64,000 bases of DNA from Cynocephalus volans (lineage: Eukaryota; Chordata; Mammalia; Dermoptera; Cynocephalidae), in contig NC_084461.1 of assembly GCF_027409185.1 (NCBI RefSeq), positions 233,322,999 to 233,386,998 of the forward strand, read 5' to 3'. Under the pieces are notes generated by a model, which saw nothing but the letters and a program-made list of their open reading frames with translations, did not search any database and was not told the DNA's origin. This document shows, piece after piece, positions 1-64,000 of this stretch; positions within the stretch are counted from its first letter, which is position 1; each line of letters starts with the position of its first letter. The position numbers and the translations under genes were made by a program.

Positions 1-108
1 GCTGACATCTTGATCTCAGACTTCCAGCCTCCAGAACTGTGAGAAAATAAATGTCTGTTGCTAAGCCACCCAATCTGCGGTCTTTTGCTACGGCAACCCT
101 TGCAAACT
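1..108 (+). repeat. 3' end of a MaLR (MLT1-type) LTR
   Basis: The sequence has the typical MLT1 ending: cagcctccagaactgtgag, an AATAAA signal, then the aagccacccaatctg stretch. The LTR is cut by the left edge of the window, so only its polyadenylation end is present. Family placement is by eye. Confidence 0.75.
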
Positions 109-720
109 TATGCGCCATCTTAGTGTAATAAAGTCAGCTGCCACTCAGTGGAACAGGACTTTAATATACATGGAGGACAGACAGGAGGCATGGCCCACCT
201 GGGCATGGACTCCCACTCACAGAGGGCAGGGCCAGACAGCAACCTGCACATCTGGTTTTCCACCACAGTTCCAGGCACACTGTGGGGCACTGGCCTGCGT
301 GTAATTGAATCTTCCACACTACATGGTCTGGCAGCACCTGCCTGAGGCCCCTGCATGATCCTTGCCTGAATTCATCCTTCCTCTCCCCATCCTTGCTAGA
401 GAGTCACCCATCCCCCTGCTGAAGAAAGGACTCGTAAACCACAGTGCCCAGCTGCAGGGGTCACGGAAGGGCAAGGTCACATCTCCACGGGGCTCTAAAG
501 AGAGACTGAAGTTTATGACTGTGTGAGATGTTTACAACAGAAACATTTGTTTCTCCAACTGCTCTTGGGTTGCTGAAGTGAATTTCCTCTAAAGCTGAAA
601 AGTGCCCATCCATCTGCTTGATGGCGACTTCCCCAGAGGCAAAGAAAGCAGAGACTTGGACAGCTGGAGCGGGTCTGGGGCTGGGGAAAGAGGCGACAAA
701 GGAAGCCACAGCGAAGTGGG
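109..720. other. No gene or recognisable repeat
   Basis: Ordinary non-repetitive sequence. Short open frames here overlap on both strands and show no recognisable protein motif, so I see nothing to annotate. Confidence 0.5.
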
Positions 721-721
721 T

Positions 722-1090
722 GCTGGGAGGGAGGGAGGGAGGGAGGGAGGGAGGGAGGGAGGGAGGGAGGGAGGGAGGGAAGGAAGGAAGGAAGGAAGGA
801 AGGAAGGAAGGAAGGAAGGAAGGAAGGAAGGAAGGAAGGAAGGAAGGAAGGAAGGAAGGAGGGAAGGAGGGAAGGAGGGAAGGAGGGAAGGAGGGAAGGA
901 GGGAAGGAGGGAAGGAAGGAAGGAAGGAAGGAAGGAAGGAAGGAAGGAAGGAAGGAAGGAAGGAAGGAAGGAAGGAAGGAAGGAAGGAAGGAAGGAAGGA
1001 AGGAAGGAGGGAAGGAGGGAGGGAAGGAAGGAAGGAAGGAAGGAAGGAAGGAAGGAAGGAAGGAAGGAAGGAAGGGGAAAGGGAGGGAAG
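722..1090 (+). repeat. Polypurine microsatellite (GGGA/GGAA)n
   Basis: About 370 bp with essentially no pyrimidines on the plus strand. It is organised in blocks: GAGG repeats first, then AAGG repeats, then an AAGGAGGG alternation, then AAGG again. The apparent long open frames (Lys/Glu/Gly-rich on plus, Pro/Ser/Leu-rich on minus) are artefacts of a 4-bp repeat having no stop codons. Confidence 0.95.
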
Positions 1091-3480
1091 GAGGAAGAAT
1101 TGGTTCTAGAAATGTGAATTTATTTATATAAAAAACTTTGCAAAGATTTACAAAGGCAGTCCTATTCATGCATTCAAAACATTCTATATTGAAAATGATA
1201 TTCTTTTATCAAAACACACCAAAATCATTCAAAAACATAAGTCATTTTAATCAAGAGGGCAAAGTCTCAGCTTGAGCCTTAGATGGATCCAGACCTACTC
1301 TGAAAAGACTGGAGGGACAGGAGCTCCCGCTTGGCAAATAAAGAATCAGGCAGCACGAGCCTGACCCAGGAACAGAGGCAGCAGCCCAGGGACTCAGGAG
1401 CAATGATCGCGCAGACATTGCAGAATCTGCCCCCAGGCCAGTCCCGGGAACTTGCCTGTTCCTAAAGGGAAGTAAATCAGATGGCAGACTTTCCCTTGGA
1501 GATGCTGTAGACCCAGGGCAGGCAGCACCTGCTCTTATCCAGAGAAGCAGGCTAGGCTCAAAGCATTGATGGACGTGTTCTCTGTATGCTTCCCTGCCCT
1601 TCTCACAGGGACCCTGGGGCCCCCCAAGCTGAAACAAAGACACAGAAGCTGACCTGCATAAAAGACGGCAATTATGCAGTGTGTTTTTACCAGAGCAGGT
1701 GCTTTATTTTGTCCCCCAAATGTATTTTAAGACTAAGGCTGGGAAAAAGGAAGGAAGTGGCCGATGGATGATGACAGGGACAGTAGAGGAAAGCGAGGAG
1801 GGATGGAGGTCCTTGCAGTGAGAAGGGGAAGAGAGACCAGCAAGCAAAAGCATTAGAGGACCTATCGAAAGTGCCCGGGAACAAGCTGTCCTCGAGGGTG
1901 ACTCCCTCACCAACCCATCCCACGGACAACAGCCTCAGACCCTTGTAAGCCCCTGTGAACAGATGATGGGGACTGAGACATCATTGGTGGTAGACAAAAG
2001 CAGCAGGACACATCCATCGGATCTTGCCACGAGGCAGTGCAGTGCTGGCTGGCATCGTGAGGCTATGGTAGAGTCTACGACCCCCAGTAGGAGATGCTGC
2101 TTCATGGTGGGAGCTGGAAGGAGCAGAGAAGCAGGAGGCTCTGGCAGAGGGAGCCACCCGGCGGAAAACAGCCAGAGGCAGAGCCATTCGTGAACGCATG
2201 TGAGGGATGCCCGGAGCTCCTGGGAGAGCCTGCGCCAAGCAGCGCTGCCCGCACACGCACTGTGGATGTCTCCCGCTGGGGTAGCCCCACTCATGCCCCA
2301 ACCAGACTGGGGAGGGCTAAGCACCCCAGAAATCAAGCTGGCACAACATGCGGTTGAAAATACAGCTCCCCATCTGGGAAAACCCATCTGGCAAGGTCAT
2401 AACAGCTCTGATGAGGGGAAATAATGACAGGTATGTCACAAACTATGCAAATGAAAAACCAATGCGCTAATTATAATTCCAGGAAAACAAAAAGATGTAC
2501 CAAAAATAAAGTGCAATCATGGGACCAACTTGACCTACAGTGAACAATATTTTTAATTAAAGTGAGAGGACCTGGGTTGAAGAGGAAACTAGAAAGAGGG
2601 TGGGGCAAGAAATAGGATAGCTGAGTCCACGTCTCCCTGACAAGAAGTCAGTAACTCCCTAAAAGTGCTAAGTGGAGAAACAGCAGTCTAAACTTGTAAT
2701 TCAGAAAAATAAGGATAAATAGTAGGAGAAACAGCTAAAGAATTGAGAGCGGTTGTGGGTCGGGAGTGGCACTGTATGCGGTGAGAGGAGGCGGCGGCAG
2801 GGGTCTGCTGGGCCCTTCCTGCAGCTCCCTGTGAATGCCTTGCTTTGGGTCTCAGTTTTCCTAGTTGTGTCATGGTGGTGCTGTCTAAGTGACCTGTAGG
2901 GGCTGTCCAGCTCTGCAGTTGTGGGGTTCTGGGCACGTAGGTTTATGTGGAGGGATGCACTGTGGGTACTGAGTGTGAGAATAAGTACATTTTTCATGAT
3001 CATAATAACTCATTGTCACAGAGAACTCAGGCAGACCTGCCCCAGAAACGCCTCAAAATGGTGCTCAAACTCCAACAGGTGTATGGTTGACTCAGAGCAG
3101 CCTTGGCCCCTTTCTAACTCAGCAAAGGAAAGTCTGCCCTGCCTCCAGGGCCCAGCCTCAATCCCACCTGCCCCAGGCTGAGGACCTGCCACAGGACAGC
3201 ACTTCTGAACTGGCATCACAGTACTGTTGGAGTCATGAAGCGCACCTGGCACATGCTGCTCTTTACTGCAGGTATTGATTATCATCGCAACAGGAGGCAG
3301 CTTTGTCTCTGCAATTTCCTGGCACTCCCAACACCCCATCTTCCACATTCCACCCCACGACACTCCATATTAGCACACTGTCTGGTGAGCAAGACATAAG
3401 TATACTTGTAGAATGAATGAATGAGTGGATGAATGAGTGAATTAAGTCATATTTGTATGAGTAAATGAAAGCACACACTA
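1091..3480. other. Non-coding, no clear repeat; short GAAT-type tract
   Basis: No exon, RNA gene or confident repeat is visible. A short tandem tract of gaat/gagt units lies at about 3411-3445, which resembles the tail typical of L2 elements. The remaining open frames are short and unconvincing. Confidence 0.5.
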
Positions 3481-3484
3481 ATTA

Positions 3485-3620
3485 GCTCTGCATTGAGTAT
3501 CTTTCTTGTAGGCCAGAACTGGAGAACTCCAGGTGACAAAGAGACAAAAAGCAAGAGACCCCAACATGCACATTCTGCTCAGAGAGAACAAGAAGGTGAC
3601 AGTGACAGAGACATTTTGCT
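3485..3620 (-). repeat. L2-like fragment
   Basis: The stretch with cattgagtat, aggtgacaaagagacaaaaa and acattctgctcagagagaac follows the order of an L2 3' region in reverse orientation. It is old and divergent. Confidence 0.45.
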
Positions 3621-3834
3621 CCTTGGATAGCTTCCTCTGGAGGCAAAACCGTTGGGGAGAAATGAGGAAAATGTCCTCTGCAGAAAGTTGTCCAGGGCCA
3701 AGTACACAGCAAGGCCATATGTGCCCAAATGGCCCTTCCTGTTTCTTGTAAGGCAGGTCAGATGGAAAATGCTGGCACATGTCAGAGACGCTGGTTATCT
3801 TTGAGACTAAAGCTCTGGGGAGGGAAGAAAACTA

Positions 3835-4005
3835 GCATAGGTTTACTACCTGCTATATGTCACACACTTTTTAATATATTTTCTCATTTAATCCTGGCAA
3901 TGACCTCGTGAAGTAGGAATCATTATCCTGATTTACAAGTGAGGAAACTGACCCTCTGCAAGCTAATGTATCCTCCCTTGGTTTCCACAGCTATTGAGCA
4001 CCAAG
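3835..4005 (-). repeat. MIR SINE
   Basis: Contains ctcatttaatcctggcaa, a gtaggaatcattatcc segment and acaagtgaggaaactgac, the reverse of the MIR core (plus sense gtttcctca...). Confidence 0.8.
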
Positions 4006-5300
4006 CTGGATTCAACTCCCAGGCCAGATCATGGCAAGGCACACTCTCAGTCCTTATCTACAGATGCACAAAACACCTACTTCCCACAATTCCAGGTTGG
4101 TGGCTCTCTCAACCGGCTAAGGAGGGACTCACGGCGTCAGAGCCCAGAAGGGAAGAGGCACTGTACCTCTTTGCTGTGCCTTGCTCCAGTGAAGATGGGG
4201 CACATTTTCCAGGCTGGGGAGTGGGTAGAAGGCCACAATAATTTGCTGGTCAAAGGGGTCCATGTTGAGCAGAAAACATGAGAGGGGAACCAAGACGCTG
4301 CATGCCTTTTACAGATGGGGTGCTCCTCACATTACGGAATTCTCTGTTCCCTACCAATGGGTCTCAAATTTTCATTTCCATGTACTTTAAATGCATTTAA
4401 ACAAAGCGACGATTTAATGATTTCTGTGGGTTTTCTGGTATTTGTTTTGAGGTATTGTTCTATATTTTGTTTCTGTTTGACAGTGTTGAAGCATCAAAAT
4501 ATTGTGAAGCATTTCTCTGGCTCACTAATTGATACACTCCTGCCTAATTGCCTGCTGTTTCAGTTCTCCTTTGTTAAGTGACACAGGATTTCTGTTCTGT
4601 TGCTTCCAAAAAACAAATGGTACTGCTTGACTGCCCCTCCATCTGTGCCTCCCCCAGGATGACAGCACACGCCACACATCCCACAGATCACTGGTCCGGG
4701 GCAGAGGGTGGGGGCGGAGGCTGGGAGGCATGGTGGGGGAGGGGAACGAGCAGCCTGCCAGGGGGCTCCCCGTGTTCCTGAGCCTCCTTCCCCAGCACCT
4801 CTCCCTGACATAATCTCATAGACCTACTGACATTCTCAGCAGTCCCAGGTGCCTACTGTCTCAATTGCCAAAGGATTTTGGAACCTGGCGGAAACTATGG
4901 CCCCTGCCTTTGGCCATGGAGACACCACCTGTAGCCTTATTTACCCAGCTAGAAACTGCAGCCCTAAACCAACTGGCCTCACCCATGCCACAGAACTGCG
5001 CCCCACCAGTAGCTGGAGCACGTGAGATTCCCGCCCAACGCTCAGCATGCAGGTGCCTCCCAGCTTCCTACCTTCCCACCTCTAGCTTTAAACCTGCCCC
5101 TGGCCCCGTCAGCCCATCGTGGGTTGTAGGACCGACATTGTTCTTCCAGCCACACACACGGTGTGGTGTGTATGCTGGCCTTTGCCCCAGCCGATCCTGT
5201 CTGGCCCTAACCCAGGGCTTGTCCAAGAAGCCCAGGTTTACCCAGGTCCCAGGACAAGAAGGCAAACCTTAGTAGCCCATGGCAACACTAGAACTTCGAA

Positions 5301-5304
<4 letters not shown>
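4006..5304. other. No gene or recognisable repeat
   Basis: Mixed-composition sequence with no convincing exon. Open frames up to 135 codons exist, but they overlap on opposite strands and lack domain motifs. Confidence 0.45.
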
Positions 5305-5344
<40 letters not shown>

Positions 5345-5364
5345 ACCCACCCACCCACCCACCC
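5305..5364 (+). repeat. (AC)n-(ACCC)n microsatellite
   Basis: About 18 AC dinucleotides run directly into six ACCC units. Confidence 0.97.
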
Positions 5365-6332
5365 TAGGGTCAAGAGCCTTTCCTCCAAGTTCAGGGAACT
5401 TCTCCTCTGATATTAAGTCCCCCTCAGGGACTGGGAGATGGAGGATTTCGTCAACTTCCTGGCCAGGATCACCGACTCCAAGCACCCTCCCAGTGACGGG
5501 GAAATGGGACACCCACTGAGTGTCTAAGGTCCAGGCCTTTCCAGCTGGCCTCATCCCTCTGCCTTGTCTCAGGAGTAGAGCACTCTGAAAGCTGATGGAA
5601 TTCGCCTGTAACACGACTGTCCCAGTCGTAAGCAACCACCCTTGCCTGCTGGTCACCTCACCGCCACATCTCAGGTCCAGGCAACAGACAACAGCGGGAA
5701 GCACCAGACTGAGCACCTGCCGATTTTTTGATGTCAGAGCCACCTCCGCACAGGAAGATACTGCCTCTCCCCAGAAGTTGCCCTGAGAACTGGGGCTGCA
5801 CTGGAAACTGTGTCTCCCCTGAGCATCCCCTTCTCCATTCTCTTCCTGTTAGGAATGGGAATTAGGGGTGTAGACACATTTTTCTGAGCACACTTCTGCC
5901 CTTTTCCTGTACCCTGGGCAAAACCAGAGGTTGGCTGGGAGCCAATATTGTGGCCCTGGCCTCCTGTGCTATAGAGGAGAAAACACTGAGGCCCAGCGAG
6001 AGGGTAGTGGGGTCCAAGGCCGCAGTGTGAGCCAATGACAGAGCTGGGACCAGAACCCAGGAGCCAGACTTTTAACCTGTTGCTGTGCTCATTCCAGACA
6101 CCTATTTCTGCCCCAGAAGAAGACCTCAGCATCCTGATATTCCTCTATGCGTGTAGAAATGGAGGACGTTAGCTGGTAGACCTGGCTTATCAGCAGTACC
6201 TGGGGAAAGGGTGAGGGGTTGGGTTGCCGGGAGGGGCACTCTGATACACCTGCGACAAAGTACCCATTCACCAAACGTGGAATCAAAAACTCATTGACTG
6301 ACTAATGACTAATGGGGCATATATCTATTGCA

Positions 6333-6333
<1 letters not shown>
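5365..6333. other. Non-coding; MIR fossil at about 5965-6100
   Basis: The stretch gaggagaaaacactgaggcc, then agccaatgacagagctggga and ccaggagccagactttt, follows a reverse MIR. The remainder carries nothing I recognise. Confidence 0.55.

Positions 6334-6372
<39 letters not shown>
6334..6372 (+). repeat. (AC)n microsatellite
   Basis: About 19 uninterrupted AC dinucleotides. Confidence 0.97.
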
Positions 6373-6373
<1 letters not shown>

Positions 6374-7798
6374 TTAGCTTAAAAACCTTTTGATGCCAAT
6401 GTGGGAGAGATTGTTGTTTCCCCTGATCAGACCCCATGTAGAGGGCTGCATTCATTTTAAGAGGAAAACTGACAGACTAGAGCACTCCCAAAGAAAAGCA
6501 ACCGAGAAGTCAAGCTGACTCAAAGTACTAATGTGAGGGATTGTGTTTAAAAGCCCAGGAGAAGTTTATTTTACAGAAGAAAAGACTAAATGCACATTAT
6601 ATCTGAACTCAGAGAGCTAAAAAATAATGTGCAAAGGAGAACAGAATTATTAAGGGTCATTTGAGAGAGCAGAGCTGGATTCCACAGAGAGAGATAAAAG
6701 AGCAACATTTTAACCACTGGTGCTCTTTAAATTGGAAGACTACTTAGTGAAGTAGTGAGTTTCCCATCACTTCAGGTGTCCAAGCAGAGATGGGAGACAC
6801 CCGAGGACTTGCTGAGTATGCTCTAGGAGAATTTCAGACAGCAGAGATGGGTCTGAATGCGTTCAAGTGGATTCTGCAATCTGATAAACTCTAAATTCCC
6901 TGTGCTGAAGTTCAGAGTGAAGGGGAAAGAGGGAAGGAAGAGGAGGGGGTGTCAGAACCCAACGACCTCCCAGGAGATTGCGTCATAGGAGGTGAAAGTG
7001 TACTCAGCAGTCTGTGTACCTGTGACACTAGAATCCTGACTTCTTGGGATCCTTCCTATATTAGTCATGAGTCCTTGGTTGCACATTATAGAAGATCATG
7101 TATTTTCAGACGAAATCCAGAAGGGTTTATTATAAGAACACGGAGTGTCTCATGAAAAGTGGAAAACTGCTGAGACTTTCTCCGTCTCTCACATCTCTGC
7201 CCCTCCCTGAACATCTATCTGTTTTTTATCTGCAAACCACTTTATTGGACTCTCCAGAGTTTTAAGCTCATGAGTTTAGAATTTATTCTGCAGGACAATT
7301 GGTTTCTCAAATTTGCTTGAAGCTAATTATCAACTGGAGTTCTTATCAAAGAAATAGATTGCAGGGCCCCAAAGTAGACACACGGGTTTTTGATTTCTGG
7401 GGGAGAGCCCTGATGTTCCAGTGATCCTTGTCATAAGGGATGTTTGAAAAACTTTACAGAGGCAATCAGGAGTCATTGAAGGTTTGGGAGCAAGGTCACA
7501 AAATCAATACAGTCATGATTCCGGGAGATGAATTAAGTGGCTCTGTGGAAGCCAGACCACCAGCACCTAGATGTAAAAGTCTGTTCTAGTAGCTCCAGTG
7601 ATGGGTACACCTGAAATCCAAGTGCAGGGACAAGAGGAGAAGGCCCCTGCAGCCGTGTCTTCCCCGCATCACCCCACGTCCGTCATGGCCTCAGTTGAGA
7701 GAAATAGCACAGACATATGACACAGGGGGACACTTGGGTTCTCCCTCCCAGGGATCCAGAGCTGGAGACTGAATGACCCTCTGCTTCATCTCCCTCGT
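6373..7798. other. No gene or recognisable repeat
   Basis: AT-rich, non-repetitive by eye. No splice-framed exon, promoter or RNA gene is apparent. It forms the left flank of the provirus that begins at 7799. Confidence 0.45.
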
Positions 7799-8018
7799 TG
7801 TTGGGAAAATAGAATAATTTAATCAGGCCCCCTCGCCTGCGCATCTGGTTGGATGGAGTGCGGGGCTGTGTGTGGGTGGAGTTCATGTGCATGTGCCGTG
7901 CCACGACTTGGCTGATCTGCCTCGGGCAGCTGCCACGTGCACCGCCACGCTCTCTGACCTATGGCTCCAAGGACCTAGCCCGACTGGCAGGATTACGGAC
8001 AGATAAAAGAGTGCCACA
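7799..8018 (+). repeat. 5' LTR of the ERV, internally deleted
   Basis: Starts tgttgggaaaatagaat and ends ataaaagagtgccaca, matching the two ends of the 3' LTR at 13031-13397. It is only 220 bp against 367 bp. The missing part lies between 'ggctccaaggacct' and 'actggcaggatta', where the 3' copy has about 145 extra bases. The LTR therefore lost most of its middle after insertion. Confidence 0.85.
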
Positions 8019-8020
8019 AT

Positions 8021-8040
8021 TGGCGTAGTCTGCGACAGGA
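8021..8040 (+). promoter_or_regulatory. Primer-binding site, tRNA-Ser-like
   Basis: Two bases after the LTR comes tggcgtagtc, complementary to the 3' end of tRNA-Ser(AGA) plus CCA, then tgcgacaggattc, which resembles the continuing tRNA complement (ggcaggattc) with a small insertion. Position and the leading TGG fit a retroviral primer site. The tRNA assignment is from memory of tRNA sequences. Confidence 0.6.
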
Positions 8041-8540
8041 TTCTGAGCAGGTACAGGAGCCAAAAGCCCTTGGAAGAAGGAGGAAATGTGGCTACTTTTG
8101 AATATGCTCTGCCCCTCAACCTTCCTATTGACCGGGATCTGGTTGCTGCTCACTGTACTGCAAGGCAGCACAGACCAGGCACTACAACGCAAAACACCTC
8201 GGGAGAGGGAGGATATGTGGCTGTCCTTGAGCATGTGGTGCCCAGTGGCCACTGTTCGGCTGACTGGAGCCTGGCTACTGCTAACTATGCTGCAAACTGC
8301 TGGAAGCACGGATAAACGTCCTGGAGGATGACATGCAGCGACAGGCCACTCCTGCCTCTCACACCAGGGAAGATGAACAACCCAATGGTGAGTTCGGGGA
8401 AACCGCGCATCTCCAGGCACAACCTGTTTTGCACGAGAAATTGAGACACAAGCAGCCTATGGGACCAGATGGACGATCCACGGGTGACCCAGTTAACCAC
8501 CTATGTTGTGTATACCCGGGTTGAACTAGTTGACTTGGGG
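8041..8540 (+). pseudogene. ERV leader / gag N-terminal region with duplicated hydrophobic segment
   Basis: Between the primer site and the recognisable gag remnant lie two in-frame copies of a unit of about 129 bp (43 codons), with ATG codons at 8086 and 8215. Each copy encodes a hydrophobic stretch with a WLLLT motif, followed by a short polar tail. The copies are clearly related but diverged. The open frame spans 8086-8331. This could be a leader peptide or the start of gag. I do not recognise a family. Confidence 0.5.
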
Positions 8541-9370
8541 AGACAGTTCAGGCAGAAACATAGGGAGACCCTGGCTTCTTAGCTGTTGCGGTTATGGGAC
8601 CTAGGGGTGGATAGTGTAATGTGCTCTGGTGGGGAGATGGAGAAGTTGGCCTCCATCACCATGCACCCGTCCCTGAGGCAGCGGCTGCAGAATAGCCGCA
8701 GATATGCACAAGAGCGAGGCAATCACTCCTTGGTGGACTGGGTAAATGCAGCTGCCCAAACCATGTGGATAAATGCTAGAGAAATGCCCAAGATTGTTAG
8801 TAAATGGCAAACATATGCTGAGTTAGTACAAATAATTAGGGAGCTGGGGATGTAGCAGTCCATGTTTAATCTGAACACTGGACGATGGCCTGGACGATGA
8901 AAACTTTACAGGCAGCATGAGAGACATAGTGCTGCAGAATGTCCCGTCAATGTCCTTTGGATCACTGAATGGCCATACTGGCCCCATACATTGGTCCTCC
9001 CATATATGAGGTAATGACCATGGTAGCCAGCTTGGGTGAAGTAGAGGATAACAGACAAGCAAAAGGGGTCTGACAGGTGGCTAAGACCAAACCCCAAAGG
9101 AATGCTCAGGACTTTATCCTGAGAGGACTGAGCAAGACTAGCCATAAGCAGATATGGCTTGACTTGCTTGCAGCAGGGGTTGATTAAAAAAAAAAAAATT
9201 ACCATCAGCCAAATACGGTCAGTCCTGTTTGCTTTGTGGCAGCAATTGCACCCCAAACAGCATTTTGCCAAATGTCCAGAGACAGGTAGCAAGGTACGCT
9301 CAGTGGATTTAAAAGATTTTTTGGTTGCTCCCAAGGAGGTGGATGAACTGTTCCATTTCAATTAGGGAGC
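8541..9370 (+). pseudogene. gag remnant of the ERV
   Basis: An open stretch at 8586-8855 (89 codons) begins with a LWDLG motif and contains a WVNAAAQTMW helix-like segment, which resembles capsid sequence of ERV-L-type gag proteins. A second open stretch at about 9159-9365 contains LFALWQQLHPKQ and probably represents the C-terminal gag end. The frames are separated by stops, and an A(12) run near 9187 breaks the frame. No zinc-knuckle is evident. In a live element gag would form the virion core; here it is dead. Confidence 0.6.
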
Positions 9371-9439
9371 AAGCCAAGGTGCTCATCTTTTGGAGGCAGG
9401 CAAAGACCGGAGGCCTCATGTTGAATGGCAATATATTGG

Positions 9440-9748
9440 TTGAGGACAAATGTGTAGCATGTTTTAGCACTGGTGGATACAGGTGCAGAATGTAGTCTGA
9501 TATATGGCAATCCAGATAAGTTTCCAGGGGCCACAGTTCATATAGATGGCTATGGAGAAAATATGACTGAGGTCAAAGCTGTGTTATTACCACTGAGCAT
9601 AGGAAGATTACCTCCTTGTGTATATACTGTATATATATCCCCCTTAGCTGAATACATCTTAGGTATGGATGTACTTTATGGTTTGCACCTGCAAACCACA
9701 GTTGAAGAGTTTCAGCTGCAAATATGGACAGTAAAGCCTGTGTTATGA
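9440..9748 (+). pseudogene. Retroviral aspartic protease remnant
   Basis: The frame contains the active-site motif LVDTGAECSLI (about 9468-9500) followed by a glycine-rich flap-like region, and ends with the ILGMD motif typical of retropepsins. The open part running from the ATG at 9473 is 91 codons and ends at a stop at 9748, just before the RT domain. The active-site DTG is intact, but the surrounding polyprotein is broken. It lies directly upstream of RT, the normal pro-pol order. Confidence 0.8.
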
Positions 9749-10927
9749 GGATATGCTAAACATGACCCACGGGTGTTATACAAGCCACGATGTGTAGTTA
9801 ATGTAAAGCAGTATCACCTACCACGAGGACATGCAGAGATAAGTGCCACTATATTAGAATTACAGAAAGCTGGCATTATTTGTCCAGCTCATAGCCCATT
9901 TAATGCTCTGGTATGGCCAGTGAAAAAGCCTGATGGTACCTGGAGAATGACTATAGATTATCGAGAACTGAACAAAGTAGTGCCTCCTTTGTATGCAGCT
10001 GTAACTTCAGTTCACAACTTGATGGATAAGCTGACCACTCAGCTGGGAACTTATCATCATGTACTAGACCTTGCAAATGCTTTTTTCTCTATTCCAATCT
10101 TGGCTGATAGCCAAGATCAGTTCACTTTCACATGGGAAGGAAGACAGTGGACCTTTCAAGTATTGCCCCAAGGTTATCTGCATAGCCCAACCATCTGTCA
10201 TGGTTTGGTGGCTAGGGACCTAGCTAAGTAGACTAGTCCCAGCACAGTTACAATGTTTCACTACATTGATGATGTGTTACTAACCTCTAGTTCTCTTGCA
10301 GATTTAACCCAGGCAGCTCCAATGCTGCTAAGTCATTTGGAACAATGTGGGTGAGCCATGAACACAGCCAAAGTGCAAGGACCTGGGCTGTCAGTCAAAT
10401 TCCTAGGAGTGATCTGGTCGGGTAAGATGAGGGTCATCCCAGAAGCTATTATAGATAAGATACAGGCATACCCTCAACCCACAACTGTAGCTAAGCTACA
10501 GGCATATTTGGGACTTTGGGGGTATTGGAGAGCTTTTGTACTCCATATGGCCCAAATGGCACACCCACTGTATGCATTAACAAAGAAAGGAGCCCACTGG
10601 AATTGGACTGAGGAAGCAGAACAAGATTACCAGGCTACAAAAAGGGCAATACAGCAAGTACAAGCTTTACAAGTGGCCAACCCTACTAAGCTGTTTGAGT
10701 TAGACATACATATAACCCAGGAGGGGTTAGGATGGGGTTTGTGGCAGAGACAAGACCAATTCTGCACACCTATAGGATTCTGGTCTCAGCTCTGCAAGGG
10801 CACTGAAGTGCATTATACCCTAATAGAAAAGCAGTTAACAGCTGTATATTCTGCCTTGATAGCCACTGAAGCTATCACAAGGACTGCCAAAGTCCTAATA
10901 AGGACAACATACCCCATAATAGGTTAG
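9749..10927 (+). pseudogene. Reverse transcriptase remnant
   Basis: The first open part (9773-10231) contains LPRGHAEI, LVWPVKKPDGTWRMTIDYRELN and LANAFFSIP, and reaches the LPQGY motif. A stop at 10229-10231 precedes the catalytic YIDD box (about 10260-10275). A further stop near 10353 separates the thumb/connection part (10358-10927), which contains VKFLGV and a GFWSQ segment. Motif order and the FxxLPQGYxxSP pattern fit ERV-L/class III pol. At least two in-frame stops make it non-functional. Confidence 0.85.
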
Positions 10928-11560
10928 CTGCACACATGGGCAACCAACCCTAAAATGGGTGTAGCTCAGACTCCCACTTTGTCTAAATAAGGAGCATATA
11001 TAGAACAAAGGAGCACTGTGTCAATGAATCCTCTTTCCAAAGAGTTGCAAACTGTGCTGGGCCCAGCAGAGTTTGTGGAGGAAACTTTGACACAAACCTT
11101 ACCCATGGTGATGGAGGCTACACCTTTCCATGAGGGAAAGGGACCTATCACAGAGCAAGCTTGGTATACAGATGACTCTAGCATGGGACCCTCAGCATCA
11201 TGGACAGCTGTTTCTGTCCAGCCCTCAATAGATATAATGTGGTATGAAAATGGCACAGGGCAAAGCAGTCAATGCGCTGAATTGAGAGCAGTATGGATGG
11301 TGATAAAAAATGAGCCTGTGCCTTTAACCATCTGTACTGACAACTGGGCTGTGTACAAAGGTTTAACCCTTTGGATTTCTACTTGGAAGTATCAGTGGTG
11401 GATGATAGGCCACCATCCCCTGTGGGGACAAGCCATGTAGCAAGAGTTATGGGAATTGGGGCATGAGAAAGAAGTAACTCTTTTCCATGTCCCAGGACAC
11501 TTCCCCTTAGCCAGTCCAGGAAATGATGAAGCTGATGCCTTGGCTAAGGTAAGATGGCTG
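10928..11560 (+). pseudogene. RNase H remnant
   Basis: The open part 11018-11440 contains the YTDDSS motif (first catalytic Asp region), a CAELRAV motif with the catalytic Glu, and a TDNWAVYKGL motif. The continuation at 11456 carries the NDEADALAK motif that closes RNase H domains. A stop at about 11438 and further breaks upstream disrupt it. It sits between RT and integrase as in retroviral pol. Confidence 0.8.
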
Positions 11561-12190
11561 GAGAGAGCCCCAGCTACTGATGTAGCCCAGTGGTTACATC
11601 AACGAATGCAGCATGCTGGCAGCAAAACCATGTGGATGGTGGCTCAAAGATGGGCCCTGCCTATAAAATGGGAAGATGTAGTGAACGTCTGTCGTGCTTG
11701 TCCAGTGTGTGCTCAAGAGAGTACATACCCCTGGCAGGTGCCCCATACAGATGGGCAAATAACTTGAGGAAGGGTGCCCCTGACTCGATGGCAGGTGGAC
11801 TTTGTCAGACCACTGCCAAGGTCAGAGAATTTCAGATACATCTTCACAGCTGTTGATATGGCTACTAGTCTTGTTTATACGGCCTTGTAAGTCTCCAGAC
11901 CAGGTAAACACCGTGAAGGCATTGAATAGCCTTACAGCTGTAGTCATAGAGTGATAATGGATCCCACTTTACTGGACATGGGGTTCAGAAGTGGGCCTCC
12001 CAGTTGCCCATTCAGTGGAAGTTACATGTACCATATCATCCCCATGCAGCAGGAATGATTGAGTGGTACTATGGCCTTTTAAAAAAGGGACTAAGGCTAT
12101 CTGCCCAAGCCCCATCCCTGAAGGGGTGGACATGGTAGTTATGGCTGACAGTCAGAATTCTAAATGAGAGACCCCACAAGGGCGGGCCCT
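11561..12190 (+). pseudogene. Integrase remnant
   Basis: A degraded zinc-binding region ends in CRACPVCAQ (about 11690-11715). It is followed by the core with RWQVDFVRPLP (about 11790), a region equivalent to SDNGSHFTG (about 11950) and a PYHPHAAGMIEW-like segment with the catalytic Glu (about 12030-12070). These parts lie in different frames with several stops, so the integrase is dead. Confidence 0.75.
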
Positions 12191-13030
12191 CTCCAGTGGA
12201 AGCTCTGTGCATAGGGCTGCAGCACCTATACAGCTGCAAATCACTACTAAAGATAAGCTTTTGAAGCCAGGATATGGCAAGAACGGAAATATTTTCTTAC
12301 TGGCCCCGACCTGTTTGCAACAGGGACAAACAGTAAATGGGAATGGCCTTGGAGAATAGAAGCCCCCCATATATGCTGGGTAGGTTTAATAGTGCCTTGG
12401 GGAAAAGGATTAGAGGAAGGCTTGCAAGTTTCACCTTGGGTGACAAGTACCCGGCCTCCTCGAGTAAAGGTAACATGGCCTGGAACAGATAAGTGCTCTG
12501 TTCTAAAGGGCACATTTATATTATCATTATGGCCAATTATGAGTTCCCCTATACTGTTACATGTAGAACCTACAGATCCAACAGTGTTAGCAGATAAAGT
12601 ATGGTATCATTAAGCCAGGTAAGATACCCATTCCTGCAACCGTCCTTTTTCAGGATGGCAAACTGGCGTGTATCTTACCAGAGGGAGCGAGAACTTCCCC
12701 TATTGGTACCAATAACTTCTGTCTTTTCACCCATAGTGTTCTAGCTGCAGGCCCTGCACCAGAGTCGTGTGATTGGTGTGATCATCTACTGAATATGCAT
12801 GGAACTGCCCATCAGTACGACTGCAGGATTCCCATGGAGGATCACACCAGTGGTGACTACTAACTGGACGTATGTGGGTAATATTTAAAAGGACAGAACT
12901 ACAAGCTTTAAGGCATATTGAACAGACAACAGGCTTTCTAAATGTAAGGGTCATTTATCCTTGCTAAGGGAACATTGTGGAAGATTCTGAATGCGTAGAT
13001 TGTATGGTGAGGGACCCTGAAGGGGTGGAT
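12191..13030 (+). pseudogene. ERV 3' internal region, no env recognised
   Basis: Short open frames follow the integrase core. One at 12392-12613 (73 codons) contains RVKVTWPGTDKC and may be an integrase C-terminal domain or an accessory gene. ERV-L elements often carry a dUTPase here, but I cannot recognise one. No signal peptide, furin site or transmembrane segment of an envelope is seen. The last bases before the LTR (ccctgaaggggtggat) contain a purine-rich tract suitable for plus-strand priming. Confidence 0.45.
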
Positions 13031-13397
13031 TGTTGGGAAAATAGAATAATTTGATCAGGCCTCCTCGCCTGCCCATCCAGTTGGGGGTGGTGTGGCACAT
13101 TTCTTTGTAGATAAGTTGTGTGTGGGTGGAGTTCGTGCACATGACTTGGCTGGCATCTGCCTCGGGCAGCCGCTGCACACACGGCCATGCTCTCTGACCT
13201 ATGGCTCCAAGGACCTTTTTGCCAGTTACTTAGCTCATAGCCCTGCGTGTGAGGGGTCTGGGGACCCAGCCTGGCATGTGAAGGGTTTGTGACCCGGTCT
13301 GGACAACAGGCTTGAGGGGTCCTTGAGCTCCAGACCCAGCCTTAGCTCGAGAACTGGCCCAGTTGGCAGGATTAAGGGCAGATAAAAGAGCACTACA
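13031..13397 (+). repeat. 3' LTR of the ERV
   Basis: Starts tgttgggaaaatagaat and ends aaaagagcactaca (TG...CA). It is the fuller copy of this family in the window; related copies lie at 39038-39410 and, reversed, at 51086-51609. It contains the diagnostic block ggacccagcctggcatgtga. Confidence 0.85.
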
Positions 13398-13700
13398 CTT
13401 GTCCACTCCTGCCCAGACCTCAGTGCCCAGATCAAAGCCACCTCCTCTGCTGCCTTGGGCCAGATGCCATCTCATCCTCCTTTGCATGCTCACACCACCT
13501 GTCCTGGGCCCTCTCCTGATTCTAATTATTTCTTCCATCCTACATCAGGGATGTCATGTCTATTTCCCCACTAGACTATAAACTCTGTTAGGAATTGAGA
13601 CTCCTCCTCCTTTGTTCCTTTTCAACATGTCTTGGACACATACCAAACACATCAGCCAGAGCCTCAAAAAAGTATTTAACTAACTCTGCTCATTCTATGC
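13398..13700 (+). repeat. L2-like fragment
   Basis: Contains cactagactataaactctgt and a tcttggacacataccaaac segment resembling the L2 3' region. Divergent. Confidence 0.5.
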
Positions 13701-14555
13701 AAACTTTGATCCCTGTAAAGTTCTTTCCAGTCACTTCTCAAGGTGGCCAGGAGGTTTCCCATACGAGCTTTGAGAACAAGCCCTCTTAGCCAAGACATCT
13801 GCAATTTGCTTCCTATCCTCCAAAAGTTGTCTCAGTCATATTTCCTACCTTTACTCACTCAAAAACTGGGAGCCATGACCCAATGCCCATCAAGGCTCAG
13901 CTGCTGCTCATTAGGTATGAAAGCCCAATGCCAAGGGCATTGAAGGTCAATGTCGCTGCCATCCCTAATCCCAAATCTATCAGTGCCTTGCATTTTCGGT
14001 GTCCCACAGAGACACACTCAACATGTTCATGCATTCAGAATGCATTACCAAGGGTGTGATTACTGAGAATGCCAGATTCACTGCTAGATTGCAGAAGCCC
14101 ATGAAATATATGGCGCAGTCAGACCCACTTACTTTAGGGCTCAGGCATCTGTCAAAGGGTCTGGAGTGCAGAACAGTCCTCCTGAGAATCCACTTCACCC
14201 TCCCCACAGAGGTCCCTTGGCTTGAGCCGGGCATGTGCACCATGATGATGTCTTGTCCACTGATGAGTTCGTGGCCAGAGGGACTCCAGTGCTCTTCACT
14301 GCACTAACTCCACCGTCAAAGTCCACCTCCACACAGTCCTGACCCCCGAGTGGGCACAGCTGGAGCTCACACTAACAAATCTCTGTCGAATATTGAAGCA
14401 AGTGTCTTCCCCCCCACCAGCCCCGTGTGGACAAGCACGGCCCGCCCCTCCTCAGTTTGTGCCTTCGTAAACATCCTCTTACATCACAGTAACCAAGATG
14501 GCTGTGGCTCTTAAACAACTTTCAACAATGTTATGAGTTGGGGGCCTCATAGAAT
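13701..14555. other. No gene or recognisable repeat
   Basis: Mixed sequence without a convincing exon. Open frames of up to 102 codons occur on opposite strands over the same bases and carry no motif. Confidence 0.45.
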
Positions 14556-14559
14556 CTGT

Positions 14560-14965
14560 GAGAGGTACTTAGAGAGTACAGTTTTATTAATCCTCTTTTA
14601 TAGATGAAGCAAGTGAGATTCAGAGAAGTTCAGAGCTTCTCAGGGCTGGAGGGACTAGATAGTACTTGAACCCAGGTTCTCTGCCCCCAGTTGTGTACTT
14701 TTTCCACTACATCCTCTCTATGAAAAAGAAGTCACCTTGATTGAGCCCTACTGTGTGCCAGGTGTCTTACATGCTTTATCTCATTCAATCCTTGCAGGTG
14801 TCCCATGAGGCAGGTGTTACCCTCACCCCATTTTGTAAATGAGGTGACCGAGATGCAGGGAGGTCAAGTAACTTGCCCAGTTCACCCAGCAATAAGTGAT
14901 GGAGGCAGAATTCCAATTCAGGTCCACCTGACTCTAAAAGCCATGCCTTTGCCCCTCACTACATT
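14560..14965 (-). repeat. Two MIR-type SINE fossils
   Basis: The second unit (about 14733-14965) is a textbook reverse MIR, with ctactgtgtgccaggtgtct, ctcattcaatccttgcag, aagtaacttgcccagttcac and agaattccaattcaggtc. The first (about 14560-14720) shows the same order more weakly (ttttatagatgaagcaagtg ... cttgaacccaggttctctg). Confidence 0.8.
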
Positions 14966-15044
14966 GCCCCAGCACATAGAAAACTCCATGTTCTGTGACT
15001 GTCTCATTAGAAAACCAGCCCTCCTGTTCCTGCAGCTAAAGCAA

Positions 15045-15420
15045 TCCTGTAAATAAATCACCTCTCTAATCAATTACATAACGAGCAGCAAAGGGTGATT
15101 CCCGACTTCTGACCCGCTGAGCAGAGCGCTCTGTGTATATTCTGTGCTGTCCCTGTGTAATGTTATACACATTCCCAGCTGAATTTTAAAAGCTTTTAAA
15201 AATCTTAAAAGTTGTCAAGTGCGTTAGCCCAAACATGGACATCTTGATGCAGCACTGAATGCCCCTCCACATCATAAAAGCACCTAAAATTGCCAAAATT
15301 TTAGGAGTCTGACAATTGGAAGGGCTACTGGTTAATCATATGTATAAAAACTTAATTGAAACGCAAATGACACCCACTACAAATTAAAACTTTAGCTAAT
15401 TTTTCCCATAGGCAAGGAGA
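15045..15420. other. Candidate conserved non-coding element
   Basis: AT-rich, non-repetitive, with several homeodomain-type cores (ctaatcaatt, aacttaattgaaa, tagctaattttt). The texture resembles developmental enhancers, but conservation cannot be assessed from one sequence. Confidence 0.25.
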
Positions 15421-17335
15421 CAGACTTTCTTGGATTTTCCTTCCTGCAGCCTTACTCCCCCCTAAAGTAGTGCTTTCCCACGGGAAGAGTAGGCAGGAGA
15501 GAGTGGCAGGTGGGGCTGAGCTGAGATCAGGGTGGGGTACAGCGTGACCGGGCTCCCCCGGCACTGGGCACTGCCTTGCCTTTCTCCTCCTGTTTCCACC
15601 TCTCCTTCTCCTCACCAGGGGTCAATCAACACCCTGTCATTGTTCCCTGGGCCAAGTGGGAGCTGAAACGGTGCACACAGGCAGCCCACCTGGCTGCTCC
15701 TATGGAGAAACTGCACCTGCCACCTCTGGGGTGGGCCTGGTCTGAGTGTTGAGCACCGGTTCCCACCTTTCTCAGTCCTCTCCTGCACAAGCCATGGTCT
15801 CCTCCTTCCGTATGTCCCCACGTGCCCTCCACAACTCAAGGACTCCTCAGGATCTATCCACTGAGACTTCACTTACTTTTCCTGTGAGGAGTTTCCTCAG
15901 GATCTGGGCAGCCAGGGTGCACGTGCCCTGAGTCTGCCTCCTTACACATATCTGCCAGTTCTCCCACCCTGCCTTACTCTGGGCTCTCTTCTACCGCTTG
16001 AAACACTTTCCCCAAATCAGTACGTTTGAAACTGAGCTGCTATTATGTCCCCACAACAGCAGCAGGTAAATGATAGTTGGTTTCAAGAAGCACCCTACAA
16101 AAATCAAGGCACTATCTGAGCAGTGAGGCAAAGGTTTCTGAAAAGGCAGCAATCCACAAGCAAGTCCACAATCGAGTTCGCCGCCCTGCCTCGTGGATGC
16201 GCTGCCCTGGTTGATGGCCACGTCATTCAGTCAGTCACCCACTCCAGACAGGGGGAGTCATCCCCACAGTTCTGTATCCGATCAGTAGCCAAGTGCTATT
16301 AATTTTGTCTCCTTCATGTCTCTCACACACCCTTCTCTCGCTCTCCCTAGACGGCATTTCTTGACTCCAGCCCTTGTGTCTTCTCTCAGGGATGATTGCA
16401 GTTGCTTCCTAGATGCTCTGCCTGTCTTTGATTTCCCCCACACACTCCAATTCTCCTTCAGCTCTGATGCCTACGTGGTCTTTTGAAAATTCAGACTCTA
16501 CCCCCTGAAAACACTGTATTTTCTAGCTCCTGCCTGGTGCTTTCAGTACATTCTCCCCAGAACTGCACACAAACTGTGGGCATTTTGCTGCCTGTATTGG
16601 ACCAACACAGAGCCACTCCCAGGTGCAGGCTGTGCCATTTCACAACTACAGCCCTCAGTGGAGGCCGTTCTCCCATCTAAATGTCCCCTCCCAGGCCTCC
16701 TAGGACATTTCCAATCATCTACCCAGAAAATCTCTACTCCTCTCCCCCCTCCTCTTCAGCTGCAGTCTGACGTATGGACACAGGAACACCTCTGTTCTCC
16801 CCGCAGCAGTAAGCAGTCCTTCCTCTGTATGTTTTACAGACTTCAGAAAACACACCTGCTTACCATGTGACTGCTCACCAACTGTGTAAGAGCAGAAGGC
16901 CTTGCTTGCTTTATCACATATCCAGAGGGTGTGCGGCCACGCTAAATGAACTGGACTCAATTCAACCAAGTCAATTCACTGCAGGAAACTTGAAATTCAT
17001 TAATTCCCTTTTTTAGAGAGTCTGAGTATGCATTTTTTTATCTTCCTTGAAAAATGATGTTTAATGGCAATAGCTCATGAGCTACAATCACTCACTCCTA
17101 CTCTCAGCATTAGCAAGTAGAACAAGGTGCCCTGAGGCTCTCAGGAACATGGAAAGATCAAGAAAAGCTATTGAGTGGGACACAAATCAGGGTATAAGTC
17201 ACTCCGTGCCAAAATATAATAATTTTATGGGAAATATTTTGTAATATTATTCTGTAGAGTCAGGAAATGATTCCTCAACATGAGGAGCAAAGAGAATGAT
17301 AAAAAAAAAAAAGTGTCACGTGGCTGTTATATAAC
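15421..17335. other. Non-coding; L2-like stretch at about 16340-16500
   Basis: The stretch cattcttgactccag-like ... gatgctctgcctgtctttg ... ctccaattctccttcagctc resembles L2. The rest has no recognisable exon or repeat. Confidence 0.4.
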
Positions 17336-17339
17336 ATAA

Positions 17340-17530
17340 CAGGCTTCTTGTTATGCACCTTACATTTACTCACAACAGTCATGCAAGATGCATGCTAGTA
17401 ATCATTTACTAGTAAAGAAATTAAGGTTGAAAAGTAGAAAATATTCCTAGTTTTGTGCTAGTAATTGACAAAACTGGAATTCAAGCTGAAATCTGACCCA
17501 AAGACATGCTTCCCAGACCAAATGTGAAAC
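17340..17530 (-). repeat. MIR-like SINE fossil
   Basis: Contains acatttactcacaacagtca, agtaaagaaattaaggttga and gaattcaagctgaaatctga, following a reverse MIR. Divergent. Confidence 0.5.
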
Positions 17531-17534
17531 AAAA

Positions 17535-18270
17535 ATAAAAAGCATAAAAGTCAAATGATGAACCATAAGAAATGAACACCCCCCCAAATCCTAACTATAT
17601 CAGTAAGGATTAAGTTCAGTTGCATCTAACAGTAACACAAAATGACAGTGCCTTAAATGACAGGTGCTCGTGTTTCTCTTGGTTCAGTCTGAAGGTGAGC
17701 AGGCCAGGGCTGGGTTAGTGTTTGCTGAATTACCTGTCACTACCATTTCTAGGGGACAGCCCTCCTGTTCATGAATCTCCAGTCATCACATACATGTTAC
17801 AAGCAGCAAGGAAGGAAGGAAAAAAGGCAGGGACAAAGCACCTCCCAAGCTATTACACAACAATGCCGCTTAATCCTGTTGCCTGCAATGTAATCACGTG
17901 GCTTCATCAAATCGCAAAGAAGGTGGAAAATGTAGTTTTTATTCCCTGCAGCTATGAGCCCTGGTAAAAATCAAGGGTTCTATGAAACAGAAATGGATAT
18001 TAGGGTAAACAACTGTCTCTGCCACAAATGCTTAATGTTAAAGATATTGTTGTCAACATTATCTCAAAATTATTACGTCAATTAACCACTGTTCTGGCAA
18101 AAGAAAATATACGCGTTTATATATTAATGTTGTGATCCAGAATGACTCCAAGCTAAATTAACAAGCCTGGCAAGTAAGAAAGTAAACAACGATTAGGTTT
18201 CTTGTGCACTGGGGTCAAGTGGGGGGGGGGATGAATTTTATCCTTAACATGGATAATAGAAAGACTGCGA
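17535..18270. other. Non-coding; possible old interspersed repeat at 17600-17780
   Basis: The stretch aggattaagttcagttgcat ... acagtgccttaaatgacagg looks like a familiar mammalian interspersed repeat that I cannot name. A G(10) run lies near 18222-18231. No exon is seen. Confidence 0.35.
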
Positions 18271-18288
18271 TGTTCATAGTATACATCA

Positions 18289-18403
18289 AGGACTGGCTGG
18301 TTAGCTCAGCTGGTTGGAGCACAGTCTTGTAACACCAATGTCAAGGGTTCAGATCCCCATACTGGCCAGCTACCCACCCCCTCCCAAAAAAAAACCACAC
18401 AAA
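18289..18403 (+). mobile_element. tRNA-Ile-derived SINE (CYN-like)
   Basis: The body reads like a decayed tRNA-Ile: an A box (tagctcagctgg), anticodon region, B box (gggttcagatcccc) and an acceptor-like end (tactggccagc), then a short unique part and an A-rich tail. Flanks catagtatacatca (18275-18288) and catagcatacatca (18404-18417) form a 14-bp target duplication with one mismatch. A functional tRNA gene is excluded by the non-pairing stem, the added tail and the duplication. This structure resembles the CYN SINE family of colugos. Confidence 0.85.
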
Positions 18404-18419
18404 CATAGCATACATCATA

Positions 18420-20386
18420 TTTAATGGGAAGTCACTGGAGTGATTCACACCACAGTCAGACACAAGACAAGGATACCCACAATCTCTGCTCTTAACAACC
18501 TGGAGATAAAAGCCAAATCAGTTAGACAAGAGAAGGAAACTGGAATAAGATCAAAATAGAATGTACGTCTTTTGTATCAGCAGAATAAAACTCAGCCTAC
18601 CCAATAAAAAACAATAAAGAAAAAGACACACAAAAAAGTGGAAAATATGATATAAGATGGCAGAAATCAGTTCTAATCTAATGGAATAAAAAAATCTAAA
18701 TGGGTTAAATTTACCACATTGGATTAAAAAAAACAATATCCACCAATAGTTGTCTTAGATAGACACATTTGAAACAAAAGAATAAAGAAAACTTTTAAAA
18801 AAAAGAATGTGGGAAGATACACCAGACAAATATGAAGCAAAAGAAAGCCAGAGGAATAATTTTAATACCTGACAAAATAAATTCAAAACACCCAGAGAAA
18901 TATTCTATATTGATCAAAAGAAATAGCACAGTAAGAAAATATAATCATGAATATTTATGTACCTTATAATTTCAAAATATATAAAGCAATAGCAGATAAA
19001 TGTGGAGTATACTATAAAGTAAATATATTTCACAGGGCCTAGTTTCTTGTAGTTTCACATTTAGCCTAACTTCTTAAAAGTACATATAAAAATGTTAACC
19101 TTGCAAAAGACTTTCCCCATGCTAGTCTCTGTTGTAAGATAAAGAATTGTAACACAGCAAGGTTGCTAGCTCAAGGACAGACAAGTTACTGATTGACATG
19201 TAAAGATCCTGGGAAATTTCTGTAGGGAGAAGGAGTGTTTGCTAAGATCAAGCTTTTGTTGGTAGATCGACTTAACCTCTTGCAAACTGCACTATGGAAT
19301 GTCACCTTGCCTGTTTTACTGAATATTACCAGCCTCTATTGTTAAACTTGTTAAACTATAATTAGATATAACCCCACCCGTGTTCTTTTCCTGTAACTTT
19401 CTGGTCTGGAGAATAAATGTGGGAAGAGAACCCCAGTTTGTGGTTAATTTCTCAAATGGAAGAAATGCCTCTCTCTGGAGGGTTACAGGAGATTAACCCC
19501 TTCAGGGCTTCTCACTGCTCAGAAGAGATGGGCTTTGAATAATCTTTTGTGGCTCTGTCACCCAGGGTAAGATGGGTGACAAATCTGTGGGAGGCAAGGC
19601 AACAGATAAACTATGAAAAGAAATATGTAAATCAACAATTACAGTTAAAAATTTAATTCTGTCTCTCAGAAACTGATAGATAAAGCAGAAAAAAAAATAA
19701 AAATATAGACTATCTGAACAATGGCATTCTTGAATATGGAGTACTCTACACCTGGTAAATATAGAATATATATATGTTTTTTAGTAACACATACCAAAAA
19801 TGATCCAAAAATTATATTAGGCCACAAAGAAAGTGTCAATAAATTCTAAAGACTCACTATCACAGAGGGTATATTCTCTGTTCACAATACAATGACATTA
19901 GAAATTACCAACAAAAAGTTAGGTTAAAAAACCCTATAAATCAGAAAATAGGATTAGAGATTATTAATAACTTTTGGACTAACAAAATCATAAATGAAAT
20001 TAATAAGTTCTTAAAACTCAGTAACAAAACACTTCATTTAAAAATCTAAAGTAGAACTTTTCAGATATTTGTAAATTTATCAAGAAAAATAAAAATAGAC
20101 ATTGAAAACAAATTCAAGAAGTTGCAAAAAGTATAACAAAGAAAATAAAAGAAATAAGAAAGAAAATAATATAGATAAAAGCAAAAATAAATGAAACTGA
20201 TCATCAAAAAAACAGACATTTTATAAAATCAAAAGCTACTTCTTTGAAGAAATTAACAACATAAAACTCTGGCAAGACTAAAAAAAGAGAGAGAAGATTT
20301 TCTTAAAAACTACAGAATGAAACAGGAAATATCTACAGACACAATATAAATGAAAAGATACTAAACTTAAAAAGTATACTTAAATA
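18420..20386 (+). repeat. Old L1 ORF2 fragments
   Basis: AT-rich sequence with segments such as gacaaggatacccacaatctc, ttttaatacctgacaaaat and aatatttatgtaccttataa, which resemble L1 ORF2 endonuclease and RT parts in the sense direction. It is heavily mutated. An LTR (19001-19604) and the full-length L1 at 20387 inserted into it later, giving a relative order of events. Confidence 0.6.
19001..19604 (+). mobile_element. Solo LTR with 6-bp target duplication
   Basis: Begins tgtggagtat and ends aggcaaggcaaca (TG...CA), flanked on both sides by gataaa (18995-19000 and 19605-19610). It contains an AATAAA signal at 19412-19417 downstream of a gtaactttctggtctggag segment. L1-like sequence resumes on the right, which fits insertion into the old L1. 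A 6-bp duplication suggests a class II (beta-like) or similar ERV. I do not recognise the family. Confidence 0.7.
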
Positions 20387-21171
20387 GGCTGGACGTCAAG
20401 ATGGCGGAAGAGGAGCGCCGCCTGCCGCTTTTCCGCCACGAGTAGAAGCAGCCTGAGGCCCGCGCCAGATGCAGCTGTAGCAGAATCGGCACAAAGGAAC
20501 GGCTTCAAAAGGGTGTCTTTATCCTGCCGAGAACCGGGAATCTTCCCCCAACCCGCGCGCGTGAGACCCGCCGGTGCGCCACAGACGTGGAAACATGGAG
20601 GCCTGAGCCGGCGTGTGTCACCCCAGGCTGCAGCGGTGACCGTGGCTTCTGAACCCCCGCCCCCACCCGCCTATCCCTGGAGCTGGAAGTGAATCAACCC
20701 ACAGGTGAGACAGGGAGACGTCCAGTGGGAGAGGCAGAAGCTCCACAGAGACCACATGCCCTGCGGGGCCGCCACTGCATGATCCAACAGGTGTGCTTCA
20801 CTGCCGCCACCCGGCTTCATTCCCAGCCCAGCCCATTGCACACAGAGTGGGAGACGTCCAGCAGGGGAGGCGGGAACTCCACAGGGTCCACGCTGCTGCC
20901 GCGCAATCCAGCAGCAGGAAGGCTTCACCACCACCACCCGGCTCCATCCCAAGCCCGGCCTAGTGCGCACAGAACAGGGAGACATACTGCAGGGGAAGGG
21001 GAAGCTCTGCAGAGACCACATGCTCTGTGGTGCCTCGGCGCATCCCAGCAGCCCGGTCCAGAGCGCACGGAACAGGGAGTCACTGAGGTAGCAATACCAA
21101 ATTGGCAACCACAGAAACATCTTAGTCAGTCAATAGTGTCAAACCTGTGGACTGTGAAACCCCCTGCCACA
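20387..21171 (+). promoter_or_regulatory. L1 5' UTR with MaLR-like segment and tandem monomers
   Basis: The region is GC-rich. Positions 20417-20490 closely match MaLR LTR sequence at 36956-37028. After this come about three imperfect monomers, with matching ggagac(g/a)t cores at 20715, 20851 and 20979 and a shorter one at about 21077, giving periods near 136, 128 and 98 bp. The arrangement recalls monomeric L1 promoters of rodents. The region is open in the ORF1 frame from an ATG at 20689, so a 161-codon N-terminal extension is possible but probably accidental. Confidence 0.75.
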
Positions 21172-22152
21172 ATGAATAAACATCAAAGAAAAGATACCAG
21201 AAATATAAAAAATCAAGAAAGTACACCACCAAAACATAATAAATCTCAAGCTCTAGATCCTATAGAACAAGAAGCCCTTGAAATGACTGACAAGGAATTT
21301 CGAGTGATAATTCTAAGGAAACTGAATGACATACTAGAAAGCTCAGCTAGACATCATGATGAAATGAGGAAAAGTATACAGGATCTGAAAGAGGAAATGT
21401 ACAAGGAAATCAATGTCCTGAAAAAAAATGTAGCAGAACTTGCTGAACTGAAGAAGTTATTCAGCGAAATACAAAACACAATGGAGAGCTTAACCAACAG
21501 GCTTGTGGAAGCTGAAGAGAGAACCTCTGAACTTGAAGATGGGCTGTTTGAAATAACACAAGCAGACAAAAAAAAAGAAAAAAGAATCAAAGGCATTGAA
21601 GAAAATCTGAGAGAGATATCAGATAACCTTAAGCGCTCAAATATCCGAGTCATGGGTATTGCAGAAGGGGAGGAAAAAGGAGATTCCATTGAAAACATAG
21701 TCAACAAAATAGTGACAGAAAAATTCCCAGGTATAGGAAAAATTACAGATCTTCAGATCCAGGAAGCTCAACAATCTCCAAACGTATTCAACCCAAAAAG
21801 GTCTTCTCCAAGACATGTTATAGTCAAATTAGCAAAACTCAAAGACTAAGAGAGAATCTTAAAAGCTGCAAGAGAGAAGCGTCAAATCACCTATAAGGGA
21901 GCCCCAATCAGGCTAACATCAGACTTTTCATCACAAACCCTAAAAGCTAGAAAGGAATGGGATGATATATTCAAAATACTAAAAGACAAAGATTGCCATC
22001 CAAGAATACTCTACCCTGCAAGGCTATCCTTCCAAAATGAAGGGCAAATAGTATATTTCTCAGACAAACAAAAACTGTGGGAGTTCACCACCACACGACC
22101 ACCCTTACAAGAAATTCTCAAGGGAGTACTGGGTTTGATTCCTGAAAAATAA
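21172..22152 (+). pseudogene. L1 ORF1 (RNA-binding protein), one nonsense codon
   Basis: ORF1 encodes the trimeric RNA-binding chaperone of the L1 ribonucleoprotein. The start ATG at 21172 precedes a lysine-rich N-terminus, then a long heptad-containing coiled coil (about residues 50-155), then the RRM region. The frame stops at TAA 21847-21849. The same frame then continues without a shift for 100 more codons through a KERILKAAREK-like motif and a C-terminal domain to TAA at 22150-22152. One substitution therefore truncates a protein of normal length (about 326 residues) after about 225. Confidence 0.9.
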
Positions 22153-22342
22153 GTACCACTGCCATAAAAACCCAAGAAAAATCTAAACCCACTAGTATAA
22201 TAAAAATGGCATTCATGAAGAGAAAACAAACAAATAAAAAGGCTATCTACAACCTAAGGAACCAACAAACACAGAAACCAAACAGTAAATCAGAAAGCAA
22301 GGAACAAAAGACACCTAAGACAACCAAACAACAGTCAACAAA

Positions 22343-25300
22343 ATGCTAGGAATAAATCAACACTATTCAATAACAACTGTTAATGTAAAAGGCTTAAATT
22401 CCCCAATCAAAAGACACAGACTGGCTGACTGGATTAAAAAGGAGGACTAAACCATATGCTGCCTTCAAGAGACCCACCTCACCCATAAAGACTCACAAAG
22501 ACTAAGAGTGAAAGGATGGAAAAAGATTTACCATGCAAACAGAAAAGAAAAACGAGCTGGAGTAGTCATTCTTATATCTGACAAAGTAGACTTTAAACTA
22601 AAAACCATAAAAAGAGACAATGAGGGACACTACATAATGATAAAAGGACTGATCCATCAAGAAGACATAACAATTATAAGTATGTACACACCCAATGTTG
22701 GAGCAGCCAGATTTATAAAACAAACTCTATTAGACCTAAAGAAGGAAATAGACACTAATACCATAATAGCAGGGGACCTGAACACCCCACTGTCAATATT
22801 GGACAGATCATCTAGGCAAAGAATCAGCAGAGAAACACAAGATCTAAACAAGACTCTAGACCAACTGGACTTGGCAGATATCTGCAGAACATTCCACCCA
22901 ACAACCTCAGAATATTCCTTCTTCTCATCAGCACATGGATCATTCTCCAGGATAGATCACATAATAGGTCAAAAATCAAGTCTCAACAAATTCAAAAAAA
23001 TTGGAATTATCCCATGTATTTTCTCAGACCATAATGGATTAAAACTAGAAATTAGTAACAAACGAAAGTCTGGAAACTATACAAACACATGGAAATTAAA
23101 CAGCATTCTACTTAATGACATATGGGTCCAAGAAGAAATCAAGCAGGAAATCAAAAAATTTATTGAAACTAATGAAAATAATGATACATCATACCAAAAC
23201 CTGTGGGATACTGCAAAAGCAGTATTGAGGGGAAAATTTATTGCATTAAATGCTCACTTCAGAAGAATAGAAAGATGGCAAGTGAACAACCTAACACTTC
23301 ACCTTAAAGAACTAGAAAAACAAGAACAATCCAAACCTAAAGTTAGCAGACGGAAAGAAATCCTTAAGATCAGAGCAGAACTGAATGAAATTGAAACCCA
23401 AAAAACAATACAAAACATCAATTAATCAAAAAGTTGGTTTTTTGAAAAGATAAATAAAATTGACAAACCATTAGCATGGCTAACAAAAAAAAGAAGAGAG
23501 AAAATTCAAATAACAAAAATTAGAAATGAAAAAGGCGATATTACAACTGAGTCATCTGAAATACAAGGAATCATTTGAGACTACTATAAACAACTATACG
23601 CCAACAAGTTTGAAAATCTGGAGGAAATGGATAAATTTCTGGGCACACACAAGCTCCCAAAACTGAGCCATGAAGATGTAGAAAATCTGAACAGACCAAT
23701 AACAATAAAGGAGATTGAAGCTGTTATCAGAAGGCTCCCAACAAAGAAAAGCCCAGGACCAGATGGATTCACAGCAGAATTTTACCAAACATTCAAAGAG
23801 GAATTGACACCGATTCTTTACAAACTATTCCAAAAGATTGAAACAGACGCAAGTCTCCCGAACTCTTTCTATGAAGCAAACATCATCCTGATACCAAAAC
23901 CAGGTAAAGATATAACCAAAAAAGAAAACTACAGGCCAATATCCTTGATGAATATAGATGCAAAAATCCTCACTAACATACTAGCAAACAGAATACAGCA
24001 ACACATACGTAAAATTATTCACCATGATCAAGTGGGATTCATCCCAGGAATGCAAGGTTGGTTCAACATACGCAAATCAATAAATGTGATACACCATATT
24101 AATAAAGGCAAACACAAGGACCATATGATCATCTCTATAGATGCTGAAAAAGCATTTGATAAAGTTCAGCACTCATTCATGACAAAGACCCTCTATAAGT
24201 TAGGCATAGAGGGAAAGTATCTCAACATAATTAAAGCCATATATGACAAACCCACTGCCAATATCATCCTGAATGGGGAAAAGCTGAAAGCTTTTCCTTT
24301 AAGAACAGGAACTAGACAAGGATGCCCACTCTCACCACTCCTATTCAACATAGTGTTGGAAGTACTAGCCAGAGCAATCAGAGAAGAGAAGGAAATAAAG
24401 GGCATCCAGATTGGAAAAGATGAAGTCAAACTGTCCCTGTTTGCAGATGACATGATCCTATATATCGAACAGCCTAAAACCTCTACAAAAAAACTCTTGG
24501 AATTGATAAATGATTTCAGTACAGTAGCAGGATACAAAATCAACACAAAAAATCAGTAGCATTTCTATTCTCCAATAGTGAACATACAGAAAGAGAAATC
24601 AAGAAAGCCTGCCCATTTACAATAGCCACCAAAAAAATAAAATACTTAGGAATTGAGTTAACCAAGGATGTGAAAAATCTCTATAATGAGAACTACAAAC
24701 CACTGCTGAGAGAAATTAGAGAGAATACAAGAAGATGGAAAGATGTCCCATGCTCTTGGATTGGAAGAATCAACATAGTGAAAATGTCCATACTACTGAA
24801 AGTGATATACAAATTTAATGCAATCCCCATCAAAATTCCAAAGACATTTTTCTCAGAAATGGAAAGAACTATCCAGACATTTATATGGAATAACAAAAGA
24901 CCACGCATAGCCAAAGCAATGCTGAGCAAAAAAAATAAAGCTGGAGGCATAACACTACCTGACTTTAAACTATACAAAGCTATAATAACCAAAACAGTAT
25001 GGTACTGGCATAAAAACAGACACATTGATCAATGGAATAGATTAGAGAATCCAGAAATCATCCCACACACCTACAGCTATCTGATCTTTGACAAAGGCAC
25101 CAAGCCTATACACTGGGGAAGAGACTGCCTCTTTAGCAAATGGTGCTGGGAGAACTGGTTATCAATATGCAGGAGAATGAAACTAGACCCACACCTTTCA
25201 CCATACACTAAAGTCAACTCAAAATGGATTAAAGAATTAAATATAAACCCTGAAACAATAAAACTTCTTAAAGAAAACATAGGAGAGACACTTCAGGAAA

Positions 25301-26091
25301 TAGGACTGGACACAGACTTCATGAATACGACCCCAAAAGCACAGGCAACCAAAGGAAAAATAAACAAATGGGATTATATCAAACTAAAAAGCTTCTGCAC
25401 AGCAAAAGAAACAATTAACAGAGTTGAAAGACAACCAACAGAGTGGGAGAAAATATCTGCAAAATATACATCTGTCAAAGGATTAATATCCAGAATATAC
25501 AAGGAACTCAAACAACTTTACAAGAAAAAAACAAGCAACCCAATTAAAAAATGGGCAAAAGAGCTAAGTAGGCATTTCTCTAAGGAAGACATACAAATGG
25601 CCAGCAGACATATGAAAAAATGCTCAACATCACTCAGCATCCGGGAAATGCAAATCAAAACCACACTGAGATACCATCTCACCCCAGTTAGGATGGCTAA
25701 AATCCAAAAGACTCTGAACGATAAATGCTGGCGAGGTTGCGGAGAAAAAGGAACTCTCATACATTGTTGGTGGGACTGCAAAATGGTGCAGCCTCTATGG
25801 AAAATGGTATGGAGGTTCCTCAAACAATTGCAGATAGATCTACCATACGACCCAGCTATCCCACTGTTGGGAATATACCCAGAGGAATGGAAATCATCAA
25901 GTCGAAGGTATACCTGTTCCCCAGTGTTCATCACATCCCTCTTTACAATAGCCAAGAGTTGGAACCAGCCCAAACATCCATCATCGGATGAGTGGATACG
26001 GAAAATGTGGTACATCTACACAATGGAATACTACTCAGCTATAAAAAAAAGAATGAAATACTGCCATTTGCAACAACATAGAGGGACTTAG
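22343..26091 (+). pseudogene. L1 ORF2 (endonuclease / reverse transcriptase), four breaks
   Basis: ORF2 supplies nicking and target-primed reverse transcription. The ATG at 22343 opens an apurinic-type endonuclease domain, interrupted by TAA at 22448-22450. The SDH catalytic motif of the nuclease is at about 23023. More stops occur at 23423-23425 and 23576-23578. The reverse transcriptase follows, with its FADD box intact at 24440-24451. Near 24557-24562 the frame shifts (net change of two in phase). The open part from 24670 covers the thumb and the C-terminal cysteine-containing region ([16 protein letters not shown]) and ends at 26091, probably slightly early after a final frame change. Confidence 0.92.
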
Positions 26092-26421
26092 AGAGAATTA
26101 TATTAAGTGAAACAAGTCAGGCATAGAAAGAGAAATACCACGTTCTCACTTATTGGTGGGAGCTAAAAATAAGTAAATAAATTCATACACACACACACAC
26201 ACACAAACGGGGGGGGACACAACAACTACAATTCCTTGAAGTTGACACGACAAGCAAACAGAAAGGACATTGTTGGGAAGGAGGGGAGAGAGGGAGGAGG
26301 GAGGGAGGTTTTGGTAAAGGGCAACAATAATCAACCACAATGTATATCAACAAAATAAAATTAAGAAAAATAAAAATAAAAATATAAAATAAAATAAAAA
26401 CTCATTAGCAAACAGAAAAAA
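26092..26421 (+). other. L1 3' UTR, G-rich tract and double A-tail
   Basis: Holds a (CA)n tract (about 26187-26205), runs of G and ggga units at 26206-26308 (typical G-rich L1 3' UTR), and an AT/A-rich tail. The tail is interrupted by ctcattagcaaacag at 26401-26415 and ends in a second pure A run. Confidence 0.85.
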
Positions 26422-26439
26422 AAAAAGTATACTTAAATA

Positions 26440-26938
26440 AAGGAAAACCTACATAAAAGGAATCCCGTTCTTGGCAGCGCTCCTGGCAGGGGCAGAGCCT
26501 GGCCCCGACCCTCTGAGCAGCACAGCCCCCTCCCCAGAGTCCTGCCCCTCAGACTAAGGGTCGGAGCCCAGAAGCAAGCAAATCCGCTGTCATCCTTTAT
26601 ACCCTGAGGCCCATCTCTAAAAGGGTAACTATCCTCCATCACTCTGGTCCCAGAGTTTCCCAAAACTCAAATCTGACCCCTATTTGAAACCCTTTGGTGG
26701 GTCTGAGGAACTGTCACAGCCAAGGGGAGCCTAAGAGGACACGATGACCAAATGTAGTGTGGTATCCCTGTAGAGACCCTGGAACAGAAAAGGTACATCA
26801 GGTAAAAAACTAAGGAAGTCTGAACAAAGTATGGACTTCAGTTAATAATAATGTATAAATATTTGTTCTTTAATTGTGATAAATGTACCACACATACAGT
26901 AAAACACATTAAGATGTTAATAAAAGGGGAGACTGGTT
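26440..26938 (+). repeat. Old L1 3' UTR, preceded by unassigned sequence
   Basis: From about 26700 the sequence (aggacacgatgaccaaatg, ccctggaacagaaaaggtac, tggacttcagttaataata) follows an L1M-type 3' end. It breaks off at about 26938 and appears to resume at about 27765. The first 260 bp are unassigned. Confidence 0.55.
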
Positions 26939-27764
26939 CTGGGGTTACTACTGCTATTCTCAGTTTCTACCCACAATCCACTCTGACACCAAGCATGCGG
27001 GGTTACTTCTCATGCCAACCAATTCTCTAACTCTGTACACAACTGATTATCCTACAATTCAATTCAGTTCTGATACTAACTACCCAGAGTGAGTGCAGAC
27101 CCCACAGGTTAGAGGGTCAGTCCCACAAGACTGCCCTCACTTCAGATGCCAACAAGTCTGGGCCACCCATACTCTGACCAACCAGCTGTAAATTGAGAGG
27201 TGGTTCCCACAACCCCCTCTTCACATTCAATAATTTGCTGGAATGGCTCGCAGAACTGAGGAAAACAGTTTACTACTGCCAATTTATCATAAAAGAGGCA
27301 ACTCAGGAAAAGCTAAATGGAACAGCTGAATAGCGCAAGGTATTGGGGAAGGGGTGCAGGGCTTCCGTGCCCTCTCCAGGTGCACTGCCCTCCCGCACCT
27401 CAGTGTACTCACCAACCTGGAAATTCTCTGAATCCCATTGTTTAAGGTTGTCATGGAGGTTTCATTATGCAGGCATGATTGATGAAATCCTTGGCCACTG
27501 GTGATTGACCTCAACCTCCTGCCCCATTCCCTCCCTGGAGACTGGGGGTGGGGCCAAAAGTTCTAATCACGTGGTTGGTTCTTCTGGCTACCAGACCCCA
27601 TCCTGAGGCTGTCTAGGATCCCCCACCCCGACCAAGAGTCACCTCATTAGCATAAACTCAGGTATATTTGAATGGTGCTTATTATAGATAACAGAAGATG
27701 TTCCTCTGCCCCAATGGTTCAGGAAATTCCAAGAGTGTTAGAAGCTGTGTACCAGGACATCACA
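26939..27764 (-). repeat. Interspersed repeat, probably LTR, inserted in L1
   Basis: Contains a recognisable but unnamed mammalian repeat (gctggaatggctcgcagaac, tgcagggcttccgtgccctc, ctcattagcataaactcagg). It splits the two halves of an L1M 3' end. Orientation is inferred from similarity to an LTR read in reverse and is uncertain. Confidence 0.45.
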
Positions 27765-28048
27765 ATGGCACAGGAGTACATGGGAATTTCTGTTCTATCC
27801 TGGAAATTTTTCTATAAATCTACAATCTATCCTAAAATAAAAAGTTACTGATATGTAGGATAAATAAGTCTAGAAATCTAATGTACAACATGATGACTGT
27901 AGTTAATAATGTTGTATTTGGAATTTTTGCTTAAAGAGGAGATTTTAAGTGCTCTTGCCACTAAAAAGAAAAGGAAACTATGAGAGATGATGAATATGTT
28001 AATTTGCTTGTCCATGGTAACAATTTCCCTATATAATATGTATATCAA
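27765..28048 (+). repeat. L1M 3' UTR ends (two adjacent)
   Basis: 27765-27850 ends gtacatgggaatttctgttc ... cctaaaataaaaagt, an L1M terminus. 27855-28048 (gtctagaaatctaatgtaca, acatcatgttgtacac) is a second L1 3' UTR. Confidence 0.65.
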
Positions 28049-28523
28049 AACATCATGTTGTACACTTCCGTGCTTCCCACACGTTTAGATCCAAGTCCCT
28101 CGTCTTGGGAAATGCAGGCCTTTGCGAGCTGGCCTTGCTGACTTCTGTAGACTCATCTACCTGGAAACTTCCTTTGTATCCCGCATTCCAGCCATTTCTC
28201 CAGATATGTCCTGCTTCTTCCTCTCTGCCAGGAAAGCCCATTCCTGCACCCAGTAGTGAACCCACGGATCCACGCCAGTGGGTGAAAAGCTTCAGCCTCC
28301 CTCAGGGATTTCCTGGTGATACAGGAGGGGCTCAGTTTACCTGGGCTCAGGTTACAGAGTAAGCCTCTGGATCACAAGCCATTCTCTCAGGTGTTAGGCC
28401 TCTCCTTTTGGTCCTCTCCTAGAGAAAAGTTCCCATTGCCAGTTAGATCTATTTTCAGCACCAACACAGAATGCCTGGCTTATGCAAACGCAGTGTCTGG
28501 GCAAGCTCAGTGGAGAAGGCTCG
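28049..28523 (+). repeat. L2-like fragment and unassigned flank
   Basis: 28050-28240 resembles an L2 3' part (cacttccgtgcttcccacac ... tctgccaggaaagccc). The rest up to 28523 has no recognised feature. Confidence 0.4.
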
Positions 28524-29665
28524 TGTAACCCTGGCGGTTGAACGGCCTTCCACTAGGGGTGCTAGAGAGCACAGAATGTTATTGAATGCGCCTGGTGCAC
28601 GGGATGGGATTTGACCAATGAACATCCTCCAAGAAGGGACCAACTGAGCACGTGCAAAACTATGTTACATAACAGGGAAGGAGAGAGCACAGAATGTTAT
28701 TGAATGCGCCTGGTGCACGGGATGGGATTTGACCAATGAACATCCTCCAAGAAGGGACCAACTGAGCACGTGCAAAACTATGTTACATAACAGGGAAGGA
28801 GAGAGCACAGAATGTTATTGAATGCGCCTGGTGCACGGGATGGGATTTGACCAATGAACATCCTCCAAGAAGAGACCAACTGAGCACGTGCAAAACTATG
28901 TTACATAACAGGGAAGGAGAGAGCACAGAATGTTATTGAATGCGCCTGGTGCACGGGATGGGATTTGACCAATGAACATCCTCCAAGAAGGGACCAACTG
29001 AGCACGTGCAAAACTATGTTACATAACAGGGAAGGAGAGAGCACAGAATGTTGTTGAATGCGCCTGGTGCACGGGATGGGATTTGACCAATGAACATCCT
29101 CCAAGAAGAGACCAACTGAGCACGTGCAAAACTATGTTACATAACAGGGAAGGAGAGAGCACAGAATGTCGTTGAATGCGCCTGGTGCTCGGGATGGGAT
29201 TTGACCAATGAACATCCTCCAAGGGACCAACTGAGCATGTGCAAAACTATGTTGCATAACAGGGAACCACCCCCTTCACTGAATATTCATTAGGTAGCAA
29301 GACTATGAAAGCCAAACTCCCGCAGAAGGCGGGGTTGTTGCTCACTTTCCTGGAGGCAGCCTGCATTTCCCTGTCTGAGATGCGTATAGTTTACTTAACG
29401 AACTTATTTTCAGCCAGCGGCTGCTCGTTCTCTTGAGCCCCTCTGCACTCTGTACTGAGCTTTAGGTATGTATTTCTGGTCATTTTGTTAGACTTGATGT
29501 CTGCACTGAACTTACTTGGTGTGGGCCCTGCTCGGTCTCTGGAGCTAGGCCGCACTCTCTCTGTGGAACCTGCATTTCTTATCTGTTACATTAAACCTGT
29601 TCTCACTTTTTGCTGTGACCCTGCCCTTGGATTCTTTCCTGTGGTGGGGTCAAGAACCTGGTGAG
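28524..29665 (+). repeat. LTR-like unit with internal minisatellite
   Basis: Starts tgtaaccctggc. An ATTAAA signal at 29590-29595 overlaps a gttaca that mirrors the tgtaac start. It is followed by cctgttctcactttttgctg and a tggggtcaagaacctggtga segment, which resemble the R-U5 part of a class I ERV LTR. The 118-bp array would then lie in U3. No clean target duplication or internal ERV sequence was found, and the right boundary is a guess. Confidence 0.5.
28565..29266 (+). repeat. Minisatellite, six copies of 118 bp
   Basis: Copies start with gagagcacagaatgt at 28565, 28683, 28801, 28919, 29037 and 29155, an exact 118-bp period. The last copy is shortened to about 112 bp. Divergence between the first five is only about 1-2 %. 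Variants are limited to attattg / ttgttg / tcgttg and aagggacc / aagagacc. Each unit contains a ccaatgaac box. Frames that repeat in this block are artefacts. Confidence 0.97.
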
Positions 29666-31005
29666 AGGACTGGGTGGGTTGAGGCCAACTGTTGGGTGCC
29701 TCCTCCCCACCCCCACCACCAGACCCTACCTCTGACATCACAAAGGGTGGCCAGAAGCTTCCTGCACAGGGAGCTCTGTGGTTCAGAACATTCTTCCTGA
29801 GATAATGAGCTTCCTCCTGACCTCTGGGGCCCTGGAACGCAGGAACAGGGACAAGGGAAAGGGCAAGGCTGAAAGCCCTTCCCATCTCTCTAGATGGCTG
29901 AAGCACAGCCTGGGCCAAGTCAACACCCTTTCTGCTGTGCTGTGGCCCTGCACAGTGCCCCCTTCAGAGCCTCCCTTCCTGCATGGCACTGGATCACACA
30001 GGGATACCCAAGTGCTCCAGGGGCCTGTGGCTCCAGCAGTTGTAAAGAGTGGGGGTTGGGTAGGCAGAATCAGAAGAAATACCTAGAGGAGATTATTTCT
30101 AAGAGCACAGAGACCAGGGGCAGCAAGCATGGAGAGACATGGGAAGCCTGCTTCTTATCACTTACCCAGGCCGTGGAACAGGATGACTGGTGGGTGAGAG
30201 AAACACTGAAAATAAGGTTCAGCAAAGGAAGAAAAGAGAATTCTGAGATGTGGCTTCAGCCTGGGGATGAATTCTGGTTTTGATCAGCAAAACATTCTAC
30301 ATGGTTCCCCAAAAAGAGCCTTGGCATGACTTGGGGACATGTAGTTATAGCTGGGGGACCCCTGCTGCTTCATTTCCTAAGCCTGAGACCTAAGGAGGTA
30401 CAAGCAGCCCAGGATGAAACCCCCGACTGGCCTAAAAGGGGTCTCTCTACCAGCCAGAATATCCAGATATGGCAGTCATGGTTCAGCTGGGACCTACATG
30501 GCCCGCCTGGATCAGATGCTGTTCCCCACCCCTATAGACATAGATCATTTCACCTCCAACCCTAGGGCCTTACCAAGCACTGGGCAATAGCCCCATGGGT
30601 CCTTGTCAAATCTCACCCTTTCCTTCCAGGTCAGTGTCCCGGGGCTCAGTCCAAACTAATGAAGATTGCCACACCTTACGAGGTGGGGCTAAAATGAAGG
30701 CTTCTAAGAAATTTTTCCAGTTCTAAAAATCTCTCTGAATTTTTTCATCACATCTGCACAGCCCAACTTTTAAATCCCCTTCTCCTTCCTCCTCCAGACT
30801 CCTTATTTTCTAATTCCTCTGCAGTTCTGCTGGAAGAGAATGGAACCTTCTAAGAGCCTCCAGTTTACTTCTTCTCAGGCTCTGTGAGAAGAGAAACCCC
30901 GGGTGGGCTATAGGGTAAACGCCAGGAAGCTGCACATAGAAGCTACTTTGCAAGTAACAGATTACATTTCCACCACATCCCCCTCACTCATTTTCTCCAG
31001 CTAAG
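29666..31005. other. No gene or recognisable repeat
   Basis: Open frames up to 129 codons occur but overlap on both strands, and none shows a domain or conserved splice context. No RNA gene is apparent. Confidence 0.45.
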
Positions 31006-31009
31006 AGCA

Positions 31010-31270
31010 GAGAAAAGATTAAGAATAAGTAGGATTCCATAAAGTCGAGCAAAATTAATTAGTTGCAATTTCACTGCTGAGCTGCCAGGTAAATTTCATG
31101 GTGTAATTGCTCCAAGCTCCTGCATTAATGTGGCAATAATGCCTTATACGCCTTCAATATCCCATTTTCCTCATGCATGGGCAAGCCTAAGAATTAGGTG
31201 CTGGCCCAGCTGCCGTGCTCGGTTTGGCACCTGGGGGTAATCAAATTTTGTACAGTGTTTCTCCTAGAGA
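31010..31270. other. Candidate conserved non-coding element
   Basis: Non-repetitive, with clustered homeobox-type cores (aaattaattagttgcaat, tggtgtaattgc, gcattaatgtggcaataatg). It looks like an enhancer rather than an exon. This is judged by texture only. Confidence 0.3.
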
Positions 31271-31374
31271 AACACAACAGCCATTGCTTTCATTTTTCTC
31301 CTCCAACATGCACCTCTCCAACTCTAGAAGGAGGTTGGACTCCTCTCTGGACCCACAATCAAGGTTAGTCGGCA

Positions 31375-31520
31375 GATTTGAATTAGGCTTTTGGAAAGGC
31401 AACAGAAAGCATATGGGAGTCCTTGTTCTGCCATTAATTGACTATGTAACTTTGGGCACTTTGCTCAGCCTCCCAGGGTCTTATTATCCCACCTATAAAA
31501 CAGGAACAACAGCTCTGCCT
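31375..31520 (+). repeat. MIR SINE
   Basis: Reads ccttgttctgccattaattg, actatgtaactttgggcac, then ctcagcctcccagg and cctataaaacaggaacaa, the MIR core in sense orientation. Confidence 0.75.
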
Positions 31521-31955
31521 TGTGTGCATCCAGGCATAGGATCACATAGGACTTGCTTTGCAAACTGAACAGTGACTAGTCACAAAGTCATTAGCCAGAA
31601 ACAGCACGATGTTGAAGACTCAGGTTCCTTAGAAATGAGTGCTTTTACCCCACACAGTGTACCCACTCCCAGACTCAGCCCTGGCAGAGGGTCGGAGCCA
31701 GCACAAACACTGGCAGTCACGGACATGGGGGCGTGCCCGTCCCCCATTGCCCACAGCCAATATTCAAGAAGAGCCATGTTATCCCTCAGCGAATATTTCT
31801 AATGTTGGCCCTTCACCAAAACTTTGATACCTAGTCTATTATCTTAAAGGCTTAAGGGGAGGAACACAGCAATCCCATCATTAACCGTCATGGTTTGCAC
31901 ATTAGCTTGAACCATCTCAATGAATGTAACTGCCAGGGTTTGGTCAGAGTTGCAT
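31521..31955. other. No gene or recognisable repeat
   Basis: Nothing supported on either strand. Confidence 0.4.
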
Positions 31956-32135
31956 GCAGAGGTTTAGTGGACAAGTGTTGGGACCGGGCTGGCTGCAGTT
32001 TGAATCCCTACTCTGTGACGTTACGTTTCTGAAGTTTGCCCGTCTATAAATGGGAATAGCACTACTCACCTCATCAGGTTGCTGGGATGTGCCTAGCACA
32101 GCACCTGGCACATAAGTAGTGCTCAGCATAGCCCT
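31956..32135 (+). repeat. MIR SINE
   Basis: Contains tgcagtttgaatccctactc, gcccgtctataaatgggaat, tcaggttgctgggatg and gcacctggcacataagtag, in MIR order. Confidence 0.8.
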
Positions 32136-32599
32136 ATATGGCAACAGACACAAGATGAGCACCAAATTGCAGCTGACAGATTGGCTGATTTCAATTTTAA
32201 AAACTGAAGACACAGGAAGAAAGCTGTGTGAGGTGGGTGTGGGAGGGGTGGGTGGATTGTGGCATTTGAGTAAAACTTAATGACCCGGAAAGCACAGAAG
32301 GAAAAAGAGAGGGGCCCCCGGCAGTAGCAGTGAGGTGAACTGGACAGAAGATACCACCCATGCCTCCCTGACCGTGGCTCACCCGCTTCTGCCTGAACAC
32401 CCCCACTGCCAGAGAATCCCACTATCTGTGCAGCTCAGAGAGCCCTAGGGATTGGAAAGGCTTTTCTGTGTCAAATGAAATCATCTTCTCAGCAGCTCCC
32501 AACATGACCCAAGGTCTGCCCTCTGCTGCTACTTATGTTTCCAAATGGTGGCCCTGCAGAAAGCACCTTTTGTCTCTGGTAGGAACATTCCTTGCTCAG

Positions 32600-32960
32600 T
32601 CTCCAGTGCCCCAGAGAGGCAGTGTCGCCTAGTGCTTACCCACAAGGGCTCCAAAGTCAGTGACGTGGAATCCCATTGGTCTTGGTTCAGTTACTTTACC
32701 CTCTTAAGACTTAATGTCTCTTCTGTAATATGAAGAATTTAATAAGGAAGATACCTCACAGAGTCTTTTCCATAATGTGAACACCAATCCTAATTCACAT
32801 GAAACACTCACGAAATGTTAGTAATTTTTAATAAAATAGAGAAATTAAAGGAGAAGATAGCTTCTAGAATTTCGTGCACAACGCAAGCATAGGTCTTAAT
32901 GCATAGTAAGTGCTCCATTAAATACTGGTAATTTTTCTTCCTTTCATACTCTCTTGTATT
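32600..32960 (+). repeat. MIR-type fossils
   Basis: 32600-32780 (gaggcagtgtcgcctagtgc, ggttcagttactttaccctc, cttctgtaatatgaagaatt) follows MIR. A second MIR-like tail (atgcatagtaagtgctccat) lies at 32890-32940. The preceding 32136-32600 holds nothing I recognise. Confidence 0.6.
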
Positions 32961-32998
32961 TGTGATTCTGACACCTCTAACCATTCTAGTGTGTTTTT

Positions 32999-33079
32999 TC
33001 TCTCTCTCTCTCTTTCTCTCTGTCTCTCTATCCATACACACACACACACACACACACGCACACACACGCACACACACAC
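32999..33079 (+). repeat. (TC)n and (CA)n microsatellites
   Basis: A TC/TTTC tract (32999-33028) is followed by an imperfect CA tract (33035-33079) that abuts the palindrome on its right. Confidence 0.95.
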
Positions 33080-33191
33080 AGAGAGCTGGAATCAGCAAAG
33101 GACACCAAGTGGTATCAGCTACATATATATATACATTATATATATATATCAGCTAATGCCACTTGGTGTCCTGTGCTGATTCCAGCTCTCT
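33080..33191. repeat. Near-perfect palindrome with (TA)n centre
   Basis: The left arm begins agagagctggaatcagca at 33080. The right arm ends with its complement, tgctgattccagctctct, at 33191. The arms are about 41 bp with three or so mismatches, joined by a TA-rich centre, so the 112 bp can fold into one hairpin or cruciform. Confidence 0.95.
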
Positions 33192-34639
33192 GGATGCCTC
33201 CTCTAAATGGTGGAGTGCCCAGACTTTGTCCTAGGCCCTCAAGCTGCCTCTGTCTACTCCTGGCTTTCAATAATATCCCTATGTCTAATATTCATTTTAG
33301 CTCTAGCTCAGACATTTCCATTGTGCTCCAGACTCACACATCTAACTCTTTACTTGACATTGCCACTTGGATGTTATATAGTAAATAACTTAACTTTGCC
33401 CTTGGCTTCTGGGAGGTAACCTCTAAGTCTTTGGAATGTCAGGCCTGATAGGAGCATGACTCCAATGAGGAAAATTCACATCCCCCAAATAAGACACTCT
33501 TTATGGATTCACAGGGTCCTAAATGGATCCAGTATCCAGCACTGTCTCTGTTAAAGAAGAAGCCACATCAGTTGAGGGGCCACTCCTACACAGGCTGGAT
33601 GCTGGGCACACTTCAACCATCATCTTGTGAATTTGCTGCCTCCAACAGGAGCAGATCACTGACCCACCTCCAGGGGATGAGCTTATAGTTCATGACAAAA
33701 CAGCGTTCAATGGGCTCAGTCTCTGCCCAGGTCAGGGTCAGGGGTCAAAGGTGAGGTCTGATCAGGATTGTGGAGCATACTGCTGACTGACGTGTTCTAA
33801 CTAAACAAAGGCAGAGAGAAAAATTAGGACCAAGGCCAGCCTGCCCTCTTTACCCCTAAAGGCCTGACCCACATTAAGTTCCAAAATCTTTCACAGGGCA
33901 AGGAGACAATCCACTGGCCACCCAAGACGTGGTCTTACAGACAGGCCTGGAGCCAGTGTACTGGAAGAAGGTAGACTGTATGTACCTCAGGGGCACAGAC
34001 AACTTCCCCCTCAGTCACTAGGAAGAGAGGTAGGAAGCTGGCAGTCCCTGAGTGCTAATTAGGAACAGCTGGAATGAAACCAGGTCAGGACAGGAGCTGA
34101 CAACAGCCACCTCATGTCCTCCCATCTCCCCCCACCCCCCACACACACACCTGCTCAGGAGCATCTCTGCCCTGGGGGATTCCCTTTGTACAGGTTGTGC
34201 AGACCTATACAAAGATGGAGTAAAAGGCAGCTCAAAGGTATTCCCTCTAAGAATAAAGGCAGCTGGAAAAGAGTGAAAGAAATCTCATTCTTGTTATTGC
34301 AGCACTGTTTCTTCTCTTATACATTATTGTATCTGAAAGGTCACCCTTTGGGGTTGACAGCTTAAGAATGCGCCTTCTATTTCTCAGTCACGGGGTCTGT
34401 GCGTCACGAGATAGAGGCTGATGTGGTGGCTACTCATAAAATCTTAAATTGCAACCACATGAATAGCTAAAATAAAACCTTCCTGGGCTCTGAGGTTCTG
34501 GCCTTTTTAAAAATTGAATTTATGGGTTGCTCTGCTTTCAGACAGGTGTCCCTCATCCATTCTGGCTTTTGAAAAGAATCATAAACCCTGAGTGAGAGGC
34601 TGGTTTTCCAGGGCACCTCAGGAGGCAGTGATTCTGGTC
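33192..34639. other. Non-coding; L2-like stretch at 33270-33400
   Basis: The stretch ctccagactcacacatctaa ... cttgacattgccacttggatg resembles L2 in sense orientation. A short C/CA-rich tract lies at 34128-34152. No exon is recognised. Confidence 0.45.
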
Positions 34640-35687
34640 CATCCATCCATATATTCATCTTGTGTCCACCCACTCACCCGTCCACAACATCACTTGCAAC
34701 AACTGGCTGAGTGACTGGCTCCATCCAGTAAAGTAGGGATACAGCAGTAACCTCAGAGACATAGTCCCTGACCTTGTGAAACTGGCATTCGGTCGGGTAC
34801 AGCCAAGCAAACCAGTGTAGCAAGATGATTTGTTAGAAATGTACTATAATTTTGTTCTTTACTTAAGTGTTTTGTTTTCCAGATTTAGGGAAACTTTGTC
34901 TCTAAGCTTTCTAAAACTGACAGCAATTTGGTAAAATGTGCTTTATGAACAAAGATGGAAACATTTGCTTTTTTTCCTCTTTGATTCCTCCAAAATTTGA
35001 AAACTGTGTGTATCCTTCTGATTTTTATGGCAATATGGTTATTTGGATAAGTGTAATAAGAATTTGCTGTCACTGTATAACAGGATACAATTGGAAAGAT
35101 TGGTTATAAAATAGCATGTCTCTTCTAAGTTCCTGACCCCACTTCGTATTGCCCTAATTTGGCCTAACTGCTGTTTCATCCCCGACGTGGGACATGAGGA
35201 CCTGAGAATGAGCCTTCCCAGCACCAAGGGATCTGTACAAAGAAAAATGAAAACTTTTTAATCAGGAAATTGATCATCAATGCTTTTTTGAGGAATATTT
35301 TAATCAAAAAGGGGGAAATAATGTCTTATCTACAAAAGCAATTCTTTAAAGTTTCACTGCCTTGAAGGGGGTGCTCATGATTTGGATGAGGCATCCTGTT
35401 CCTAAACAAAGGATTCATATAAGTTCTTAAAATTCTTGATGTGCTAATTAATGTGTAGCTTGCTAACTGTAAACTACCTGCTGTCAAGCAACTGTTAAGA
35501 TGATAAATAAGCAAATGCCCTTGGTCCCTCCACCACTCCAGCTGGGCACCAAAAGCTGTGTCCTCCATCATGTCAAATAGTTCCATGCCACATGAACCCC
35601 TACTGCACCCTGAAAACAGCTTGAAGCAGTCAGATGAGTCGGCGGCCCATTCCATAAAAATGGAAGGAACTATTGACAGTGGGAAAC
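34640..35687. other. Non-coding; L2-like stretch at about 34640-34860
   Basis: The stretch ggatacagcagtaacctcag ... gtccctgaccttgtgaaac is typical of L2 in reverse. The rest (to 35687) is AT-rich without a recognised feature. Confidence 0.4.
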
Positions 35688-36155
35688 TGTTGGAGTGAGC
35701 AGGACTGAAGCCATGTTGGGACCTAAAGCTGCCTGGGCTGCAGAGCGGGGAGGGTTTTAAAAAGGGCAGTTGTTTTTTTCTTTTCTCTCCACTCTTTCTT
35801 CCCATCCCCTGACTTTCTTATCTCGCTTGCTAAATAGGAAAACAAGGCCAAAAAGCTAATTAGTACTTTGCAAAGCTTACAATTCTTTCTTTGAGACTTG
35901 TAGAGTTTTGAGAAATGATCAAGGCAAAATGACTTAAGCTGATCTTGGGCACCAGCCAAGTACACCGGGGCAAATCAAAATCTTTCAGGGTCCTGAGATA
36001 ATAGCGAATATGAGACCAGAAACCAGATGTGGCCTTGGCAAGACCTTGTACCTGACCCATAGAAATGGACCCCTCGTAGCTCACATCTCCTGCTCTCCTG
36101 CTTTTCACTTCCCACATTCCATTCCCTCAACCCTTCCTTTAAAAACCCCTCAGTA
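35688..36155 (+). repeat. LTR-like sequence, left part
   Basis: Starts near tgttggagtgagcagg and runs to ccctcaacccttcctttaaa, which resembles the TATA-proximal part of a mammalian class I LTR. It is interrupted at 36155 by the composite element and resumes at 37278, where AATGAATCTGCTTT-like and gggtttttatctttccctct sequence follows. Confidence 0.5.
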
Positions 36156-36179
36156 GGACTGGACCCCCACCCCGCCCAC

Positions 36180-36375
36180 AGCCAGGCACACTGCCAGTGT
36201 GCCTCAGGGCCCCACCCAAGGGCCTGGGGCATTGAGCCAGGGACTGGAGCCCCCCCAAAACCAGGCACACTGCCAGCACCTCAGGGCCATGCCTGGGGGC
36301 CCGGGGCATCGAGCCAGGGACCAGAACCCCCCCTACAACCAGGCACACCACCAGCACCAAGGAGCATGCCAAAAA
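36180..36375 (+). repeat. GC-rich tandem repeat, about 79-bp unit
   Basis: Units begin at ccaggcacactgccag (36182 and 36261) and at ccaggcacaccaccag (36339). Each runs through ctcagggcc, a ggggcat(t/c)gagccaggga core and a C-run. There are two full copies and one partial. It forms the 5' part of the composite element. Confidence 0.85.
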
Positions 36376-36702
36376 CATCACCTCCGTATGGGTGGCCCAC
36401 CACAGTAACCACGGCTGCCACAAATGTGGCTAGACATCACAAGCACCACGCAGATGGTCCACCAGCCACTGGAGTACATTGTCACAAGGAGAGTCACCAG
36501 CAGAGACCAAAGAAAAGAAGAGGACGTCTCTCTCCACAAATGCCATTCCAGAATGACAGAAGCATCTGCTCTATGATAATATTGGGGGACCTGAACACAC
36601 CTCTCAGCATTGGACAGACCATCTAGGCAACAGATCAACAAAGTAATCATTACTCTTTCAGAGGAAGAAATCTAGGATTATCAGTGGTGGGAGGGGGCAG
36701 GG

Positions 36703-37109
36703 TGATGGAGTTTGGATGTGTTGTCCCCTCCAAAACTCATGTGGAAATTTGATCCCCAGTGTGGCAGTGTTGGAAACTGATTGAGTCATGGGGGCGGATC
36801 CCTCACGAGTGGATTAATGCTCTCCCTGGGGGAGGGGAGATTAATGAGTGAGTTCTCGCTCAATTAGTTCCCACCAGAGCTGGTTGCTTAAAAAGACCCT
36901 CACACCTCCTCTTTCTCTCGCTTCCTCTCTCCATGTGATCTGCTTGTACCCACCAGCTGCCTGCCGCTTTCCACCATGAGTGGAAGCAGCCTGAGGACCA
37001 TGCCCGATGCAGCTGTCCCAGATTCGTAAGCCAAATAAACCTCTTTTCCTTATAAATTACCCAGTCTCAGGTATTTCTGTTACAGCAACACAAAACAGAC
37101 TAAAATACA
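36703..37109 (+). repeat. MaLR (MST-type) LTR inside the composite
   Basis: Begins tgatggagtttggatgtgtt and contains gagtcatgggggcggatcc, catgagtggaagcagcctga, an AATAAA within agccaaataaacctctttt, and aacacaaaacagactaaaat at the end. This is the pattern of MST/THE1-type LTRs. Caggg occurs on both sides (36698-36702 and 37108-37112), compatible with a 5-bp duplication if the LTR ends at 37107. Confidence 0.8.
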
Positions 37110-37277
37110 GGGAGAGGTGGATAGGGAGAGATTGGACAAGGGACTTAAAGAATAAGTACAATTTGTAACAATATATATATACTAGTAATGTTGATTTGAT
37201 CAACATATGTCAACATTGAATCCCCAAAATATGTATAATCAACTATGATTCAATAAATAAATATAAACCCCTCAGTA

Positions 37278-37425
37278 AATTTAAATCTTTGAGATGGGAT
37301 AGCTTACCACCTCCTTGAGCTGAATGCATCTGCTTTTCTAACACCAACCCTTTGACTTCTGGGTTTTTATCTTTCCCTCTCAAGGGGGTTGGCAGCCAGA
37401 CCTGAGTCCAGTAACCGTGGTAGTA
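37278..37425 (+). repeat. LTR-like sequence, right part
   Basis: Continuation of the LTR interrupted at 36155: gagctgaatgcatctgcttt, tctgggtttttatctttccc, ggcagccagacctgagtcc. The end of the LTR is not sharply defined. Confidence 0.5.
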
Positions 37426-37429
37426 GCAT

Positions 37430-37560
37430 GCCGTGTTAGCTGCAGATTAGAATCACCTGGAGCTTTACAAGTCCCTATGCCCTCATTACACCCAGACCAA
37501 TTAAATCAGAAAATCTGGAAATGAGAGCCAGTCATTAGTAGTTCCAAAAGTTCCCCAGGG
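37430..37560 (+). repeat. MER5-type DNA transposon fossil
   Basis: The stretch tgcagattagaatcacctgg agctttacaag ... cagaccaattaaatcaga follows MER5A (a non-autonomous hAT element). Confidence 0.65.
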
Positions 37561-37954
37561 GAATCCAATGGGAATGGTTGGCCGAAGGTGCGGAGTTTGC
37601 AGCTTTGAACACTGGAGACTGAAAGAAGTGTTGTTCCAGCCCCTCAAGATCAGCTGCAGGAAGGGGAGGGTTTGGGTTTCTGCTCCTAGTGGAAGCGGCC
37701 CCAGTGCTCCAAGGATGGCAAGGTCCTGGGTGGAGATGGCAGCCCGTGCACCCAGAGGAACAAAGCTTTTGTAGCCCAGGCTGCAGGCAGAGGTAGGGGC
37801 TGTTGTAGGCATCACAGCAACCTTCTCCAGGAAGCAATGACATTGTTAGCAGGCAGAGCAAAGTAAAGGAAACAGCCATCATGGATCATGTAAGCCTCAG
37901 GGCTTTTGTCTAAGGAGAGCCCAGAAACAAACTGCCCTGGCTGTTACCGTCAAC
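37561..37954. other. No gene or recognisable repeat
   Basis: An open frame of 115 codons on the minus strand starts with a hydrophobic signal-like stretch, but it overlaps the fossil at 37430-37560 and has no known motif. I do not call it a gene. Confidence 0.4.
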
Positions 37955-38335
37955 AGGCTAGACTTGCCCTCTCGCACTAAACAAATGACCCAAATGTCCA
38001 AAAGTTGGCTCAAGGATTGGAAGCTTTATTCAGATATCTGGCATCTGGGGGATGACAGGCTAAAATCATCCCACGTTCTGATGCCTGTTCCGGGGTTTGC
38101 AAAGTGGAAGAGGTGGGAAGGTGACGTGAGGGTTTTGTTCTGCAGGGAAACAGGGGGGCTGGTCGTGGAATTAGCAGAGGGTCTGAGTGAGATATCACGG
38201 TCCCATGATGGACTGGGTGCTTTAGCAACACAGTCTGCAGTTGGTGGAAAGGGCAGTTTCAAACCCAAGAGGTTATTGCGAGGTCAGAGTCCTTATCTTC
38301 TCTGGAGAGCTCAAAGACAATAATCTCAGTCAATT
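37955..38335 (-). repeat. Possible LTR in reverse orientation
   Basis: Read on the minus strand, it has a U3-like CA-rich stretch, then ccagatatctgaataaagct (AATAAA) and a U5-like ccaatccttgagccaac segment. No duplication or precise ends were found. Confidence 0.35.
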
Positions 38336-39037
38336 ACCACTAGAATACAATTTCCTTTAAGCAAGGTGAGTAAATAATCAGCTGGGGTGCTTTGCCTTTC
38401 TCTTAGAATTCCTTTGTTTGCAGTTGATTAGGAAAGGTAAGAAAAACAAGAAAACTTAGTTTCAATTCTTAATTATAGATGTGCAACACCCAAAGTAAAT
38501 CAACATGAGAATGTAATGGGAGATAAACAGAAATACACTTTTGAGAAGGATCCTTTGGGGGCACAATTTCATCTCTGGGCCGTTTCAGCCAGTTTCTCAA
38601 TTCCTCTGCTAACCTCAAGGAAGTGAAGAGTACCGGTTCCTAAATTAATCACTAGCTAACATTTTCTGCTTGGTCTTGGTTACCGTAAAGGTGGCTGTTC
38701 TGTGGCTAAGGTCCCTTTCATGGCTTCCTCATGAGCTGAATCTCATAGCTGGATTGTGTACTATTTAGAAAAATTAAGAAATGTGTCATTTTTGTACCTC
38801 AAGTATCACATAAGAAATTCATAACTTCTCCCCACCCAGTGGTCACACAGGGTGGTAAGTGCTATGAGGGGAGACCCCTGCTGCAGGAGTGTGAGGACAG
38901 CTAGTACTTCTCTCCTTTTACCAGGAGCCCTCAGCCCCCTAAGCCTGCCCTGCTCAGCTCCCAGCCATGCCTCACCAGGACATGTCCTCTAGGCAAGGGC
39001 TTCCAGAGACAGGGGCACATCAACCCCCAAGTGGAGG
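38336..39037. other. No gene or recognisable repeat
   Basis: AT-rich then mixed sequence without supported features. Confidence 0.4.
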
Positions 39038-39410
39038 TGGTGGGGAAACGGAACAATGTGGTCAGGCTCCCCCCGCCTCAGAGCCGGTTCAGGGTGGTTC
39101 GATAACATTGTGTGGGTGGGTGGAGTAAGTGCGCCTGCAAGGCGGCACTGCTTTGGCTGGTGTTTTACTGCCTCCAGTGCCAGCCCTGCGTGGCCATGTT
39201 TTTCCAGATCTGCAGCTTCCAAGGACTGTGTGGCCCATTACCTAGCTCAGAGACCTGTGTGAAGGGGTCCGGTGACCCAGCCTGGCATGTGAAGGATTTG
39301 TGGCCCAGTCTGTGAATGGGCTCGAGGGGTCTGGGAGCTCCAGACCCAGCCTTAGCTCAGCCATCGGCCCAGTCGGTGCATGATTACCAGCAGGTAAAAG
39401 AGCCGCGACA
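39038..39410 (+). repeat. LTR of the ERV-L-like family
   Basis: It aligns along its length with the 3' LTR at 13031-13397: tggtggggaaacggaac start, gtgtgggtgggtggag, cagcttccaaggact, gacccagcctggcatgtgaa, and a gcaggtaaaagagccgcgaca end. It is followed two bases later by tagcgtggtc, similar to the primer site at 8021, so it looks like a 5' LTR that kept the beginning of its internal region. Confidence 0.8.
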
Positions 39411-39897
39411 ACTAGCGTGGTCACGTAGCTCTACAGGAGGGTTGGGGTGGGTCGGGACCCTGGGCTCCAGGCAGCCACACGCTCTCAGGACCGTAAGAGT
39501 TCTTCCTTGTGCTACAGCTCCTCAGGCCCCCTCCCCTCTTGCCCGCTGCCCTTCCCATCCCATGCTTCAGTCTCCTTTCTTCCATGCTCTTCTCAGGGCG
39601 AGGAATTTGAAAGCTTCTTAATTCACTGTCCATCCCTTTTTCTTCTGCAAGGAGGCCTCTTGCCCATCCCTCCAAATTTCTCCTCTTGGTGGCTAGGCCC
39701 AGACCCCAACTTTCTCCTGAAGCATATGGCTTTAAGAATTTCCCTTGCTTACTGTTGGGACTATTGACTATATTTCACAGAAATAAAAAACTGTAAGCTT
39801 GTTCTCTCTGTTGGCACAGCCAACAAGGAACAGCTGGCAGCTTTGTAAATGGCTCCATTAAATCTCAGCTCTGTAGCAGAGCAAAGACTTCCACAGA
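39411..39897. other. Possible ERV leader, then unassigned sequence
   Basis: The first 30 bases (primer-site-like, then cacgtagctctacagg) match the segment following the LTR at 51086 read in reverse. Beyond that nothing is recognised. Confidence 0.4.
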
Positions 39898-40083
39898 CCG
39901 GTGGTTTTCAATCTCAGCTACAGTTTGTATCATCATGGTTTTTTTAATGTAAAATGCCTGGGCCCCACACTCCCCAGAGATTTTGTTTTAATTAGTCTGC
40001 AAGGGGGGAAGTTGAACATTAAGATTGAGTTTTGAGCCCCCAAGGTGATTCTAAAATGTGGCCAGGGTTGAGAACTGCTGCAG
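39898..40083 (+). repeat. MER5-type DNA transposon fossil
   Basis: Terminal parts gtggttttcaatctcagc and gggttgagaactgctgcag form inverted ends. The interior has cctgggccccacactcccca and aaggtgattctaaaatgtgg. Confidence 0.7.
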
Positions 40084-41762
40084 AGAAGCAGACCAGCCTC
40101 TCATGTGCTAAGAGCCTGCCTTGTCATTCAGGGGAGCTCCTCTGAAGGTCATGGTCAGGTATGGGAAATAAAACCTCATCACTCATGTCCTCTAGGGGAT
40201 CGACAGGTTCCCAACCCAGTGCTCCCACCACCTCCAAACTCACTTTCAGGTGCTACAGGCACTGCTGGGGCCACACCCCATCTCTATGCTTGTACATTTT
40301 CCAGGATGAGTTGTTTTCACCTGGTGTACTTTTCAATCAGCAAACCCTTTCTCAGCGGAGCAGGTAGGATGCGAGGGGTGCAGTAGACATCAGACCCAGT
40401 CCTGGCCCTTCATCAAAGAGACCCTTGTCCAACTGGGGAGATGAGCGTTTGACTTGGCTTACTACATCCTCATCTGAGTTTTAACTTAATTTTTTTTTTT
40501 TTTTTTTTTTTTTTAAGAGAATCACCAGCACAGGCAAAAGGCCGGAAGACCTAGCTGAGAAACATCCTCTAGATGAATAGAACAAAAGTAACAGTGGCTT
40601 CCTTCCCTTCCACTAACCCCCCAGCTTGTGGTTTGAAGGGAGAAGGAAAGGTAGGATGCGGCTATTTACACGCTGAGCCTACTTTGGGAATGTGGTAAGA
40701 AAGCAGTAAATGGGAACAAAGGACACATCGATAGGAGAAGAATGATACTGAGGTTCGAGCCAGCTCAGGAGAGGCAAAGAAATATTAAAACAGTGAAAGA
40801 AGTTTTTCCTGGGGAAGAGCAAAGCCTTGCTCGGCTGTAGCCAGTGGCCCGCACTGCCCCTGCAGGTGGGAGTCCTGCAGCAGCAGCCATCGACTCAGCC
40901 CTGATTTGGGGCATAGCTTTGGAGAAGGCAGGGGCACAGGAATGGCTTCCAGGAACAGTGGCCGCACTGACTCGTTTGACATCCTCTTGTGAAGGTATAG
41001 GCCCACCAGTTCTATTGCCCCAGGAACTTGTGCACCACAAGTAAATGGGGAAGGGAGGAGAAAGGTTTGAAATAGAGCCAGAAGTTAATCTGCGAAAAAG
41101 TCAAGTAATCAAATATATACAATTAATGGTAGAAGCTAGAATTCTCACATTGAGTCAAAATAGAAGTTCCTCACTCTCAAGAATAAGTGTATAAAGTTAT
41201 AAGTGCACCATATTTATTTTTTGTAGATGGAAATTGGGTGAAATATGATTTTTCAGATTTCCTGTCTGAAAAATGCAATCTTGTAGGAATACTACAGTGA
41301 GCATGTCTGTATCTGAAGTTGTATGGTTTTATACATCCCAACCATCAATCTGTTAGAGGAAAAGCTAGCTTATTTTTTTTTAACTCATATGAAAATATAA
41401 AATGGCAATTATATGGGAAATGATCAAAACCTATAAAGTCCCCCCCCCACTCCCCAAAAAACTGTAGGAAGATGAAAGTCTGATGTGTTTGGCAGTCATT
41501 CAGTAAAAATATTATGCCATCTTTCTGGATTTGGAGGTCTTTGTGGTATTTGGCAACTTATTCAAATTCGTGTTTTGTGATTTCATATTTTAAATAAATA
41601 TTCACTTTTATGCCTAAAAAAAGGCAGGAAAAAAGTGAAAGTTATAAAAGAGATTCATTACGCAGTGATAATTAGCTGTGCACAGTTTGATTTAGCAACA
41701 GCAAAAAAAATTTTCTTTTAAATAGAGAGTGTTCTCCCAGGGTATTTTAATTACGACTTCAT
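40084..41762. other. Non-coding; T(25) run at 40490-40514
   Basis: The T run has no recognisable SINE body on its right. AT-rich sequence follows from 41090. No exon is supported. Confidence 0.45.
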
Positions 41763-41777
41763 AGAATGTTACAGCTT

Positions 41778-41930
41778 TGGGCCGAGCCCGTGGCGCACTC
41801 GGTAGCGTGCTGCGCTGGCAGCGCGGCGACGCTCCCGCCGCGGGTTCGGATCCTATATAGGAATGGCCGGTGCACTCACTGGCTGAGTGCCGGTCACGAA
41901 AAAGACAAAAAAAAAAAAAAAAAAAAAAAA
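41778..41930 (+). mobile_element. tRNA-derived SINE, two-part (CYN-like), with A-tail
   Basis: An A box (gtggcgcactcgg) and B box (gggttcggatcc) form a tRNA-related 5' part. A second partial tRNA-like head (ggccggtgcactcactggct) follows, then a tail of about 24 A. The 15-bp duplication agaatgttacagctt (41763-41777, 41931-41945) is perfect, so the insertion is recent. This looks like a dimeric colugo-type SINE. Confidence 0.9.
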
Positions 41931-41945
41931 AGAATGTTACAGCTT

Positions 41946-42599
41946 GAAAAGATCTTCCAGGTGATCTTATGCACTTTATTCCTCAGACAGCCGAGGGAAC
42001 TATGGCTGAGAAAAGGAACCAACGCCCAAAGTCGCACTGTCAGTGGCAAAACCGAAATTAGAAGCCAGGCTGGTTTACAGCCAGCAGAGAGGTGCAGAGG
42101 CTTTTCCAGGGAATGAGTCCCATCACTTACTACAGAATTCACACATTGGCAAAAGCCTCTTTCCATCTCTGCAGCACAGAGCTACAGTGCCAGGTGCCCC
42201 CGGTCCAGCAAGCAGGGAGCAAGGCTTTTTTCCCCACAGCGTTGCTTTTAATCCACACACTGCATCCCCCATACTGCCAGATCTGAGCTTCCCACCTCTC
42301 TTTCCTGCAGCTAGAGAGGCTGCCGTGGCAGACGCTGCGGGTGCCCCCTGCTGGCCACACCGGTTATAACAGGCCTAGCTGCCTCCGTTTTACAAATTTT
42401 GGGCCAGTCCCCAGCTGTTTAAGACCCTTACATAAGCTATGGAACTAAAATGGAACAATTCTGCACATTAGGGGGGAAAGGAAATGTTCCACGAGATGTG
42501 TCCTGTTCATGCTCAGTTGAGACTATGGCAATCAGGATTCCATCCACAAGATCCTGAAAGGATGAAGTTGAGGTAGTGTAGCCCAGAGAGGTGCCTTGA
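41946..42599. other. Non-coding; MIR-like at 41946-42070
   Basis: The stretch gagggaactatggctgagaa ... aaagtcgcactgtcagtggc ... attagaagccagg follows a reverse MIR. The remainder is unassigned. Confidence 0.45.
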
Positions 42600-42750
42600 A
42601 ATTTCATGTGCATAGACATCACCTAGGGATCTTGGTATAAGGCAGACTCTGATTAGCTAGGTCTACGGTGGAACCTTGGATCCTGCATTTCTAACCAGCT
42701 CCCAGGTGTCCTGCTGGCCTAAGGACAACATTTGGAGTAGTGATTCTAGA
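42600..42750 (+). repeat. MER5-type DNA transposon fossil
   Basis: The stretch tagacatcacctagggatct ... cctgcatttctaaccagctc, then ccaggtgtcctgctggcc, follows MER5A. Confidence 0.7.
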
Positions 42751-42990
42751 TGAAAGTGCATAGTCAGACCAAATTGTCTGAAACCCCAATTTTTTCACTT
42801 ACTAGCCATGTGATCTCAGACAAGGAACTTAAACGTCTTGAACCCTAAATTCCACGTAGGTAAAATGGGCATGTCCACACCTACGTCACTGCACTTTTGT
42901 GTGGATTGAATAGATACCATATATAAGCCCCTAGGATGGTGTCTGGCATGTTGTAGATGTTCGGTAAATGATGACTTTTACCATCATGTG
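42751..42990 (+). repeat. MIR SINE
   Basis: Has tcacttactagccatgtgat, acaaggaacttaaacgtctt, taggtaaaatgggcatg and ggtgtctggcatgttgtag in MIR order. Confidence 0.8.
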
Positions 42991-43369
42991 GATTTTCTCC
43001 CAATAGGTTTGTGTCCTCGGCAGCTCACTGCTCATAGGTACCGGTAAAGGGCTTTGATTTACACAAACGTGTAAAACACAGCATCTCAAACTTATGAATG
43101 TCATAGATGCATTTATTAACCCCTCGCTGCCAAGGTTAGACCCACCTATCTCTGCAAACCCTGAGGCTTACGGTCAGTTTAGAACTGAATCCTTATCTGT
43201 GGTCTCAGCCGTCCCTGATGAATGTGCATCTCTCCCATCCAAACTGGAAAGACACAGAAGAAATAAGATTGATGCTTCACAGCCGCCCTGGAGGTGAGCA
43301 GTATTTCACATGTGCTCTAGGCAAATGCTGGAATGTGACCTGCAAATAAAATCGACTGAGAGCACCTGG

Positions 43370-43560
43370 GGAGAGACCTGATGCTGTGGAGCTGCAAGGT
43401 CTGGGTTCACACACTAGCATCACTATCCTATGACTGAGTGACTTCAACAAGACTTCTAAGCTAGTTGAGTTTCCTCTTTAGTAAAATAAGATGATGATAA
43501 TGATACATCAAAATTAGACACAGAGTGTAACGTGCTTTGAAAATGATCATCTCCCTTGCC
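43370..43560 (+). repeat. MIR-like SINE
   Basis: The stretch ctgggttcacacactagcat ... ctgagtgacttcaacaagac ... gtaaaataagatgatgataa follows MIR. 42991-43369 holds nothing recognised. Confidence 0.6.
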
Positions 43561-44670
43561 ATGGCTCCTCTTGTGTGAGAGAGCTTGGAATTTAAAATAA
43601 GTTGGGGCCCTTTTTCTACTGTTAGCTCTGGATTTATGGATTCAGGAAGTTAGAGGTAGCAGATGAAACAGAAATGTCCACTTGTGAATAAGACCGCACT
43701 GGCTCCCGTTCCTCTCCAGCTCATTCCTGACTCCACCCCCAATAATGCCAAACTTCCATGGCTCCCCAGATCCCAGTGCCCTTTTACACCTCTGTGCCTG
43801 CTCACATGCCCCTCCCTTTCCCTCTCAATCATTCCCAAACTTCTGACTCTGATCAGTCCAGGGTCTTGGTTGCAACAGAAAGAGGACATCAGGGAAGTCT
43901 CAGGATCATCAGCAAGGCTAGAGAAAGCAGCTGGACAGATGGACGGGAGTGAAGGAAAGTGCAGTCAGAACCACAGCCAAGTCTGCAGCACAGAACAGTC
44001 CAGGGACGATGCCTCTGCTGCCTCCACCAAGCACCCGAAGCCATCGGCATGTGCACCGCCAATGCTGCCAGCCCTGCAGGCTGCCCTGCTCCTGCACTGC
44101 CTCCATCGCCACTGCTGCATGAGCATTGTGGTGGTGCCAACCCTTCCCAGCTACACCTTCCTCCGTGTGTCACATACAAACACACACATCCACACACAGT
44201 CCTTGAACGGCAGTCCCAGCTCCCCTTAGTCACATGGTTTTGGATTTTTCTGACGAGATTTCTGTGACTGCCTTAGGGCAGACTTCCCCAAAGCCAACCT
44301 TGAGAGAAGGAACATGCACGTGTGATTTATGAAGGAAGTTTTCCCAGGGAAGATTGGGGGTGGGGGCGTGCGGGGAAGGGGACCGGAAGAGAAGGAAGCC
44401 AAGGCAGGAGCTACTCAGGCCGAAGTGAAGCAGCGGTGGCTTCAGGCTCACCCCCAGGGGTACTCGAGAGGGTGAACCACACCTCAGAATTGTCCAACCC
44501 AAGGCCAGGGGCTGGGCTTCCACACTCCGTACCCAACAGGCCTCGGTGATGGCAGCCAGGGTTGGAGAAGAAGCGTGGAAACACGCACGCCAAGGCACCT
44601 CCCAGCAAACTGGCCCCAGTCGCCCTAGAACAGTCCTCAAACAAAGCCACAGATGTGAGCCATCAAAAGC
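43561..44670. other. Non-coding; L2-like stretch at 43660-43870
   Basis: The stretch cactggctcccgttcctctc ... cacctctgtgcctgctcaca follows an L2 in sense orientation. Open frames in this GC-rich block overlap on both strands and are not supported as genes. Confidence 0.4.
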
Positions 44671-44673
44671 ACA

Positions 44674-45258
44674 GTGTTGGCAGCAGTGACAGTGAAACAG
44701 GCCCCTGTGGAGGGGCCAAATGATGACAGCGCTCCAGTGACCCCACTGGACCCAGTAGCGCTGCCTGCGGCTGATGTGTCCCTATGTGCCCAGCACCCCA
44801 CCCAGGGCAGGAGCTTAGCAGGCAGCAAGGAAATGCCAAAACGTAAACGAAAGCGGCTAGATGGGCTTGTCCTCTCTAGAGTGGTAAACAAGCTTTTGCA
44901 GATGTGGGAACTGCTGGGTTACAGCTTCCCATCCCCTGTGGGAAGAGGACAGAAGCTGGAGCTAATGCGAGTGGCTTCCAGAAGTCACATAGAACACTCA
45001 GAGGACACAGGCACATGCCATGGCGGCTCACTTCTCGCTGCTAGCAAGCGGAAGGCAGGGCTGGACGGGCTCGTCAGCCCTGTGGACGTGCAATCTCCCG
45101 AAGATTTCATCCAGGCGGCCTCTGGACGGAGGGCCATTTTTAATCCTGTGCCTTTGAATCGGCCAGTCTTAGAGAGAGAGCAGAGCCAGGGGACAATTTC
45201 CTTCTCCCATTCTAGGCTGAAGAAGCAGAGTGGAGGGATTTGGCAAAAGCTGATTTGA
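44674..45258 (+). CDS. Unrecognised 194-codon open frame
   Basis: An uninterrupted frame from ATG 44674 to TGA 45258. The predicted product has a basic KRKRKR cluster (about residue 57) and two similar LDGLV motifs (about residues 61 and 129), a hint of an internal duplication. I do not recognise a family. There is no obvious promoter, splice context or neighbouring exon, and no Kozak-type strength argument. The GC-rich composition makes a chance frame of this length plausible. It could equally be a decayed exon of an old element. Confidence 0.12.
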   Translation: MLAAVTVKQAPVEGPNDDSAPVTPLDPVALPAADVSLCAQHPTQGRSLAGSKEMPKRKRKRLDGLVLSRVVNKLLQMWELLGYSFPSPVGRGQKLELMRVASRSHIEHSEDTGTCHGGSLLAASKRKAGLDGLVSPVDVQSPEDFIQAASGRRAIFNPVPLNRPVLEREQSQGTISFSHSRLKKQSGGIWQKLI

Positions 45259-45436
45259 GATGCTGAAAGATCTGAGTCCTTTTAGTCTGAGGCACAGACG
45301 GTAGCCCCAGGAGTGTGGCAGACCGAGAGAGGGGACCATCTAGCAAGGCCCTCCTTAAGGTCACCATGACCCAAGGCATATCATCTGAGGTCAATGCTGA
45401 ACACCAGAATTGGTCTCTGGAGTTAAGGGCCGCTAT

Positions 45437-45800
45437 GATGATTCATAACTTTATGTGCCAGCTTGGAGGAGCCTTGTTGCCCAGATGTGTCAAACATTAT
45501 TCTGGATGTTTCTGGAACAGTGTTTTTGGATGATATTAACATTTACATAGGTGGACTTTGAGCAAAACAGATCCCCTTCACAATGTGGGTGGGCCCAACC
45601 CACTAGCTGAATAGAACAGAAGACTGACCTCCCTGAGCAAACGGGAATTCTGCAGTAGGTGGCCTTCAGACGTCAACTGCTGCATGCGTGTCCTTCTGAA
45701 TCTCCAGCCTGATGACCCACCTTACAGATTTTGGACTTGCCAGCCTCCATAATCACGTGAGCCAATTCCTAAAATAAATCTCTCATATGTGTATGTTTCC
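45437..45800 (+). repeat. Interspersed repeat, family unresolved
   Basis: Contains tcaaacattattctggatgt, atattaacatttacataggt, caatgtgggtgggcccaac, ttttggacttgccagcctcc and gagccaattcctaaaataaa. This is a common mammalian repeat I recognise but cannot name. A diverged relative is at 46662-47175. Confidence 0.7.
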
Positions 45801-45885
45801 CAGTCCCTGACGGGCAGTCACGCCGAGGGGCAGGTACTTCCCAAAGGGCCCTGGTCCACCAGAACTGAGACAACCTGCAGTCACA

Positions 45886-46013
45886 GTGGGAGAGGGGAGC
45901 TGGGCTGCGAGGAACACCAGGGGCAGGAGTGGAGAGCAGGCAGGACTCGAGGAAGGTCCCACAGAAGGGGCAATGGGAATGATCTACAGGGGAAACACTG
46001 GGGCAGGTGAGCA
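45886..46013. repeat. 128-bp duplicate, copy A
   Basis: Matches 48076-48203 base for base without gaps at an offset of 2190, with about 11 differences (about 91 % identity). It is not a repeat family I recognise. Confidence 0.9.
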
Positions 46014-46661
46014 CAAGGGACTCAGGATAGTTCCCCAGGTTGCTGAGCAGCCAGCAAGGGCAAGTCAGGAACCAGGCAAGTGGCCAGGCTGGAGCAGGAG
46101 GACAGGACTCCTGTGGTGCTCCACGGGGCCTGTTCTGACACACAGACACGCACAGAGACAGACACATAGATGGATAGAGAAACACACACTATTTTTTGTC
46201 CCTCCCCAATTCAGAAATTTAGACATAAAGTACCCATTAGGAAAGTTTTCATAAGGGAACCTGAGAATCTATGTCAAATTCTTCTTGCCTTTTGAAAAAT
46301 TTTTCCAGTCTGTTTTCTGTCATTGAGAAGTCCAAACATACGAGTATACGAGTACAAATAATAGTATAATAAATCTCCAAGTACCCATCACCCAGCTTCA
46401 CAACTACCAATGCAGTCTGCCTTTAAGTTCAAAGCTCCAGTCCACGTATAAGTGAACTATTTAGAAGACCATAAATTAGACGGTTCAATCCTGTCTACTG
46501 TGACCCTCGGACTGGATAGAAACCCTCCAACTTGATTAAGGGAAAAAAAATTGGAGAGGAGAGCAGCAGCATTATATTCTGCCGAAGAGCCCCAGGAGGA
46601 GCCTGCATCCTGGCGTCCTACTGTGGGCTGAGCCCTGGGGAGGCATGGCACACCAGTTTGG
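46014..46661. other. No gene or recognisable repeat
   Basis: A stretch at about 46310-46440 (tctgtcattgagaagtccaa ... catcacccagcttcacaac) may be an L1 3' remnant. Nothing else is supported. Confidence 0.35.
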
Positions 46662-47175
46662 TTGATGTAATGGTTAATTCAGGGTGTCAGCTTGATCAGA
46701 CTAAGGTATGCCAAGAAACCTGGTAAAGCTATCTTTTCAGGTGTGTCCATGAGGGTGTTTCCAGAAGACACTAGCGTGAGAGCCCGAGTGGACTGGGTGA
46801 GAAAGACCCGCCCTCAGTGTGGGTGAGAACCATCCAATTCGCTGGGGACCTGGAGAGAACATAAAACAGAAAAAAAAGGGAAATCTCTCTCTCTATCCAC
46901 TGGAGCAGGGATACATTCCTCTCTCCTGTCCATGGACATCTGAGCTCAAAACTCTTCAGCTTTTGGGTTCCAGGAGTTCCACCAAGACACCATCAGCTTC
47001 CCTGGTTTTGAGGCCTTCAAACTTGGCCTGAGCCTTACTACCCGCATCCAGTTTGCAGACGGCCTATCGTAAGACTTCTCTTCACAGTCGTGTGAGCTAA
47101 TTCCCCTAATAAACCCCCGCTCATACATAACATATCCTACTGACTCTGTCTTTCTGAAGAACCCTGACTAAGATA
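46662..47175 (+). repeat. Interspersed repeat, same type as 45437-45800
   Basis: The stretch ggttaattcagggtgtcagc ... gtccatgagggtgtttccag ... gtgagctaattcccctaata ... gaagaaccctgactaagata follows the same consensus, more complete at both ends. Confidence 0.7.
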
Positions 47176-47438
47176 GTCGGGGTCTGAGAGCAGACAGCAG
47201 GCCTTCTTGCAGCTGCCGTATAACCAGGCTCAGAAAAGCAGGGTAGGTGCCCAGGACGATGGCCTCGCAGCAGTGTTACAGAGTCCCCACACATCTGGAC
47301 GGAGAGAGCCCAGGAAGCAGACAAAGGCTTTCCTGAGTGGCTCTGAGAGAGAAGCAGACCTGAAGGGGCTCTGAAGCCAGGGCAAGACTATCAGCTGGTA
47401 TATAGTGCATCTCCCACAGGCAGAACTATGGTGGGAAC

Positions 47439-48020
47439 TGTTAGGCTCGGCGAGACAGAGAAAAAGGAGAGACAGAGACCCGAGCCGGGTGCTATTTCAG
47501 CCAGAAAGCTTTATTCCACCAACGTGGAGGGGAGACTGAGCCAGATCAGATCCCCCGAACAAAGGAAAGCAGGGCTTTATAAGCCTTTGAGGGTTCTGGC
47601 AGAGTAATGGGCCATTTCAAAATCAGTGGTGTGCGAGGTGACACAGCCCTTGCAGTCTGCTGATACCTGGTCAGTTAGGGCAAAGGTTTCTAATTACTGT
47701 ATCAGTGCAAAGCACTCCAGCCCAGACAAAGCCAGCTACCGCAGCCTACAAGACGTTCCTTTGATGATAATGGTCTTGTTTACCTATTCCCAGGAGATAA
47801 ATTTTGCTGTTCAGTTCCTGGAGCAGAAAAGGGAAAGGGGAGGGGGACAAAAGAGGGAAGTGGCTTAACCTGGCTGTGCGGATGTTAAGCTGGCCATGAG
47901 GCCTAATAGGAACCTCTGCCAGGGTCCATTGGGGAGGAAAAACAGACTCCAAAGACCAGTGGACATTGAGTAGGGTGAGACATCTCCTGAAAGGTCTGAC
48001 ACCTAGCTAGCCCTGTCACA
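47439..48020 (-). repeat. Solo LTR, ERV1-like, reverse
   Basis: On the minus strand it begins tgtgacagggctagc and ends ctcgccgagcctaaca (TG...CA). A TATA-like gcttataaagccc (complement of 47572-47584), an AATAAA signal (complement of 47510-47515) and a gctcgggtctctgtctctcc R-U5 segment are all spaced as in a gamma-type LTR. No clear target duplication was found, so the ends may be a few bases off. Confidence 0.8.
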
Positions 48021-48075
48021 TGCCAGGATGGGTCATGAAGCCCCAGCACTGTAAATCCACCCTAGAACGAAGACG

Positions 48076-48203
48076 GTGGGAGAGGGGAGCTGTGCTGCGA
48101 GGAACACCAGGGGCAGGAGTGAAGAGCAGGCAGGACCCAAGGAAGGTCCCGCAGAAGGGGCAGTGGGAATGATCCACACAGGAAACCCTGGGGCAGGTGA
48201 GCA
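48076..48203. repeat. 128-bp duplicate, copy B
   Basis: Partner of 45886-46013 (offset 2190, no gaps). It lies directly to the right of the reverse LTR. Confidence 0.9.
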
Positions 48204-50275
48204 GAGGCGGGAGCCCTGCACGACCAAGGTCTAAATCAAGGACACAGAAGAGGGGATTATAAATTGACTGACTTTAACCTGAAATAACCAAGTTTTATTC
48301 TCAGCAGAATGGGAACATGATGTAAATTAGGTTCAGTTACAGAAAAGCAAAGTTGCATTTCTTGCACAGCTTCCTGAGTTACGAAGATTAAATGCTATCC
48401 CCACAAAGACTGTCCTGTGCCCCATGGCTGGGAGTACCTTGCCTCACAAACACAGAGTTCCTGTTTCCTTAAAACACTCTTCTACTGATGCAGAGGCCCC
48501 ACCCCAGGCCAACAGAATCAGCAGCTCCAGAGTCAGAACATTGTTTGTTTGGATTATTCTAATGTTGGTACGATTGGAAATTGCTTTAGATCTTCCTGCT
48601 CACTCCCCGCATGAACCCCTGCAATGTACTGGCTGGACAGATCTCTTTGCTAGTTTATTTTCTGTCTTTCTGTTCTTGTCAAATTTCATGTTCAGCCATA
48701 TCAGACTCACCCTGAAGTCCCAACTATAATTAAATTTCACTTCTCCCTTCTAATTTGCCAGAAGTTACCTTAGCGATTTCATCTCGTGCTCAGATCAGCC
48801 ACAGAGGGAATGACAACAGCCATTCTGAATGTCTGTCCCCTGGTCCTGCAGACACCATACGACAACTATGTGGAGAGACTGCACAGAGCTGCCTGGGGGG
48901 TGGGACCCAACGTGTCCGTGTTCTCCAGTGGCAAAACCCTGCCTTCCAGCCTGGAAGAACCCATGCAGGAACACTGGACCACAGGTTCAGATGACGAACT
49001 CCAGGGAGGCCAAGACGAGAGGGCTCAGAGCATACTAACTCCAATTGTGTCCTTTCCTGATGAATCTCACTAGTCTCTAATTGCTCCTTTGTCTATGGAG
49101 ACCACCGAAAGGAGAGAATCTGCTCTGCAGGGAGAGTGGAGAAAGTTGGACGGCGTGGAATCAGCCTTCATCAGAGATTATTCCAGTGGTCACAGCCAGG
49201 ACAGAAATGTACCAGGAATGGGTTCACAGCTAAAAATGAAACCAACTGGCATACTGGGAAATTGATCAAAAGCAGCACACCAAAGGAACGTTGGCGTGCT
49301 GTCCCAGGGTTCAGTAACCACTGCCATGTCATCTGTCTCCTCAGATTTGGAGGGAAAGGTGAGGGTCACTCGTGCTGAGGGCACTGAAACACTGCAGTGA
49401 AGTTTAAATGCTGGCAGTTTGGCACTGAGGTATAGTTTCTGCCTCCAAAGCAAGAGAAGCAGGTGCATTAACAGATGTTTCGAGGGGACCTGGGACGGTG
49501 ACCGCGGTGGATGGAACAGGAAAGCAGGCAGAGACATGCTCTCTGAGCACGAGAGGACTCAGGGTTGGCAAGTCAAGCTGGGACACCATTGGACTAAATT
49601 TGCCCCTCCTGAGGCCCTTTTTGTCCCCCTGCACCCTGAGAAGCTGACCTGTGTAGATTACACCAAGAATTCCAAACTCTCTGGCTTTAGTTTGGTTCAG
49701 GCCACGGGGACCCCAGCAGAGCACAGAAGCAGGAAGGAGGGTGAGGTTGGGGTATTTATTGGTTGTCCTGGCTACCTCCCTGCAGTGTTGTCTCAGGCTG
49801 GCTTCGTCCCTAGACACGGTCCTGCCCTTCCAGAATGGCCAACTCTAAGTTCACCTCTCTGTTGATCCCAAACTCCTTCCTCCCATGTCATTTTATCCTA
49901 GGCAGGTAAGGGCTGGAATGTCACTAAGCCCCAGGTGACTGCATTTGCCTCTGTGGCTCCCCTACACACCCACCTTTGCAAATGAACCCTCCGCAAATGA
50001 CTCTTTTCTGAGGTTCCCTCCTCTTGCCTATAAGGGCCCTGATTAATGTGGTCACTGACAGCCCCAGGATTTGCTTTTCCTGGCCATTCTCAGGTATCTG
50101 TGGGAAAAGACAAATTACATATTCAGCGGGACAGAAGAATGATTCCATCTGAAGACGTAAAACACAGAGACAAAGAAAAAGCTTATGAGTCTATAAAATG
50201 TGCCTCTAACTTTTTTTTCCCCCTTTCTGAGTCACCATGGTACGTACCTTCGAGTACAATTAGTTAAAAATTAGT
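48204..50275. other. No gene or recognisable repeat
   Basis: Several open frames of 80-150 codons overlap on both strands (for example 49419-49865 plus and 49404-49817 minus) with no domain motifs. I see no exon, RNA gene or confident repeat. Confidence 0.4.
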
Positions 50276-50830
50276 GTTCAAGGCCTTTTTAAGTGGTTGG
50301 GAGAAATGGTACCTCCCTTAAGCCAATAGTTGAATTGCTTAATTGAGAACATAAATCCCTATTGTGAATGCTGACGTTTTCTCTTTAATGGCTGTGTATG
50401 CCACAGCTCCCAGCCTGGGCTTTACTGTTTTTATATACGTGTCAGGTAAATGCTTCTCACACACAGTATTCCTCCGCTGGTATGTACTAAGTAATAAAAG
50501 TTAAGTTGTTCCTAAAATGACTTTAGATTTCTGTTTCAGCTATGAATTAGTGTCTGCTTTTTAAGGTTAAGAATGTCTAACACAGAGTGTCATTAATGAG
50601 TCTTCTATGGGCATTTGTTCAGGGAGTCCATGCCTCTTGAACAAATTGCTCAGCTGTTAATGGAAAACGATATTTTGTTAGGCAGACTTGGTAAGGTGTC
50701 TGAGTTTTTCCTAAAACAATGTGCTAGAATCAGACTCTGGGCTACAAGCTCACAGACTTTTTTGTTTAGTTATGTATCAAATTACTAATTTTTTCATTTC
50801 AGTGTAATATTCTCATCATTTTGTTTGTTT
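50276..50830. other. Candidate conserved non-coding element
   Basis: Non-repetitive AT-rich stretch with many short TAATTA/TTAATGA-type cores (caattagttaaaaattag, gcttaattgagaac, gtcattaatgagtc, cagctgttaatgg). Enhancer-like texture only. Confidence 0.28.
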
Positions 50831-51085
50831 TGTTTGCCATAAGCATTCCCTTCTTTTCACAAATCCTTAGAAAGTAGAAATAGGGGAAGAGGCTTAATTA
50901 TCCCAAAGAACTTTCTACAACCAGCTACCAGTTGAAATACAAGGATGAAAAGTATACACATTTCAGATTAAGGGGTTGGGTTCCCCCCTCCCTTACCAAA
51001 TTGCTCAGCAGCTGCCCAGGGACAAAATAGTCTCTAAAGAACAGCAGAATGAAAAGCAGTTGTAAAGCTAGGCGACCAAGCCAGT
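50831..51085 (-). other. Possible ERV leader next to LTR
   Basis: Directly left of the reverse LTR. On the minus strand, ac then tggcttggtcgcctagcttt follows the LTR end, matching the post-LTR segment at 39411 and the primer-site position at 8021. The rest is unassigned. Confidence 0.4.
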
Positions 51086-51609
51086 TGTCGGGCTTTTTCA
51101 CCTGCTGGTAATCCAGCACTGACTGGGCCAATTGTTGAACTAGGGCTGGGTCTGGAGCTCCCAGACCCCTCAAGCCCATTCACAGACTGGGTCACAAACC
51201 CTTCACATGCCAGGCTAGGTCACCAGACACCTTACATGCCAGGCTGGGTCACCAGACACCTTACATGCCAGGCTGGGTCACCAGACCCCTTCACGCAGGT
51301 CTATGAGCTAGGTAACTGGCCAAAAGGTCCTTGGAGCCATAGGCTGGAAAGCATGGCTGCACTGGGTGGATGCCTGAGGCAGACATCCACCCACCTGCTT
51401 TACCAAAACTCCTCTCTCTCTCTGTCTCCCTCCCGCTCTCTCTCTCTCTCTCTCTGAACACAAGAATAGCAACAAAACTAAAAAATACATTGGCGCACAT
51501 GCACACTAACTCCACACACACACACACACAATTTGCTTACAAAGAATGTGGAACCACACCCAACAGGACCCAAGGCGAGGGCCCTGACCAAACTTCTATT
51601 TTCCCAACA
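51086..51609 (-). repeat. LTR of the ERV-L-like family, enlarged
   Basis: On the minus strand it begins tgttgggaaaatagaag and ends gtgaaaaagcccgaca, as in the LTRs at 13031 and 39038. It is longer (524 bp) because of a CA tract, a CT tract (51413-51455) and three copies of a 29-bp unit (51199-51290) built around ggctgggtcaccagac. Confidence 0.8.
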
Positions 51610-51953
51610 GCAATAATTGCAATTAACCAGAATAAGCTAAATATAAAAACCCATGAAGATGCGAGAATAAGAGGGAAATAAACCAGAGGCATGCCAGCAT
51701 AAGTACATAAAAGGTAGTTATCAATGAGCAATATTGATTAAAGGAATCAAGAAAAGATTTTGGCCAATACACAAGTCATCAGTACAAATCGCTGTTGCTC
51801 CATAGGCTTGCAGAAGTGTCCGAAATCCAAGGCTCATGGCTGAGGATCTGAACAGAATGTGTCCCTTACGAAGAATTTGGTTGTGCAAATGTTTAGTTTG
51901 TGTGATAAAGGAGGAGTAGAGGAGAGTACGCTAAGGAGCCCACTTCTGGCCTC
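51610..51953. other. No gene or recognisable repeat
   Basis: AT-rich sequence between an LTR and a microsatellite; nothing supported. Confidence 0.4.
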
Positions 51954-52318
51954 CACATACACACACACACACACATACACACACACTCACACACACTCAA
52001 ACACTCACACACACACACACTCAAACACACACACTCACAATACTCAAACACACACACACACTCAAACAAACACACTCACACACTCAAATACACACACACT
52101 CAAACACACGCACACTCAGTCACACACACACTCACACTCAAACACACAGTCACACACACTCAGACACACACACTCACACACAGTCAAGCACATACACACA
52201 CTCAAACACACACACTCAAACACAAACACACACTCACATACACGCACACACACACTCACAGTCACACACACACTCAAACACACACACTCAAACACACACT
52301 TACACACACACACACACA
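51954..52318 (+). repeat. Long imperfect CA-rich satellite
   Basis: About 365 bp of CA tracts punctuated by tca and caaac units (cactcaaacacacac pattern). The Thr/His/Ser-rich 179-codon frame across it (51859-52398) is an artefact. Confidence 0.95.
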
Positions 52319-53149
52319 TTTTTATGCCCCTAGATCTTTGCTTATGCCAATTGTTTCTTCTTCCTGGAAGTCTCTTCTGTTCTTCTTCTGCCATTTAAAC
52401 TTGGATTTATATGGATGACCCCCAAAGACTTACTCTTTCTGCAATACTCTGCTGCCTCTTCCTACCTGGGGGCGGGGATGCAGGAGGGGGTGTCTGCAAA
52501 GGACAGAGGCCTCCCAGCCAGTAGGTCAAGGGTCCACCATAGACAAGCTCTGCTAGCCTCCTTACTCACAGAGGATGGGTGCTCCCTCGGCTTCCTCTCC
52601 TCCCCTGCAGCGGGACACTACGATTGCTGGACCTCTGACGTTGGGTATCTCCAAAGTAAGAAAGTTCCCTTCAGAAGAGCACCTGGCACATCATTTTTAC
52701 ATCTCTCTCTGGCTGTACTACATCAATATTCTCCACTTAACACAGTCTCCTGGGGAATGAGCTCATAAGCACAGCAAGTTCATGAGCTCGTCCTCTGAGA
52801 TGAGGATATAAATGCACACAAGGCACCACCTACAGGAGGGCCTTACACAGCTGCTACTCGGCACGGCCAGTGGAGAGAAGACACTGAGTCTCGCTGAGGG
52901 TCTGTCGCGGACACCACGCTTTAGATACCATCTTTTTAAAGCCCATCGGCTAAAGCCCACCAGGAATACACATGTAGTCCAAGTTAGGTTTATTGCTTGT
53001 TGCAACAAGGAAGAGGGTACTAGGGAAATCATGGAATATCCAAAGGTAAAAATTAAGAAAGAGAACGTACTGAGATTGGGAAGCTGGAGTGAAATGTCCT
53101 CGGCAGGGATTGGTCAGGATCCATAAACTAGGGAGCTGCTGGAACAGCC
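52319..53149. other. No gene or recognisable repeat
   Basis: Nothing supported on either strand. Short frames lack motifs. Confidence 0.4.
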
Positions 53150-53300
53150 AGTGATTTCACCTTTAGGACACGTACTCATAATACGTACACCCGTGTTCAC
53201 AGAAGCATGATTCACAACAGCCAAAAGGTAGAAGCCCCATACCAGCCAGCCACAAAACAAGCGAACAAAATGGTAGAAGCAACTTTTTAAAAAAGAGTCA
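53150..53300 (+). repeat. L1 ORF2 3' fragment
   Basis: The stretch acacccgtgttcacagaagc, atgattcacaacagccaaaa, ggtagaagc is a piece of L1 ORF2 near its 3' end. Confidence 0.6.
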
Positions 53301-54110
53301 CGCAGAATTATTATTATATCAGTTCATTTGATATCCTAACTAAAACACTTGCGCCTGCATGAGCTGGTTACAAGAGTTTGAGCTTAGTTTCTCTTGCATT
53401 CTATGGCTTGCTTTAGTTTATCTGTTTTGCAAGTCAAACAGATTTGCAAAATGTAATTTGTTTCAATTCTCAGTTCCCTCATCCCAGACTAGCTGTCAGC
53501 AGAGCTGTTTTTTCCTTTATCAGTCTCATTTGTTTGCTTGTTTGTTTATTCCCCTTAACAACTGAAAGTAGTAGATTCCAGATTCCAACCCAAAGCAGCC
53601 AGAATGCTCAGCTTGGGCTTTTCTATCATAAGGGTCCCCTAAAGGATAAAGCAGTTCTTTGAAACCTACACAATCCGTTTGTCCCTCATTCATAACAAAT
53701 GTAATTCCGCAACACTGACTATTCCAGGCACCATCAAATATACAGATAAATATGGCATTGCCTGACCTCCAGGACCTCATATAAATACACAGTTACGTTT
53801 AGGTAAATATGATAAATTCTAGAAAGTAAATGACCATACATCCATATAAAGTATCTATATAATTGTGATGCAACTCATTTGCATTTGGTTAGAATCCTTT
53901 GACAAGGGAAAGAATCTCCTTTTTGAATACTAGAGATGAGAAGAGATGAGATGCAAAATTAACATAACACTAGTAGAAAATTTAATCCATTTGCTTAGGT
54001 TTCTCTGAAGTAAAACGATAGCGTTAGAATCTTCCCTAAGAGTAGATTTAGATAAAGCAGAGAAAAAGAGCAAAATAATTCCTAACATATGCACCGTAAT
54101 TTAAAGCAAA
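53301..54110. other. No gene or recognisable repeat
   Basis: AT-rich unique-looking sequence; no exon seen. Confidence 0.4.
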
Positions 54111-54114
54111 CTAT

Positions 54115-54355
54115 TTCTGTAAAGGGCCAGGTAGTAAATATTTTAAGCCTTGCAGGCTATACACAGCCAAAGACAATATGTGAACAAATGAGTATGGCTG
54201 CAGTCCAATAAAACTACTTATGAACACTGAAATTTGAATTTAATGTAATTTCCACGAGTCGTGAAATATTATTCTTTTTAATTTTTTTCCAGCCATTTAA
54301 ATACATAAAAACCATTTTTATCTCTCAGGCTGTAGAAACACAGGCAGCAGGCTAA
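54115..54355 (+). repeat. hAT-type DNA transposon fossil
   Basis: The stretch ctgtaaagggccaggtagta, ttaagccttgcaggctatac, gtccaataaaactacttatg, ggcagcaggctaaatttagcc matches a common mammalian non-autonomous DNA transposon whose exact name I cannot fix. Confidence 0.65.
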
Positions 54356-54359
54356 ATTT

Positions 54360-54530
54360 AGCCAACTTCTCGAAGTGTGGCCCATAGTCCAGCAGCATCG
54401 ACAGCACCCAGGAGCTTGTCGGAAATGCAGAACCTCAAGCCCGACCCTAGATCCTCTGAGGGAGAATCTGCATCTTTAACATCACCCTGTGTTTGGTTTA
54501 CTCATCCAGTTTGAGAAGCACTGGTTTAAG
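54360..54530 (-). repeat. MER5-type DNA transposon fossil
   Basis: The stretch aagtgtggcccatagtccag ... ggaaatgcagaacctcaagc ... agtttgagaagcactggttt is MER5A in reverse. Confidence 0.75.
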
Positions 54531-54860
54531 GTCTACACAGACTGTAGTCAGTCCCCGTGCTGCAGCTTCCCGGAGAAATGACCCTGGCAAAGTTCTAAAC
54601 CTCCCTGTGCCTCAGTTTCCCCATGTGCAAGATGAAGATGGTAGCATCATCTTCAAGCATGGTTGCGACAATTCACACACACACACACACACATACACAC
54701 ATACAGGGCTAACAACATTTACCATCACTATGATGAAATCTTGTGTTATTTTAACTGCCACCTTCTGAAACAGGCAGAATTTATTTGTCTCATTTCATAG
54801 AAGAAACTGTAGCTTGGAGAATGAAGAAACTCATCTAGGATCACAATTTAGTCCTGAGGA
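54531..54860. repeat. MIR-like fossils and (CA)n tract
   Basis: 54540-54670 (ctccctgtgcctcagtttcc) is a sense MIR. 54674-54706 is a CA tract. 54745-54860 (tctcatttcatagaagaaac) is a reverse MIR-like piece. Confidence 0.7.
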
Positions 54861-55640
54861 TAATGAAAGTTTCAAAGGTACAAAAGGGAAACAAACTCCC
54901 CAGCCTCCCAGGTCCTCAAGCCCATGCTTTCCTCCTGAGGGTCTGCTCCAAGGCCTCTTTTAACCCACATTCCTTAGATATTCCCTAAGAATCTCTCTGC
55001 CACACAGGGATCTCCCTGACTCTATACCCCAAGTTGTCCTTCCACTCCTAGAAATTTATGTTCCATTAAGTTGGAGAGTGTTTTTTACAGCTTCTCTTTC
55101 TAGTTATAGGTTATAAATTTTCCCTCTGCTGAGTCTTATAACTGACGGACTGTTTTTCATTGTATTTGTTACAGGGCTCAGAGGAAAAAAAAAAAAGGCA
55201 ATTCCTTTATCTGAGAATCCTGACATTTATTAGCATAATAAAACTCTCAAGATGAAATTGCAGTTTTCCAGACAGTAATTTCATTTGTGGGACAACTTAC
55301 AAGGAATTGAGTTTAAAGCCAGGTAAAATCTAAAATATACGAGACATGCAGAAAGTGCAGGCCCCAAATAAAATGAAATAAATGTGTTAGGGATGGAAAA
55401 CTCAGCTGTTGTCGCTCACATATTAATTAGGAAGTGACAGAAACAATGGCCCAGTTCTCGACCCCTCTTGGTCTACTTTCAAAGCTGCTGCTAGTTCTTG
55501 AAACAAGAAGTTTCTTCCAACACCTTGAAAATCACCACATCATATTCCCCGACACATCACTGCTAAGCATGACTTTGTTGTTGCAGTTTTGTAGTTGATG
55601 TCAGCAATACTTTTCATTTGGAAAGAGTTTTCACATTTAT
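54861..55640. other. Non-coding; enhancer-like texture at 55195-55460
   Basis: 55195-55460 is non-repetitive with tttattagcataataaaac, acagtaatttcatttg and acatattaattaggaagtg, compatible with a conserved element. The remainder is unassigned. Confidence 0.25.
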
Positions 55641-55800
55641 CATTTAACTGACCTGCCAAAAAACCTAGTGATGGCCTTACAGAAAATTTTCTTCTCAGTT
55701 ATACTGAGGTTTAGTGGGGTCAAATGACTTGAAGAAAGTCACATAGTTGGTAAGTAGCAGAACCAAAACTAAAACTTGGTTCTTCTGAGTCCTAATAGAA
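55641..55800 (-). repeat. MIR-like SINE
   Basis: The stretch agttatactgaggtttagtg ... gaagaaagtcacatagttgg ... ggttcttctgagtcc follows a reverse MIR. Confidence 0.65.
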
Positions 55801-55804
55801 ATTT

Positions 55805-56000
55805 TTAAGTTGTATTTTACATATAACTATACATGATAATAGTACATATTTGTGGGGTACAGTGAGATGTTTCAATGCATTTGTACATCGTATAACGATC
55901 AAATCAGGGTAATTAGCATATCTGTCACTTTAAACATTTATCATGTCTTTGTAATGATAACATTCAAAATCCTCTCCTCTAGAATCCTCTCCTCTAGAAA
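55805..56000 (-). repeat. L1 3' UTR fragment, reverse
   Basis: The stretch tttgtggggtacagtgagat, cgatcaaatcagggtaatta, aacattcaaaatcctctcct is the reverse of a primate/rodent-ancestor L1 3' UTR. The last 15 bases (aatcctctcctctag) are tandemly duplicated. Confidence 0.8.
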
Positions 56001-57460
56001 TAAGGTAATTTTAATAATAATCAGTTATGGTTTTAAAGCTCTTTAGAGTTCAGATTGCAGGTTCCCTCCATCACTTCATTTTACCCAGTCAGTGAGACGG
56101 GCAGGCAGGTAGGGAGCCATGGAGCTGAGTTGCAAAATCGATATTATTGAACACATCTGTATGATGGGTCTTTACCCCAGGTTCCCCAAAAGACAGAGCC
56201 TGTGGCAAAATTCGATTACCTTATCCAGGAGTGCAATCCCAGAGGGGAAGGAGAGAGGGGGGATGAGGCAGAGGAAAAACCAACAGGGGTGTCAGGCTGA
56301 TCTGGCCACTGCTTGATTTCATCGTGACTGGTTGCTTGATCTTGCAGGACTATCTTCTAAGAGGCCATCTGAAGAGCTGCCTCTCAGAACAGTCCCTCAG
56401 GAGGAAGAAGGGAGAAAAATGACCTATCAGCCTCTGACTCCCATGACTCTAAGGTTCACCGCATGGGGCGTTCACTTCCCAGCTCTCTGTCTTATGCCCC
56501 TGCAGCAGCAGATGGGAGGCGCACAGCACACACGTAGTGAGGTGCCACTGGCTTATGCTCACATGAGGCTGATCAGAACAGTGAAGAGCAGAGTCCATGC
56601 ACAATTGCTACAGAGGGGGTGGCTGGGGGTAAACAAGCGGCCAAGAATCCGAGAAATAGGTGAGGAAAGAGGTGAAGTGGAGCATAAGAGATGTTTGATG
56701 CAGCCATCAAACCAGAACCATTTCCCCAGCACCCCTAGAGTCCATGTATCCTTTCACTCTCAGCAAATACCACGCTGCAAGCATTACGATGCTAGTCTCA
56801 GGGTAAGGATCTGAACCTGTCTTCCTGACTCCAGAGCCTGTAATCTTCCCATCATAATATGCTGCCTCTATGTATAAGGCCATAAACATGGGACACAAGT
56901 ATACGCAAAGAGACACCACCCCTGCGAGTTACTGAGGAGTTAGCGGGAGAGAGTCTTCTTGTTAATATGAAGAACATACTCAGATTCAGTGGGCAGTAGC
57001 ATCAAGATCAGAAAGACAAGAGCAGAGCTAGTCATCTAGGCCTCATCCTAGAGAGCGAAGGCCTTATCAGATGTCTAAGAACCATGCTTGGATTTACAGT
57101 TCACCCCTGGTGTTGAGCACATGTGCAGGAAGACATGAAAACACTGCCTCAATATTGCAAAACCAGGATCAAGATTTGATTCAAAGACAGAGGAGGGTGG
57201 CAGAAGAAGAGGTTAAATAAGAGAGGCTGAGCAGTACTAATCCCCAGTTCTGGAAGCTGGGGCTTGGAAGCCTTAGGTAATTCCAACTGTAATATCATTG
57301 AGTGTAATAATGAACATTGTGAAAGATGCAGCATCTACGTCCTTTATGTAAATCCTTCACAATCTTTCTGCTATTACCTCCATGACTTTATAAAGAGTGA
57401 TAGGTAAGAAATAACATCCTAGAAACCATTGCTGATTGGTGTTGGAAAACTTTCAGAAGG
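56001..57460. other. Non-coding; reverse MIR at about 56730-56875
   Basis: The stretch aggatctgaacctgtcttcc, tgactccagagcctgtaatc follows a reverse MIR. A 160-codon frame at 56332-56814 runs into this MIR and has no motif, so I do not call it a gene. Confidence 0.45.
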
Positions 57461-57461
57461 A

Positions 57462-57600
57462 GTGCATTTATTCAATAAGCATTTATTGAATGTCTAGCAT
57501 ATGTTGAATCTAGGGTTCGGCACTGAATTTATTTTGGATTATTAAAACATGATCCATGTGCTCTAGGAGCTCAGTTTAGGATAGCCGTGACAAATAGGCT
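57462..57600 (-). repeat. L2-like fragment
   Basis: The stretch ttattcaataagcatttatt, gaatgtctagcatatgttg ... gtgctctaggagctcag follows an L2 3' region in reverse. It contains TTTATT hexamers (for example 57528-57533), which read AATAAA on the minus strand and could serve the gene upstream. Confidence 0.55.
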
Positions 57601-57854
57601 TTGTCTTCTGAGGTCATAGCTAAACTCTTCACAAAAGAGTTGCATCAGCTGTTAGCAGTTTCTGTCCTGAGCACTGAGATGGGACCAATGGCACACCTGC
57701 CATACATTGCATGTTCCTTGAGACATACTAATATACTTGTTCCTCTGATGGTGGTGAATCTTCCAGAAAATCATAGGGATTTGAGTCAGGAAGTTCTTAA
57801 GCTGAATTAAAAAAAAAGATGTCCAAAAGAATCCAATTGATAAGGAGAAAAAAA
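57500..57854 (-). other. SH2D4B: Probable SH2D4B 3' UTR
   Basis: Sequence immediately after the stop codon in gene orientation. AATAAA hexamers on the minus strand occur at 57528-57533, 57483-57488 and 57467-57472, within an L2 fossil. Which is used, if any, cannot be decided. Confidence 0.4.
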
Positions 57855-63529
<5,675 letters not shown>

Positions 63530-64000
63530 TATTTTTGTTTTTTTCTTTTAAACAAGTGTCTTTATTTTAATTATTTATATTTTTGATTGACAAATAAAAA
63601 TTGTATGTATTTATGGTGTACAACATGACGTTTTAATACACATATGCACTGTGGAATGGCTAAATCAAGCTAATTAACATATGCATTTCCTCGCCTGCTT
63701 ATCACTTTTTTGTGGTGAGAACACACAATCCACTCTCCTAGTAATTTTCAAGTCTACAACATATTGTTAGTAACTACGGTCACCATGATATGCAATAGGT
63801 CTCTTGAGTTTATGCCTCTGATCTACCTGAAACTATGTGTCCTCTGGTCAACATTTCCACCTACACCCTCTAGCCCCGCTAGCCACCATCTACTCTCTGC
63901 TTCTATGAGTTCGACGTTTTTAGACTTCACATGTAAGCGATCTTGTGCACTATTCGTCTTTCTGTGCCTGCCTTATTTCACTTAATATAATGTCTTCCAT
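63530..64000 (-). repeat. L1 3' end, reverse orientation
   Basis: The stretch gacaaataaaaattgtatgt, ggtgtacaacatgacgtttt, aatcaagctaattaacatat, then gcttctatgagttcgacgtt and ttatttcacttaatataatg is the complement of an old L1 3' UTR running towards ORF2 beyond the right edge. The last part matches, in reverse, the end of the full-length L1 near 26100. Confidence 0.85.

Follow-up and report, generated by a model that had tools for sequence, protein, structure and literature searches.

Is the 1.1-kb unit at positions 36156 to 37264 of the window (the whole 64,000-nucleotide stretch of Cynocephalus volans DNA that was analyzed) a rearranged L1 of its own, or one copy of a family of composite repeats? 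A sequence-only reading had taken it for a composite retroelement mobilized by L1, and every module named there is present in the window copy, as follows.

36143..36155, plus strand: 5' target-site duplication AAACCCCTCAGTA, an L1-endonuclease-type site with CTTTAA immediately 5'
36156..36358, plus strand: GC-rich tandem array of ~77- to 79-bp units, about 2.5 of them remaining, which contains the 5' end of the copy
36359..36575, plus strand: module B, of unassigned origin, whose matches to the L1 of locus L042 and to the young L1 of the window do not go beyond controls
36576..36646, plus strand: ORF2 endonuclease remnant, which in the family majority has a 2-nt deletion relative to the window's L1
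36647..36704, plus strand: 5' part of an L1-type 3'UTR, G-rich
36705..37108, plus strand: solo LTR, presumably of MaLR type, a later insertion outside the family, with CAGGG on either side (36700-36704 and 37107-37111)
37109..37264, plus strand: remainder of the L1-type 3'UTR and the A-rich end
37265..37277, plus strand: 3' target-site duplication AAACCCCTCAGTA

The direct repeats around the copy (36143-36155 and 37265-37277) are 13 bp long and perfect, as had been reported for a duplication bounding a unit of about 1.1 kb, and have CTTTAA on the left; this flanking target duplication bears out entry as one piece by an L1-type route. The GC-rich tandem 5' region and the short ORF2-like piece are likewise real: the array extends over 36169-36358 (period 77, 2.4 copies, 79% matches), and the endonuclease-like piece at 36576-36646 matches 22763-22835 at 78% (E 2e-10). 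Module B is ~217 bp long here (~210 bp in full-length copies), and the AT-rich 3' end contains AATAAA. The window copy is 5'-truncated, the cut lying inside the array. An Rfam search gave no match, and, as expected for mammalian DNA, viral contigs, GTDB contigs, phages and plasmids contain no match to the element.

The sequence-only reading had called for a genome search for copies that share the internal junctions but differ in their target duplications, and many were found. The genome searched comprises 2.81 Gb in 130 contigs. With positions 36156-36700 (545 nt) as the query, 53 matches were listed; 40 of 7,010 first-look candidates were scored, and all 40 were fetched. Besides the window's own, 39 places align at 83-86% across 484 or more of the 545 nt, and all 39 have the array, module B, the ORF2 piece, the G-rich stretch and the 3'UTR in that order, as do all eight further copies picked solely by the 30-base junction of B with ORF2; the absence of other copies with this module order, which had been named as speaking against a family, is thereby contradicted.

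Counts of short patterns, allowing at most three mismatches, give the scale of the family, with the provision that they are matching places and not intact copies. The junction of B with the ORF2 endonuclease piece occurs at 6,601 places (3,287 + 3,314; none for the reversed-pattern control on both strands), that of ORF2 with the 3'UTR at 7,648 (3,813 + 3,835), and that of the 5'UTR with the array at 3,748 (1,817 + 1,931); a stretch inside B occurs at 1,930 + 2,032 places and a 3'UTR stretch at 1,459 + 1,557, the reversed-pattern control being zero for each of these as well. Among 100 B places listed, an exact junction match stands in the list at a fitting distance for 14 and an exact 3'UTR match for 5, a weak check of distances that rests on exact matches among those listed. 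Three 3'UTR places were fetched, of which two are family copies and the third (L071) consists of the last 159 nt alone, with neither family modules nor ORF2 upstream. The window element belongs to a real repeat family with thousands of matching places. As a separate observation, 11 exact matches of the family 3'UTR pattern among those listed, all on the plus strand, fall in a 0.8-Mb span near the beginning of contig C3 (G000:C3:153539-945394), a cluster that is perhaps a subtelomeric duplication.

The 5' start is complete in 21 of the 40 loci, whose elements measure 1,463-1,828 bp (L024 and L027 being measured no further than the point where their 3'UTR is interrupted). Full-length copies consist of ~840 bp of L1 5'UTR, at least three GC-rich units of ~77 bp, the ~210-bp module B, the ORF2 scrap, the L1 3'UTR and an A-rich tail. 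In 24 of the 40 copies the ~840-bp 5'UTR module, whole or in part, stands ahead of the array, and 16 have none of it. The proposal of a composite family holds with regard to its many copies; it was incomplete in that the family is ~1.6 kb long, the L1 5'UTR has been lost from the window copy, and two sister arrangements exist.

Target duplications of ~11-23 bp flank many copies. In 11 of the 21 full-length copies the duplication score exceeds the 99th percentile of 420 swapped-flank controls, and in the other 10 no duplication does so; 9 of the 19 remaining copies, the window copy among them, have duplication scores of 11-17 (no control). For copies with target duplications of their own, spread by duplication rather than by retrotransposition is ruled out. 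The anchor of the array unit matches three times in 10 of the full-length copies, four times in 6, five times in 3, six times in one and seven times in one, at spacings of mostly 75-84; spacings of 133-160 in some copies indicate that this count misses some units. The module of L1 5'UTR contains a forward ORF of 135 aa (majority positions 282-686), a length reached by 7 of 300 shuffles.

Nineteen full copies (leaving out L024 and L027) diverge from their majority by 7.7-10.1%, with a mean pairwise divergence of 14.1%. Outside CpG-type dinucleotides the corrected distance is 0.065 at about 956 sites, which, assuming 2-2.5e-9 changes per site and year, gives the family an age of about 26-33 million years; the dated copies are those closest to the window copy and so form a nonrandom sample.

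We consider it highly probable that the element is a 5'-truncated copy, later entered by a solo LTR, of a noncoding, L1-mobilized composite family or superfamily. The L1 5'UTR of full-length members would act as promoter, and RNA from a source copy would be inserted by L1 proteins supplied in trans, as the target duplications and shared ends suggest. Such insertion would yield the thousands of matching places, the target duplications and the frequent 5' truncation that are observed; the solo LTR came into the 3'UTR of the window copy afterwards. Counting against this reading are the 135-aa ORF and the 10 full-length copies whose flanks gave no duplication above the control percentile.

Where the parts come from can be followed in other L1 copies. 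Locus L042 contains an old L1 on its minus strand, with ORF1-like sequence at 1530-2148 and ORF2 at 3111-5924; positions 14-183 of the family majority align to its 5'UTR at 76% and positions 167-840 at 70%. The L1 of L057 has the same order, with the 5'UTR at 653-1650, ORF1-like sequence from 1669 (28% at the protein level) and ORF2 pieces from 2304. Because this 5'UTR leads into ORF1 and ORF2 in both, the family starts with a real L1 5'UTR, which it would appear to leave roughly 150 nt before ORF1 (the ORF1 start being extrapolated). The first bases, ..TTCCAGTCAAGATGGCGGAATAG, include an 18-base block that recurs at nearly the same position where the window's young L1 begins (94%, E 0.21), and the start motif CAAGATGGCGGAA is common to both. 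These related L1 copies, L042 and L057, are only 69-77% alike to the family, and its direct parent L1 was not found among the sampled loci.

At the other extremity, a stretch behind the ORF2 C terminus in L041 (5132-5724) aligns to majority positions 1406-1604 at 70-76%; this identifies the family's end as an L1 3'UTR, in agreement with the earlier description of an L1-3'UTR-like end. The ORF2 piece of the majority matches the young L1 at 82% over 74 nt (E 3e-14) and, lacking two nucleotides, is unreadable in frame. A search for ORF1 in the six-frame pieces of the majority gave nothing convincing, the sole match being 6 residues long (E 0.17).

The family has two related arrangements. Adjoining the family copy in L018 is an element that has the same 5'UTR (81.5%) and ~130 bp more of L1 5'UTR, followed by a second GC-rich array and an end unlike the family's; it has a duplication of its own (13 of 15 bases, by eye) and aligns along L042 to position 1455. 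A 30-base pattern taken from its continuing 5'UTR occurs at 664 + 651 places. Among 20 such loci, 19 enter the second array (including L051, which is the L018 locus, and L067, the long form described below) and the remaining one is L057's L1, in a sample that is biased against L1 by the derivation of the pattern from the sister element. Duplications scoring at least 11 (no control) were seen at 8 of the 17 sister loci with both ends found, and in L056 the second array gives way to a stretch resembling an L1 3'UTR (70%).

The long form, L067, reads through the second array and then the family's array, module B, the ORF2 piece and the L1 3'UTR. The whole lies between the two copies of one perfect 16-bp duplication, GAAAAAGTAGTTTAGG, and none is seen at the inner border, which rules out a nested insertion, as the inner part is unflanked. 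The sequence of this inner border occurs at 305 places (147 + 158); it is exact only in L067, the rest of those listed having one or two mismatches. At some of the listed places (for example, C1:60347892, 60348392 and 60348738) the continuing 5'UTR lies upstream and the junction of ORF2 with the 3'UTR downstream, at distances that fit by eye. Together, L067 and the inner-border places with fitting neighbors indicate that the long form exists as a family.

Set against the long form, the sister form stops at an A-rich spot whose long-form sequence is GAATGTAAAAACAG, and the window's family is without the end of the 5'UTR and without the second array. When the two arrays were compared with each other, the score was 45, against a maximum of 32.5 in 50 shuffles, and was reached by 2 of 300 first-order controls, a similarity that is no more than suggestive. 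The three arrangements, one of which was found complete between the two copies of one target duplication, illustrate how composites of this kind are assembled and shortened, their modules being variously joined, deleted or truncated. As for the order of events, long-form RNA would have been cut short or joined differently, through early polyadenylation, splicing or template switching.

This leaves the source of the array and of module B, on which the strongest competing explanation turns: the family could be a plain, internally deleted L1, in which the array and B are 5'UTR of an L1 subfamily outside the sample and ORF1 and most of ORF2 have been lost. The array does stand directly behind a true L1 5'UTR, and L1 5'UTRs can contain GC-rich repeats, as in the young L1 (about 20387-26430), whose 5'UTR has a 61-nt stretch three times, at spacings of 136 and 128 nt. 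Aligned locally to this L1, B also finds its best match in the 5'UTR (20879-21072), although 23 of 300 first-order controls score as high; for the array, 229 of 300 controls reach the best match, and derivation of either module from the young L1 was rejected, the matches not going beyond controls. Nor does the L1 of L042 match the array or B beyond shuffles, and in L042 and L057 the homologous 5'UTR runs into ORF1 with neither module in between. Two further observations weigh against deletion: the continuing 5'UTR enters the second array at nearly all of the loci sampled with the biased pattern above, and in the long form a different array stands at the 5'UTR end. All 48 copies examined were found by similarity to the window's family or by its junction, so that an L1 with the array and B before ORF1 would have escaped notice. 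On balance we judge a plain deleted L1 to be rather unlikely; the array and B may be foreign, or they may be part of an L1 5'UTR outside the sample.

Under another explanation, of a kind known from SpIREs, the short form arose when long-form RNA was spliced from the 5'UTR to the array and was then amplified. The short form departs from the 5'UTR with TTAGTTCC(A/G)G; the corresponding sequence in L1 and in the sister form is TTCCAGTGCAG, which puts a GT near the border. Inspection by eye reveals no good splice donor or acceptor, however, and the exact joint lies within the repetitive array, where template switching fits equally; we therefore regard such an origin as unlikely.

The ~404-bp LTR raised the possibility of an SVA-like composite in which it serves as a functional module, since it is in sense orientation and enclosed by the outer 13-bp repeats. 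The description of an MST-type LTR was right in that an LTR is present at about 36705-37108, which we take to be of MST/MaLR type; it was wrong in treating this LTR as a captured module, as in all 47 other copies (39 + 8) no LTR separates the G-rich stretch from the 3'UTR. Of the 48 copies examined, the window copy alone has the LTR, which was inserted later within its 3'UTR. The exact left junction occurs at one place in the genome, the window. Allowing at most three mismatches there are 530 places, and among 100 listed, two have one mismatch and most read GGGGCAGAA before the LTR, a different context; four of those listed were fetched (the two with one mismatch and two G-rich ones), and none has family sequence before the LTR. 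Similar LTRs occur in L031 (78%) and L050 (86%), that of L050 being elsewhere in the element, in the 5'UTR, and in the opposite orientation. With 47 of 47 copies free of the LTR and an unrelated context at the four LTR places fetched, the LTR is ruled out as a family module, and its functional role in a composite is very improbable. The CAGGG on both sides (GAGGG in the family majority) is, as a 5-base match in a G-rich setting, weak on its own; if it is the duplication of the LTR, the LTR is without its last two bases. Something else interrupts the 3'UTR in L024, L025, L027 and L050.

The remaining alternative, a private, once-rearranged L1 without relatives, accords with our finding no second copy of the composite within the 64-kb window and can be set aside as next to impossible, since thousands of places carry the same junctions.

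Beyond the composite family itself, we tentatively propose, while leaning slightly against it, an independent second origin of SVA-like composites outside hominoids, in which an L1 5'UTR would have been combined with foreign GC-rich arrays (one or two) and with 3' ends that can be exchanged. If this is true, a GC-rich tandem array would be a recurrent aid to L1 copying in trans, and not an accident of ape SVA.

Several other features of the window were recorded. The 5'UTR of the young L1 contains, at 20417-20505, an LTR piece of MaLR type (~66-90 nt) that matches 36956-37045 at 78% (E 7e-14) and the LTR in L031 with a score of 41 (maximum of 19.5 in 200 shuffles); it looks as if this L1 has acquired part of an LTR in its promoter region. 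At 7798-13095 lie the remains of an endogenous retrovirus, with broken ORFs (9773-11767) that are pol-like by eye between repeated stretches 5.2 kb apart. A tandem array with 118-bp spacing lies at 28446-29335 (six 300-nt matches that overlap, with 98-100% likeness among the inner ones), a tRNA-derived SINE, presumably of the colugo CYN type, lies between AGAATGTTACAGCTT repeats at 41774-41925, and an ORF on the minus strand at 61479-61805 reads like an SH2 domain exon, which we take to be SH2D4-like.

Among known systems, the hominoid VNTR composites SVA, LAVA, PVA and FVA are the closest in logic: they too are noncoding, combine several unrelated modules with a GC-rich array of variable number, exist as related forms that are common in one part and different in another, and have L1-type target duplications and an A-rich tail. 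The colugo family has such duplications and such a tail, and its array varies (3-7 anchor matches per copy in the 21 full-length copies). The parts differ: where SVA starts with a (CCCTCT)n hexamer and an Alu-like part, the 5' module here is an L1 5'UTR, the first part of 21 of 40 copies being alignable to the L042 and L057 5'UTRs; where SVA ends in a HERV-K-derived SINE-R, the 3' module here is an L1 3'UTR (or, in the sister form, a unique end); and the host is not a hominoid. The family is therefore SVA-like in logic and not a member of SVA, and the comparison of its modular build with SVA, in logic and not in sequence, was apt, an unrelated GC-rich tandem module standing beside L1 pieces. 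PMC4432496, whose topic is the role of the array in the retrotransposition of the ape elements, describes VNTR composites as specific to hominoid primates.

Three kinds of L1-related element also invite comparison. (i) HAL1 (half-L1), described in PMC5753468 as an L1 derivative encoding ORF1p, is likewise a nonautonomous L1 derivative amplified as a family; the present family differs in having no convincing ORF1 match and in containing an array and a module B without a match in the sampled L1s. (ii) SpIREs are internally deleted L1 RNAs inserted by L1, as the present elements may also be; they are characterized in PMC5860796 as being in general evolutionary dead ends whose promoter activity is reduced, whereas the family described here has thousands of matching places and has kept a long 5'UTR. 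(iii) Autonomous L1s, represented by L042, L057 and the young L1, share with the family a homologous 5'UTR (L042 and L057) and an L1-type 3'UTR, as in L041, but in the family neither ORF1 nor ORF2 is usable, all that is left being a short ORF2 piece with a frameshift. Swaps of L1 5'UTRs are offered as speculation in PMC13174262. No paper on such a family was among those listed by our literature searches; it may stand in Repbase or Dfam under an L1 name. A large family with the same logic, other parts and another mammal as host would be a natural replicate of the hominoid composites, and it would let one ask which parts a gene-less RNA needs for using L1.
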